From Verrucomicrobiia bacterium (GTDB lineage: Bacteria; Verrucomicrobiota; Verrucomicrobiia; Limisphaerales; UBA11358): 50,303 bases of DNA. The notes under the pieces were generated by a model that saw nothing but the letters and a program-made list of their open reading frames with translations, was not told the origin of the DNA and did not search any database. Positions 1-50,303 of this stretch are shown piece after piece. Both the position numbers and the translations under genes were made by a program. The stretch is taken from contig JANWKE010000098.1 in the NCBI GenBank assembly GCA_025451535.1, forward strand, positions 1 through 50,303, in the 5' to 3' direction. The stretch's first letter is position 1. Every line of letters begins with the position of its first letter.

Positions 1-1938
1 CACAGTGACGCCCGTTTGCAGATCGCGGCGGAACACATTGGCGCAGGTATTGACCGGGCCGGCAACCAGGTTGCTGGCCCCGCTGATGAACGCCACATAG
101 CGGCCATCCGCACTGATAACGGGATTTCCGGAACCACCGCCCAAAGCCGAACTGCCGTTCAGCCCGACGCTCACCAACAGGTTGGTGCCGTTCACCAGGT
201 CTCGCACGAAAACGTCCGGTTGCCGGTTCGTCTCGTTTGGCACCAGATCATCTGCTGCGCTGGCAAACGCCGCCCACTGCCCGTTGGCACTGACCGACCA
301 TTGACCCAATGCGCTGAAACCATCGCCCGCCTGGGGAATCACCGTCGGATCACGTTGTGAAATTATTTCCGTGGCCCCGGCAAAGAAGTCGCGCTCAAAC
401 ACGTCGTAGGCGCGGTTTATGTCCCCGCTGACCAGCCCCCCGTCGGGGCTGGTAAAGGCAACGAATTGTCCATCGGCGCTCAGGTTCAAGGACGTCAATT
501 CGTCATCGGTTGAACCAACACCGTTGGTGTCCACGTCTGCCAATTGCGTAGTGCCAGATTGCAGATTACGCCGGTAAATATGAAAGCCATTGGACACCGC
601 ATTGGCAGTCAGATTGGTGGCATCGCTCAAAAACGCGACGAACTGGCCGTTCGTGCTGATGACCGGCATATAGGAAACCGTATTGGTCGGGACGCCGCTG
701 CCATTGTCGCTGACGAGTATGTCCACTGCGCTTTGGGTATCCCAAACATGAACACTGGAATAACCCGAATCGACGGTACCCTCGTGTGTGGCAAAGGCAA
801 TGAAACGGCCATCTGGCGTCATTACCGGGCCATAGTCGTCGTTTAGATCGGTGTACCATCCAATACCATTCGTGTTGATCACCGCCGTCGTCCTCGTATT
901 TGAGTCATATTCCAGCATGACTACCGCCCCGGTTTGACTCGTTGAGCCGGCTTTGAAAGCAACGTAGCGTCCATCGTCGCTCAGCCGCGGGTGAAAAGCC
1001 GGCGCATTGCTCAGGCCGAGTGCGGCGGACACAATCGCCGCCGCGTTGGTGCTGGCCCAGGTCGTCGTGCTCGCCACGCGGTCGCGCACATACACCTCGC
1101 CTGCGGAGGTGCTGGGAACCCCAGGCACCAAGTTTGTGGCGAGACTGAAAAATGCCACGTACCGGCCATCCGGCGTGATGACCGGTGTAGCCATGATCGG
1201 GTTGAGGCTGCCGGAGGGAAGGGGCGCCCCGACACTCACCAGCCAGGTCGTTTGAGTAATCAAATCCCGCACGAACACATCGGGTATGCCATTGGTGTCG
1301 TTCGGAACCAGATTGGACGCACTGCTGAGGAAGGCCACGCAGGTGCCGTCCGGCGTCATGACCGGGTCGGTGGAAGCCCCGTTGGCAAAACCGCCGTCCA
1401 TCGCCACGCTGATGAGCCGGGTTGTGCCCGTGTAGGTGTCGTGCAGGAAGATGTCGCTGGCCCCGTTTGTATCCCCGGGCACGAGGTCGCTGGCATCGCT
1501 CTGGAAGACAATATAACGGCCATTGGCGGAAACCTGGCCGAACATCGAATCGCCGTTTCCGCCGCCAGTGCCATTCGAGTTGCCGCTGATCAGCGTGGTG
1601 GCCTGGCTGGTCCGGTCACGCAGAAACACGTTCAAGCTGTAAAGACTGTTGCCACCCGGTACCAAGTCATTGGCCGCGCTGGTGAAAACCACAAAACGGC
1701 CATCGGGACTCACGCTGGAGATGATGGAATTATCGTCGCCCCCTGCCGGCAGCGACACGGAAGGATTTCGCGCCGAGACCAACACCACGGGCAGCGCACT
1801 GACCGAGGCAACGAAAATACCGAACACTGACAACCAGACCGCCACAACGAGATTCCTGCCGAAAAACTTCGCGACTGCCAGCCCGATGCGCACGTTTCGG
1901 AACGTGAATTCGCTGCCGATGTCAGTTCTCGTTTTCAT
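1..1938 (-). CDS. Secreted TolB/PD40-type beta-propeller protein (3' end cut by window edge)
   Basis: Reading the minus strand from an ATG at 1938 gives 646 codons without a stop, so the frame continues past base 1. The N-terminus has a hydrophobic stretch (about residues 30-48) that can act as a signal peptide or anchor. After it, about ten repeats of roughly 55-65 residues follow, each with a core such as SPDGRFVVFTS, SANGRYIVFQS, TPDGRYVAFFS or SADGQFVAFTS and then an SNLVPGDTNG-like loop and VFVRD. These are PD40/TolB-like propeller blades. The family usually mediates protein or carbohydrate contacts outside the cytoplasm, and no catalytic motif is visible. It is the last gene of a same-strand run with sigma factor, kinase and pseudopilin. 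No clear Shine-Dalgarno precedes the start. Several plus-strand frames opposite it are shadows. Confidence 0.85.
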   Translation of the reverse strand, partial: MKTRTDIGSEFTFRNVRIGLAVAKFFGRNLVVAVWLSVFGIFVASVSALPVVLVSARNPSVSLPAGGDDNSIISSVSPDGRFVVFTSAANDLVPGGNSLYSLNVFLRDRTSQATTLISGNSNGTGGGNGDSMFGQVSANGRYIVFQSDASDLVPGDTNGASDIFLHDTYTGTTRLISVAMDGGFANGASTDPVMTPDGTCVAFLSSASNLVPNDTNGIPDVFVRDLITQTTWLVSVGAPLPSGSLNPIMATPVITPDGRYVAFFSLATNLVPGVPSTSAGEVYVRDRVASTTTWASTNAAAIVSAALGLSNAPAFHPRLSDDGRYVAFKAGSTSQTGAVVMLEYDSNTRTTAVINTNGIGWYTDLNDDYGPVMTPDGRFIAFATHEGTVDSGYSSVHVWDTQSAVDILVSDNGSGVPTNTVSYMPVISTNGQFVAFLSDATNLTANAVSNGFHIYRRNLQSGTTQLADVDTNGVGSTDDELTSLNLSADGQFVAFTSPDGGLVSGDINRAYDVFERDFFAGATEIISQRDPTVIPQAGDGFSALGQWSVSANGQWAAFASAADDLVPNETNRQPDVFVRDLVNGTNLLVSVGLNGSSALGGGSGNPVISADGRYVAFISGASNLVAGPVNTCANVFRRDLQTGVTV

Positions 1939-2003
1939 GGCTCGATACGGTTAAAGGTCTTGGCCAAATCACACAGCCTGGATAGTTCGTTAATCGCCAT
2001 CGT

Positions 2004-3104
2004 TTAGTCACCCGGTGTCACTGTCCACATGCCTTTGGGTGCGCTGATGGTTCCGGTACCGACCGTTTGTTCGATTTTGAGCGCGGCCACATGGCCATCG
2101 TGGAAAGCGTAGTTAAACCGGCCCCAGTGCGCGTTGTACAACAATTCACCCTGGTTAACGCCTGCTGCACCGGCTGGATTTTGGGGGATGGAGGTCGTGT
2201 CAATCTGGAAAAGATTGCCATTGGCGCTGCCACCGGCCGCGGTTTCCGGGCCATTGCAAACGCAGGTCCAAGTGTTGCCCATGCACTGCTGGCCGCCGGT
2301 TTCTTCGCACAACAGGATGGTGCCGCCCGGGTCCTTTACCACGGACGATTTGTAACCTTTCGCGTCCCAATCCGGGAACAAAGTTGAGGTCATCCACCAA
2401 ATTCCGACACCGTGATAACCCGGCTGGTTTAAATCGGGCAAGGGATAGGTCCCGTTCTGGGTGTTAACCTCGTACTGTGTTCCCCAATTGGGCCCCACAC
2501 TGTTCATGGCATAGGACCTTAGCGCAGCTGCCGGCGGCTCGGTTATCCAACTGACTTTTGGGAACCGATCTGCCGGACATACTTCAATCTTCTGCATTGT
2601 CGGCGAGGCAACGCCAACCCCTGCTGCTGCTGCTGAGGGACTGGCAAACATGATTCCAAAACTCCACGAGGCATCCGAATTGGTATCGCCAAAATAATGG
2701 TGGATATAGGCGTCCCACGCCAATTGTCTGCCGCTCAACGTCTGGTCTCCGGCGGGCGGGAACATATCATTGTGGTCTCGCGCAAAAAGTTGGAAGCCCA
2801 CCTGGAGTTGTTTCAGATTGCTTTGGCACTGAAGCCGCCAGGTGTCTACCTTGGTGCTCGCCAGTGCCGGCACCAGCACCAATGCCAGCATTGCGACCGT
2901 TCCCAGCACCACCAGCAGTTCAACGACCGTAAAACCGTGGTCAGGACAACCGCCAGCCGATAATGTTTGCCGGGTCTTTTCCGGATAAGCGGGAAAGCCA
3001 GTAAAAGTCTTCATAAAGGCTGGATGATTTGGGGCGCAACCGGAATCCATTGGGCCACAATGTCTTGCCCGAACCGAACCTAATAGCGCGTGTTGTTTTG
3101 TCAT
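2004..3104 (-). CDS. Pseudopilin-like secreted protein with H-X9-DG motif
   Basis: The protein has up to 366 residues. A prepilin-type segment HGFTVVELLVVLGTVAMLALVLVPALAS starts near residue 57, with the conserved Glu at position 5 after the predicted cleavage Gly. The C-terminal part contains AHWGRFNYAFHDGHVAAL, which fits the H-X9-DG motif of Verrucomicrobia/Planctomycetes type II pseudopilins. In that superfamily the leader is removed by a prepilin peptidase and the protein sits at the cell surface or periplasm; individual functions are mostly unknown. The start is uncertain: ATG at 3104 gives a very long leader, while ATG at 3014 gives a 27-residue leader and is equally credible. Neither has a strong ribosome site. 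It lies downstream of the kinase on the same strand. Confidence 0.8.
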   Translation of the reverse strand: MTKQHALLGSVRARHCGPMDSGCAPNHPAFMKTFTGFPAYPEKTRQTLSAGGCPDHGFTVVELLVVLGTVAMLALVLVPALASTKVDTWRLQCQSNLKQLQVGFQLFARDHNDMFPPAGDQTLSGRQLAWDAYIHHYFGDTNSDASWSFGIMFASPSAAAAGVGVASPTMQKIEVCPADRFPKVSWITEPPAAALRSYAMNSVGPNWGTQYEVNTQNGTYPLPDLNQPGYHGVGIWWMTSTLFPDWDAKGYKSSVVKDPGGTILLCEETGGQQCMGNTWTCVCNGPETAAGGSANGNLFQIDTTSIPQNPAGAAGVNQGELLYNAHWGRFNYAFHDGHVAALKIEQTVGTGTISAPKGMWTVTPGD

Positions 3105-3239
3105 AGACTCAGCTGTCCTGGTTCATACGTCGCATTCAGTGCCCAACTTTCAATGCCACTCAACCTGGTTATCTACTATTAACTCGTGCGAACAACAACG
3201 GTTCTTTCAAAACTTTTCCTCCAAAAGGAACGCGGCCTG

Positions 3240-4232
3240 TCATGGGCCATGTTCCAAAAGCCAGAGGAGGCGCCAAACCGCGGCGATGACAACCATGAAT
3301 CCAACGACGGCGCCGACAATTCCAATGATTTTGATTATCCGCAGATTAAACCGCTCACGGCCTGGGTTGCAGTGGGAGAACTGGAAAGACAGCAAAGCAG
3401 TCAACAGTTCTTCCGCAGTCTGATACCGGCGGCTCGTATCGCCGCGGCAGGCGTTCAGAACGATTCGATTAAACGAGACCAGATCCCGGTCCTCGGCGGT
3501 ATCCGCTAACGGCGTCGGCAGCGTCGGGTAATCGTTCCGATCCAAACCGGTGCTGATTTCGTACAGGACTTTTCCCAGAGAGTAAATGTCCGCCTGGGCC
3601 GTGCCGGCCCCTTCCGGGGGCATAAAGCCTTCTGTACCCACGCGGGTGGTGGTTTCGGACAATTCCGTGACTAATCCCAAGTCCGCCAGTTTGGGAAAGC
3701 CATTCACCAGGATGATGTTGGACGGTTTGATGTCGCGATGGATCAAACCATGGCGATGCAGGAAACCGAGGGCTGACGCAACCGCCGCGCCCAGCCGGAC
3801 ACATTCGCCGATGGGCAAGCGGCCGCGCTGGCGAAAATCGTATTCGAGGGTGCGGGGATAATAGCATTCAGGAATAATCAGCCGGCCGGTGGCAATGTCA
3901 TCCGCCAGTTCCATCACGTAATAAAAATATCCCGCCGCTTCATTGTGTCCCACGTGGAGGACATTCACCAGCCCGTCGTGCAAGCGCGACACCGGCTCAA
4001 ATTTCAACACACCATTGAACTCCCGTTCGAAAGGCCGGCGCTGTTTGAACGACCGCTCTTGCACGATTTTGACGGCGCGGTAGGTGCCGAGCGCATTTTT
4101 TGCCAGCCACACATCGCCACCGCTGCCGCTACCAATCAAGCGAATAATCTGGTGATCGGGAATGGTTGGCAACTGCGAGGTTTTGGGAGAAACTGCGTCG
4201 GCCTCTCCAGCCGGTTCCAATGGCTCCTGCAT
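3240..4232 (-). CDS. Membrane-anchored Ser/Thr protein kinase
   Basis: The product has 330 residues from the ATG at 4232, chosen because GGGAG lies a few bases upstream; a longer frame to 4274 lacks such a site. Visible Hanks-kinase features are the Gly-rich loop IGSGSGGDVW (residues 33-42), VK with Lys55, HRDIKPSN with catalytic Asp167, and DLG (184-186) replacing the usual DFG. A hydrophobic segment at about 300-324 places the kinase domain in the cytoplasm, with only a few residues after the membrane segment. There is thus no extracellular sensor domain, unlike many PknB-type kinases. The gene directly follows the ECF sigma factor gene, and sigma/kinase pairs are common in Planctomycetes and Verrucomicrobia. 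A role in modulating the sigma factor is inference. Confidence 0.88.
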   Translation of the reverse strand: MQEPLEPAGEADAVSPKTSQLPTIPDHQIIRLIGSGSGGDVWLAKNALGTYRAVKIVQERSFKQRRPFEREFNGVLKFEPVSRLHDGLVNVLHVGHNEAAGYFYYVMELADDIATGRLIIPECYYPRTLEYDFRQRGRLPIGECVRLGAAVASALGFLHRHGLIHRDIKPSNIILVNGFPKLADLGLVTELSETTTRVGTEGFMPPEGAGTAQADIYSLGKVLYEISTGLDRNDYPTLPTPLADTAEDRDLVSFNRIVLNACRGDTSRRYQTAEELLTALLSFQFSHCNPGRERFNLRIIKIIGIVGAVVGFMVVIAAVWRLLWLLEHGP

Positions 4233-4325
4233 AAAAGCTCCCGCGTTAAATAATCGGCAAATCCATACCACCACGCTGCCTCATTCTAGTAACAAAGAAC
4301 GTTCTATCCCATGTTCGACTCCGTT

Positions 4326-4967
4326 TCACTCCCATTTTTCCTCCAACCTGCGAGCTTCCTTCTTGATTAACGCGGAAACGCGGTGTTTGGCCAGATAAAC
4401 CTGCCCGACATTCACGCCCAGCGTCCGGGCCACTTTCCCTGCCGGCCATTGCTGAATCACATACAAATCAAACATTTGAAAATGCTCTTCCTTGACGGAA
4501 CGCTTGACCTTTTCAATCGCTGCCTCCAACAAATTTGCCTGCCAGTCAGCTTCCCAAACGGACTCCAACTCATCGCCAGCCGGTTCAGGAATTTGAGCAA
4601 TGTCCACGGCCCGACTCTCCCCTGCGCTTTCCGGGTTTTCTACCTGCCCGTGCCGTGTTCGCTTTCGCAACTGATCCGCAATTCGCCAGCGGGTTACGTT
4701 CCGCAACCAACCCTTGAAGGAACCCAGCGCCCGGTCGCGTTTGAACTTGTGGATGTCTTTGGCCACGGAAATAACCGTTTCCTGAACCACGTCCTGAGCC
4801 TCGGATTCCGTCAAACCCGATTTGAGTGCGCTCGAATAGATCAGCCGCCAATAGGTGTCAAAAAAATCCTTCCAACTTTCCTGGTCATCCCGGTTCTGCA
4901 ACCGGCTCAGCAAACTGTATCGGGTCGGAATCGAGTCTTGAGTCAATAAGGTCATTGGCTGAGTCAT
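4326..4967 (-). CDS. ECF-type RNA polymerase sigma factor
   Basis: The product has about 213 residues from the ATG at 4967. A start at 4955 is also possible, and the longest frame would need a TTG at 5030. Region 2 is visible as LLSRLQNRDDQESWKDFFDTYWRLIY, ending with SEAQDVVQETVISVAK and GSFKGWLRNVTRWRIADQLRK. Region 4 ends with the helix-turn-helix QWPAGKVARTLGVNVGQVYLAKHRV. The protein would direct RNA polymerase to a small regulon. No anti-sigma factor is adjacent. Instead the kinase gene starts 94 bp downstream on the same strand, which suggests control by phosphorylation (inference). Confidence 0.9.
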   Translation of the reverse strand: MTQPMTLLTQDSIPTRYSLLSRLQNRDDQESWKDFFDTYWRLIYSSALKSGLTESEAQDVVQETVISVAKDIHKFKRDRALGSFKGWLRNVTRWRIADQLRKRTRHGQVENPESAGESRAVDIAQIPEPAGDELESVWEADWQANLLEAAIEKVKRSVKEEHFQMFDLYVIQQWPAGKVARTLGVNVGQVYLAKHRVSALIKKEARRLEEKWE

Positions 4968-5030
4968 ATATTGAATACTCGTCAACGAAGATAGCTTTCT
5001 TGCAGGAAAGCTCCAAATCAGAAAATGCAA

Positions 5031-5280
5031 CTTCTAAAATAATTTGGGGAGGATGGATTTTTTCTTGAATGTCGGGGGTTAAAGTAAACAAAGTCCGCCG
5101 ACCAACTAATAATGTGTAAAAGCTGTTTGACTTTCCGGGGGTTATTTTTTGTCCTTCGGTTCGCTTCCTCGAGTTCAGCCGACGTTCAGTATACAGGTGT
5201 TTTACCGCGTCGTGGTCAGTCACGCCCCTTAAACCATTGCCCGGTTGCGGCCTCCTGATACAGGTTCCGGCGGGGTCCGG
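5031..5280. other. Intergenic region between sigma factor and moaA
   Basis: About 250 bp separate the sigma-factor gene from the end of moaA. A 112-codon minus frame reaches into it but overlaps the conserved sigma-factor coding sequence and shows no family features. It presumably holds the sigma/kinase promoter. I see no convincing terminator hairpin for the Moco operon. Confidence 0.4.
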
Positions 5281-6258
5281 TTATCCGCCGATGGCCGTCA
5301 TGGGGCGCAACGGCTGGTAGAGATCGCGGAATTGGTGTTCCTGGGGTTTCAAACGCAGGGCTTCCAGGAATAATTGCCGCAATGCCGTATCATCACTCCC
5401 GCTGCGGAGTGCCTCGCGTAAATCAATTTCGCCGTGATCCCCGAGACAGGGACGGATTTTCCCGTCCGACGTGAGCCTCATTTTGTTGCAGTTCTCGCAA
5501 AATTGCAGATTCGTCAGCGCCCCGACGAAGCCCACCAGCGCGCCGGTTTGTTTCAGCAAAAAATACTTCGCCGGCCCGTGGCCGATTTTCACCTCCGGCT
5601 GCGGAATCAATTCGTCGCGCTGGCCCAGCAACTGCATCGCTTCACCGACCGGCAGAAAGTTCTTCTCCGTCAGGACGTCCGTTCGCGTCAAGGGCATCAA
5701 CTCGATCAACCGCAACGGCAGGCGGTGTTCGGCCGCAAACAGAACGAGCGGCCAGAGTTCCTGCTCATTGACGCCGCGCATGAGCACGCAGTTCAGTTTC
5801 ACGCGGTCGAATCCGGCGGCTACCGCGGCGCGGATGCCGGCAATGACTGCGTTCACGTCGCCGCCCGTCACCTGCCGGTACACCTGCGGATCCAGCGCAT
5901 CGAGACTGATGTTGACCGTGCTGGTGCCGACGTCGCGCAACGGCTGCGCCAGCCCGGCGAGTTTGATCCCGTTCGTCGAAAGACCAATGACTTCCACGCC
6001 GGAAATTTGTCTCATGCCCCGGACGATTTCCAAAATATCGCCGCGCACCAGCGGTTCGCCGCCGGTCAGCCGGAATTTTCGGAAGCCAAGCTCTGCCACC
6101 ACGCGAACGATGCGGACGATTTCGTGCGCCGTCAAATGGTCCTGCCTGCGTTCCCAACCCTTGTAACCTTCCGGCATGCAGTAGAGACACCGTTCGTTGC
6201 AACGATCGGTGATCGAAATGCGCAAATAATCAACGGTGCGGCCAAACGTATCGTTCAT
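5281..6258 (-). CDS. moaA: GTP 3',8-cyclase MoaA
   Basis: This radical SAM enzyme catalyses the first step of molybdenum-cofactor synthesis, converting GTP to 3',8-cyclo-7,8-dihydro-GTP, which MoaC turns into cyclic pyranopterin monophosphate. The protein has 325 residues, the usual length. The N-terminal CNERCLYC holds the SAM-binding 4Fe-4S cluster, followed by LTGGEPLVR and LSTNGIKL. The second cluster is in FCENCNKMRLTSDGKIRPCLG, and the protein ends in IGG, the conserved Gly-Gly tail. Only four bases separate its ATG from the end of mogA, so it is the last gene of the Moco operon. Confidence 0.97.
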   Translation of the reverse strand: MNDTFGRTVDYLRISITDRCNERCLYCMPEGYKGWERRQDHLTAHEIVRIVRVVAELGFRKFRLTGGEPLVRGDILEIVRGMRQISGVEVIGLSTNGIKLAGLAQPLRDVGTSTVNISLDALDPQVYRQVTGGDVNAVIAGIRAAVAAGFDRVKLNCVLMRGVNEQELWPLVLFAAEHRLPLRLIELMPLTRTDVLTEKNFLPVGEAMQLLGQRDELIPQPEVKIGHGPAKYFLLKQTGALVGFVGALTNLQFCENCNKMRLTSDGKIRPCLGDHGEIDLREALRSGSDDTALRQLFLEALRLKPQEHQFRDLYQPLRPMTAIGG

Positions 6259-6262
6259 TTTC

Positions 6263-6751
6263 TCAACTTTGGTGCGGGTCTTCGCCCCGCAAATGGGCCA
6301 TGCCCTCGCGGATCGCCGGTGCGAGAATCTCCAGACACTCGCGGACCGCCGAAGGCTTGCCCGGCAGATTCACAATCAACGCTTTCCCGCGCGTGCCAGC
6401 CAGCGCGCGCGATAGAATGGCCGTTTTCACCCTGGCCAGCGACTGCATCCGCATTGCCTCGCTGAACCCCGGCAATTCCTTTTCCAAAACCGGGCGGGTC
6501 CCCTCCGGCGTCACGTCGCGGGCCGCGATCCCCGTGCCTCCCGTCGTCACAATCAAATCACATGTTAATTCATCCGCGAATTTTTTCAACATGGCGGAAA
6601 TTTTTTCCACCTCATCCGGCACCAGCGCCTGTTCAAATTTTGCCTCGTTGCCCAAAAACTCCCTCAAGACCTTTTCGATCTCCGGTCCGCTGCGGTCCTC
6701 GTAAACCCCGGTCGACGCACGGTCACTGACAGTAATGCGCCCGATTTTCAT
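6263..6751 (-). CDS. mog: MogA/MoaB-type molybdopterin adenylyltransferase
   Basis: The product has 162 residues from the ATG at 6751; the open frame runs further upstream only as overlap with moaC. The family activates molybdopterin by adenylylation before molybdenum insertion by MoeA. Conserved parts are TTGGTGIAARDVTPEG (the molybdopterin-binding GGTG loop) and VNLPGKPSAVRECL near the C-terminus. ITVSDRASTGVYEDRSGP at the N-terminus is typical of MogA/MoaB. The start overlaps the moaC stop as ATGA, implying translational coupling. MogA and MoaB cannot be separated with certainty by eye. Confidence 0.92.
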   Translation of the reverse strand: MKIGRITVSDRASTGVYEDRSGPEIEKVLREFLGNEAKFEQALVPDEVEKISAMLKKFADELTCDLIVTTGGTGIAARDVTPEGTRPVLEKELPGFSEAMRMQSLARVKTAILSRALAGTRGKALIVNLPGKPSAVRECLEILAPAIREGMAHLRGEDPHQS

Positions 6752-7200
6752 TCCTTGATTTTCTCCACGACGTGAATGTCTCCGATGCGCATGGTTTTGT
6801 CCACCGCCTTGCACATGTCGTAAAGCGTCAGCGCGGCCACGCTCACGCCGGTCAACGCTTCCAGTTCGACACCTGTCTGCGAATGCGTTTCCACTGCGCA
6901 AACAATTTCGATGGCCGCGGCCCGGACACGAAAGGTTATTTCAACGTGGTTGAGCGAGAGCGGATGGCAAAGTGGAATCAGCTCCGCCGTTCGCTTGGCG
7001 GCCTGAATTCCCGCGATTTGCGCCACGGTCAGAACATCGCCTTTCGGCAGCGCGTTGCGTTTCAACGCGCGAATGGTCGTCGGCCGGCAAATCAATTTGC
7101 CTTCGGCGACCGCGCGGCGGCGTTGTACCGGCTTGTGGCCGACATTGACCATGCGCGCACCACCGGCTTCGTCCAGATGCGAAAATTTATGTGTTTTCAC
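6748..7200 (-). CDS. moaC: Cyclic pyranopterin monophosphate synthase MoaC
   Basis: MoaC converts the MoaA product to cyclic pyranopterin monophosphate. The 150-residue protein has normal family length and begins SHLDEAGGARMVNVG. Further conserved blocks are ELIPLCHPL and GVELEALTGVSVAALTLYDMCKAVDK, which carries the catalytic Asp and Lys region. The start is a GTG at 7200. An internal ATG within GGARMVNV would remove conserved sequence, so GTG is preferred. The stop overlaps the mogA start by 4 bp. The palindromic element at 7204-7277 lies immediately upstream. Confidence 0.95.
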   Translation of the reverse strand: MKTHKFSHLDEAGGARMVNVGHKPVQRRRAVAEGKLICRPTTIRALKRNALPKGDVLTVAQIAGIQAAKRTAELIPLCHPLSLNHVEITFRVRAAAIEIVCAVETHSQTGVELEALTGVSVAALTLYDMCKAVDKTMRIGDIHVVEKIKE

Positions 7201-7203
7201 TTC

Positions 7204-7277
7204 GTAGCAGCCGATGTAAATCGGCTCATTCTCGAATCTTCGTCAAAAGATTAGAGCGGACTCACGTCCGCTGCTAC
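7204..7277. repeat. Composite palindromic repeat (two stem-loops inside an outer inverted repeat)
   Basis: The ends GTAGCAG (7204-7210) and CTGCTAC (7271-7277) are perfect inverted repeats. Inside are two 7-bp stem-loops: AGCCGAT/ATCGGCT with a 4-base loop (7209-7226) and AGCGGAC/GTCCGCT with a 4-base loop (7255-7272). It fills the gap between moaE-moeA and moaC. In RNA it could form a cruciform-like structure that attenuates or stabilises the operon transcript (inference). Its architecture resembles the larger element at 37555-37674. Confidence 0.85.
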
Positions 7278-7279
7278 AT

Positions 7280-9028
7280 TTATTCGACAGTTGTCGGCAA
7301 AAATTCGACTTCGGTGCCTGGTTCAAGGGAACCTCGATTTGCCGGCACACGCATCAAGGAATTTGTCCCTGCCAAACAAGTCACATCACCGGAACTCGCC
7401 CATGCCAGTGGATGTAATCCCGCCGTATCCAAGTGGGCCGGCCATAAAGTCTCGCGCGGACACGGCGCGTCTTCAAGCTTCGCGGCCAGGGTGCCGCGCC
7501 TAAATTCCGGCGGTTCGTCGCCGGTCAATTTTGCCAGAGCCGCCGCGACAAACAGATGAAAACAGACGAAATGCGACAGCGGATTGCCAGGCAACCCAAA
7601 GGCAATACGGATTTTATCCGGTGGGGCGAGGCCACTGATCCCGCATTGCGGGACGGGGACGCTCGCCCCACCGGCGATTCCAAAAATCAGTGGCCGGCCA
7701 GGACGAACGTTGACCTGTGAAAAAATGATTTCAAACCCAAGCCATCCCAACAACGAACGCGTGAAATCCTTGTCGCCCACACTCGCGCCGCCGGAAACCA
7801 GCAGCACGTCCGCATTACCGATTGCGGATTGCTGATTGCCGATTGCCGACTTTGCCAGTTCGAAATTTTCCGGCAAATGCGTTTGTTCCAGATGACAGGG
7901 GAATTTTTGCAGCAGGCTGCGCATCAAGATCGAATTACTGTCACGGATTTGTCCCGGGTGCGGTTTCCGGTCGGGAGGAACAATTTCATCGCCGGTGGTA
8001 AAATGGCAGACGCGCAATTGCGGGCTGACGAGCGGTCGCGTGCAACCCACGGTCGCCAGCAACGACAAAGCTCCGGCGTCAAGTTTCACGCCCGCCGCCA
8101 GAGCCGTCTCCCCCGCCCGCATTTCCTCGCCACGTCTGCGAGCATTTACGACTGACTCGCGGCGAAGAATTCTTATTGTGTCGTTGGTGCGCTCGACATT
8201 TTCCTGCATGACCACCCGCAAGTTTTCGCACGATAAGGACGCACCGGTAGCGACACGCATAGTTTCGCCGGTTTTCAATTCGCGCGGCTTCCAATCGGCG
8301 GCGTGAAGAGTGCCCACGATTTGGAAAGTTTCCGACTCGTCGTCCTGCAAAATCGCGTAGCCATCACGCGTCGAACGGTCGCCATCGGGAAAATCTTCGG
8401 AGGCGCAAACGGTTTCGCGCAGCACGTGACCAAAACATTCTTCCAACGGTGCCCGAACGGCGGGCAACGGCCGGCAACGTGCCTGGATTTCGGCCAGCGC
8501 CTCCGCCAAGGACATCAGTAAAGCTTTAGCCGCAGGTTTCCCCTCACCCGGCCTTGCGGCCACCCTCTCCCCGCCCGGCGGGGAGAGGGATGGGGCGAGC
8601 GGCGCGGGATTTTCATTTGATTCGGCTTCGACCGGCAACGCCCGCCGTTTCCAGATGGGCACATCCTGCTTCAGCCGATCCATGAATTCCGCAAGCAGAG
8701 CGATGGCCTCGCCACGGTGACTGGCCGCAACGCCAACGTAAATCGCCGTATCACCAACCGGAATGACGCCGACGCGATGAATGACTTTCGCCGTGAGGCA
8801 CGGATGCCGTGAGGAAATTTCTTCCAGCAACCGGCGGATTTCGCGTGCAGCCATTTCGGGATAGGCCTCATATTCAAGGGCGGAAATGGCCTGGTCATTC
8901 TCCTCGCCGCGAACGACACCCCGAAATTCCAGCCACGCACCTGGCGCGGTCTTTGCCGACGGCCACCGTTGCGGCGGCGGAACATGCTCCGCGATCCGCT
9001 TGTGTACGAGTTGGATTTCGATTTCCAT
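7280..9028 (-). CDS. moaE-moeA: MoaE-MoeA fusion: molybdopterin synthase large subunit joined to molybdopterin molybdotransferase
   Basis: The protein has 582 residues from the ATG at 9028; a GTG at 9046 overlapping moaD is an alternative. Residues about 1-125 are MoaE: GAWLEFRGVVRGEE, LEYEAYPEMA, HRVGVIPVGDTAIYVGVAASHR and DVPIWKRR with the catalytic-Lys motif. A linker of about 30 residues follows, then MoeA: SLAEALAEIQARC, FPDGDRSTRDGYAIL, DVLLVSGGASVGDKDF and FGLPGNPLSHFVCFHLF. MoaE with MoaD adds sulfur to the pterin; MoeA inserts molybdate. The two enzymes act at separate steps and are normally separate proteins. Three stretches appear to be coding repeats: the linker, a heptamer tandem just before DVLL, and about 22 residues before FGLPGNP. 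Confidence 0.93.
   Translation of the reverse strand: MEIEIQLVHKRIAEHVPPPQRWPSAKTAPGAWLEFRGVVRGEENDQAISALEYEAYPEMAAREIRRLLEEISSRHPCLTAKVIHRVGVIPVGDTAIYVGVAASHRGEAIALLAEFMDRLKQDVPIWKRRALPVEAESNENPAPLAPSLSPPGGERVAARPGEGKPAAKALLMSLAEALAEIQARCRPLPAVRAPLEECFGHVLRETVCASEDFPDGDRSTRDGYAILQDDESETFQIVGTLHAADWKPRELKTGETMRVATGASLSCENLRVVMQENVERTNDTIRILRRESVVNARRRGEEMRAGETALAAGVKLDAGALSLLATVGCTRPLVSPQLRVCHFTTGDEIVPPDRKPHPGQIRDSNSILMRSLLQKFPCHLEQTHLPENFELAKSAIGNQQSAIGNADVLLVSGGASVGDKDFTRSLLGWLGFEIIFSQVNVRPGRPLIFGIAGGASVPVPQCGISGLAPPDKIRIAFGLPGNPLSHFVCFHLFVAAALAKLTGDEPPEFRRGTLAAKLEDAPCPRETLWPAHLDTAGLHPLAWASSGDVTCLAGTNSLMRVPANRGSLEPGTEVEFLPTTVE
7620..7672. repeat. Palindromic repeat inserted in frame within moeA
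   Basis: A perfect 11-bp inverted repeat, GGTGGGGCGAG (7620-7630) and CTCGCCCCACC (7662-7672), encloses a smaller CCCGC/GCGGG hairpin. On the coding strand it gives about 18-22 extra residues rich in Gly, Ala and Pro between PLIFGI and IAFGLPGNP, where MoeA proteins normally have only a few residues. Confidence 0.8.
7820..7847. repeat. Four tandem 7-bp units (GATTGCN) within moeA
   Basis: Four consecutive units GATTGCG, GATTGCT, GATTGCC and GATTGCC lie exactly 7 bp apart. Because 7 is not a multiple of 3, the coding strand reads them as an imperfect peptide repeat (SAIGN-QQ-SAIGN) directly before the conserved DVLLVSGG motif. The reading frame is kept. Confidence 0.8.
8545..8600. repeat. GC-rich palindromic repeat encoding the MoaE-MoeA linker
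   Basis: The core is a perfect 13-bp hairpin with a one-base loop: CCCTCTCCCCGCC (8564-8576) and GGCGGGGAGAGGG (8578-8590). It is translated as part of the Pro/Gly-rich linker joining MoaE and MoeA. A related CCTCTCCCCGC/GCGGGG core sits inside the MITE at 38399-38521. Confidence 0.8.
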
Positions 9029-9038
9029 GAATAAAATT

Positions 9039-9278
9039 TCAGCCACCCGACACCGGCGGTATCAAGGCGACTTCATCGTCATTTGAAAACAGCACATCAG
9101 CCGCGGCGTATTCCCAATTACGGGAAAGTCGTACCTGGGCGCGATGCGCAGACAGCCTGGGAAATTTTTCAAGCAACAATGTCCAAAGCTGCCCGGCATT
9201 AAGCGGCGACGGCAGTGCGAGTTCAACCGAATCGCAACCGCTAGCGTCCTTGAGTTGGGCGAAAAAAAGCACACGCAT
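9039..9278 (-). CDS. moaD: Molybdopterin synthase sulfur-carrier subunit MoaD
   Basis: The protein has 79 residues with a ubiquitin-like fold pattern: MRVLFFAQLKDASGCDSVEL at the start and DEVALIPPVSGG at the end. The C-terminal Gly-Gly is the residue pair thiocarboxylated in MoaD and inserted into the MoaE active site. The gene lies directly before moaE-moeA; its stop is 11 bp before the ATG used there, or overlaps the alternative GTG. Partner and pathway follow from the operon. Confidence 0.95.
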   Translation of the reverse strand: MRVLFFAQLKDASGCDSVELALPSPLNAGQLWTLLLEKFPRLSAHRAQVRLSRNWEYAAADVLFSNDDEVALIPPVSGG

Positions 9279-9291
9279 GGCAAATCACATT

Positions 9292-10056
9292 TCAGTGAGT
9301 GACCGCTTCAATCAACAATTTTCCGCCGGAAAAAATCAGGATGCCGGCCAGCACGCGGCTGAAAATGACGCTGCTCCAACGTCGCGCGCCATAGTGCGTG
9401 CCGAGCAACGCGCCGGTGACAGCGGGCACGGTGAGCCAAAGCAGCGGCCCGGCGTGGGCGATTTTTTGCCAACCCGTCCCCACCAACCCTGCGATGGAGT
9501 TAAGCACGATGAACCCCGCGGCGATGCCGCCGGTTGTTTTCGGCTTAACCCAACGAAACACATAAAGCATCGGGCTTAAAAAAACCCCGCCGCCAATACC
9601 GGTCAAGCCTGCCAAAAATCCGAGCACCGCACCAATCAGCAGCGCCAGCGGCAGGAAAAATTTCTGGAGGACGACGTCATCGGTTTGCCAGCGCGCGCGG
9701 AACAACAAGGTCAACCCTGCAACCACCAGCACCGCGCCGAGAACAATTTTGTAAACCTCGGGGCTGATGTGAATCCGGCTGCCGAACCAGGCGCACGGTA
9801 CCGAGACAATGGCGAACGACGACAGCACCCGCCAATCAAAGTGCCCGGCGCGCCAGAACTGCCCCCACGCAATGCCCGCCACGAGAACGTTTGCGATCAA
9901 AACCGCCACCCGCGCGGAGGCGGGCGCGATGCCCAGGAGCGCGAGCGCAGCCAGATAGCCCGTCGCGCCGCCATGCCCGACGGACGAATAAAAAAATGCG
10001 ACCGCAAAAACGGCGGTGAGCAGCAGTGCGATTTGGATTAGTGAAAGTCCGTCCAT
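9292..10056 (-). CDS. TSUP (TauE/SafE) family membrane permease
   Basis: The 254-residue integral membrane protein shows about eight hydrophobic segments. The family hallmark is repeated in the two halves: FFYSSVGHGGATGYLAALALLG near the N-terminus and GFLAGLTGIGGGVFLSPMLYVF in the middle. TSUP proteins export or import small sulfur-containing anions such as sulfite or sulfonates. Only 13 bp separate its stop from moaD, so it appears to be the first gene of the Moco operon. A link to sulfite or sulfur balance in Moco enzymes is inference. AGGA lies directly before the ATG. Confidence 0.88.
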   Translation of the reverse strand: MDGLSLIQIALLLTAVFAVAFFYSSVGHGGATGYLAALALLGIAPASARVAVLIANVLVAGIAWGQFWRAGHFDWRVLSSFAIVSVPCAWFGSRIHISPEVYKIVLGAVLVVAGLTLLFRARWQTDDVVLQKFFLPLALLIGAVLGFLAGLTGIGGGVFLSPMLYVFRWVKPKTTGGIAAGFIVLNSIAGLVGTGWQKIAHAGPLLWLTVPAVTGALLGTHYGARRWSSVIFSRVLAGILIFSGGKLLIEAVTH

Positions 10057-10488
10057 TCCTCAGGACATCATCTCCACCGGTGCGCCATGAAACATGCTTT
10101 GAAACGGCCTGTCAATCGGAACAGGCAAATTTCGTGATTCCCTGAAGACAACTGCTAGCAGGAGGGCTGGCGTAAAAAAAAATCAAAATTGATTGCCGCA
10201 GGATGAGTTACCGAAGGACAACGGCATTTTGAAAACTGCGGTACAACATAACCAGGCCCGCGTCGGCGCTTATGCCTCAGTTCTGCAAGGGGGGACTGTC
10301 CGAAGCGGCGACGCGGTATGTATTGAATCCATTTGAACTGAAATTTCCATTTTAAAGCCCGTCTCACCATCCGGAGCACCCCAACGCGGGGTAAAATGAT
10401 CATCCACAGATTGCGCTCCGATAGCGGTCGCTGGAACGCTTTTGCGCATCATGTTTCTGATTTCCACCGTTCTCCGTTTGCCGTCCGG
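10057..10488. other. Intergenic region without recognised gene
   Basis: About 430 bp lie between the TSUP gene and the GH53 gene. Short frames here show no family features. I looked for a molybdenum-cofactor riboswitch upstream of the operon and saw only a short GCCTGT/ACAGGC hairpin near 10105-10125, which is not enough to call one. No clear terminator for the GH53 gene is visible. Confidence 0.4.
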
Positions 10489-11817
10489 TCAGTTCGGCTG
10501 CAACCGGTAAAAACGGGTCTGGCTGGAATCCACCGGCAGGGTGACAGTAAACACCGCTCCCGTAGTTTGGGGCGTATTGGGCACCGACGACCAGACGGTT
10601 GAAGGCGCCAAGATGGTTGTGGTCGTCAACGTCAAAGCAGCTCCACTGAATGGCCACTGTAACTGTAGATTCGAACCATTCAGCGAGGGGCTTATCAAAA
10701 GTGGGGCGGCCATTCCGCCAACGGCGCTGGCCACCGGCAGAACATTGCCACCGGCATCAAAAAACGACGCCGTATTGAAACCGGCTTCATTGACACCGCT
10801 GGCGGCTTGATACTCCGCTCCCCAATAGACGAAGCCCGCCCCGAGGTGGTTGGGCACACCTTCCACAATCCGGGCCAGCGCGGCGATGAAGCTGACCTGA
10901 CCCGCCGGGGTGGGAGGATAGCCAAAAAGCTGGCTAAGCCAGGCGGAAGGGCAAGTATTGGTGTAGGGAAAGGCGTCCTCAGCGACAATGATGGGTTTGC
11001 CGAATTCAACGGCTGCATTGCTGAGACAAATATTCAGATTCGTCGGTGATCCGTGGTAGAAGGGATAATAACTCTCGCCGATGATATCGTAAGGCACTCC
11101 TTGAGCATTCAGGTTTTCAAAATACGCCTTGGTCGTACCCCAATCGCCGCCCCTGTCAATATGAACGATGATCCTGGGCATTTTAGCACCCGTAACATTC
11201 GTCGCATCCTCGATTCCCTGGATGGCCGCATTCATCAATTGGCCGAGCCGAATCCACGATGGGTTGGAGCTGCTCCACGGACCCGCAAGGTATCCGTTGG
11301 TCCACAACATGCCGTAGGTGATTTCATTTCCAATCTGGACGTAGTCCGGCATTGCCCCCGCGGCCGCGAAAGTGACGATGGTGTTGCTGTTGTAAGCACG
11401 CATCTGTGGCAACAGTTGCGCAAAGGTCAGACCGGCCCAGGCAGCCGGAGTGGTTTGATGCCCGGGATCGGCCCAGGTGTCGGAATAATGAAAATCCAGC
11501 ATGAACTGCAATCCGGCGTTTTTGACCCGCACCGCCAGTGGCACGGTGTAGTTGGTATTATTGCCGTAGTTGTACGGGTCCGCGCTGGCCTGAGCCGGGC
11601 TGCTGGTCCAGAGCCGCAGTCTGATACAATTAATGCCGTGGTTCTTGAGAATTTGAATCCCGTCCTGAACCTGTCCGCCATCCTTGTAGGTAATACCCCG
11701 ATTTTCGAAAAATTTCAGATCGGAAAAGTCCGCCCCGGCGATAAAGCCGTTTTGCGCGAGCGATAAGCCCGGCATAAACAGTGCCGCCAGTGCTAAAGAT
11801 AAACCGGCAAATTTCAT
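10489..11817 (-). CDS. GH53 arabinogalactan endo-beta-1,4-galactanase with C-terminal beta module
   Basis: The protein has 442 residues with a signal peptide ending in LSLAQ (about 1-22). The GH53 barrel shows GADFSDLKFFENRG, CIRLRLW, LDFHYSDTWADP (about 107-118), VQIGNEITYGMLW with likely acid/base Glu165, and IIVAEDAFPY with likely nucleophile Glu280. GH53 enzymes cut beta-1,4-galactan of type I arabinogalactan, the side chain of rhamnogalacturonan I. Residues about 378-442 form the C-terminal module seen in other secreted proteins here, ending TRFYRLQPN. The gene follows the lectin-like gene on the same strand, separated by a hairpin. No clear Shine-Dalgarno. Confidence 0.93.
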   Translation of the reverse strand: MKFAGLSLALAALFMPGLSLAQNGFIAGADFSDLKFFENRGITYKDGGQVQDGIQILKNHGINCIRLRLWTSSPAQASADPYNYGNNTNYTVPLAVRVKNAGLQFMLDFHYSDTWADPGHQTTPAAWAGLTFAQLLPQMRAYNSNTIVTFAAAGAMPDYVQIGNEITYGMLWTNGYLAGPWSSSNPSWIRLGQLMNAAIQGIEDATNVTGAKMPRIIVHIDRGGDWGTTKAYFENLNAQGVPYDIIGESYYPFYHGSPTNLNICLSNAAVEFGKPIIVAEDAFPYTNTCPSAWLSQLFGYPPTPAGQVSFIAALARIVEGVPNHLGAGFVYWGAEYQAASGVNEAGFNTASFFDAGGNVLPVASAVGGMAAPLLISPSLNGSNLQLQWPFSGAALTLTTTTILAPSTVWSSVPNTPQTTGAVFTVTLPVDSSQTRFYRLQPN

Positions 11818-11860
11818 TGCAGAATGCTTGTCTTGATGCAGCTGTTACACCCTAAAACTG

Positions 11861-11901
11861 AAGCTGGAGCCATTCCACTTTTAATTGAACAGCTCCAGCT
11901 T
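11861..11901 (-). terminator. Hairpin between the lectin-like gene and GH53
   Basis: AAGCTGGAGC (11861-11870) and GCTCCAGCTT (11892-11901) form a perfect 10-bp stem with a 21-base loop. On the minus strand it follows the lectin-like gene stop and is trailed by CAGTTTTAG. It may be a terminator or a partial attenuator before GH53; the loop is long, so this is moderate evidence. Confidence 0.5.
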
Positions 11902-11929
11902 TGCGCCCAATTTTATGATTTCGAGCGGC

Positions 11930-14653
11930 TCATGGTGTCTTCAACCGGAAGAATGTCTGGGGTCCGGTGGCCGACACCGGCAGCGAATAAAGCCCATATG
12001 TATTGGGCACATCCTGCCAGTTCAAGCTGCTGCTCAAATTGGTGGAACCCTGCAGCTTCACCACCGGGTTTCCAACCCATGACAGATTGAGGTTGCCGCC
12101 CGTCGGCGCTCCAACATTGATCCCGCCTACCACTCCGGGATCCGAAATCTTGAAATTATTAAAGTTGAAGGTGCCCCCGCTTCCCACGGTGACGAATACC
12201 AGACCCGCTCCGGTCATCACACCGCTCAAGTTGCTGGCCGCCGGCGATCCGATGATTCCGCCCGAGCTGGTCACGGTCAGGCTTTTCCAGTTCGCCGCGG
12301 CCGGGTTAAAGGTCATCGTGTAAGTGGAGTACACCGAGTTCGAAGCGACATTCGGACCCAACAAAGCGTTCGCGGCAACATACCAATTGGTATCATTGAG
12401 TTGCACCGCTACGTAGGCCGCGACATTGGTGGATGACGCCGAGTTTGGCGCAAGACTCGCCGAAATGCTCAAGTTTGGATAAGCCGCCAGGTCAATATTG
12501 GGGAACGGCAGTCCAGACTGATTGGTATCGGAGGCACCGGTCGCATAATACACAGTTGTGCCCGCACTTCCGAGAAAGGCAAAAACCGCGCCCTGGCTTG
12601 CCGAGCTTGTGCCGGGCGTGCCGGCCTGGAACAGAGCGTTGGGAGCGCTGGGAACCGCCTCGGTCCACCCGATACTGCTAATCGGATAGTTGCCGGCCAC
12701 CGGGCCTACAAACGGAAACGCTTCCGAATAAATGAAGCCAACGGGAGGGTTGGTCACCGTCAATGTGGTGGGCCCACCGGCAGCTGATAATGTACTGTTA
12801 TCACCGCCGGCAGAATTGGTGACATAAGCGACAATCTGCAGGCCACTATCGTTGATATTTAGATCGGCGATCGTCAAAGTCGGGGTGGTTGCGCCGGAAA
12901 CTCTGCCTCCATTGGAAACAGGGACGCCATTGGTCGTCCAACTATAAGTGAAAGGTGACGTTCCACTGGCGGAAACGCCAAAGCTGGCGCCGCCGCCGGA
13001 GGCGACAGTTACGTCAAGCGGATAGGTCTGGTTGATGCTCGGCGGCCTTCCCACCGCCTGGTTGGTGATTATTTCGAAACTCTGGAAATTCATGTCTGAA
13101 CCTGTTCCGGTATTGTGCGCAACCACCAGGCCGGCACCAATGATATTGCCGGTCAAAGGGTTTGCGGCTGGAGCACCGATTACGGCATTGCCGCTGGTAA
13201 TGGTGAGGTTGTTCCAATTGCTCGCCGCGGAGTTAAATCCATATTGATAGTTTTGATAAGGGCTTAGCGCCGAGAGATCGATCGCCTGCGGCTGGGCCGA
13301 GCAGAACCAGCCGTTAGTCATCTTAACCGCCCAATAAACCGAGATGGCTCCGGAAACCTGCCCGGGGCCATTCCCCGGAACAAAACCGGCCTGGAACGTT
13401 ACATAGGGATAACTGGCGGGATTGATATCAACAAACGGCAGTCCGGAGATTCCGGCGTCATTGGTATCCGTTGTATAGTAAGCGTTGGTGGTGGCAATGG
13501 GAGAATATGAAAAGACGTCGCCAAGACCGCCGCCAGCCTGATAAATGCCGATGCCTGTGCTGGCCGGCGCCGCGACGACCCAGCCAACACCGGTAATAGG
13601 GGTGTTGCCGTTAGGCCCAAGATAAGGAAAATTCTCGGCATACAAAAGACCAGGAGGCACATTGCTGACGATTAACTGCAGACCGCTGTTGGTGGCACTG
13701 CCAAATTTGTTCGTCACGACCACCATGTAGAAGGAACCCGCATCGCCGAGGTTACAATTGGTGACGGTCATCGTGTTACCGGCTGTGCCGAGGTATCTTC
13801 CGCCATTTATATTCACGCCATTGGTCTGCCATTGGTAAACCAAAAGTGGACCGGCAAAGGTGGATACAAACGCGGCACCGCCGCCGACGTACACGTATTG
13901 TGGAGTCACCGCCACGGCGGTATTGGTTGGCGCGATCTGCGGGAAATCGCCCGGCCCTTGATTGATGATCAGCTCGTTATAATTAAAACCACCCGGAGTG
14001 TTGATTTCAACAATCCCGATGCCGGTGATGAGTGAGGTCAAATTGGGAGATGCCACAGAACCTATGGTTACATTGGTGGTGCCGTTTATGGTCAGGGTTT
14101 GCCAGACATTGGCCGGATTGGTATAAACCAGGAAACCATTAGTAAACTGCGGATACCCGGCAGTGTATTCGGGCAGCTGGTAAGAAGTCGCCACATACCA
14201 TTGTCCTCCCACTTGAACTGCAAAATAGTTGGTGGCGGGATTGCCTCCAGTGGGATCACGAACCTCCATGTTAAAAGTCAGATTCGTGTACAGCGTCGGA
14301 TCAATATTGGTGAAACTGGAATTACCCCCACTACCGGATCCCGCAGCGCTTGTTGTATAAAACATCCCCGGCAGGTTGGTGGTCTGAAAGCCCGTAAAAT
14401 AAACCGTGTTTGCAGGCAAAGCCAGACCGAGCGTCGGATCGCTCGCGCCGGTGGCGGTGTAGATGCCGACATAGGGCCCGGCACTCTGTGACGTTGCAAT
14501 CGCTGTCCACCCGACCGTATTGATATTGCCGTTCCCGGTAACACCACTGTTACCCGTGCCCCAGTTTTCGGTGTAAATAGTCACCGCAGATGCAATCGGG
14601 GCTGCGCTCAAAAGAACGCCCCCGATGATGGCTATGGATAGAATTTTTTTCAT
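11930..14653 (-). CDS. Large secreted protein of three lectin-like modules alternating with Ig-like domains
   Basis: The 907-residue protein has a signal peptide (MKKILSIAIIGGVLLSAAPIASA). Three related beta-rich modules of about 210 residues begin with YTENWG, YAENFPYLGP and YSEAFPFVGP. Each contains a VGW or IGW..A stretch, a YYTT or VYYATGASD segment with LPF.NIDP or INPA, and a late block like LTITSGNAVIGAPAANPLTGNIIGAGLVV. Two Ig-like domains with YQWQTNGVNINGGRYLG...LGDAGSFYMVVVTN or SWTTNGVPVSNGGRV...INDSGLQIVAYVTN lie between them. The last about 45 residues are the shared C-terminal module ending TFFRLKTP. No catalytic motif is visible. Binding of pectic galactan at the surface is inference from GH53 next to it. 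Confidence 0.82.
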   Translation of the reverse strand: MKKILSIAIIGGVLLSAAPIASAVTIYTENWGTGNSGVTGNGNINTVGWTAIATSQSAGPYVGIYTATGASDPTLGLALPANTVYFTGFQTTNLPGMFYTTSAAGSGSGGNSSFTNIDPTLYTNLTFNMEVRDPTGGNPATNYFAVQVGGQWYVATSYQLPEYTAGYPQFTNGFLVYTNPANVWQTLTINGTTNVTIGSVASPNLTSLITGIGIVEINTPGGFNYNELIINQGPGDFPQIAPTNTAVAVTPQYVYVGGGAAFVSTFAGPLLVYQWQTNGVNINGGRYLGTAGNTMTVTNCNLGDAGSFYMVVVTNKFGSATNSGLQLIVSNVPPGLLYAENFPYLGPNGNTPITGVGWVVAAPASTGIGIYQAGGGLGDVFSYSPIATTNAYYTTDTNDAGISGLPFVDINPASYPYVTFQAGFVPGNGPGQVSGAISVYWAVKMTNGWFCSAQPQAIDLSALSPYQNYQYGFNSAASNWNNLTITSGNAVIGAPAANPLTGNIIGAGLVVAHNTGTGSDMNFQSFEIITNQAVGRPPSINQTYPLDVTVASGGGASFGVSASGTSPFTYSWTTNGVPVSNGGRVSGATTPTLTIADLNINDSGLQIVAYVTNSAGGDNSTLSAAGGPTTLTVTNPPVGFIYSEAFPFVGPVAGNYPISSIGWTEAVPSAPNALFQAGTPGTSSASQGAVFAFLGSAGTTVYYATGASDTNQSGLPFPNIDLAAYPNLSISASLAPNSASSTNVAAYVAVQLNDTNWYVAANALLGPNVASNSVYSTYTMTFNPAAANWKSLTVTSSGGIIGSPAASNLSGVMTGAGLVFVTVGSGGTFNFNNFKISDPGVVGGINVGAPTGGNLNLSWVGNPVVKLQGSTNLSSSLNWQDVPNTYGLYSLPVSATGPQTFFRLKTP

Positions 14654-14743
14654 GGTTTTATGGGTTAGTTTGGCTTATCTTTTTTTGCAGGCTGATAAAA
14701 GGAATGTCACAGGCATTGGGAATTCCGAGAGGCATGGTTTTGA

Positions 14744-15640
14744 CTAATCGTAACTGTTCATCCAAGCACGAAACCTGCTCAGTGCCTGGGTCGGATCGTA
14801 AATCTTGCTCCAAGGCATTTGCCAAAGCTCCTTCAAGCCCACGAACCGGACCGAACCATCCACGAACGTCATGTCAACCGGCTTCCTGCTGGCGTGTCTG
14901 GGAATGCAAAAAGACGGCAGCTCGTCGAAAGCCCCACAATCACCTTCGTTCGCTGGCGCTGCATCGAGTGTGGTATTGTAGCTGCCGCCAGCGTGCGGGT
15001 TACTTCCCTGCCACACACAATCAGCAAATAATGGTGTCCTCGATGCGTACCGGCCAGCTCCTGTCATTGTCCGCCAATATCCTGGCGAATCAGCCACCGC
15101 AGCGGCACCAGCAGCAGTCAATTCCGCATCCGGGGGATTGGCCAGCCAGCCGTTAAATCCATAACTGCCGGCCATGCCGGCACGACCCCACGGAGTCGCG
15201 ACAGGATACCCGTTTGTGCCCATGATGCCCCAGGCCAGAAAAGTGGTGCCGGAAGTAACCCAAAAATTCGCAAGTGAACTGCGCATCTTTGTTGCCGCTG
15301 GACAGTAGCATAGCTTTCCGCCCATGCCGGTCCCGCTAACGGATCCAGGCATGTATGCCTGCAACGCAAACATCCACATCCCATTCGGATCATACCAACC
15401 CAACGGCAGACTGTCATGGTGGTCGCCGGCGTACATCGGAAAGGCCACCCCCCACTGCCTCAGATTTGATACGCATACAATCCGCTGCGCCCTGATCTTC
15501 GCGGCGGACAGGGCCGGCAGCAATAACGCCGCCAAAATCGCGATGATGGCAATCACCACCAGCAATTCAATCAGCGTGAAGCCCGATGGCAACGGTGAGT
15601 TGTTATTTGACTTCGATGGTTTCAAATTGGGCATCGGCAT
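14744..15640 (-). CDS. Pseudopilin-like secreted protein
   Basis: The product has 298 residues from the ATG at 15640; a GTG at 15700 gives a longer leader, and an ATG at 15634 is also possible. The prepilin motif [29 protein letters not shown] is near-perfect, with cleavage expected after the Gly. The C-terminal block [22 protein letters not shown] resembles the H-X9-DG motif but has eleven residues between His and Asp-Gly. The gene heads a same-strand group with the lectin-like protein and GH53 and has a type-2 upstream element, so it is probably expressed with galactan degradation. Its exact role is unknown; Verrucomicrobia encode many such proteins. Confidence 0.85.
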
Positions 15641-15700
15641 CGGTTGTAAATGAATTATCCGTATTGCGCATTCGATATACGGCTTTTTACGTGATTTCAC

Positions 15701-16071
15701 TTAAACAATGAACAGGACAATTTAGCATTATTTGTTTCACCGTCGAGATAACAACGTGCGCATTGTTTCACCTGCTGCATGAGTAATTACGGTAAAAGTA
15801 GTTGCTTTTTCCCGCTTTGCCTAGCCTCACAAATGTAGAGTATTAGGGCCGGCGCAGCCTGACCTGACAGGCGGCATAATCACTTTTGAATCAACGGCTA
15901 CTTTCGATGCCCTTTCTGTCTCGCTGGAATGGATTTGAGCGCAGTTTGGATAGGTAACGGGCAGATATTTGTTTTAACCATGATGGAACCACGGTCTTAC
16001 GACCTTCTGGTTGAGCCAGTCCGTGCGGTGAATTCCGGCAGGGAAAACCGATGAACTTAACGACCAGAACG
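15701..16071. other. Intergenic region upstream of the pseudopilin group
   Basis: The stretch contains the type-2 element at 15814-15842 and otherwise no recognisable gene. A 90-codon minus frame overlaps the end of the PEP-CTERM gene and has no family features. Confidence 0.4.
15814..15842 (-). promoter_or_regulatory. Type-2 upstream element (copy J)
   Basis: On the minus strand the core reads TACATTTGTGAGGCTAG then GCAAA, identical over about 28 bp to the copy at 16947-16975 and nearly identical to the plus-strand copy at 27288-27316. It lies about 174 bp upstream of the pseudopilin ATG, in the same orientation relative to the downstream gene as the other two copies. A regulator site is inferred. 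Confidence 0.7.
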
Positions 16072-16103
16072 AAAATGCCGCTTGTTGGCACAAGCGGCAT
16101 TTT
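16072..16103. terminator. Terminator after the PEP-CTERM gene
   Basis: A perfect 14-bp inverted repeat, AAAATGCCGCTTGT (16072-16085) and ACAAGCGGCATTTT (16090-16103), with a four-base loop lies just downstream of the PEP-CTERM gene on the minus strand. A/T runs flank both sides, so it fits a rho-independent terminator. Confidence 0.85.
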
Positions 16104-16131
16104 GTCATGTTCAGGATCCGCAAGATCAAAA

Positions 16132-16893
16132 CTAACGGGCAGAGAATACCCTTCGGCGCACAATCAAAAGCAGAGCGCCCAAACCGAGGAATGCGCTGGC
16201 AACCGGCTCGGGCACCACGGTGTACATATACGCCGCCGTGCCGAACTTCGAGGCTGCCCCTCCTGCGTCTGTAGCAGCGTCATAAGCTGAAGTGCCATTG
16301 TAAGGAGTGTAGGCATTATCTGTCTCCGCAGGATAACTGCTGAGCAATGAACCATAGGCGGATTGACCGATACCATTAGGGTATGAAGACACAACGTCGA
16401 AGTAGAAACTGCCACCGACGCTCAACCCGAGGCTGCTTAACGGCCTTGTGAAGGTGAGGAAATTAAATCCAGTGCCGCCGGAATCATAGGCGGCTCCCGA
16501 ACCCATCGTCCAAACACCACCACTATAGTACGCTGAATTGGCGCCGGTATTATAAGTGGCAGCGAAGGCGTTTTCACCAGTGCCGATGCCCAGACTGGGA
16601 CCCCACCCGTTCAGGGCTCCCGCAGAGTTAAAGAGCGCAGCGCTTCCACTGGCCCCCTGGCCAACATATTGCAGCAGGACATAATATTGAACGTATGCGC
16701 TCTGCGCCGCGCTCGTATTGATGGTAAAGGTGATGCTGCTGGCAGTGTTGTTGATGACCACGCTGCTGATGCCCTCTCCATTTCCGCCACCGCCATTGGC
16801 GGTACCGGGGCCTGCATAAGTGGCGGCCTTCGCGGGCATAATGGCCATCGCCAGCGCAGCAATGACCGGAGTCACAAAAGAAACAGTTTTCAT
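16132..16893 (-). CDS. PEP-CTERM sorting domain protein
   Basis: The 253-residue protein has a signal peptide (MKTVSFVTPVIAALAMAIMPAKA) and a Gly/Ser/Ala-rich beta-type body without known catalytic motif. The C-terminus VVPEPVASAFLGLGALLLIVRRRVFSAR is a PEP-CTERM tripartite signal: the PEP motif, a hydrophobic helix and an Arg-rich tail. Such proteins are processed by an exosortase and exported to the surface or matrix. It sits between the galactan clusters with a type-2 element about 55 bp upstream and a strong terminator downstream, so it is a single-gene unit. Its ligand is unknown. Confidence 0.87.
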   Translation of the reverse strand: MKTVSFVTPVIAALAMAIMPAKAATYAGPGTANGGGGNGEGISSVVINNTASSITFTINTSAAQSAYVQYYVLLQYVGQGASGSAALFNSAGALNGWGPSLGIGTGENAFAATYNTGANSAYYSGGVWTMGSGAAYDSGGTGFNFLTFTRPLSSLGLSVGGSFYFDVVSSYPNGIGQSAYGSLLSSYPAETDNAYTPYNGTSAYDAATDAGGAASKFGTAAYMYTVVPEPVASAFLGLGALLLIVRRRVFSAR

Positions 16894-16946
16894 AGATTAT
16901 TGATTTACGGGTTTGCTAACTGCATGAATTATGCTTGGAATCCTTG

Positions 16947-16975
16947 ATTTTGCCTAGCCTCACAAATGTAGAGTA
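16947..16975 (-). promoter_or_regulatory. Type-2 upstream element (copy I)
   Basis: This near-exact copy of the element at 15814-15842 includes the same flanking GAGTATT on the plus strand. It lies about 54 bp upstream of the PEP-CTERM gene and after the response-regulator stop. A TTTG and a CAAA near the ends give an imperfect dyad. Confidence 0.7.
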
Positions 16976-17021
16976 TTCCAAGCCCTCCACGATCTTCAGC
17001 AAATGTATAACTCCTTCTGAA

Positions 17022-17669
17022 TTAACGACTATCCTGCTTGTCCTGCTTGCTTGAGCGGAACTTGAGTGCTGCTTCGGTGCGGGAACGGACATGCAGTTTA
17101 TTATACACGTGCCGGAGATGCCAGCGCACCGTGCCGTCAGTCAACCCCAGTCGGTCAGCGATTTGCTTGTTAGGGAACCCGTTGGCGAGCAATTCCAAAA
17201 TCTCCCGCTCGCGAGCCGTAAGGTCTTCCACGTCCATGGCGGTTGCCAGCGGTTCTTGAAACGAAGCGATCACCTTGCGCGCGATTTCGCGCGACATCGG
17301 AGCACCCCCCTGCGGGACTTCACGGATGGCGGCGATGAGTTCTTCGGGCGCACAACGTTTTAACAGGTAACCGCAAGCCCCCATGCGCAACGCTTTGAAG
17401 ATCCGCTCAGTGTCTTCATAGACCGTCACCATAATAATATGGACAGAGGGCAACAGCTGTTTCAATTGAGCGAGACAGTCAATTCCCGACATGTTGGGCA
17501 ACTGAATGTCCATCAACACGATTTCAGGCTCATGTTTGGGAATTACCTTCAACGCTTCTTCGGCCGTCGCACAGGCGCAGACACAGCGGCATTCCGGGTC
17601 CGCGTGGATGAATTCCATGAGACTCTCACGAATTACTTTGTTGTCTTCAACAATGGCAATCTTGGTCAT
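17022..17669 (-). CDS. NarL/FixJ-family response regulator
   Basis: The protein has 215 residues. The N-terminal receiver shows IVEDNKVIRESL, the phosphoacceptor Asp in IVLMDIQLPNMSG, Thr/Val in IIMVTVYED and Lys in GYLLKRCAPEEL. The C-terminal LuxR-type helix-turn-helix shows LTAREREILELLANGFPNKQIADRLGLTDGTVRWHLRHVYNKLHVRSRTEAALK. Its ATG overlaps the kinase stop as ATGA, so the two form a cognate pair translated together. The pair ends a galactan-degradation operon, so regulation of galactanase or galactosidase genes is likely (inference). Confidence 0.95.
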   Translation of the reverse strand: MTKIAIVEDNKVIRESLMEFIHADPECRCVCACATAEEALKVIPKHEPEIVLMDIQLPNMSGIDCLAQLKQLLPSVHIIMVTVYEDTERIFKALRMGACGYLLKRCAPEELIAAIREVPQGGAPMSREIARKVIASFQEPLATAMDVEDLTAREREILELLANGFPNKQIADRLGLTDGTVRWHLRHVYNKLHVRSRTEAALKFRSSKQDKQDSR

Positions 17670-20600
17670 GAACTTAAAGGCATATAAAACCGTACCGTCG
17701 TGCCGTGACCGGCTTCGCTGGCGATTTCAAATCTTCCGCCCAATTTTTCGATGCGCGCCCGCATGTTGGCGACACCGTCCATTTCCTCGGTGTGAATTCC
17801 CGATGAGAATCCACGCCCGTTGTCGGCGACGATCAACCGCACCTGGCCCTGTTCAGCCTGGATGCTCAAACGGACTTCCGACGCGTCGGCGTGACGCACC
17901 ACGTTGGTCAATGCTTCCTTGAACGCCAGAAACAACTGATGCCGGTGCCGTGAATCCACCGTGGGATCAGGCGTCCCAGGCATGCCTTCCAGGCGCCAGG
18001 CGATGTTGGCCAGGCCCAGAAAACGATCCGCGTAAAGACAAAAATAACTGACCAGCGACGCAAGGGAATCGTGTTTCGGATTCATCGCCCAGACAATTTC
18101 ATCCAGCGCGGTGACCATTTCGCGGGCTTTTTCGCGCGCTTGTTCCAGGTAATGGTTCCGTTTTTCGTCGGGGGCAGTCGCCGATCTCGCCCGGGCGGCC
18201 AGCATGCTGATTTCCGTAATGCCGGAACCGAGTTCGTCGTGCAAGTCCTGGGCAATCCGGGCGCGTTCCTGCTCCATGGCCCGCTGGTGCTCGACATTCT
18301 GGCGTTGCCGGATTTGAGCTTCGAGTTCCCGGGTGCGTTGTTCCACCTGCCGATGCAATTGAGTGATCCATAACGCGGCCGCCGCCAGCACGCACACCAG
18401 CACACCCATCATGACCAGTAATCGTTCCAGTGTCCACCACGGTGGCCGGGCCAATACTTTGATATCCGCCGGTGAATTGAGCAGTAGTTCGAAGGAGGTA
18501 ATATCCTGTCCCACCGCCCGGTTCCCGCCTTCACCCAGATAAACCCCGACCAGCTTCAAGCGGGTGCCCGGCGCCAGCGAATGCACGGAGTCATTCCTGG
18601 TATTGAGCCGGGCCATAAAGGTGCGGACGCCGCTCCGCATTTCCAGAGCCTGGCCGGCCGGCGTTTCCCTCACACTCACGAGCAATCCGTCCACGGTGAC
18701 GAGCGTCGAGTCATACTCCGCATGGATTAAATTGTCCGGTTGCAGCTTACGGGCCTTTGGCAAGGTGGCGTGACCGGTTTTGCGCGCCACAGCTTCATGC
18801 AGGAGCGGCGAAGCACCACTCAATCCTGGAAAGCCGACCACTTCCACCTGATCACCGGCTTCCAGCCCTGGAACCGGTTTTTTCAAAACAAATTGCACCC
18901 CATATTTGTCATCCATCAGATAATACTCGGGAGCTTGCGCATAAATAATCTGTCCGGAAATTTTCACCCGTTGGAATACGCCGGCTTGCGGATTAAACTG
19001 CAACAGCTCGGCAACGGTCTTCAGCGGAAGCGAAAACAAATCTGTCGGGGCCGGCTGATCTACCGAAATTTCCGCGCCATAAACCCGGATTTCGCCCACT
19101 TTTACCTGATGCGTCATATAATCCCACGATGCCAGCAAACAACCCCGCACCCGGACAACGGCATCTTCGTAGCGTTCCAAATCCGCCGTTTCAATCCCGA
19201 TCACCCTTAACTCCAATTTGAGTTGGCCATCACCCGTAAACAGCGTAACGCTATTGGAACTGACCGAAGTGACGATGCCTTGCAACTCGACATACTGGGC
19301 ATCCAGGCTTCCATTCATCAACTGCTCCCAGGCCGGGTGGACCGGCTGCGGCAAACGCCCCGCGCCCAGATTCCCGACATGATCTGCGTCAACAATGGGA
19401 GCAAACAGGCTCGGATCGGTCTTGCCTTTGACCTCCAGATACTCACCGATCTTCGGCGGCACCGACCGGCTCTCGGAAGAATCAACCACATACAAACCCC
19501 GCGTCGCATCTTGAATGGTGAAGGCCTGGCGTTCCGGCAGGACACAGGTCACCACACCCTGAATTTTCACAGGATAGCCCCGTTGTGCCTCCTCCCGGTT
19601 CAATTGATGAACTTCACTGGCGGTGGTCAACACCGGCAGTGTTCCCAGGCCGGTGTCCTGGATATTTGTCGCCGGATTGGCTGCCCCGATGATTTTGATT
19701 TCGCGTTTGTCTGAAACCAACAGGATACCGCCAACTTTTTCTCCCTCGGCATCGTAAACACTTTGACAAACCCCGGTAACCCGGACCCGGCTATTCATAA
19801 GTTGGTCCGCGGACAATCCTGAGCCATCCGCCACCTTGAGTTTCAGGCGGCCGGTTTCAGAGGTTAATTCCAAATCCCATCCGTCCTTCCGTTCGCCGAC
19901 AAATGTGACCTTTCCTTCAACCTCGACCCATTGATAACCGCCGCTCTCGCTTAAGGTCTGCCCGATTATCATCTGGTGCGGTTTCGGCAATTCAATTTGT
20001 CCAATCGTTTCCAGCCGGAGCGGCCGTTCACTGATGAATAATTGACTGCCATCATCCGAGGTAAGGTAAAAGGTATAGAGACCGGCACGCGGAATTTGAA
20101 GATAGCCTGTAAACTGCAACCCGACGTGTTCGTTGCGGCTCATGACACCCAGATCAAAGTTGGACACGTTCCCGGTTTTGAGAGGAGTCAGCTCTGCGAA
20201 GTCAGGCAAGACTTCGCCGTCAGCTTCGTAACAGGCATAATCTAATCCGTTTACAAAATTCGTTGCGCCATTGGCATCCGTTTGAACACGAAAGAGCGCT
20301 GAATCGGGAATCCTTTGACGGAGCAAAGCGGGCCCTTGATAGTCTGCTTCCAATCCGTATCTCTCAGCGCCATTAAACCAATCAACGCGAAGGGGATGGC
20401 GACCTGCCTGAAGATAGACCGCCCCGGATTTTTCAATCATGGTATGGATGCCGTCGTCGTCCACCACCGGCCCCATGACACCGAGTTGAACACCCGCGTC
20501 GCGCCGGGTAATTGTGCTCTCGCCCTCCAATCGCACCCGCTGGCCCGGCTGGAGGGATTGGCCGTGCAACTCCATTTCCAACTCGTCCGTCCCGGACGCA

Positions 20601-20884
20601 TCCTGTAAAACAAATTTTCCCCGCGCCGGGTCCGCCCACAAAACATCTCCTTCCAAACGGATAAGATAGCTGGCATTCGGGTTCTGGGAGCCGAACCGGG
20701 AAAGTTGCACAATGTTTGTCGCTTCGGGCGAGACTGGCTTTGCCGGAACCTCATCTGCCCAAACGGTGGCGGGCAGAGTCAATCCGGCACCGAAAATCAA
20801 ACCGCAGCAGATCGTGACGTTCCAACGTGACGTCCCAAACACTCTGCGCGCAGGTGTGGAGAAGGGCTTCAAGAATTCAATCAT
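17666..20884 (-). CDS. Hybrid-length sensor histidine kinase with PA14-type periplasmic domain
   Basis: The protein has 1072 residues. An N-terminal hydrophobic segment (about 20-43) leads to a very large periplasmic part. There, LPDFAELTPLKTG and GLYTFYLTSDDGSQLFI (about 226-284) mark a PA14 domain, preceded by a partial PA14-like end (HPLRVDWFNGAERYGLEADYQGP). Repeated OB-fold-like segments such as VEVEGKVTFVGE, VKIQGVVTCVLPERQAFTIQDATRG and VKISGQIIYAQAPEYYLMDD follow. A membrane helix lies at about 818-840. The cytoplasmic part has a HisKA_3 box ERARIAQDLHDELG with His882 and an HATPase domain with DNGRGF and GTTVRFYMPL. PA14 domains often bind carbohydrates. Its ATG overlaps the GH2 stop, linking sensing to galactan hydrolysis. 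Confidence 0.93.
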   Translation of the reverse strand: MIEFLKPFSTPARRVFGTSRWNVTICCGLIFGAGLTLPATVWADEVPAKPVSPEATNIVQLSRFGSQNPNASYLIRLEGDVLWADPARGKFVLQDASGTDELEMELHGQSLQPGQRVRLEGESTITRRDAGVQLGVMGPVVDDDGIHTMIEKSGAVYLQAGRHPLRVDWFNGAERYGLEADYQGPALLRQRIPDSALFRVQTDANGATNFVNGLDYACYEADGEVLPDFAELTPLKTGNVSNFDLGVMSRNEHVGLQFTGYLQIPRAGLYTFYLTSDDGSQLFISERPLRLETIGQIELPKPHQMIIGQTLSESGGYQWVEVEGKVTFVGERKDGWDLELTSETGRLKLKVADGSGLSADQLMNSRVRVTGVCQSVYDAEGEKVGGILLVSDKREIKIIGAANPATNIQDTGLGTLPVLTTASEVHQLNREEAQRGYPVKIQGVVTCVLPERQAFTIQDATRGLYVVDSSESRSVPPKIGEYLEVKGKTDPSLFAPIVDADHVGNLGAGRLPQPVHPAWEQLMNGSLDAQYVELQGIVTSVSSNSVTLFTGDGQLKLELRVIGIETADLERYEDAVVRVRGCLLASWDYMTHQVKVGEIRVYGAEISVDQPAPTDLFSLPLKTVAELLQFNPQAGVFQRVKISGQIIYAQAPEYYLMDDKYGVQFVLKKPVPGLEAGDQVEVVGFPGLSGASPLLHEAVARKTGHATLPKARKLQPDNLIHAEYDSTLVTVDGLLVSVRETPAGQALEMRSGVRTFMARLNTRNDSVHSLAPGTRLKLVGVYLGEGGNRAVGQDITSFELLLNSPADIKVLARPPWWTLERLLVMMGVLVCVLAAAALWITQLHRQVEQRTRELEAQIRQRQNVEHQRAMEQERARIAQDLHDELGSGITEISMLAARARSATAPDEKRNHYLEQAREKAREMVTALDEIVWAMNPKHDSLASLVSYFCLYADRFLGLANIAWRLEGMPGTPDPTVDSRHRHQLFLAFKEALTNVVRHADASEVRLSIQAEQGQVRLIVADNGRGFSSGIHTEEMDGVANMRARIEKLGGRFEIASEAGHGTTVRFYMPLSS

Positions 20885-23490
20885 GGTAGGACCGGGACTG
20901 CGTTTGTCGAGACTCCAACCTCCAATTCAACCGTGGCTCCCTTGAGCCCCGCCGCCGAGGCGTCGAGGCGAACCGGACCGGCTTCGCGGCCGGCTTGCAC
21001 GATGGCAAGACAACGTCCATGGAAGGCAAACCTTCGCTTCGCCTTGTAATCTTCATGGCTGAGGGGATTGCCGTTGTCCACGCCGATCATGGAAGCTGCG
21101 CCTTGCAGATCAAACGACACCAGGTTGGTGGCTTCCGGTACAGGGTAGCCCTGGTCATCAATAATTTTAACCGTCAGGCAGGCGACATCGCGTCCATTGG
21201 CATTCAAGTTGGTACAATCCGTGGTCATGACGATGGCGGCCGGGTCACCGGCGGTATGGACCTCCTCCTCGCAAACTTTTTGGCCGTATTTGTAGCCGAG
21301 CGCCTTGAGGGTTCCAGGCTCGTAAGGAACATCCCACGTTAGATGCACGTCGGCGGTAGTACCGGTGGGCTGTTGTGGTCGGGCGTAAATGGCCCAACCC
21401 CCGGCATTGCCTTGACGCGGAAATTCCAGCGACTTGATGCCAAAACTTTTTCCGTTCAGAAAAAGTTCCACCGTGTCGCAACTGGTGTAGCAAACCACCG
21501 GAATCACCTGGCCTTCATGCCCTTTCCAATCCCAATGCGGGAACAGGTGCAGCATCAAATTGGTCGTCCACTGGCTTTGATAGAAATAGTAGTTGTCCTT
21601 GGGAAACCCGCAGGTGTCGAGCATGCCGCTGGGCGCCAGCTTGCCGGGCCAACGCGATTCGCCAAGATAATCAATCCCCGTCCATCCGAAATCACCAATG
21701 ACGTAATCATGGACTTTAACAAACTTCCAAAGTTCCTCCGCACGGATCATCGACATCGTATACGCCGGTGGTCTTTTTATCGCGACTCCGGCGGGAGCAC
21801 CACCTGGGCCTCCAAATCCGCCGAAAACGCCGATGCCGCCATTGGTGAGTGAGTAATCGCCGCGCGCACCCACCACCACGCTTTCCGTTCCGATAAACTT
21901 GCGTTGCGGGAAAGCGTGTCGATCGTCGTCATACATGGTCTCTCGCCGGGTTCCCCAGCGGTCCACGTAATTGTAGCCCACGATGTCCAGAAGATTCAGG
22001 AACGCCGGTGTCGCACTCTTTGTATCCGTGTAAACATTGTCGCAGGCGGCGGTAACGGGACGCGTCGGGTCTTCCTGATGGCAAGTCTCGACGAGCGGAC
22101 GGAGAATGTCAGCGCCGTTGGTGACGGTCTGTTCGGGAATTTCGTTGCCGACGCTCCAAATAACGATGCCAGGATGGTTGCGGTCGCGGCGCAGCATATC
22201 GGTCAGATCACGTTGGGACCATTCCTTGAAATAGTCTGCGTAGCCGTGGCGCACTTGTGCCTTCGATATTGTCCATTCGTCAAACGCTTCGTCCATGACG
22301 AGGAAACCCATGCGGTTGCAGAGATCGAGCATTTCCGGCGCGGGCGGATTGTGACTCATGCGAATCGCATTGCAGCCCATGTCTTTTAATTCTTTCAAGC
22401 GCCGCTCCCAAATCCCAATGGGCACCGCCGCCCCGACCGCACCGCCATCCTGGTGAAGACACATGCCCTGCATTTTGACGTGCTGGCCGTTCAGGAGAAA
22501 ACCCGTGTTGACATCGTAGTTAATCTCGCGAATGCCAAAGGCGGTTTCGTAATCATCCATGACGTTGTTCGCGGTCTTCACCAGCGTGCGAACGCAGTAA
22601 AGGTTTGGCGCGTCGAGCGACCATAAACGCGGTTGTGCAACCTCAGCGCTCTGGTCAAATTCATGGGTCGTTCCCGCAGCGATCATTTTCTTCGATTCCG
22701 CCGTCGCGACGACGGTGCCTTCGGCGGTGACAACCTGGCTGACCAACGTGATTTCACGCCTCTTCGACAATTCGTTTTGAACCTGCGTCCGGATACGCAC
22801 CGTTGCCGAGTTGGTTGAAACGGTCGGGGTGGTCACATAAGTGCCCCAATGCGCGACATGGACCGGTTCGCAGATCGTGACCCACACATGCCGATAGATG
22901 CCGGACCCGGAATACCAACGGCTGTTGGGCTGGCGGGAGTTGTCCACGCGTACCGCGAGAACGTTGGCAGCTCCAAGTTTCAAACACGGCGTGAGGTCAT
23001 ATTCAAAACCGATGTAACCGGACGGCCGGTGTCCGAGGTGCTGGCCGTTGATCCAGACATCGCTGTTCATATAGACCCCGTCGAATTCCACGAACACCTG
23101 CTTCCCGCGCCAGATTTCCGGCGCGGTAAAGGTGCGGCGATACCAACCGATTCCAGTTGGCAGGGAACCGCCGCTACCGCCGGTCGGATCGGACGGTGTG
23201 TAGGGGCCTTCAATACTCCAATCGTGTGGGAGGTTTACAGCGCGCCAGGCCGAGTCATCGAAATCAGATTTGTCAGCACCAGGTGGATCGCCCTTGATGA
23301 ACTTCCAGTCGAAGTCCGCGCCAAGCCGTTGACGAGGTTGATCGGCGGCCCGCAGCGGCGGCGGGTTGCCAAAAAGAACGGCCAGGAGACCGGCCCCGAC
23401 GGCAAGAAATGAAATCGCCCGACCCAGCAGGAGATTCGGATGGTAAGTTTGATTTAACGCCGTTTGGTTGTTCCCGCATGAGCATTCCAT
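20881..23490 (-). CDS. GH2 family beta-galactosidase-type glycoside hydrolase
   Basis: The protein has 869 residues with an N-terminal hydrophobic export segment (about 24-48). The sugar-binding and immunoglobulin-like domains show VNLPHDWSIEGPY, GIGWYRRTF, VFVEFDGVYMNSDVWINGQHLG and SRWYSGSGIYRHVW. The barrel shows KMQGMCLHQDGGAVG, NAIRMSHNPPAPEMLDLCN, WSVGNEIPEQ with acid/base Glu450 and FIGTESVVVGARGDYS with probable nucleophile Glu536. C-terminal beta domains (DUF4982-like and following) complete it. GH2 enzymes release terminal beta-linked sugars; galactose from galactan oligosaccharides is likely from the GH53 neighbour. The stop overlaps the sensor-kinase start as ATGA, an unusual direct coupling of hydrolase and sensor. 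Confidence 0.93.
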   Translation of the reverse strand: MECSCGNNQTALNQTYHPNLLLGRAISFLAVGAGLLAVLFGNPPPLRAADQPRQRLGADFDWKFIKGDPPGADKSDFDDSAWRAVNLPHDWSIEGPYTPSDPTGGSGGSLPTGIGWYRRTFTAPEIWRGKQVFVEFDGVYMNSDVWINGQHLGHRPSGYIGFEYDLTPCLKLGAANVLAVRVDNSRQPNSRWYSGSGIYRHVWVTICEPVHVAHWGTYVTTPTVSTNSATVRIRTQVQNELSKRREITLVSQVVTAEGTVVATAESKKMIAAGTTHEFDQSAEVAQPRLWSLDAPNLYCVRTLVKTANNVMDDYETAFGIREINYDVNTGFLLNGQHVKMQGMCLHQDGGAVGAAVPIGIWERRLKELKDMGCNAIRMSHNPPAPEMLDLCNRMGFLVMDEAFDEWTISKAQVRHGYADYFKEWSQRDLTDMLRRDRNHPGIVIWSVGNEIPEQTVTNGADILRPLVETCHQEDPTRPVTAACDNVYTDTKSATPAFLNLLDIVGYNYVDRWGTRRETMYDDDRHAFPQRKFIGTESVVVGARGDYSLTNGGIGVFGGFGGPGGAPAGVAIKRPPAYTMSMIRAEELWKFVKVHDYVIGDFGWTGIDYLGESRWPGKLAPSGMLDTCGFPKDNYYFYQSQWTTNLMLHLFPHWDWKGHEGQVIPVVCYTSCDTVELFLNGKSFGIKSLEFPRQGNAGGWAIYARPQQPTGTTADVHLTWDVPYEPGTLKALGYKYGQKVCEEEVHTAGDPAAIVMTTDCTNLNANGRDVACLTVKIIDDQGYPVPEATNLVSFDLQGAASMIGVDNGNPLSHEDYKAKRRFAFHGRCLAIVQAGREAGPVRLDASAAGLKGATVELEVGVSTNAVPVLP

Positions 23491-23533
23491 ACGATTTTGT
23501 TCCGATTTCAGGTCACGATAGACCGGAATAGTT

Positions 23534-25807
23534 TTACCGCTCGACCGTCAACTCATACCAGGGTGTAACGATCCGGCCGATGGCAATCTTCCAACCCGCG
23601 CCGGTTTTTTGGGCGATGATGGGATCACCAACAGGCTGGCCCGAACCGTCCAAAGCTCTGGCCGAAACCGCGTTTGCCTGGGCGAGGTCGCGAAGCGTAA
23701 TGGTGCCGGTCACAGGCTCAATCACCGTTGGCGTCCCGCCCCAATCGGCCGGGAGAGACTTTTCGGCATTCCAAGTCATGCCGGTATTTTCGACACGCGA
23801 GCCGGTGACCAGGAGCATCCGGCTTGACGTTGAGATCGGTTTGGCCTCGAGGGAACTGAGAATAATCGCGCAAAAAGTGTTTGAGACATCCGCGGAAAGA
23901 TTGCTGACACTTTTGCCGTTGGCTCTGACGAAACCAACCAGCGCCTGCGAGCGTGGACTGTCAATGGTTACCAGACCCTCGTCAGCCGGGCTGGTGTACC
24001 AGGCCAATTGGCCGGTGTCGCTCCGGTAGGGACTGGCAAGATCGGCCGTGACCCGAGTTGTCGGTTGGGCGTCCAGCGATTGAATGCGCGAAGCGTGCAG
24101 CAGCGGCAGGGATAGTGGAAAGCCCGGTGTAAAGTAAGGCCGGTGCGTCCCCGCCAGGCGTCTGCTGTCCCAGACTTCTTCCGGCGTATAGGAACGCGCG
24201 ACGGTCTTTCGAGCCGGCTCGATGTCGCCGCGGAGAAACATCAATGCCCCGGCCGCCATTTCCGGCATCTTGACGGGATCGTGCGACATATCGAACGGAT
24301 CGGTGAGCACGGGCTGCCAATCGGCATTTCGTTTCGGCTCAAATGTATACCACATGATGCCACTCCAGCCTTGAAAGTCGCCATAAGCCGCCAGAATGGG
24401 AATTCCTTCGCAATCGAATTGATTGGGCCACGGATTGTTTACCTCGCTGACCGTGTACGGTTTGCCGGCGAGGGCCGTTCGTGAAAGTTCGACCACGGTC
24501 GAATTGAACGGTTCATTTACCATGGGATTATGCCGGAAAGGCGGAACGCTCGGATGCCGCCAGTAATCGTGGCCGTCCATGATATCCAGTTGTTGCGCGT
24601 CAGCCTCCAGCGGGTAGCCGCTTCCCGAATGACTGTGGTCGGCGGTGGCGATCAGCGCACATTTCACACCTAAGCCGGCCCTTAAACAGGAACTCATTTC
24701 CTTGAAGAAGCCGGACTCCAATTCAGAGTAGAACCTGCATTCAGTATAATACCGGTCCGGGGCCGCGCTCTGCACAGCCGGGCCGGTGAGGCGGGGAATG
24801 GGTTGATCGGGGCCGACCCCGGCCTCTTTGCGGAACTCGGCCAGTTTTTCGGTGGATATGCTTTTGAGCAACCACCCGTTGAAGAGCCCGGTCAGCTCAT
24901 CATCATAGGCCTTGTTTCCCCTCCAGCCGATGCCAATGGCATCCTCATTCACGATTTCGACGATGGCGACGCCCGGGTCATCCACGTAGGCCTTTTTGGT
25001 ATACGGGTTCACATGAGTCAGCAATTGTCTGGCGTAGTCTTTTTCAAGTTCAATCAGGCGCCTGTCGAAAAGCAGCGGGCCTTTCCCTTCCCGTAAGGCG
25101 GGGACATTGTCTCCCGGTTGGAATGCCCGGCCGACATTAAGATTGAAATCAATGTAGATGCCGCGCTTCATCAACTCGGAGAGGAAAAAATCTTCGTTGT
25201 CGAGTTGTGCCGGATCGAAGTGCTGACTGTCATTGCGGGTGCCGTCGATCAATCCCCGCGGCGCCGCCAGATCGAGAAATTGCAGGCGCACGATATTCAC
25301 GCCGGCGCGCGACAGCGCATCCGCCCAGACGGGCGCATCTTCTTTGGAGGGAACCTCGGTTGAGCCGCGGCTCCACTCGGTAAGGTTGAATCCCCAAAAA
25401 CGAATCGGCCGGCCGTTTCCTTTGACCAGCTGGTCACCTCTCGCGCGGACAAAGCCGTCTTTCCCCGCCGGCGCATCCAGCAGGAAAGACAAATCAATGA
25501 TCGAGTGGGTGGTGTGGCGATGATCTATAACAAACGGCTTAAGCCCCATTCCCGGCGTCTCGAATGGCGTGGTCGGACCGAAGAACCGCCTGAAAAAATC
25601 AGGCCGCCAACGGGGAGGAGCCTTTACGTTATTTGTGCCCGTCCCAACAGCTGGTGTTTGTCCACCGGCTGGCGGCGCACTGTTCTGGGCAAGGACCGGT
25701 GAGGCAGTTAAAAGTGCGAACTGGAGAATGCATCCGGTGGTTTGAATTTTCGTCTGCCACGCCGGAGCCGGCCGGTGGAAGAGAATTCGCCCTAAAACTC
25801 CGCACAT
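23534..25807 (-). CDS. Secreted clan GH-A glycoside hydrolase, family not assigned
   Basis: The protein has 757 residues with an N-terminal export signal ending in SPVLAQ. The (beta/alpha)8-type features are IRFWGFNLTEWSRGS, NIVRLQFLD, VAIVEIVNEDAIGIGW with probable acid/base Glu288 and KPYTVSEVNNPWPNQFDCEG with probable nucleophile Glu455. Between them, DIMDGHDYWRHPSVPPF is also typical of GH-A barrels. A C-terminal beta-rich region (about 560-757) follows. It resembles secreted GH5-like or exo-galactanase-type enzymes, but I cannot place it in a numbered family by eye. Gene order (GH53, this, GH2) suggests an activity on galactan or arabinogalactan oligosaccharides. It is 43 bp upstream of the GH2 gene. 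Confidence 0.85.
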   Translation of the reverse strand: MCGVLGRILFHRPAPAWQTKIQTTGCILQFALLTASPVLAQNSAPPAGGQTPAVGTGTNNVKAPPRWRPDFFRRFFGPTTPFETPGMGLKPFVIDHRHTTHSIIDLSFLLDAPAGKDGFVRARGDQLVKGNGRPIRFWGFNLTEWSRGSTEVPSKEDAPVWADALSRAGVNIVRLQFLDLAAPRGLIDGTRNDSQHFDPAQLDNEDFFLSELMKRGIYIDFNLNVGRAFQPGDNVPALREGKGPLLFDRRLIELEKDYARQLLTHVNPYTKKAYVDDPGVAIVEIVNEDAIGIGWRGNKAYDDELTGLFNGWLLKSISTEKLAEFRKEAGVGPDQPIPRLTGPAVQSAAPDRYYTECRFYSELESGFFKEMSSCLRAGLGVKCALIATADHSHSGSGYPLEADAQQLDIMDGHDYWRHPSVPPFRHNPMVNEPFNSTVVELSRTALAGKPYTVSEVNNPWPNQFDCEGIPILAAYGDFQGWSGIMWYTFEPKRNADWQPVLTDPFDMSHDPVKMPEMAAGALMFLRGDIEPARKTVARSYTPEEVWDSRRLAGTHRPYFTPGFPLSLPLLHASRIQSLDAQPTTRVTADLASPYRSDTGQLAWYTSPADEGLVTIDSPRSQALVGFVRANGKSVSNLSADVSNTFCAIILSSLEAKPISTSSRMLLVTGSRVENTGMTWNAEKSLPADWGGTPTVIEPVTGTITLRDLAQANAVSARALDGSGQPVGDPIIAQKTGAGWKIAIGRIVTPWYELTVER

Positions 25808-25870
25808 AATTCAGGTTCAAGTTCTCCGCCGGGACGGTTCGATCCATCGTCGGAGAATGTGTGTTTGCTT

Positions 25871-27121
25871 TTAATGTCGTTCACCCGTTTCCGCATGCGC
25901 TGTTTGCATCGCGGGTTGCAGGCCTGATACGTTCATGGCGGGAAGGGGGTTGCCCCTGGCATCGAAAAGCGCGTTGGCATCCGGTCCACTCCAACGATTG
26001 GTGGAACCGGGAATGAAAGTGGCCTCGGGGTGCCAGTAGTTTACGCCGATGCCTCGCCCTTCGGGCGCTTGCTTGACCACTCGGATGAGGTCAGCCAGGA
26101 ACCGTTCCTGCCCCTCAGGCGTCATGGGCCAGACCATATTTCTGGCCGCGGCCGGTGAGGGATGAACATCCCGGGAGGGGTATGCGGTTTCGACGATCAT
26201 CACGTCCTTGTGGTATCGTTCAATCGTATGGCGCAGGTTGTCGCGGACATTTCCCAGGGTGCCATGCCAGTTCGGGTAATAACTCTGGCCTATGACATCA
26301 TAGTCAACCCCGGCCTGCGTAAGATGGTCAAAATACCATCTGGTGACAGGCCAGTCACCGCCGCAATCAATGTGAACAACGATTCGGACGTGGTCTGCAG
26401 GCGTCGTGGCTGAACGGACACCCTGGGCATCGGCTTTCAAAAGACGGATCAGATGATCCCATTGTCTGGCATCGTCGTAAGGTTCCGGTGGTTTGATTAC
26501 GGTCACGTCACCGCCAAACACCTTGACCGTGGAAAGCGGAACCTTCACCTGACCATCCGGCCATAGCATACCGCCAGTGATTTCGTTGCCGATCTGCACG
26601 AAATCCGGCGTGGCGCCGGCTGCTTTCAGTGTCCGGATCACGTGGGCGGTGTAGGTCTGCGTTTGTTTGACCAGCGCGTCAAAATCCAGGTTCGCCCAGG
26701 CGGCGGGCTTGTTTTGCTTCTGTGGATCGGCCCACCAGTCAGAATAATGAATATCGAGCATGAACGTCCCGCCGGCGTCCTTGATGCGTTTGGCCAGTTT
26801 TGTCGTGTATTCAAGCCCATTGACCCCATTGCGGGGATCAACCCAAATCCGCAAACGAAAACACGTCCAGCCATTTTTCATGAAAATGGCCAGCGCGTCA
26901 CCGGGCTTGTCGCCGTCCATGTAAACACCCCCACGCCGATCAACCTCTGAGAGGGTGGAAATATCCGCGCCTAAATAAAACGGTGAAGGGTTGACCTTGG
27001 GCGCCGCTTGAGGAGCGGAGCCGCTCGCCGGTCCGGCGGTCGGGAATATAATAATTACGGCGATCATCAGGATGCAGAATTGAACGCTGCCCCGGAACAA
27101 AACTGTGGATGATATTTTCAT
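25871..27121 (-). CDS. GH53 arabinogalactan endo-beta-1,4-galactanase
   Basis: The protein has 416 residues with an N-terminal hydrophobic signal. GH53 blocks are FYLGADISTLSEVDRRGGVY, CFRLRIWVDPRNG, FMLDIHYSDWWADP (about 120-133), FVQIGNEITGGMLWPDG with acid/base Glu180, and VMIVETAYPSRD with nucleophile Glu311. It cuts beta-1,4-galactan chains internally. It lacks the C-terminal beta module found on the other GH53, so the two probably differ in location. AAGGA precedes the ATG closely. It is the first gene of the minus-strand operon running to the response regulator and is divergent from the GH2 gene at 27412. Confidence 0.94.
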   Translation of the reverse strand: MKISSTVLFRGSVQFCILMIAVIIIFPTAGPASGSAPQAAPKVNPSPFYLGADISTLSEVDRRGGVYMDGDKPGDALAIFMKNGWTCFRLRIWVDPRNGVNGLEYTTKLAKRIKDAGGTFMLDIHYSDWWADPQKQNKPAAWANLDFDALVKQTQTYTAHVIRTLKAAGATPDFVQIGNEITGGMLWPDGQVKVPLSTVKVFGGDVTVIKPPEPYDDARQWDHLIRLLKADAQGVRSATTPADHVRIVVHIDCGGDWPVTRWYFDHLTQAGVDYDVIGQSYYPNWHGTLGNVRDNLRHTIERYHKDVMIVETAYPSRDVHPSPAAARNMVWPMTPEGQERFLADLIRVVKQAPEGRGIGVNYWHPEATFIPGSTNRWSGPDANALFDARGNPLPAMNVSGLQPAMQTAHAETGERH

Positions 27122-27287
27122 CTTCCTTGATATTATCGGGTTGTTGTATTTTTTGGCAGCGCTGGTGAATGTGTGAAGTCGCCGATAACGTCACTTCGAC
27201 GCAACCATGCCGGAAAAACAGTGCACATGAACCGATGTTACACCCGCAAATTAAGTTGTGGCATCAGGAAATTAACCAAAGTGCCAA

Positions 27288-27316
27288 AACCATACATTTG
27301 TGAGGCTATGCAAAAC
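27288..27316 (+). promoter_or_regulatory. Type-2 upstream element (copy H)
   Basis: The core ATACATTTGTGAGGCTA followed by TGCAAAAC matches the two minus-strand type-2 copies over about 22 bp with one or two differences. It lies 96 bp before the GH2 start in the divergent region between the GH53 operon and GH2, so it could serve one or both promoters. Confidence 0.65.
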
Positions 27317-27411
27317 CCTTCTAAAAGGTTGCCATTTAATCAATGGCCACCATGAAGTTGTCGAAACGGAATCCTTCCCTTCGGAATTAACAACTTGGAA
27401 AGACGATACTT

Positions 27412-29988
27412 ATGAAAGGAACAACTCACCTCAGTTTTTCTCAACCTGGCTGGAGGCATCTGGTTGTCGTTATCCTCTTTACTCTAAATATGTTCACCAC
27501 TGCTGCTCCCGCAACCGGTCTCGTTCGGGAACGCCTTTTATTCGACTCCGGCTGGCGTTTTACCAGGGGCGATCCGCCCGGAACCGGTGACGAACTCAGT
27601 TATACCAACATCAAACCCTGGGTGATGGCCACCGGTAATGAGTTTGTGGTGGACGGCAACCCCGTGACGCGCCCGCCGGGCAACCTCGGTGAACAGGTCG
27701 CCTACACCCAGACCGGATATGATGATAGCGGCTGGCGCCAGCTGAATCTTCCCCATGACTGGGGCATTGAAGGGCCATTCAAGCAGGAAGCACCCGGCGC
27801 GACCGGCAAACTGCCCTGGGAAGGCATCGGCTGGTATCGCAAGCACTTCACTTTACCTGCCTCCGGGAACGGTGGTCGACTTTATCTGGCCGTGGATGGC
27901 GCCATGTCTTACGCCAATGTCTGGCTTAACGGCCAATACGTCGGCGGTTGGCCCTACGGATATTCTTCCTGGGAACTTGACCTGACGCCATATGTCAAGG
28001 CCGGCGCGGACAATGTTCTCGCCATCCGTCTGGACAATCCGCCGGATTCCTCGCGCTGGTATCCCGGCGGCGGCATTTACCGCAACGTCTGGCTGGTGAA
28101 GACCGGACCCGTGCATGTGGAACATTGGGGCACGTATGTCACCACGCCAGAAATCAATTCTTCCACTGCCACGACGAGCATACAGGTTACTGTGGTGAAC
28201 GATGCTGATGCGGTCGCGGCCGTGTCAGTGAAAAACGATATTTACGAACTCAAGGCCGACGGTACCCGGGGTGAGTCCGTTGTTTCAACCGCCACCGACG
28301 CGATAAAAGTTGCGCCGCACAATCGCCAAACGATTCAAGCGCAGGCAACGGTCAAAAACCCGCTGCTTTGGAGCCTGGCGAAGCCCCAGCGCTATGTGGT
28401 GGTCACTTCCATTGAACAGGACGGCAAATTGTTGGATCACGACGAGACTCCGTTTGGCATCCGCACCATCAAGTTCGATCCCAACCGGGGCTTCTTTCTG
28501 AACGGTGAACCTGTCCGTCTCAACGGCGTTTGCGACCATGCCGACCTGGGCGCGCTCGGCACCGCCATCAATGACCGGGCGCTGGAACGTCAAATCCAAA
28601 TCCTGCAGGAGATGGGCTGCAATGCGATCCGAACCAGCCATAACCCGCCGGCCCCGGAGTTGCTCGATTTGTGCGACCGCCTGGGGATATTGGTGATGGA
28701 TGAGTCATTCGATTGCTGGCAGCGCGGCAAGCGGCCAAACGATTATCACCTGCTGTTCAATGATTGGCATGAAAAAGACTGGCGCGCGGAACTGCGTCGC
28801 GACCGGAATCATCCCAGCATCATCCTCTGGAGCATCGGTAATGAGGTGCCCGACCAGGGAACACCGGCCGGGCCACGGATTGCGGCGGGGCTGACCCGTA
28901 TTGCGCACGAGGAAGATCCGACGCGCCCGACCACCGCTGCGTGCGACCATCCTACGTCCGGCTTCGATGGCTTCCAGACGAACCTTGATGTCTTTGGCTA
29001 CAACTACAAACCTTTCCTGTACGCCAAAGTGCATGCGGCCAATCCCGGTTTGCCGATCTTCGGCAGTGAAACCGCCTCCTGCATCAGCTCACGCGGTGAA
29101 TACTTTTTTCCCGTCTCTACCAACAAAAACGACGGCAAGTCAGGTTTCCAAATGAGTTCCTACGACCTTTCCGCACCGTACTGGGCGACGATCCCGGACA
29201 CCGAATTTAAAGGCCAGGACGAAAATCCCTGCGTGGCCGGCGAGTTCGTATGGACGGGCTTTGATTACCTCGGCGAACCGACACCTTACGATGCCCATAA
29301 CGATCCTTCGCGCAGTTCTTATTTCGGGATCGTTGACCTGGCCGGTCTCAAAAAAGACCGTTTTTACCTGTATCAGGCGCGCTGGCGACCCGACCTGCCC
29401 ATGGCGCACCTTGTTCCCCAATGCTGGAACTGGCCGGACCGCGTCGGCCAGGTTACCCCCGTATTTGTTTATACTTCCGGTGATGCAGCCGAACTGTTCC
29501 TGAACGGCAAGTCGCTCGGGCTGAAGAAAAAAGAAGAATACCAATATCGCCTGTGTTGGAATGACGTGAAATACGCACCGGGCGAGCTCAAGGCGGTTGC
29601 TTACAAAAACGGCAGACCGTGGGCATCCGACATGGTGCAGACCACCGGCCCGGCGGCGAAACTCGCCTTGCAACCGGATCGCAAAAGAATTCACGCTGAC
29701 GGCAAGGATTTATCCTTCATCACCTTGACGGTTGAAGACAAGAATAACTTGATGGTATCCCGGGCGGACAACACGATTCATTTCGAAATTTCCGGGCCGG
29801 GTGAAATTGTGGCTACCGATAACGGTGACCCGACGGATTTGGTCTCGTTTCCCTCCCGCGAGCGCAAGGCATTCAACGGCCTTTGCCTCGCCATCGTTCG
29901 CTCCAAAGCCGGACAGACCGGAACCATAAAACTTACAGCGAACTCAGGTGGTTTGAAAACGGCCAGTGTTTCCATCCATGCCCAATGA
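27412..29988 (+). CDS. GH2 family beta-galactosidase-type glycoside hydrolase
   Basis: The protein has 858 residues with an export segment (about 15-32). It shares the GH2 layout with the paralogue at 20881-23490: LNLPHDWGIEGPF, GIGWYRKHF, VDGAMSYANVWLNGQYVGG, SRWYPGGGIYRNVW, then RLNGVCDHADLGALG, NAIRTSHNPPAPELLDLCD, WSIGNEVPDQ with Glu478 and PIFGSETASCISSRGEYF with Glu553. C-terminal beta domains follow. A loop of about 35 residues near 60-95 is absent from the paralogue. GGAAAG precedes the ATG. It probably removes terminal galactose from pectic oligosaccharides; galactosidase rather than another beta-glycosidase activity is inferred from context. Confidence 0.93.
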   Translation: MKGTTHLSFSQPGWRHLVVVILFTLNMFTTAAPATGLVRERLLFDSGWRFTRGDPPGTGDELSYTNIKPWVMATGNEFVVDGNPVTRPPGNLGEQVAYTQTGYDDSGWRQLNLPHDWGIEGPFKQEAPGATGKLPWEGIGWYRKHFTLPASGNGGRLYLAVDGAMSYANVWLNGQYVGGWPYGYSSWELDLTPYVKAGADNVLAIRLDNPPDSSRWYPGGGIYRNVWLVKTGPVHVEHWGTYVTTPEINSSTATTSIQVTVVNDADAVAAVSVKNDIYELKADGTRGESVVSTATDAIKVAPHNRQTIQAQATVKNPLLWSLAKPQRYVVVTSIEQDGKLLDHDETPFGIRTIKFDPNRGFFLNGEPVRLNGVCDHADLGALGTAINDRALERQIQILQEMGCNAIRTSHNPPAPELLDLCDRLGILVMDESFDCWQRGKRPNDYHLLFNDWHEKDWRAELRRDRNHPSIILWSIGNEVPDQGTPAGPRIAAGLTRIAHEEDPTRPTTAACDHPTSGFDGFQTNLDVFGYNYKPFLYAKVHAANPGLPIFGSETASCISSRGEYFFPVSTNKNDGKSGFQMSSYDLSAPYWATIPDTEFKGQDENPCVAGEFVWTGFDYLGEPTPYDAHNDPSRSSYFGIVDLAGLKKDRFYLYQARWRPDLPMAHLVPQCWNWPDRVGQVTPVFVYTSGDAAELFLNGKSLGLKKKEEYQYRLCWNDVKYAPGELKAVAYKNGRPWASDMVQTTGPAAKLALQPDRKRIHADGKDLSFITLTVEDKNNLMVSRADNTIHFEISGPGEIVATDNGDPTDLVSFPSRERKAFNGLCLAIVRSKAGQTGTIKLTANSGGLKTASVSIHAQ

Positions 29989-30190
29989 GCTGACCCGGCA
30001 AAAAGCACCATCCGGGGTGCCTTCCGGCTATCCTCCGGGAAATCGGTTGTCCATGTTTTCCTCAGGATTATTCGCGCGACGGCGGGGATAAACGTAATCA
30101 ACCCCGCGGTTTTACGGCACACCGAGCGGGGAGCACGAGTGCCCGTCAGGCCCCTGATTCACGGGCAGAAAGAAGGCGGGCTGAATTCAG

Positions 30191-30219
30191 TGCAGAAATC
30201 TCATGTTATCGTGCAAAAG
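30191..30219 (+). promoter_or_regulatory. Type-1 operator-like element (copy A) before uxaE
   Basis: Two TGCA half-sites begin exactly 21 bp apart (30191 and 30212), with CTCATG nine bases into the first repeat and TGCAAAAG at the end. It lies 64 bp before the uxaE ATG, within the 294-bp gap after GH2. The 21-bp direct-repeat spacing is typical of AraC-family operators. Confidence 0.7.
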
Positions 30220-30282
30220 ATAGTAGTTATTTTAACGGGCCTGGAGGTTATCTTTGGTTTGTAGTAGGAAATCGATGATTTT

Positions 30283-31605
30283 ATGACAGAACTATTGATA
30301 CTGGAGAAATTTTCGTTTGGTGTCGGAGATCGTTTTGCCCATCAAGCCAGGGCACAACTCCGTGCGTTCATGTTGGCAGCCCAGCAAGGGGCGGACGTGA
30401 GCCCTGTCTGGAACAAATCCAATCGCGAGCACGTCATTGTTGGTTCGGAGCCGGCGAGCACCCGGGCGGCGGTGGAGGCAGCCGTGAAGGAATTGCACTG
30501 GCAAAAGGCCTATCATGTGGACGCCGACCATATCCAGCTTGGAACGGTGGACCGGTTCATTCCGCATTCGGATTTTTACACAATTGATGTGGCGGATTGG
30601 ATTGGGAAACCGGCCGATGCAAAGGCGGTGGAAACGTTCCTCGAATCTCACCCCGAGCTGGTGGGGCAGATCTCGATTCCCCGGATCGAATGGCCGTTTC
30701 AAACCACGCTGGCGGAAGTGAAACGCGTGGTAGGCAAGTATTTGCTGGCGGTACAGGAAGCCGGAAAAATCTATCGTCACATTGCCCAGGCAAAAGGCGA
30801 GCGGAAATTCATTACCGAGGTTTCAATGGACGAAACCGACAGTCCCCAAACTCCGCCGGAGCTGTTGATCATTCTGGCCGCCATCGCCGACGAGAAAATT
30901 CCGATTCAAACCATCGCGCCAAAGTTCACCGGACGTTTCAACAAAGGCGTGGATTATGTGGGAGACATTGCCCAGTTTGAAAAGGAATTCAACGAAGACC
31001 TTGCCGTTATTGATTTTGCCGTGAATCAGTACGGTCTGCCGGCCACGCTTAAACTGAGCGTGCATTCCGGCAGCGATAAATTTTCCATTTACACGCCGAT
31101 GCGCCGGGCATTGGCGCGGTTTGGCTCAGGCTTGCACATCAAGACCGCGGGGACGAACTGGCTGGAGGAAGTGATTGGTCTGGCGGAAGCCGGTGGCGAC
31201 GGATTATCCCTGGCGAAAGAGATTTATGCCGGTGCCCTGGCACACGCTCAAGAGTTATGCGCGCCTTATGCCACCGTGATTGATATCGATTCCCAAAAAC
31301 TGCCTTCAGCCACAACGGTTAATGGCTGGAACGCAAAGCAATTCACCTCGGCGCTGCGCCACGACCAAAGCAATCCGGCGTTTAACCCCCATCTGCGGCA
31401 ATTGATTCACGTTGGCTACAAGATTGCCGCCAAAATGGGCAACCGTTATCTTGACGCCCTGGAAAGACACAAAGACTCGGTGGCCAAAAACGTCACCACC
31501 AATCTGTACGAACGTCACATGAAACCCTTGTTTGTTGGTTTGAGCAAAGTCGCTTCCCGTGAAGCGGCCGTACCGGCGCAGGAGACAACGGTGTCGTCGC
31601 TATGA
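30283..31605 (+). CDS. uxaE: Tagaturonate epimerase (UxaE family)
   Basis: The 440-residue cytoplasmic protein is recognised by FSFGVGDRFAHQARAQL near the N-terminus, VSPVWNKSNREHVIVGS, YHVDADHIQLGTVDRFI and FYTIDVADWIG. In this family the enzyme epimerises D-tagaturonate to D-fructuronate, giving galacturonate a route into the fructuronate/mannonate branch without UxaB. Later conserved parts include IAPKFTGRFNKGVDYVGD and LKLSVHSGSDKFSIY. The stop overlaps the uxaC start as ATGA, so both are co-translated. A type-1 element precedes it. The family assignment rests on recalled motifs, and substrate specificity is by family and context. Confidence 0.85.
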   Translation: MTELLILEKFSFGVGDRFAHQARAQLRAFMLAAQQGADVSPVWNKSNREHVIVGSEPASTRAAVEAAVKELHWQKAYHVDADHIQLGTVDRFIPHSDFYTIDVADWIGKPADAKAVETFLESHPELVGQISIPRIEWPFQTTLAEVKRVVGKYLLAVQEAGKIYRHIAQAKGERKFITEVSMDETDSPQTPPELLIILAAIADEKIPIQTIAPKFTGRFNKGVDYVGDIAQFEKEFNEDLAVIDFAVNQYGLPATLKLSVHSGSDKFSIYTPMRRALARFGSGLHIKTAGTNWLEEVIGLAEAGGDGLSLAKEIYAGALAHAQELCAPYATVIDIDSQKLPSATTVNGWNAKQFTSALRHDQSNPAFNPHLRQLIHVGYKIAAKMGNRYLDALERHKDSVAKNVTTNLYERHMKPLFVGLSKVASREAAVPAQETTVSSL

Positions 31606-33086
31606 AATTCATTCACGAGGATTTTCTGCTGCAGACGCGTACCGCCCGGCGGCTTTACCATCAATTTGCCGAAGCCGAGCCGATTCTGGATTACCACTGT
31701 CATCTTTCGCCGAAAGACCTCGCGGAGAACCGGCAGTTTAAAAATCTCTTTGAAATCTGGCTCGAAGGTGATCATTACAAGTGGCGGGCGATGCGTTCCA
31801 ACGGTGTGGCCGAACGGTTCTGCACGGGTGACGCCGACCCCTTTGCCAAATTCCAGGCGTGGGCCGCGACGGTACCGCATACACTGCGCAATCCGCTCTA
31901 TCATTGGACGCACCTGGAATTGCAGCGCTATTTCGGCATCGACAAGCTCCTCGATGAAGCCAGTGCTGTCGGGATTTGGAAGGAAGCCAATCGGCAGCTG
32001 GCCACGCCGGAACTGACGACGCAGGGCCTCCTGAAGAAATTCAACGTCCAAGCCGTGTGCACGACGGACGATCCAACGGACGATTTGAGGCACCATAAAG
32101 CCATCCTGGCTTCCGACGTGACGACGCGCGTGCTGCCAGCGTTCCGTCCGGACAAGGCGCTGGCGGTGCACCAACCGGATCAATTTAATCAGTGGGTCAG
32201 CCGGTTGTCCGAGGTCAGTGGTCTCGCGATCGGCACCTTTCCGGAGTTTCTCGAGGCCTTGCGTTCCCGTCATGACTATTTCCACGCGCAAGGTTGTCGT
32301 CTTTCGGACCATGGCATGGCTCAATGTTATTCGGACTTTTGCCCGGAGAAAACCGCCGCGGCGATTTTTGCCAGGGTGCAAAAGGGGAAACCCGCGGCGC
32401 CGGAGGAACAGGCGCAATTTTCCGCCTTTATGATGCTCTTTTTCGGGCAATTGGATGCGGCCAAAGGGTGGACCAAACAGCTGCATCTGGGGGCCTTGCG
32501 CAATAACAATACGCGGTTGCTCAACCAGCTGGGTCCCGATACCGGTTTCGATTCCATTGGCGATTTTCCCCAGGCCGGTGCTCTGGCCGCCTACCTGGAC
32601 CGGCTGGACCAGGAGCAGGCGCTGCCCAAGACCATTATTTATAACAACAATCCGGCGGACAATTACGTGTTTGCCACCATGTTGGGCAATTTCCAGGACG
32701 GCACCATGGCGGGCAAAATCCAACTCGGTTCCGGCTGGTGGTTCCTCGACCAGAAAGAGGGCATCGAGTGGCAACTCAACGCGCTTTCCAATCTGGGGCT
32801 GCTCTCGCGCTTCGTCGGCATGGTGACGGATTCCCGCTCGTTCATGTCCTACCCGCGCCACGAATACTTCCGGCGCGTGTTGTGCAATCTGGTCGGGCGC
32901 GACGTGGAAAACGGCGAAATTCCTGATGATGATTCCTTGCTCGGGCCGATGATTCAAAACATCTGCTACGCCAACGCGCAGCAGTATTTGCAGCTGCCGA
33001 CGAATGAATCGAACAAGGAAACCCGCAAGCAGCCGGCTTCACGTTCCGGCGCACGGATTCATCCCGCGACCCGGCGGGAAAAATGA
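31602..33086 (+). CDS. uxaC: Uronate isomerase UxaC
   Basis: The enzyme isomerises D-galacturonate to D-tagaturonate (and glucuronate to fructuronate). The 494-residue protein begins FIHEDFLLQTRTARRLYHQFAEAEPILDYHCHLSPKDLAENRQF, with the metal-binding HCH segment, and shows WEGDHYKWRAMR-like sequence LEGDHYKWRAMRSNGV, CTTDDPTDDLRHH, FLYNNNPADN-like YNNNPADNYVF and MVTDSRSFMSYPRHEYFRR. The normal fold ends at YANAQQYLQLP; the final about 30 polar residues are an extra tail. Overlap with uxaE and a downstream convergent XylR-type regulator place it in galacturonate catabolism. Confidence 0.96.
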   Translation: MKFIHEDFLLQTRTARRLYHQFAEAEPILDYHCHLSPKDLAENRQFKNLFEIWLEGDHYKWRAMRSNGVAERFCTGDADPFAKFQAWAATVPHTLRNPLYHWTHLELQRYFGIDKLLDEASAVGIWKEANRQLATPELTTQGLLKKFNVQAVCTTDDPTDDLRHHKAILASDVTTRVLPAFRPDKALAVHQPDQFNQWVSRLSEVSGLAIGTFPEFLEALRSRHDYFHAQGCRLSDHGMAQCYSDFCPEKTAAAIFARVQKGKPAAPEEQAQFSAFMMLFFGQLDAAKGWTKQLHLGALRNNNTRLLNQLGPDTGFDSIGDFPQAGALAAYLDRLDQEQALPKTIIYNNNPADNYVFATMLGNFQDGTMAGKIQLGSGWWFLDQKEGIEWQLNALSNLGLLSRFVGMVTDSRSFMSYPRHEYFRRVLCNLVGRDVENGEIPDDDSLLGPMIQNICYANAQQYLQLPTNESNKETRKQPASRSGARIHPATRREK

Positions 33087-33116
33087 ACATCCGGTGCGGT
33101 GGTTGTCTCTCCTGAA

Positions 33117-34262
33117 TCAGCGCACCACACTGTCGCGAAATTGCTTGGGGGACATTCCGGTTGCCTGCTTGAACGCCACGCAAAAAGTGTTGGCACTCTG
33201 ATAGCCGCATTGACCCGCCAGCACCTCCAGCTTGCTGCTGGATTCGGCCAGCAGCCGCTTGGCGCGTTCGATCCGCACACGTTGCAGTTCCTGGCCGGGA
33301 GTTCGCCCCACGTTCTCGAGGAAAGCCTTGTGTAATCCTCGCCGCGACATCGCCGCCACGCCTACCAAATCCTTCACGGTGATCGGCTCGGCGGCATGTT
33401 CCCAAATGAACCGGAGGCTGTTGGCCACGCCCTTATGGTTGATGGCGAGCAAATCACTGCTCTTGCGTGTGATAATGCCGGTCGCGGAAATCCGGATTGG
33501 TTTTTTGGGCGGACTTTTGCCATTCATTAAATCCTGCAACAGTGACGCACCCATGTAACCCAAAGTCTCCAGATTGGTATCCACGCTGGAGATGGGGGTG
33601 TGCATGGTGTTTGCCGCCAAAAGGTTGTTTTCGGCCCCGATGATGGCCACCTGCTCAGGCACGGTCAGGCCCGCGCTCTCGCAGGATTCCAACACGTCCA
33701 GCGCCTGCTCGTCGTTCGCGGCGAAAACGGCCAGCGGCTTGGACTTGGATTTCAACTGGGCGAGCAGCCACTTTCGTTTGTGCTTCCATTGTTCCCGATC
33801 GTCGCGATAGGCCGGAGACTCGTGCCACCGTAACCAGGTGCAGTCGTGCCCGGATCGCTTTAAGGCCTCCACGAAACCGCGGCCGCGTTCTTCGTAAGAC
33901 CAGTTATCCGTGTCGCTGTAATACAAAAAATGGTGAAAGCCGCGAGACAGGAAATGTTCGGCCGCCAGTTGGGCGGCATGAGCATGATCTTCCAATACCC
34001 TGGGAAATCGCAATTGGGGACGACGATAACTGAAGTCCACCGTCGGTTTTTTGACGCTGACGACAAACTCCGCCAAATCATCCCCGGCTCCGAGCCACGC
34101 CAGAATGCCGTGCCCGTCCCAACCCCAGGGAATGACCTTCTCCCGGGTCAGATTAGCCGAAAGGTGCCAGTCGTGTTCCTGGGCAAACTTCTCGATTCCG
34201 CGGTGCAGTCTATAGTCATACCATCCGAGTGCGATCAGAACCCGCTTTTGCTTGTTTCGCAT
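33117..34262 (-). CDS. XylR-type transcriptional regulator (LacI-like sensor fused to AraC DNA-binding domain)
   Basis: The product has 381 residues from the ATG at 34262; a TTG at 34268 only adds two codons. Residues about 1-270 form a periplasmic-binding-protein-like sensor (RVLIALGWYDYRLHRGIEKFAQEHDWHL, FLSRGFHHFLYYSDTDNWSYEERGRGF, PLAVFAANDEQALDVLESC). Residues about 280-381 carry an AraC-type pair of helix-turn-helices (VKDLVGVAAMSRRGLHKAFLENVGRTPGQELQRVRIERAKRLL and LEVLAGQCGYQSANTFCVAFKQATGMSPKQFR). E. coli XylR has the same build and binds direct repeats. It is convergent with uxaC, so its ligand is probably a uronate or related sugar (inference). A perfect palindrome sits at its start codon. 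Confidence 0.92.
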   Translation of the reverse strand: MRNKQKRVLIALGWYDYRLHRGIEKFAQEHDWHLSANLTREKVIPWGWDGHGILAWLGAGDDLAEFVVSVKKPTVDFSYRRPQLRFPRVLEDHAHAAQLAAEHFLSRGFHHFLYYSDTDNWSYEERGRGFVEALKRSGHDCTWLRWHESPAYRDDREQWKHKRKWLLAQLKSKSKPLAVFAANDEQALDVLESCESAGLTVPEQVAIIGAENNLLAANTMHTPISSVDTNLETLGYMGASLLQDLMNGKSPPKKPIRISATGIITRKSSDLLAINHKGVANSLRFIWEHAAEPITVKDLVGVAAMSRRGLHKAFLENVGRTPGQELQRVRIERAKRLLAESSSKLEVLAGQCGYQSANTFCVAFKQATGMSPKQFRDSVVR

Positions 34263-34279
34263 GCTCAATCAGATTGAGC
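34263..34279. promoter_or_regulatory. Palindrome directly before the XylR-type start codon
   Basis: GCTCAATC, one base, then GATTGAGC forms a perfect 17-bp palindrome abutting the ATG of the regulator gene. It could be an autoregulatory operator or a translation-blocking hairpin. The direct-repeat type-1 element at 34414 lies further upstream in the divergent region. Confidence 0.5.
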
Positions 34280-34413
34280 CCAATACGCATCCTTTTCAAC
34301 CGATTTTTAGAAAAGTCTTATTGGATAAGACCTTTCCAGCTTGAGAAAATCCGGGGAACATGAATTTGTCCTCAAAAGCCAACATGAAAATATGGACCGT
34401 CGGGCGCAAGGGG

Positions 34414-34442
34414 TGCTCAATTTTCAAACAGGTTTGCAACAA
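34414..34442 (+). promoter_or_regulatory. Type-1 operator-like element (copy E)
   Basis: TGCT, CAATT, TTCAAA and then TGCAACAA at the 21-bp step. The surrounding 44 bp also match the region before the PEP-CTERM gene at 45588 (CTCAATTTTCA, GTTTGCAACAA, GGGGG, TGACA). It lies 172 bp before the lectin-like gene, in the region divergent from the XylR-type gene. Confidence 0.65.
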
Positions 34443-34613
34443 TACGGGGGTGACACAAAGGATGAGTTCAGGTACGATTCTACAATCAAACAATGTTAAG
34501 TGAAGCCGTACTTTATGCTCATGACAGGTGAGTCGCGGCGGGTGGAAGTCGGTTAAGCCCATTAAGGTAAAAATTAAATCAACGTATATATCTCAAACCT
34601 TCTGGAGATTCCT

Positions 34614-36896
34614 ATGAAACAGATTCGATTAGTTCTCGCAGTTATCCTTGGCGCCGCTTTCGGTCTGAGTGCCAACGCCACCACGGTATTGACCGAACAA
34701 TTTCAAGACTATGCCACCGGGCCCCTCGGCAGTACCGGAACCGGTCAAACGGGCGGCGTCCCTGGTTGGAACACGGCCAAATCTCACATCGTGGTCACCA
34801 ACGGCAGCGGCAGTCTGGACGGAACGGCCTTGGGTCTGGTGGCCTCTGCCGGTGACAGGGTTTTTATCGCCAGCACTGCGAATACCAATGACAATTTCGA
34901 CGCCGCTACGGGGGTACCGAATGGTTGCTACAATACTTTCGCCAACAAGTTTTCACCGCCTCCGGCTTTCCCGGGAACCAATGCGGCCAATCTTTATACC
35001 TCCTTTCTTTACCAATTTGACAGCAACACCAATTTTTGGAACAACGCAGCCTCCATTATTGCCTTCATGAACCGCGAGAACAGCGGCCTTACGACTGCCG
35101 GGGTTCAGTATTGGCAATTGTTCGCGAGGTCCAATAGCGTGAACACCGTTCAGTTAGGTATTGCCAAGAATGTCTTTGCGGCAGGTAACACCGGTGTTAC
35201 CAACTGGGTGTCCACGCCGGTTAGCGTGGGACAACCCTTCTTTGTTGTCGTCCGACTGCAGATTGTCGCGACCAACAATCAGACGTTTTATACCAATGAT
35301 GAAGTGGATCTCTGGATCAACCCGCCGGCCAATACGTTCGGGACCAACGAAGCCAATATCCCGACGCCTGATGCAGTCTCGCCTCCGGGTGACGGCGCGG
35401 TTGACGCCAGCACCACCGGGCCGGGACGGTTTGCCGTAACGGATAATGGGCCCAAGGCCGAACTTGATGAATTGCGTGTTTCCACGAACTGGGCCGATGT
35501 GACGCCTCCCTTTGGTCAATGCCTGACCGCAAGCGTTACTACGAGTCCGACGAACGTAACCCAGGTTGGCGGAATTAATACGAGGTTTATCGTCAAAGCA
35601 GCCAACAGCACCGCTCCGACTTACCAGTGGCAAATCAGCCAGAATAGCGGCGCCACGTGGGCTAATATCAACGGAGCGGTTCACAGCACCTATACCACGC
35701 CTAATTTGCAGTATCCGGGAGATAGCGGAACCCAGTATCGCGCCATTATTAATGTCGCCTGTGACGGTTCTTCAGCCACTTCCTCCGTCTCCACCGTGAC
35801 GTTGACCGCTCCGGTGAACACGGCACCCGGCGTGATAATGAACGATACTTTTCCGAGCACCAGTTTCCGTGATGTGGGTCCCGTGACGAGTACCCATTCA
35901 GTCTGGTTTACTGGAAGCGCAAACCCTTCAGCCTCATCAGACCTGGTTACGGATCCAGGTGGCACGGGAATGATCGCCACGCCGATTGCCGGGAATTCGA
36001 GTTTGTATTTGGGTTATTTTGTAACTTTAACCCCTACCAGCAGGCTGCCGGTTAATTTGGCGGTCGGGAACCAGATCACCGCGACCCTCAATTTCATTCC
36101 CAATTCGTTTGGTTCCTTTACCAACAATGGTTCGCTCCGGTTTGGCTTGTTCGATTCCGCCGATGCCTCCAGCACAAACTATACGGCGGATGATCCAACC
36201 CTCACTGGAAGTTTGGGCAATGGCTTGAATGTCAGGGGCTACATGCTGGATTTGGACTTTGGCAAATTCTTCAGCACGTCCAACCCATTGTCGCTCTATG
36301 CCAGGAACGGTTTGGGTGACAATAATCTCATGGGTACGACAGGTGATTTCGCCTCCATGGGAAGCGGACCCTTCAATGGGGCCTATTCAAACGTTGCCGC
36401 GTTCCAGGCCGGCACCACTTATACTCTGGCATTGACCGTGGCGCGGACCGCTACCAATAACTGCACGGTTACCGCGACGATTACCGGAGGCAGCCTGAAC
36501 CTGACGTATTCCGCCGCCGATACCAACAGTTTGGGTTATCACAGGTTTGACACGATGACCGTCCGGCCCAACAAACTGGAGAATGCCGCCGATACCTTCA
36601 CCTTCCCGCTGTTTAACGTTCAAGTGGCCAGCGTGCCGGTGGCGGTGTCCAGCGTCGCAATCACAAGCATTAAAGACGTTTTCATCGGAGCAACCACTAA
36701 TGTGAACACCAACAGTGTAACACTGACCTGGCAACCAACTCCGGCGGTTAATGCTTCGCTGTTCTTCGTGCAACGCAAAGACAACAGCCTGACCGATGCA
36801 TGGAGTACGGTGGCAAGTCAATTGCCCTCAACCACAACCAACTTCACAGATATAGTGACCAACAATGTGAGCTTCTATCGCGTGTTCGGTCAATAA
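34614..36896 (+). CDS. Secreted lectin-like/Ig-like protein with C-terminal beta module
   Basis: The 760-residue protein has a signal peptide (MKQIRLVLAVILGAAFGLSANA); GGAG precedes the ATG. The first module (about 23-303) starts TVLTEQFQDYATGPLG and ends ELDELRVSTNWADVTPP, closely resembling the PEP-CTERM protein at 44776-45588, whose module ends LIDNLLIGTTWGDVTPA. An Ig-like domain (YQWQISQNSGATWANINGA...GTQYRAIINVACDG) and a second beta module follow. The last about 65 residues are the shared C-terminal module ending VSFYRVFGQ. No catalytic motif is visible. A carbohydrate-binding role is inferred from fold style and pectin context. Confidence 0.82.
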   Translation: MKQIRLVLAVILGAAFGLSANATTVLTEQFQDYATGPLGSTGTGQTGGVPGWNTAKSHIVVTNGSGSLDGTALGLVASAGDRVFIASTANTNDNFDAATGVPNGCYNTFANKFSPPPAFPGTNAANLYTSFLYQFDSNTNFWNNAASIIAFMNRENSGLTTAGVQYWQLFARSNSVNTVQLGIAKNVFAAGNTGVTNWVSTPVSVGQPFFVVVRLQIVATNNQTFYTNDEVDLWINPPANTFGTNEANIPTPDAVSPPGDGAVDASTTGPGRFAVTDNGPKAELDELRVSTNWADVTPPFGQCLTASVTTSPTNVTQVGGINTRFIVKAANSTAPTYQWQISQNSGATWANINGAVHSTYTTPNLQYPGDSGTQYRAIINVACDGSSATSSVSTVTLTAPVNTAPGVIMNDTFPSTSFRDVGPVTSTHSVWFTGSANPSASSDLVTDPGGTGMIATPIAGNSSLYLGYFVTLTPTSRLPVNLAVGNQITATLNFIPNSFGSFTNNGSLRFGLFDSADASSTNYTADDPTLTGSLGNGLNVRGYMLDLDFGKFFSTSNPLSLYARNGLGDNNLMGTTGDFASMGSGPFNGAYSNVAAFQAGTTYTLALTVARTATNNCTVTATITGGSLNLTYSAADTNSLGYHRFDTMTVRPNKLENAADTFTFPLFNVQVASVPVAVSSVAITSIKDVFIGATTNVNTNSVTLTWQPTPAVNASLFFVQRKDNSLTDAWSTVASQLPSTTTNFTDIVTNNVSFYRVFGQ

Positions 36897-36915
36897 CTGG
36901 ATCTCGGTTCTCACT

Positions 36916-36953
36916 GAGCGCCCTTGGCTTGCTGCCAAGGGCGCTCTTTTTTT
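36916..36953 (+). terminator. Strong rho-independent terminator
   Basis: GAGCGCCCTTGG (36916-36927) and CCAAGGGCGCTC (36935-36946) form a perfect 12-bp stem with a 7-base loop followed by eight T residues. It ends the lectin-like gene, 20 bp after its stop. Confidence 0.95.
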
Positions 36954-37554
36954 GGTCGTGTCTTGATTTTGCCGAGTGGCCTCACGCCGTCCGCGCCGCC
37001 GTCTCCATTCGTGGCGGGCAGAGAATTGACGCCTTCCCCGGATTTTGAAGTCAGGACATCATCCTTTTTCCCATCCACCGGAATTTGCACAGCCTGCGGG
37101 CGAAAGAAGCCATCCGGAGTGACAAGCCTTCCGTTCGGTGTTTTAACTTTTAGAGTTTGCTGTTCGGCTCGACTTTCCTTCGTTGATGTACATTCCGATT
37201 CGCGCCGGGATGGAACTGATGGCTCAGGCTCCGATGCGAACACAATTCCGGATGATGCAAACCTTTGGAGCTTCGACAAATCCGGGGAGGGGTATAATGG
37301 GTTCGTCTTTGGCTTCTTAGACTGCGAGTTCCAATTTCAGATTCAGCAGGAAGGCCAGGATGTCCTCGTCCGAGTTCATACCGCAGGCCAGGTGGACGGC
37401 GACGTCGAGCGCGACATGGGCGTCACGCCAACGGTTTTTGCCAGGCGCTTCGAGCAATTTTTAAAGCCCGTGCAGCGACAGCCCTTGGCTGTCCATGATT
37501 TCGTGATAAAATGCGCGCTGCGCGCGGGCAGCCTCCGCCACGGCACGGTTTTTT

Positions 37555-37674
37555 GGTAGCGCAGCCGTCCCCGGCTGCGGGTGGACCGGGCGTCTCGCCC
37601 GGTTTTCGTGTGGGAACGGTTTGACTGGCGGCGGGACGCCACCAGAACCCGCAGGCGCGGACGCCTGCGTTACC
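37555..37674. repeat. Composite palindromic repeat of about 120 bp
   Basis: The ends GGTAGCGCAG (37555-37564) and CTGCGTTACC (37665-37674) are inverted with one mismatch. Inside are consecutive hairpins: GCAGCCG/CGGCTGC, ACCGGGCG/CGCCCGGT, TGGCG/CGCCA and GCAGGCG/CGCCTGC. The design (outer GTAGC/GCTAC-type ends with internal stem-loops) matches the smaller element at 7204-7277. It interrupts the methyltransferase relic. Confidence 0.82.
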
Positions 37675-38398
37675 TCAAACTGCGGCCACGGAAACACATA
37701 TCGAACACCGTATCCGGGGTGTAATGGAAACGTTCAGTGAGCGTGAAGCATTTGGCCGTCAACTTACTGATATAGGAACTTACGCGCCACCCAGTGCTGC
37801 CCGGCGATGAATTTTGAAGAACCTGCCGCTACCTCCCGTGCCAAATCTGACAACGCCTTATCCGGTCGCAGACCATCGAGGCAGATGCAGATGGTTGGGG
37901 GTATTGTTGATGGCGATCAACATTTGGCTCTGACCGGAGATAATGCAGAAATGTCCTTGCCGTTCGTCGTTGTGCGTCGCTCGGAACAGGCATTGCCTGC
38001 GTTCGACGGCGAACACTATTTGAATCCAATTCTCGGCACAGGTATTTGCCATGCACGAAAGCTGCCGCTCCCGACGGAGCTCAATAATTTTTTGAATTCT
38101 ACGGAGACAACACGTTTGCCGCCGCCCCCTTGCTCATCAAAACGCGCAGTTGATTTGAGGCATCCGGCAGTACCACCGGCATCCGAACCAGAAACAGCCG
38201 CCTGCAAACACAACAAAGCGCAACTTGAGATAAATGGAATCCAGTTACCGGCAGCAGACGACACCATTGCCAGCCTCTGATTCCATGTGCACGAAAGGTG
38301 ACGGCCAATTTCAATTCGGTGTCCTTGTTTGTCCTTCAACCGACGGCAGCCATGACACGCAAACCTTTCCGTAATTAAATTACGTTGGCCATTGACCC

Positions 38399-38521
38399 TG
38401 CTTTGTAGAAAAGATCCTGGAGGCGAGAGAACACCGGCGGTTGATCTTCCTCTCCCCGCGCTCCGCTGGCGGGGCGAGGGAATAGCTGCCTTCGAGGAAG
38501 GACAATCTTTTCTACAAAGCA
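38399..38521. mobile_element. MITE with 17-bp perfect terminal inverted repeats and 9-bp target duplication
   Basis: TGCTTTGTAGAAAAGAT (38399-38415) is exactly inverted at 38505-38521. Directly outside both ends lies CATTGACCC (38390-38398 and 38522-38530), a 9-bp target-site duplication. The 123-bp element encodes nothing and carries an internal CCTCTCCCCGC/GCGGGGCGAGG hairpin. It is a non-autonomous element needing a transposase in trans; no matching transposase is in the window. Confidence 0.9.
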
Positions 38522-39098
38522 CATTGACCCTTGAACACATTTGACCGGAGCGGTTTTCATTTTGGACGTTGGCCCATTGAGATTTGTAAACGTTCACTCG
38601 TCCTTGGCGGCTTCGGGGTGGCCCTGCCCCGTTGTTGCCGGAAATCGGCGTGAAACTTATGCGGGTAAAGAAAAGTCAGCGCGTTGTGGCGGCAGTGAGG
38701 TCCTTGATCGACACGCGATCCAGCGACTCGTGCAGTTACGCGTTGAAATCATCAATCCAGAATTCGCCGAAGTTGCACAGCACGACGTAAAGGGACGATA
38801 CAGCACGTGGTTGACCCGGTAATCGAAGGTTTAGAGATGGTGTACCGGGAGAGCTTTTCGCTGCGCGATTTCATTCCAATCAGTATGCGGCCCGGCCAGA
38901 CAAAATCGGCGGACCTGATGTTCTGGCCGGGGAACCGGACGCGATACTCGAAGGTAAAGCCTTCCAGCTCGTGCTGACGTCATGGTTAAAGGCTTCGAGC
39001 AAGGGGAACAGGAATGTCTGCGCCTTGCTTTTTTTATCGCTTTTGAGATTGCCCGCAAAACCAGAGAAGTTTTTGAAAGCCCGTTCCCCTGAGATCAT

Positions 39099-39591
39099 CG
39101 CGCCAACGCGCGACTAAAATCAGTCAGCATCAATTTCGCGTCCCTTTTTGGTCCTGGTACAATTTGGTGGGCGAGGCTATTGGCGACCTCGCCCGCAAAG
39201 TAATTGTCTTCGCCGGTTACGGCACGACAAGCGTACGGCCCTCCAACAGCGGCAAATGGTATCAATATCCCTTTTTTGATTGGAAGGGGTGACCCGCAAA
39301 CGATCCCGGATCCCGCAACCGTGTCACCCTGCCAGGGAAGATTGATTCATTCGTAGTTGAATTGCGGCATGGCCCGCCATCCTTGACGTGGTCGGAACCT
39401 GGCGCCGTACCAAACGGGCAGTACAATTTAAGTTGGCGCCGTTCCAACGTGCGCCAACGGCGCACAATCAAGCGCCGGTCTTGGGTATGATCTCCTCACT
39501 GAGCGCTTATCACGCTGAAACAATTAAAGAAAGCGTCCCGACAATTTCGGCGTTAATCGGAAACACGCTCCCGGCATTTTTCCATGCAAAC
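39099..39591. other. Region without intact gene beside the methyltransferase relic
   Basis: About 490 bp between the relic and the pseudopilin. A plus-strand fragment around 39165-39290 (LVGEAIGDLARKVIVFAGYG...) looks protein-like but has no start, runs into stops and matches no family I recognise. It may be another decayed gene. Confidence 0.35.
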
Positions 39592-40536
39592 TCAGGGAGG
39601 CAAAAAGGACCGGACGGCGCGAAAGAGGTTCTGACCGCTCTTTCCTCCGATCGAGCTGTCGTCGCCCCCTTTACCCCAGGAATAAGTCTGTTGACCCCAA
39701 GGAGTAAGTTGAAATGCATTTGGAGTGTCCCTTTGACTCTCCCACCGGACGTGACCGTCAGGGAAACAAGCGTTCATCCCAATCATCCCCTTCTGGAAGG
39801 CAAAATTATCATAACCCTGTGTTTGATCAGTAAAAATACATTTCTTCTGATCCAGTTCGCTCAGGGTCAAGGCGGGCTTGGGACGATAAAGACCGCCGCC
39901 AGCGTATTCCGTGTTTCTGGACTGGGGGAAATAATCATAACCGATGCGGATATAACCGGGATTATTGCCGGCCTCACTGGGTTGAGTATTATACGACGGC
40001 CACGGATAGGGTTTATTGACGTAATAATCGTACGTCATGTTCTTGCCAACAATTCCTGCGCCGACGGGAGTATAAAAAACTTTCGGATTGGCAATATCTT
40101 TGTCTCCCCACAGCAGTCCGAGATTCCACCAGCCATCCGGCAGTGGCGTGTCAGCATTCCCGGGGTTTTGTATGATATTGCCCGAGCTCATGCGCGCGAT
40201 CTCGTGGGTTTCCCAGGCTGAAGCTGGACTACCAGTAGACACCTTATTGAAGGTGGCAACCCCTTTCCAATGGACCGGCAACAGCTGGCTATTATGATCC
40301 GCCGGATACATCGTCCAACCTTCGCCAATCTGCTTTTCGTTGCTGGCATCAGCGACTCGCAAGGCCTTTTGCTTCGCCGCTGACAGTGCCGGTAACAGCA
40401 TCGCGGCCAGAATGGCAATGATGGCAATGACCACCAGCAATTCAATCAATGTAAACCCCTGGCGCAGTGGAAGTTGCCGCTGGCCGGCGGCCGATTTCGC
40501 GCCATTCCTGGCGGAAGGATTCAAATTAATGGGCAT
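39592..40536 (-). CDS. Pseudopilin-like secreted protein
   Basis: The 314-residue protein starts [12 protein letters not shown] and has the prepilin motif [56 protein letters not shown]. Near the C-terminus [13 protein letters not shown] keeps the DGHV part of the H-X9-DG region, while the His is not in place. A type-1 element lies 90 bp before the ATG, so it is probably induced together with the polygalacturonase and uronate genes. It follows the GH28 gene at 40679 on the same strand but has its own upstream element. Confidence 0.85.
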
Positions 40537-40625
40537 AATATTTATAATGGTTTGTTACGCCAAACACTTCAGGATTGTTTAATACCTACATCCTAACTCC
40601 GCGCACAAGCATGGGCAATTGGTTG

Positions 40626-40654
40626 CATTTGCAAATCCAATTGAAGAAAGTGCA
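40626..40654 (-). promoter_or_regulatory. Type-1 operator-like element (copy G)
   Basis: On the minus strand: TGCA, CTTTC, TTCAAT and TGCAAATG, with TGCA half-sites 21 bp apart. It lies upstream of the pseudopilin and just after the GH28 stop. Its first nine bases are identical to copy B. Confidence 0.65.
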
Positions 40655-40678
40655 CTGGAAAAGTTCCCGGTTCCTTCA

Positions 40679-42052
40679 TTAATTAAGGCCGCCACCCTGA
40701 TTGGCGGTCAGATGGATGCGGCTCGCGTTGGTGATAACGCTTCGGGCCGCGGCACCTGGAAAAGTGCAATTGGCAATGGTGACATCGGTGATACGCACCG
40801 AATCGGAAAACCCCTCGATATCTATCGGCTGTCTGGATAACCGGTCGAACGTGCAATCGCGAATGTCAATGTTCCGAATAACCGGCACGGCATTGCCATT
40901 GAGTGTGCCTGGATATCTCATGGTTATGCCGATGCCAGTCCGGGCGGATTTCACCGTGCAATTGCGAATATAGACGCCCTGGATAAAGCCGCCGCGGGTC
41001 ATGCCGGTTTTGAATCTCATGGCAATGTCCAGGTTCGGACTGTCAAAGCGGCAATCCTCGGCAAAAACATTTTCCACACCTCCGGAGGTTTCACTGCCCA
41101 CCGTGACGCCGCCATGCCCGTCTTTGAAAACACAATTCTGAATCACGATATTCCGGCTGGGAATATTAACGCGGCGACCGTCAACGTCCCGTCCCGACTT
41201 GATGGCGATGCAATCGTCGCCGTCACTGAAATGGCAATCCTTGATCAAAACGTCCGTGCACGAATCCGGGTCGCAACCGTCCGTGTTGGGACCGTCGGTT
41301 TCCACCGTGACCCGTTCAACGGTTACGTTGGTGCAATAAAGGGGAGTCATTACCCACATCGGCGAATCGATGATATGCACCCCTTGAATCAAAACATTTT
41401 TGCATCGAGTCGGCTGGATGAAATACGGGCGCAGGTGATGGCCTTCACCGAAAACCCGCTGTGCCACCGGCACGCCGCGATCCCCCATAGCCACCAGTTC
41501 CCGGGGGTCCGGAAGCTGTTTCCAGGAATACCAAACAGCCTTTGATCCCTGGCCGTCAAGCGTTCCCTCACCGGTAATGGCGATGTTTTCCTGTCCCAGC
41601 GCGTAGATGAACGGCGAATAATTCATCACTTCCGTGCACTCATAACGCGTGAAGACTGCCGGCAAATAGCTTTTGGGATCGGTGCTGAAACGGATGGTCG
41701 CGTTTTTCGAGACGTCGAGGTCCACATTGCTTTTCAAGTGGATCGCGCCGGTCAAATAAACTCCCGCCGGCACGACGACCTTTCCGCCGCCCGCGGCATT
41801 GCAGGCTTCAATCGCCTGGCGGAACGCCTCGGTACAATCGGTGGCACCGTCGCCTTTCGCGCCGAATTTCGTAATCACAAATGACCGATCCGGAAAAGCA
41901 GGCGGCACGATGCGGGCCAAAATATCCGGCAGCTTCGACCAGGCCTGGGCGTCACCCGTGGTTGTGGTATCGGCAACCCCTCGACAGGGAAAAAACGCAA
42001 CTGCCAATATCAGAATAAAAATCTGGCGAAATAAAAATTTAATCATGGTCAT
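40679..42052 (-). CDS. GH28 polygalacturonase-type glycoside hydrolase
   Basis: The 457-residue protein has an export signal (about 4-27) and a right-handed beta-helix pattern. GH28 catalytic motifs are NTDGCDPDSC (Asp258), DGDDCIAIKSG (Asp279, Asp280), GHGGVTVGSE (His313) and RFKTG (Arg346, Lys348). These hydrolyse alpha-1,4-galacturonic acid linkages of pectin or related rhamnogalacturonan. Endo or exo mode cannot be told by eye. The ATG at 42052 and a second at 42046 are both possible starts. A type-1 element lies about 44 bp upstream. Confidence 0.94.
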   Translation of the reverse strand: MTMIKFLFRQIFILILAVAFFPCRGVADTTTTGDAQAWSKLPDILARIVPPAFPDRSFVITKFGAKGDGATDCTEAFRQAIEACNAAGGGKVVVPAGVYLTGAIHLKSNVDLDVSKNATIRFSTDPKSYLPAVFTRYECTEVMNYSPFIYALGQENIAITGEGTLDGQGSKAVWYSWKQLPDPRELVAMGDRGVPVAQRVFGEGHHLRPYFIQPTRCKNVLIQGVHIIDSPMWVMTPLYCTNVTVERVTVETDGPNTDGCDPDSCTDVLIKDCHFSDGDDCIAIKSGRDVDGRRVNIPSRNIVIQNCVFKDGHGGVTVGSETSGGVENVFAEDCRFDSPNLDIAMRFKTGMTRGGFIQGVYIRNCTVKSARTGIGITMRYPGTLNGNAVPVIRNIDIRDCTFDRLSRQPIDIEGFSDSVRITDVTIANCTFPGAAARSVITNASRIHLTANQGGGLN

Positions 42053-42095
42053 GGGACTTCAGAATAGCGGAATCAGAAGACATGCAAACCCGGAA

Positions 42096-42124
42096 CCTTT
42101 GCAAAAAAGCATGAGGAAAGTGCA
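42096..42124 (-). promoter_or_regulatory. Type-1 operator-like element (copy B) before GH28
   Basis: On the minus strand: TGCA, CTTTC, CTCATG, CTTTTT and TGCAAAGG, with half-sites 21 bp apart. CTCATG matches copy A exactly at the same position. It is 44 bp from the GH28 start. Confidence 0.7.
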
Positions 42125-42174
42125 TACCCGCCGGAAACCACCTGGTTATCAAAAGCAACCCCCGACGAGGACTA

Positions 42175-44553
42175 CTACGGCTTCTCATGGTAAGGGGAAC
42201 GGCTTTCAAAGAGCTTGAGCTGGTTTTGGATGATTTCAGCCAGGGCTTTGTTATTTTGCGTGTGGCTTAAATCCAACGCCTGTCGGGCGGTTACGATTGC
42301 TTCAGGAAATTGTCCGGCCTCGGCATAAGCCGCCGCGAGCGTGTCCAGGATCTGCGGAGAGGTGCCGGCGGAGAGTTGCACGGCCCGTTGTGCCACTGCC
42401 ACTGCCTTTGGGCCATTCCGCAACGATGCGTCCGGACACGTCGCCAGCATCCAGGCCAGATTGTTTTGTGCCGTGACATGAAGGGGATCAAGTTCCACAA
42501 CCTTCTGAAACTGTGCGATGGCGGCAGCGGATTCACCCAGACATTGAAGCGCCAAACCCAATTGATAGTGGGCGTGAACGGAGCCCGGCATCTGTTTCAG
42601 GGCCTGCTGGTAATGTTCAACGGCCCCACGCCACTGTCCTTGGGCAAAGAATAAATTGGCCAGATTGTAGTGGACCTTGGAATCCTGCGGGTCAATTTCA
42701 AGCGCTTTCTGGAATTGCCCAATAGCCTCCGCGTTTCGCCCCTGGGTGACCAGCAGGTTGCCCAGATTATCGTAAGCTCCTGCCCGACCCGGACTGAGTT
42801 CAATGGCTTTCTGGTAATGCTCGATGGCTTCAGCGATTTGGCCCCGCTTGGCCAGCAGGATTCCCAGGTTGTTTTGTGCTTCCGCAAAGTCGGGGTCAAT
42901 CGCAAGAGCCTGGCGATAATACCCCAGCGCTTCATCAAACCGGCCCTTGATGGTAAGGGCGGCACCCAGATTGTCCAGCGCATCGACGTAATTCGGACTG
43001 ACCTGGATGGCCTTGCGATAGTTCTCAATCGCATCATCGAGCTGGCCCCGGGCGGCCAAAGCCATGCCCAAATTGTTGAGGGCACCGGGAAAATTGGAAT
43101 CAATCCGGAGGGCTTTGTGATAGTCCTCGATGGCTTCATCCAGATGCCCTTCGGCGGCGAGGGCGACCCCCAAATTGTTCGGCGCTTCAGAGAAATTCGG
43201 ATTGATCCGGATTGCCCTCTGATAATGTTCTATTGCCTCTGGAATGCGCCCTTCTCGAAAAAAATAGCCGCCCAGATTGTTTTCGGCCATCCAACAATCC
43301 GGGTTCCTGGCGATCGTCGTCCGCCAGAGAGTTTCAATGTCAGTGTACATTCCACTCTGTCGCCAGCTCGATACCCCCAACACCAACAGCAGTGTTCCGC
43401 AAACAATGGGTTCAAGCAATTGTCGCCGGTTCATTAAAGAGCGGAACAATATGGCGATTCCCGCCGCTGCCAATGTGATCGGGCCCAGAGTGGCCAGATA
43501 CTGAAAGTGATCAGCTACGAACGAATAACAAAAGGGATAGACATTGAAAAAGCCCAACGCCGGGAACAACGTCCCAACAAAAAAGAGCCAGGCTGCCAGC
43601 GGCGCGCGGTTCCGGCGTGATAACAACCACAACCCCACCGACACCAGCAGCGCCATAACGGGGAAAAGGTATTGCCACCACACCGTCTGGCTGACCTCCC
43701 AGCGGGGATAGATAAATATCAAATCCACGGGCCAGACCAGCCTGCCCAGGTAAAACCAAATCACGTGTCCGGCAATGAGAACCCGCTCGAGGAAGGTAAA
43801 ATCATACCCGGACCCTCTCGCGCCCACGAATTTCCATTCCACCCACGCCGTGAATAATCCGGCACCGACTCCGACCACAAAAAATGGGATCAGCGGGACC
43901 ACATCACGCTTCCCGGCCAACCTCCCGCGCTGCCACCAGAAAATCACCAGCAACGCCGCCGGCCAAGTGGCAATAGCGGTCTTGGACATTAACCCCAACA
44001 GGAACAATCCCAAAGCCAGGAAGTAAAACTTCCAGTTTCTGGTCTGGTCAAATCTCAAATAAACCAGCGCCGCGCCCAGATAAAATGCTCCCGACAGGGT
44101 GTTTTTGATCTCCGAAATCCATGCCACTGATTCCACACAAACAGGATGCAAAGCGAAAATGGCCGCCGCCAAATAAGCTCCCGGCACCTGCAACCGCCAT
44201 AGAATTTTCCACAACAGCAGGGCGGTAAAGGCGTGCAGTAAAATATTAATTAAATGGTAACCCAGCGTGGTATCGCCCCAGAGTTTGTATTCGACCCAAA
44301 AAAGGCTATAGACCAGCGGATAATACTGCTGCGTGGCGCCAGGTTCGATCCAGATACGTGCCAATCCCTGCGATGAACGAAGTCCGGGCGGGGTAAGGTG
44401 TGCGTTATCGTCCCAAAGGAGTTTTCCGTGCCATACCGGTTGGTAAACAAAGCTGACGGCGGTGAACAGCAACAATCCCTTCAGCCAGCCTCGCTCCCAC
44501 AAACCACGCAGCCAGCCCAAACTTCCATCGGTTGCTTGAGTTGAAGATGTCAT
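42175..44553 (-). CDS. Polytopic membrane protein with TPR array (TMTC-like glycosyltransferase)
   Basis: The product has 792 residues from the ATG at 44553; a longer frame needs a TTG at 44595. The N-terminal about 420 residues contain ten or more membrane helices with an early DDNAHLTPPGL loop (the acidic pair of GT-C enzymes), HPVCVESVAWISEIKNTLSGAFYL and HFQYLATLGP, as in TMTC/DUF1736-type proteins. About nine to ten TPR units follow (for example NNLGVALAAEGHLDEAIEDYHKALRIDSNFPGA). Relatives transfer sugars, such as mannose, to exported proteins. Here protein glycosylation is a family-based guess. It is upstream of the GH28 gene on the same strand but 122 bp separate them. Confidence 0.85.
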   Translation of the reverse strand: MTSSTQATDGSLGWLRGLWERGWLKGLLLFTAVSFVYQPVWHGKLLWDDNAHLTPPGLRSSQGLARIWIEPGATQQYYPLVYSLFWVEYKLWGDTTLGYHLINILLHAFTALLLWKILWRLQVPGAYLAAAIFALHPVCVESVAWISEIKNTLSGAFYLGAALVYLRFDQTRNWKFYFLALGLFLLGLMSKTAIATWPAALLVIFWWQRGRLAGKRDVVPLIPFFVVGVGAGLFTAWVEWKFVGARGSGYDFTFLERVLIAGHVIWFYLGRLVWPVDLIFIYPRWEVSQTVWWQYLFPVMALLVSVGLWLLSRRNRAPLAAWLFFVGTLFPALGFFNVYPFCYSFVADHFQYLATLGPITLAAAGIAILFRSLMNRRQLLEPIVCGTLLLVLGVSSWRQSGMYTDIETLWRTTIARNPDCWMAENNLGGYFFREGRIPEAIEHYQRAIRINPNFSEAPNNLGVALAAEGHLDEAIEDYHKALRIDSNFPGALNNLGMALAARGQLDDAIENYRKAIQVSPNYVDALDNLGAALTIKGRFDEALGYYRQALAIDPDFAEAQNNLGILLAKRGQIAEAIEHYQKAIELSPGRAGAYDNLGNLLVTQGRNAEAIGQFQKALEIDPQDSKVHYNLANLFFAQGQWRGAVEHYQQALKQMPGSVHAHYQLGLALQCLGESAAAIAQFQKVVELDPLHVTAQNNLAWMLATCPDASLRNGPKAVAVAQRAVQLSAGTSPQILDTLAAAYAEAGQFPEAIVTARQALDLSHTQNNKALAEIIQNQLKLFESRSPYHEKP

Positions 44554-44723
44554 CGCGTGTACCTGGGATGCTAACGAAATTTTTGCACACGACAATGGCT
44601 AACGGTCTGCGCGGGTGTTCGATGTTGAATTTCTGGTTGTTTTTGTCCGGCAACGCCCGGACAAGCCATTTTATTTTCCGGGGGCAATGCCGCGCCAGCT
44701 GGCCTGGTCGCTTCAAAAACAAG

Positions 44724-44754
44724 ACAGGCGCTGGGAAAATCTCCCAACGCCTGT
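44724..44754 (-). terminator. Terminator after PEP-CTERM gene
   Basis: ACAGGCGCTGGGA (44724-44736) and TCCCAACGCCTGT (44742-44754) pair over 13 bp with one G-T-type mismatch and a five-base loop. On the minus strand it is followed by CTTGTTTTTG, so it terminates the PEP-CTERM gene. Confidence 0.9.
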
Positions 44755-44775
44755 AATGGAAAGAGCAACCAAAAC

Positions 44776-45588
44776 TTACTTGCGCATCCGGCGGCGTGCA
44801 GAAATCCAACCAAGTATGCCCAACCCCGCCAGTGCGAAGCTTGCCGGTTCGGGAACTGACGATGCCGGCGTAACGTCCCCCCAAGTTGTGCCAATAAGAA
44901 GGTTATCAATCAAATAAGGACCACCTGCGGCAGTCTGAGTTTTGAACCCGACATCGTCTACCGCTGTCGCCGTGATACCTGAAAGGCTCGCGGTTGCCGT
45001 CGGGGCGGTGCCACCAAAGGTGCTTGCGTCCGGATCTACCCAAAGGCTGGCGGTCTTTGCCGTGAGGTCAATCATCTCAACAACGAGATGCGTCGTATTC
45101 AGTGTCAAAACCGGGCCGGTACCCGCGGTTGCAGCCAAGGCGTTAGCTCGCAATTCAATCTTACCGCTGGCATAATAATAGGCATCAATCGCATCGCTGC
45201 CGCCATTCGGGGCGCCCGTGCCCGGATTCATCGCGGTGAAATAATTATTGGCACTGTCAACTGCAGTTGGATTGAACAGGAACGAATAGTAGACTTGTCC
45301 GCTGGTCTGATTTGCGAATGTATTAAAAATACTTCCGGCGGACCCGTTCGCGAGTTGAAGTTCGTTACCGCCCTGATCTACCAAACCTGCATACGTCAGG
45401 TTGCCGCTGGCGATGGTCATACCGGCATTGCCGGCACTCCAAGCTGTGCTGTTACCAGGGTTGATATTGCCACCGAGGGTACCGACACTATAATTAAAAG
45501 CTTCTGAAAAAAGCAGCGTACCCTGGGCAGTTTGAAAAACAAAACAGAGGGCGCCCATGGCGAGGATGACCGGGTATGAGTGTTTCAT
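44776..45588 (-). CDS. PEP-CTERM protein with lectin-like module
   Basis: The 270-residue protein has a signal peptide (MKHSYPVILAMGALCFVFQTAQG) and a single beta-rich module starting LLFSEAFNYSVGTLGGNINPG and ending PYLIDNLLIGTTWGDVTPA, like the first module of the 760-residue protein at 34614. The C-terminus SVPEPASFALAGLGILGWISARRRMRK is a typical PEP-CTERM signal for exosortase. The two genes also share a conserved 44-bp upstream block with a type-1 element, so they are co-regulated and probably act on the same polymer (inference). Confidence 0.87.
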   Translation of the reverse strand: MKHSYPVILAMGALCFVFQTAQGTLLFSEAFNYSVGTLGGNINPGNSTAWSAGNAGMTIASGNLTYAGLVDQGGNELQLANGSAGSIFNTFANQTSGQVYYSFLFNPTAVDSANNYFTAMNPGTGAPNGGSDAIDAYYYASGKIELRANALAATAGTGPVLTLNTTHLVVEMIDLTAKTASLWVDPDASTFGGTAPTATASLSGITATAVDDVGFKTQTAAGGPYLIDNLLIGTTWGDVTPASSVPEPASFALAGLGILGWISARRRMRK

Positions 45589-45666
45589 AATGCGACTTTA
45601 CGTTTTATGGTTTTTTCTTTTGACTCCTTAATCCTAACCCACTTCTGTAATCTGTCAGCCCCCATT

Positions 45667-45695
45667 TTGTTGCAAACGTGCATGAAAATTGAGAA
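45667..45695 (-). promoter_or_regulatory. Type-1 operator-like element (copy F)
   Basis: On the minus strand: TTCT, CAATT, TTCATG and TGCAACAA at the 21-bp step. It lies 79 bp before the PEP-CTERM gene. The wider block up to GGGGG and TGACA matches copy E at about 37 of 44 positions. Confidence 0.65.
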
Positions 45696-45799
45696 CCACC
45701 GCTTTGGGCAGTACCCTATAAGTGGGCTATGGTCAACCGGTAAGACCCTCCCGGCAAATTGGTCCACCCGATGCACAAAACCCCGGACTTGCCCCGCAT

Positions 45800-47776
45800 C
45801 TAGGGTATTTGCAGAAGATAAAACCTTTGCGGACTGCCGGGATTGATGGCGTTGGTGAAGATGAAATTACCGCTGGCATCAAACGGATTAGTCGCAACCG
45901 GCGTCCATTGATTCGGCGGCAGCGCGATATTGGTGGAGACCAGCACATAAAAAGTGCCGTTCGTTGTGCCGCCCGAGCCGCTCATGACCAGGCCATTGGC
46001 TGTGGCACTGATGCTGCCAAAGATTGGGGGTGATGGCGGTGCGGGAGCTTGGACCAGCAATTGTACCAATCCGGGCGGATTAGTGATGCCGTAAGTGTAT
46101 CCTGGTATCGCCGGGGTAGTCCCCAGAACCGGGGTCCCGTTAAAGCTGCCGGTATAACTGAACAGCGTGTAGGTGCCGGCGCTGAAACCGGTATCGGCGG
46201 CGACGTTAAGCGTGCTGTTCAAGGTCAGGCTGCCGGTCGTCAGAACGTGCGCGACATTGACGTTGTTTGTCCCCAGGACAAAATTGACAACGGTCGAACC
46301 GGGCAATGACAGGCTGTTGCTGATAATGAGTGCACTGGCGTCCAGCGTGATGGGGTTGGCCCCAAGTGCATCATTGGCGGTCATGCTTACCGCTGCCTGA
46401 TAGAGCGCCAATGAATTGGTACTGGTCAGGCCGTCAAACGTAACACCGGGGATTCCGGCCACGTCGTTGGTCAAAGTCAATCCGGCGTTAAGAATGGTCA
46501 AGGCCTCGTTGCCGGCAGGAACCGTAACCTGCGAATCTATAAACTGTGCTGCGTAGGTATTGTAGACATCGAACGTCTTTGGAGCAGTAATATTGACGTG
46601 GCTCAAAACGATATTGGTCACGGGCAACTCAATGCGTCCCCAGATAATGCCCGCGATACCGCCACTGGCAACCGTTGCCGTCACATTGCTGATAACAATA
46701 TTGCGCCAGACCGGAACCGTGGTTATATCCACCGTCTGGGTTGAGGCAATGAACGGCGTGATGCCCGAGGGCGTTCCATATTCGCTATAATAACTGTAAA
46801 TTACGATCGCCCCGTGAACGATGTTGGTCATTCCCAGATTGTAATAAAAAAGGTTCTGCGCCACGCCGCCCTCTCCACTGCCGCCGCTGGTATTGTCGTC
46901 GGATTTCATCCGGATGCCGTAATCCGTGCCGTTGAAAGTGCAGTTAATCACCGTGAGGTTGGACACACCACCAGCCGTATTGCTGCCAATGGAGACGCCG
47001 TGGCCGATGCCGAACGTGCAGTTGGCGATGGTGGTGAGCGCCGTGGGCGTGTTGGCGCTGCTGGTGCCCAGCGCAACGTTGTCATCGCCATCGCTGATGG
47101 AACAGTTTTGCACCAGGCAGTTCGTGCCTACCAAATCAATGCCATCGGTATTGGGTGAAACGGGTGTATTGATGGTAATGCCTTGAATGGTAATGTTTCC
47201 GCCCTTGTTTTTGATGGAAATATGCATCTTGGGCGCGTTGATCAAAGTCACATTTTGAATCAGCAACCGCTGGCAGGAACTCAATGTGATCATGTAGGGC
47301 CGGGCTGAAGTGCTGAGACCATTCCACCAGCCCGATGATGTCCCCGACCCGTCAATCGTGCCCGAACCGCTGATTTCGATATCATGCAGACTGGAGCCGG
47401 TGATGAAATCCGGTGGCGTCGAACCGCCCGGCCATTTCCCAAACGGCAGCATTTTCAGGGTCGCACCGCTGTCAATCTGCAAATTGATGCTGTTGCGAAG
47501 AATGAGCGGCCCGCATAAATAAGCACCGGCCGCAGCGGGAATTTCAACCGTACCTCCGCCCGCCGTGCTGGCGGCCACGATGGCGTTGGAAATGGCACTG
47601 GTATTCGTGGTGACGCCATCGCCAATGGCGCCGTAGCTCGTAACATTAAAAACGCCCGGCGGAATAGTTGGCAACGTCGGGTTTCCCAACGCCGGGAAGG
47701 CGGACAAAAGTCCTGCGGCCATGACGGCTGGTTGGAGGTAATTGTGGAACAACCTGTGGATTTTTGTGTTTCTCAT
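45800..47776 (-). CDS. GH28-type polygalacturonase with C-terminal beta module
   Basis: The 658-residue protein has a signal peptide (MAAGLLSAFPALG region). The beta-helix shows FNVTSYGAIGDGVTTNTSAI, typical for pectinases, and GH28 motifs: PNTDGIDL (Asp211), SDGDDNVALG (Asp231, Asp232), GIGHGVSIGS (His259) and GIRMKSD (Arg289, Lys291). Residues about 430-580 are a beta-rich spacer. The end is the shared C-terminal module (FYVLVSTNIALPPNQWTPV...SPQRFYLLQIP). Substrate is probably polygalacturonan or rhamnogalacturonan. A type-1 element lies 91 bp upstream in the region divergent from the next GH28 gene. Confidence 0.92.
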   Translation of the reverse strand: MRNTKIHRLFHNYLQPAVMAAGLLSAFPALGNPTLPTIPPGVFNVTSYGAIGDGVTTNTSAISNAIVAASTAGGGTVEIPAAAGAYLCGPLILRNSINLQIDSGATLKMLPFGKWPGGSTPPDFITGSSLHDIEISGSGTIDGSGTSSGWWNGLSTSARPYMITLSSCQRLLIQNVTLINAPKMHISIKNKGGNITIQGITINTPVSPNTDGIDLVGTNCLVQNCSISDGDDNVALGTSSANTPTALTTIANCTFGIGHGVSIGSNTAGGVSNLTVINCTFNGTDYGIRMKSDDNTSGGSGEGGVAQNLFYYNLGMTNIVHGAIVIYSYYSEYGTPSGITPFIASTQTVDITTVPVWRNIVISNVTATVASGGIAGIIWGRIELPVTNIVLSHVNITAPKTFDVYNTYAAQFIDSQVTVPAGNEALTILNAGLTLTNDVAGIPGVTFDGLTSTNSLALYQAAVSMTANDALGANPITLDASALIISNSLSLPGSTVVNFVLGTNNVNVAHVLTTGSLTLNSTLNVAADTGFSAGTYTLFSYTGSFNGTPVLGTTPAIPGYTYGITNPPGLVQLLVQAPAPPSPPIFGSISATANGLVMSGSGGTTNGTFYVLVSTNIALPPNQWTPVATNPFDASGNFIFTNAINPGSPQRFYLLQIP

Positions 47777-47866
47777 TTACATCTCGGGTTTACGCCGCCT
47801 TTCGGCTTCCTACCTTGGCGGAGTTTATTAAGATTAGCAGATTTTCTGTGTGGAAGTAATTATTAT

Positions 47867-47895
47867 TTTGTGCAGCATTATCTGAATATTTTGCA
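47867..47895 (-). promoter_or_regulatory. Type-1 operator-like element (copy C)
   Basis: On the minus strand: TGCA, AAATA, TTCAGA, TAATGC and TGCACAAA, with half-sites 21 bp apart (plus-strand TGCA at 47871 and 47892). An ungapped comparison with copy A extends over about 46 bp with about 32 identical bases. Confidence 0.7.
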
Positions 47896-47935
47896 CTGAA
47901 ATTGAAAATCCGGTCAGCGTGCCTCCGGGGCGCAG

Positions 47936-47964
47936 TACCCAAATTTCAGGCTTTTTTGCAAAAC
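47936..47964 (+). promoter_or_regulatory. Type-1 operator-like element (copy D)
   Basis: TACC, CAAAT, TTCAGG, CTTTTT and TGCAAAAC. The first half-site is degenerate but the YTCA block and second half-site are at the same positions. It lies 83 bp before the plus-strand GH28 gene, so each of the two divergent GH28 genes has its own copy. Confidence 0.6.
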
Positions 47965-48046
47965 CGGCGGCTGTAACTTTCAAAGTCTTGGTTACAATCA
48001 TTGGATGATAACCTCATTCAGTCGTCCGCGCCAGTGGAAAGGAATT

Positions 48047-49420
48047 ATGAAACCAAAGCAAAAACCATTTACCTGGAAAAAAACATCGGTCGCCTGGGTT
48101 TGGCTGGTAATGCCGCTGCTATGGCTTCTGCCGGTTCTCGCCGGATGGGGAACGAATGCGCAGGCGTCGCCGAAGGTTTTCAACGTGCGCGAGTTCGGTG
48201 CGGCCGGCGACGGCCGGACGCTGGATACGAAAGCCATTCAAAAAGCATTGGACACCTGCGGCAAAGCCGGTGGGGGTACGGTCCTGTTCCCGGCGGGAAC
48301 GTATTTGAGCCAGCCGCTCACCCTGCGCACTAAAACCACCGTGCAACTCGACGCGGGCGCAACCTTGCTGGCGGACACCAACCAGAATGAATACCTGAAG
48401 GTTCCCGGTGACTGGCTCAAGGCCGCCAGCAGCGGCGACTTTAATGCCTTCATGGAGGGCAAGAAATTGACGGACGTAACGTTCACCGGCGGCGGGACGA
48501 TTGACGGGAACGGCGCCGTGTGGTGGGGCGAGGCCGAAAAGGCGCGCCAGATAAAATCCGGCTATACTTTGCCGCGGCCCAACCTGATTGGACTGCAACG
48601 TTGCCAAAACGTGCGGTTGGAAAACATCACACTGAAAAACTCGCCCAAATTCCATTTCGTGCCCGCGGATTGTGACAATGTGGTTGTGTCGAATGTGACC
48701 ATCCTCGCTCCGGAACACGCGGCGAACACGGATGCGATTGACCCCAGCGGACATCATATCCTGATCACGAAATGCAGGATTGACGTGGGCGACGACGACG
48801 TTGCCATCAAGGCCGGGAAAAGCACGTTGCCGGGCCAATTCCAGAGCGAAGACATCGCCATAACCGATTGCACCATTCTGCATGGCCACGGCATCAGCAT
48901 CGGCAGCGAGACCTCGGGCGGTGTGCGCAACGTAACGGTCCGGAACTGCACGTTTGAAAACACCGAGAATGGCCTGCGCATCAAATCGCAGCGGGGCAAG
49001 GGCGGTCTGGTTGAAAACATCCGTTACCAGGACATCACCATGAAGAACGTCAATCCGGCCATCACCTTGACCTGTTACTACATGAACAATTCCGCCGGCG
49101 ACGCCGCCCAACCGCCCGCTGCCAAAGCCGACTCGGTGCAACTGGCCAGCACCATGACTCCGGTTTTTCGTGATATTTATATCAGCAACCTGACCGCCAC
49201 CTGCCAGAAATCGGCGGGGGTCATCACCGGCTTGCCGGAAAGCGAGATCTCAAACGTCGTGTTCGAAAAGGTCCGCATCGCCGCGTCCACCGGCATGGCG
49301 ATTAAAAAAGCCAGCGGCGTTCAATTCAAGGATGTGCAGATCACTACCCGGCAAGGTCCGCCGGTCATCACGGAGAACGCGCAGGTGGAATATGGAGAGG
49401 GTGCCCAGGGCACGCCATGA
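48047..49420 (+). CDS. GH28 polygalacturonase-type glycoside hydrolase
   Basis: The product has 457 residues from the ATG at 48047, preferred over 48005 because AAAGGA lies just before it. A charged N-terminus and hydrophobic helix (about 14-38) indicate export. The beta-helix shows FNVREFGAAGDGRTLDTKAIQKALD and GH28 motifs AANTDAIDPSG (Asp229), VGDDDVAIKAG (Asp250, Asp251), LHGHGISIGSET (His281) and GLRIKSQRGKGG (Arg311, Lys313). The DVGDDDVAIK form is typical of exo-acting or rhamnogalacturonan-type bacterial members, so exo activity is possible. It lacks the C-terminal module. Confidence 0.94.
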   Translation: MKPKQKPFTWKKTSVAWVWLVMPLLWLLPVLAGWGTNAQASPKVFNVREFGAAGDGRTLDTKAIQKALDTCGKAGGGTVLFPAGTYLSQPLTLRTKTTVQLDAGATLLADTNQNEYLKVPGDWLKAASSGDFNAFMEGKKLTDVTFTGGGTIDGNGAVWWGEAEKARQIKSGYTLPRPNLIGLQRCQNVRLENITLKNSPKFHFVPADCDNVVVSNVTILAPEHAANTDAIDPSGHHILITKCRIDVGDDDVAIKAGKSTLPGQFQSEDIAITDCTILHGHGISIGSETSGGVRNVTVRNCTFENTENGLRIKSQRGKGGLVENIRYQDITMKNVNPAITLTCYYMNNSAGDAAQPPAAKADSVQLASTMTPVFRDIYISNLTATCQKSAGVITGLPESEISNVVFEKVRIAASTGMAIKKASGVQFKDVQITTRQGPPVITENAQVEYGEGAQGTP

Positions 49421-49462
49421 CAACGGCAGCGAGCGGTTCTATCAAATGAACTGAAGGCGGGA

Positions 49463-49485
49463 CCCCGGAATTCAATCTTCCGGGG
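49463..49485. terminator. Possible bidirectional terminator between convergent genes
   Basis: CCCCGGAA (49463-49470) and TTCCGGGG (49478-49485) form an 8-bp stem with a 7-base loop, followed by CCATTTGTATTT. It lies between the plus-strand GH28 and the minus-strand GH44 gene. The T tract is weak. Confidence 0.55.
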
Positions 49486-49545
49486 CCATTTGTATTTGCG
49501 ACAAGGCGCGACCACAACGCCGGCTGTGACCTGTAGTGAGGCGTT

Positions 49546-50303
49546 TTAATGGCCCAGCTGGCCGCGGTAAAACATCTGCATGCCGTTGGTCATGGGCATG
49601 AAAAACTCGAACGAGTTGCTCACCATTTGGTTGGTGTTGACCGCCGTCCAATTAATCAAATCGGGTGAGGATTGAAGAACATAGCTTTGGCCGGCCTCGC
49701 CGTTGAGCCAGACGCCCATTTGTCCCGGTCCGCCATTGTTGCCGATTTGCAGAGTGAAGGAGTTCGTTGCCGGCAGAACAAAAAGTGTGATGCTCTGGGC
49801 GGGCAACATGTCGCTGAGAACGCCGTTGGTTACCGTGAGATCCGCCAAATGATTGATGGCGTTGGCTGAGGTCAGTTGCCAGCGCTGGGCGTTCCCGACG
49901 GCGGGGAAGTTGGTGATGCCCGCCACGATGGGCGTGGCGTTGGTAAGGTCCTTGTTGAGGACCATGAGCGTCAGCGCACCGTCGCTGGTCCGCACGGCGC
50001 CAAAAGCCGCGAGATTGTCCGGTTGGGGCACCGTCGTCTGAACGCTGATGTCGCCGAAAACGGATTTGTTACCATCGTAGTTCCGGTAGATCTTCATCGC
50101 CTTGTAGGTCGGGGTGCTGGGATCCGGCATGCCCCAGCGCGCAGACAGGTAGAGTCCCTCGCGGCCGAAAATGCCGAGAACGTCCGCCTGGCCGAGGGCG
50201 CCGCCCATGTAGTTATCCGCGCCCCAGGTATATTCGGTGATGCCGGTTTTCAGGCCGGGATAGTTGGTCGCCACCCAGCTTTTCATCCGGGGAATCATAT
50301 ACA
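49546..50303 (-). CDS. GH44-type endoglucanase/xyloglucanase, C-terminal part (5' end beyond window)
   Basis: The frame is open to the right edge, so only the last 252 residues are present. KTGITEYTWGADNYMGGALGQADVLGIFGREGLYLSARW matches the end of the GH44 barrel, with the Glu in ITEY as probable nucleophile. A beta-sandwich domain follows (GALTLMVLNKDLTN...SITLFVLP), as in GH44. The last about 55 residues are the shared module (SYVLQSSPDLINWTAV...MQMFYRGQLGH). GH44 enzymes cut beta-1,4-glucans, xyloglucan or mannan, so this extends the locus from pectin to hemicellulose. It is convergent with GH28. Confidence 0.85.
   Translation of the reverse strand, partial: YMIPRMKSWVATNYPGLKTGITEYTWGADNYMGGALGQADVLGIFGREGLYLSARWGMPDPSTPTYKAMKIYRNYDGNKSVFGDISVQTTVPQPDNLAAFGAVRTSDGALTLMVLNKDLTNATPIVAGITNFPAVGNAQRWQLTSANAINHLADLTVTNGVLSDMLPAQSITLFVLPATNSFTLQIGNNGGPGQMGVWLNGEAGQSYVLQSSPDLINWTAVNTNQMVSNSFEFFMPMTNGMQMFYRGQLGH

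Follow-up and report, generated by a model that had tools for sequence, protein, structure and literature searches.

A repeated element in a verrucomicrobial galactan gene cluster, predicted to be a promoter under the control of a NarL-type response regulator

The window analysed here, i.e., the whole stretch of 50,303 nucleotides to which all coordinates refer, carries galactan-degradation genes on both strands, followed by genes for the use of galacturonate. Three copies of a short intergenic element, referred to as A, B and C, are interspersed among the following genes:

10489-11817, minus strand: GH53 endo-galactanase a (GH53a)
11930-14653, minus strand: large secreted protein with Ig domains (called a lectin in an earlier note on this DNA, and below)
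14744-15700, minus strand: pseudopilin-like protein, the first gene after copy A, with its true start probably near 15640-15653
16132-16893, minus strand: PEP-CTERM-like protein, after copy B
17022-17669, minus strand: NarL/FixJ-family response regulator, a predicted activator, with phospho-acceptor Asp54 and recognition helix DGTVRWHLRHVY at residues 178-189
17666-20884, minus strand: membrane histidine kinase with PA14, beta-rich repeats and a DesK-type HisKA_3/HATPase core, the cognate sensor
20881-23490, minus strand: GH2a, in an operon with the kinase and regulator genes
25871-27121, minus strand: GH53 endo-galactanase b (GH53b), without a site of its own in the window
27412-29988, plus strand: GH2b, after copy C
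30283-33086: uxaE and uxaC, with three GH28 genes further on

Outside this cluster, the window also encodes a 588-aa protein with fused MoaE and MoeA domains (7280-9046) and a Ser/Thr protein kinase whose gene (3240-5030) adjoins that of a sigma-70 region 2 protein. In addition, a near-perfect inverted repeat, GCTTTGTAGAAAAGAT, occurs at 38398-38415 and 38505-38522, 107 bp apart, within a stretch (37560-39591) that holds few convincing genes.

The genes for the regulator and the kinase overlap by 4 bp and lie between the element copies. The regulator joins a receiver domain (PF00072) to a LuxR/GerE helix-turn-helix domain (PF00196), retains Asp54, Thr82 and Lys104, and has NarL as its closest solved relative (E 6e-37); a domain search found no sigma-54 interaction domain in it. 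The kinase possesses PF07730 and PF02518, with a His882 that is invariant in 19 homologs, and the domains, the phospho-acceptor Asp and the conserved His are those of a NarL/FixJ regulator with an adjacent, cognate HisKA_3 kinase. A fold search with the kinase gave clear matches for the core only (DesK, Z about 17-18), the outer region being barely covered; DesR, the partner of DesK, is itself a NarL-type regulator. The outer part, consisting of PA14 and beta-rich repeats, was modelled with confidence that is fair locally and low overall (pTM 0.42), and the PA14 domain, together with the nature of the target genes, suggests a glycan as the kinase’s ligand.

The core of the element is a 16-mer, TACATTTGTGAGGCTA, which has exactly three exact matches in the window, at 15822-15837 (minus strand), 16955-16970 (minus strand) and 27293-27308 (plus strand), each followed directly by KGCAAA. 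With up to three mismatches allowed, 0.21 matches are expected in the window, and three were reached in no shuffle. The earlier note had reported these places and strands, with every copy directed at the gene that follows it (copy A at the pseudopilin-lectin-GH53 group, copy B at the PEP-CTERM gene and copy C at GH2), and the exact search confirms this. The same note described two copies as identical over about 28 bp and more than 1 kb apart; copies A and B do in fact share 29 identical bases (AATACTCTACATTTGTGAGGCTAGGCAAA) at a separation of 1133 bp. It had also proposed a genome-wide motif scan, in which many further copies within genes or ahead of unrelated ones would have meant a dispersed repeat. 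In the whole 4.4 Mb genome, the three exact copies are the only ones, all inside one cluster, and the next-best matches (one with two mismatches and ten with three) bring the total within three mismatches to 14, as compared to 13 chance matches for a reversed control pattern. Since the exact copies number only three and the rest lie at chance level, the element is not a dispersed repeat. No copy lies upstream of any GH28 or uxa gene in the window, again as described earlier. Likewise, the operon running from GH53b through GH2a and the kinase to the regulator (27121-17022) is without a recognisable copy in the window (best PWM score below zero), so the element, described earlier as marking the galactan genes, marks most of them but not all. 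In two of the genomes searched, G046 and G039, GH53b does have its own site.

The unit is longer than the 22-28 bp originally described, measuring about 46 bp once the -10 box is counted, and its sequence is that of a complete, predicted activator-dependent promoter comprising an A-rich stretch, a 16-bp inverted repeat, a -35 hexamer and a -10 box. More precisely, an A-tract is followed by a 6-bp arm, 4 bp, a second 6-bp arm, C, TAGGCA, 16-17 bp and TANNNT, in which CYNNMC-ATTT-GKSARG is the consensus of the repeat, TAGGCA the fixed -35 hexamer and TANNNT the -10 box. The parts are placed in the window as follows:

15825-15840, minus strand: copy A, predicted operator CTCTAC-ATTT-GTGAGG, before the pseudopilin-lectin-GH53a group
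15818-15823, minus strand: copy A, -35 TAGGCA
15795-15800, minus strand: copy A, predicted -10 TACTTT, 17-bp spacer
16958-16973, minus strand: copy B, inverted repeat CTCTAC-ATTT-GTGAGG, before the PEP-CTERM gene
16951-16956, minus strand: copy B, -35 TAGGCA
16928-16933, minus strand: copy B, predicted -10 CATAAT, 17-bp spacer
27290-27305, plus strand: copy C, inverted repeat CCATAC-ATTT-GTGAGG, before GH2b
27307-27312, plus strand: copy C, -35 TATGCA
27330-27335, plus strand: copy C, weak predicted -10 TGCCAT, kept as GGTTGCCATT in three relatives (L046, L047 and L053)

An alignment of 44 sites (40 non-redundant, some accepted by eye) brought out features that were no part of the search pattern, namely the A-rich stretch, the complementarity of the left arm to the middle arm, and the -10 box. 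Among 42 sites chosen on the repeat plus a portion of the -35, without regard to the -10, TANNNT lies exactly 16 bp after the -35 in 20 and 17 bp after it in four more, versus an average of 0.47 at other offsets. A -10 box is thus found within the 16-18 bp typical of sigma-70, with only a weak match in copy C. Over distinct arm pairs, 90 of 114 positions are complementary between the two arms, relative to 63 +/- 4.6 with shuffled partners (0/20000 as high), and some of the arm differences are G-T pairs. A generic search for the repeat and box in regulator loci yielded 32 sites, as opposed to 1.1 per shuffle, where the shuffles preserved single-base composition only. Counting the innermost A-T pair, the repeat takes a 7-2-7 form with half-site CYNNMCA. 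Its centre falls near -43.5 when -12 to -7 is assigned to the -10 hexamer, and the -35 that abuts the repeat is a poor match to TTGACA. The distance from the element to the start codon is variable, from about 20 to 190 bp. A first reading of the element as a TTTG-N10-CAAA palindrome over the -35 was rejected, since the CTAGGCA half is unchanged while the regulator changes and must therefore be the -35 and not a half-site.

Other genera and families have the element too. A search for the 22-mer in 146 genomes of the genus and order gave 24 sites, spread over 12 genomes, where the reversed pattern gave 2, and nearly every one of these loci has orthologs of the kinase and regulator, in differing gene order. 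Downstream of the sites are genes for GH53, GH2, lectin, pseudopilin or PEP-CTERM proteins; some relatives have the element before PEP-CTERM or GH2 genes with no GH53 nearby. The relatives as a whole are labelled Limisphaerales or Verrucomicrobia bacteria and are mostly fragmentary metagenome assemblies. Among 320 genomes of the order, the element, with zero or one mismatch, is present in 10 of the 14 that have a close regulator ortholog (at least 73% identity) and in 1 of the 306 that do not (Fisher p = 4e-15). Two Limisphaera genomes (G096 and G133) have no recognisable site although their regulators are close (78-80%), and a further genome of the set, G058, has a near-perfect site before GH2 without a close regulator (best 50%), in a cluster cut by a contig end. 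Essentially no such sites were found at loci of distant NarL-type regulators (40-52% identity) or at Bacteroidetes loci. The scheme holds in further taxa, with one locus each in Opitutia (L169), Akkermansiaceae (L177), Haloferula (L184) and Luteolibacter (L185); cultured relatives with such modules are Luteolibacter pohnpeiensis KCTC 22041 and Haloferula sp. BvORR071 (loci L182-L184).

At the loci of regulator paralogs, the same promoter frame carries other repeats, with the -35 constant, and each repeat is accompanied by its own recognition helix. For example, DGTVRWHLRHVY occurs with GTGAGG (8/9), TGT/PGTVRWHLENIY with GTCAGG, TRTVRWHLENIY with GTCCGG, VAAVK[W/F]HLQHIY with GGCTAG (13/13), and V[ED]A[VI]RWHL[KR]H with GGGGAG; VAAVKWHLQHIY is the predicted helix counterpart of the GGCTAG repeat. 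A Mantel test of helix against repeat gave r 0.77 (0/5000), a value inflated by phylogeny because regulator and site share ancestry. Within single genomes, G046 has three kinase/regulator pairs and the host genome, G000, at least three (in the window and on contigs C84 and C130), each pair with its own repeat type. When the code was used as a prediction, most loci first scored as empty had the expected repeat on re-search, often 12-21 bp past the regulator’s stop codon and with a -10 box after it. The variable helix positions include the equivalents of the base-contacting NarL residues K188, V189 and K192. By our own alignment, they also include those of K180 and S184, base-contacting residues of RcsB (PMC5829831).

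It is reasonably likely that NarL-like regulators of one clade in Verrucomicrobiota make up several insulated sensor-regulator-operator modules per genome, wired to adjacent surface or carbohydrate genes, in which the promoter frame is constant, the repeat is interchangeable, and a few helix residues (178-180, 182, 183 and 186) specify the repeat. Members of the clade come chiefly from Limisphaerales; Opitutia, Akkermansiaceae, Luteolibacter and Haloferula supply one example each. Candidate CTAGCC-type operators outside the order were dismissed: they appeared in only 2 of 388 genomes, fewer than for the reversed control, and this repeat type therefore appears to be confined to the order. On contig C130 of the host genome (L116), sites of type CCCCAGTTTTTGGGGGCTAGGC near 13832, 17912 and 22520 form a three-site local regulon with its own pair, two of them lying 56-57 bp before the predicted starts of proteins without a Pfam match. 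On contig C84 (L115:9695-16403), a paralogous regulator is accompanied by a CCTGAC-type site before a 2019-aa Ig and pectinesterase protein, which suggests a parallel pectin-esterase module.

Similar arrangements have been described elsewhere. Activation of yeaR-yoaG by E. coli NarL proceeds from one 7-2-7 site, placed immediately before the -35, while ogt has two sites, one of which abuts the -35 at -44.5 (PMC7419079). The verrucomicrobial element shares with both a NarL/FixJ regulator and a 16-bp repeat of inverted 7-bp half-sites with a 2-bp gap, just upstream of a weak, adjoining -35, and its centre (about -43.5) is similar to that at ogt. It departs from them in its half-site (CYNNMCA, where NarL has TACYYMT, so that the NarL consensus heptamers are not found), in its sensor (PA14 and beta-rich repeats, relative to NarX), in its polysaccharide and surface targets, and in its fixed TAGGCA hexamer. 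Judged by sequence and by analogy, the repeat would work like a NarL site but is not one, and, given the same layout with another half-site, contact between the dimer and RNA polymerase at the weak -35 is the best-supported explanation. A second parallel is the upstream element of proteobacterial PEP-CTERM genes that co-occurs with the kinase/regulator pair PrsK/PrsR (Haft 2006, PMC1569441); that element is a sigma-54 site served by an NtrC-like regulator, whereas the present one has a sigma-70-like -35/-10 layout, a NarL-like regulator, and targets that include glycoside hydrolases as well as PEP-CTERM genes. No sigma-54 promoter or NtrC-type regulator was found here. The hybrid two-component systems of Bacteroides have an AraC-type output. 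As in those systems (PMC11253607), a locus-encoded membrane sensor would here turn on its own glycan-degrading cluster, though with two separate proteins, a NarL-type output and a DesK-type kinase.

Taken together, each copy is very likely a response-regulator-dependent promoter of the sigma-70 type, switched on through the kinase/NarL pair. In the proposed mechanism, the membrane kinase would sense an extracytoplasmic signal, probably a galactan fragment, and phosphorylate the regulator, a dimer of which would bind CYNNMC-ATTT-GKSARG next to the weak -35. The bound dimer would then recruit RNA polymerase, in activation rather than repression, thereby turning on the pseudopilin-lectin-GH53a group, the PEP-CTERM gene and GH2b. 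What the sequence itself shows is the repeat, the -35/-10 layout, the link with the regulator clade and a recognition helix that changes along with the repeat; these support the earlier note’s view of the element as a regulatory site, and co-occurrence and co-variation strongly favour its candidate, the PA14 kinase/NarL pair, which is very probably the regulator of the element.

Other explanations have been considered. An RNA hairpin in the 5' leader, with riboswitch-like or translational control, was weighed seriously, because the arms covary, with some differences being G-T pairs, and because the element precedes start codons in one orientation. The hairpin was rejected on account of the -10 box at a fixed distance downstream (20/42 sites), which places the repeat upstream of the transcription start; the wide range of start-codon distances and the tracking of the regulator’s recognition helix by the repeat type, not expected of an RNA structure, leave the hairpin extremely improbable. 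The 29 bp common to copies A and B might instead recall a dispersed repeat, the end of a mobile element or a recent duplication of intergenic DNA, but such an origin is refuted by the genome-wide scan (three copies only, each before a cluster gene) and has next to no chance given flanks that are unrelated outside the promoter and the same element in other genera and families.

Neighbourhood by itself is no proof of regulation, and G058 has a site without a close regulator, as could be expected if the operator belonged to another, unlinked regulator and the PA14 kinase/NarL pair were a mere neighbour. The co-occurrence across the order, the co-variation of site and helix across paralogs within one genome (three pairs in G046 and three in G000), and the lack of such sites at more distant NarL-type regulators make this highly improbable. 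Finally, the regulator could repress from the site, which does lie in the promoter region, and sequence by itself does not tell activation from repression. Repression is nevertheless quite unlikely, as the repeat is upstream of the -35 and not over it, the -35 and -10 are weak (TAGGCA, TANNNT) like those of activator-dependent promoters, and the position is that of NarL activation at yeaR and ogt (PMC7419079).

Separate control of the galactan and galacturonan genes, as the earlier note proposed, is plausible on indirect grounds: the element is missing from the GH28 and uxa genes, and the latter are adjoined by a different, PBP/AraC-type regulator (33117-34268) with a different element nearby. 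Against a full separation, uxaE starts 295 bp after GH2b on the same strand, and read-through is therefore possible; nor does the element go with galactan genes alone in those relatives where it stands before PEP-CTERM or GH2 genes far from any GH53. The different repeated element, CTCAATTTTCA...GTTTGCAACAAWAYGGGGG, lies at 34409-34450 (plus strand) by the PBP/AraC-type gene and at 45659-45700 (minus strand) upstream of a PEP-CTERM gene (44776-45588), and is possibly an operator of the galacturonate side. Another sequence, TTTGCAAAAAAGCMTGA, is found at 42097-42114 (plus strand) upstream of a GH28 gene (40679-42052) and at 47946-47963 (minus strand) between two divergent GH28 genes.

Almost nothing is known about how Verrucomicrobiota control the transcription of polysaccharide-degrading genes, and the literature searched shows no described operator. 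The galactan cluster now has a concrete predicted operator, promoter and regulator. The natural regulator-operator pairs that have changed jointly open the DNA-recognition code of NarL/FixJ regulators to direct tests, and, if a few helix residues do specify the repeat, the targets of many uncultured two-component systems would be readable from sequence.
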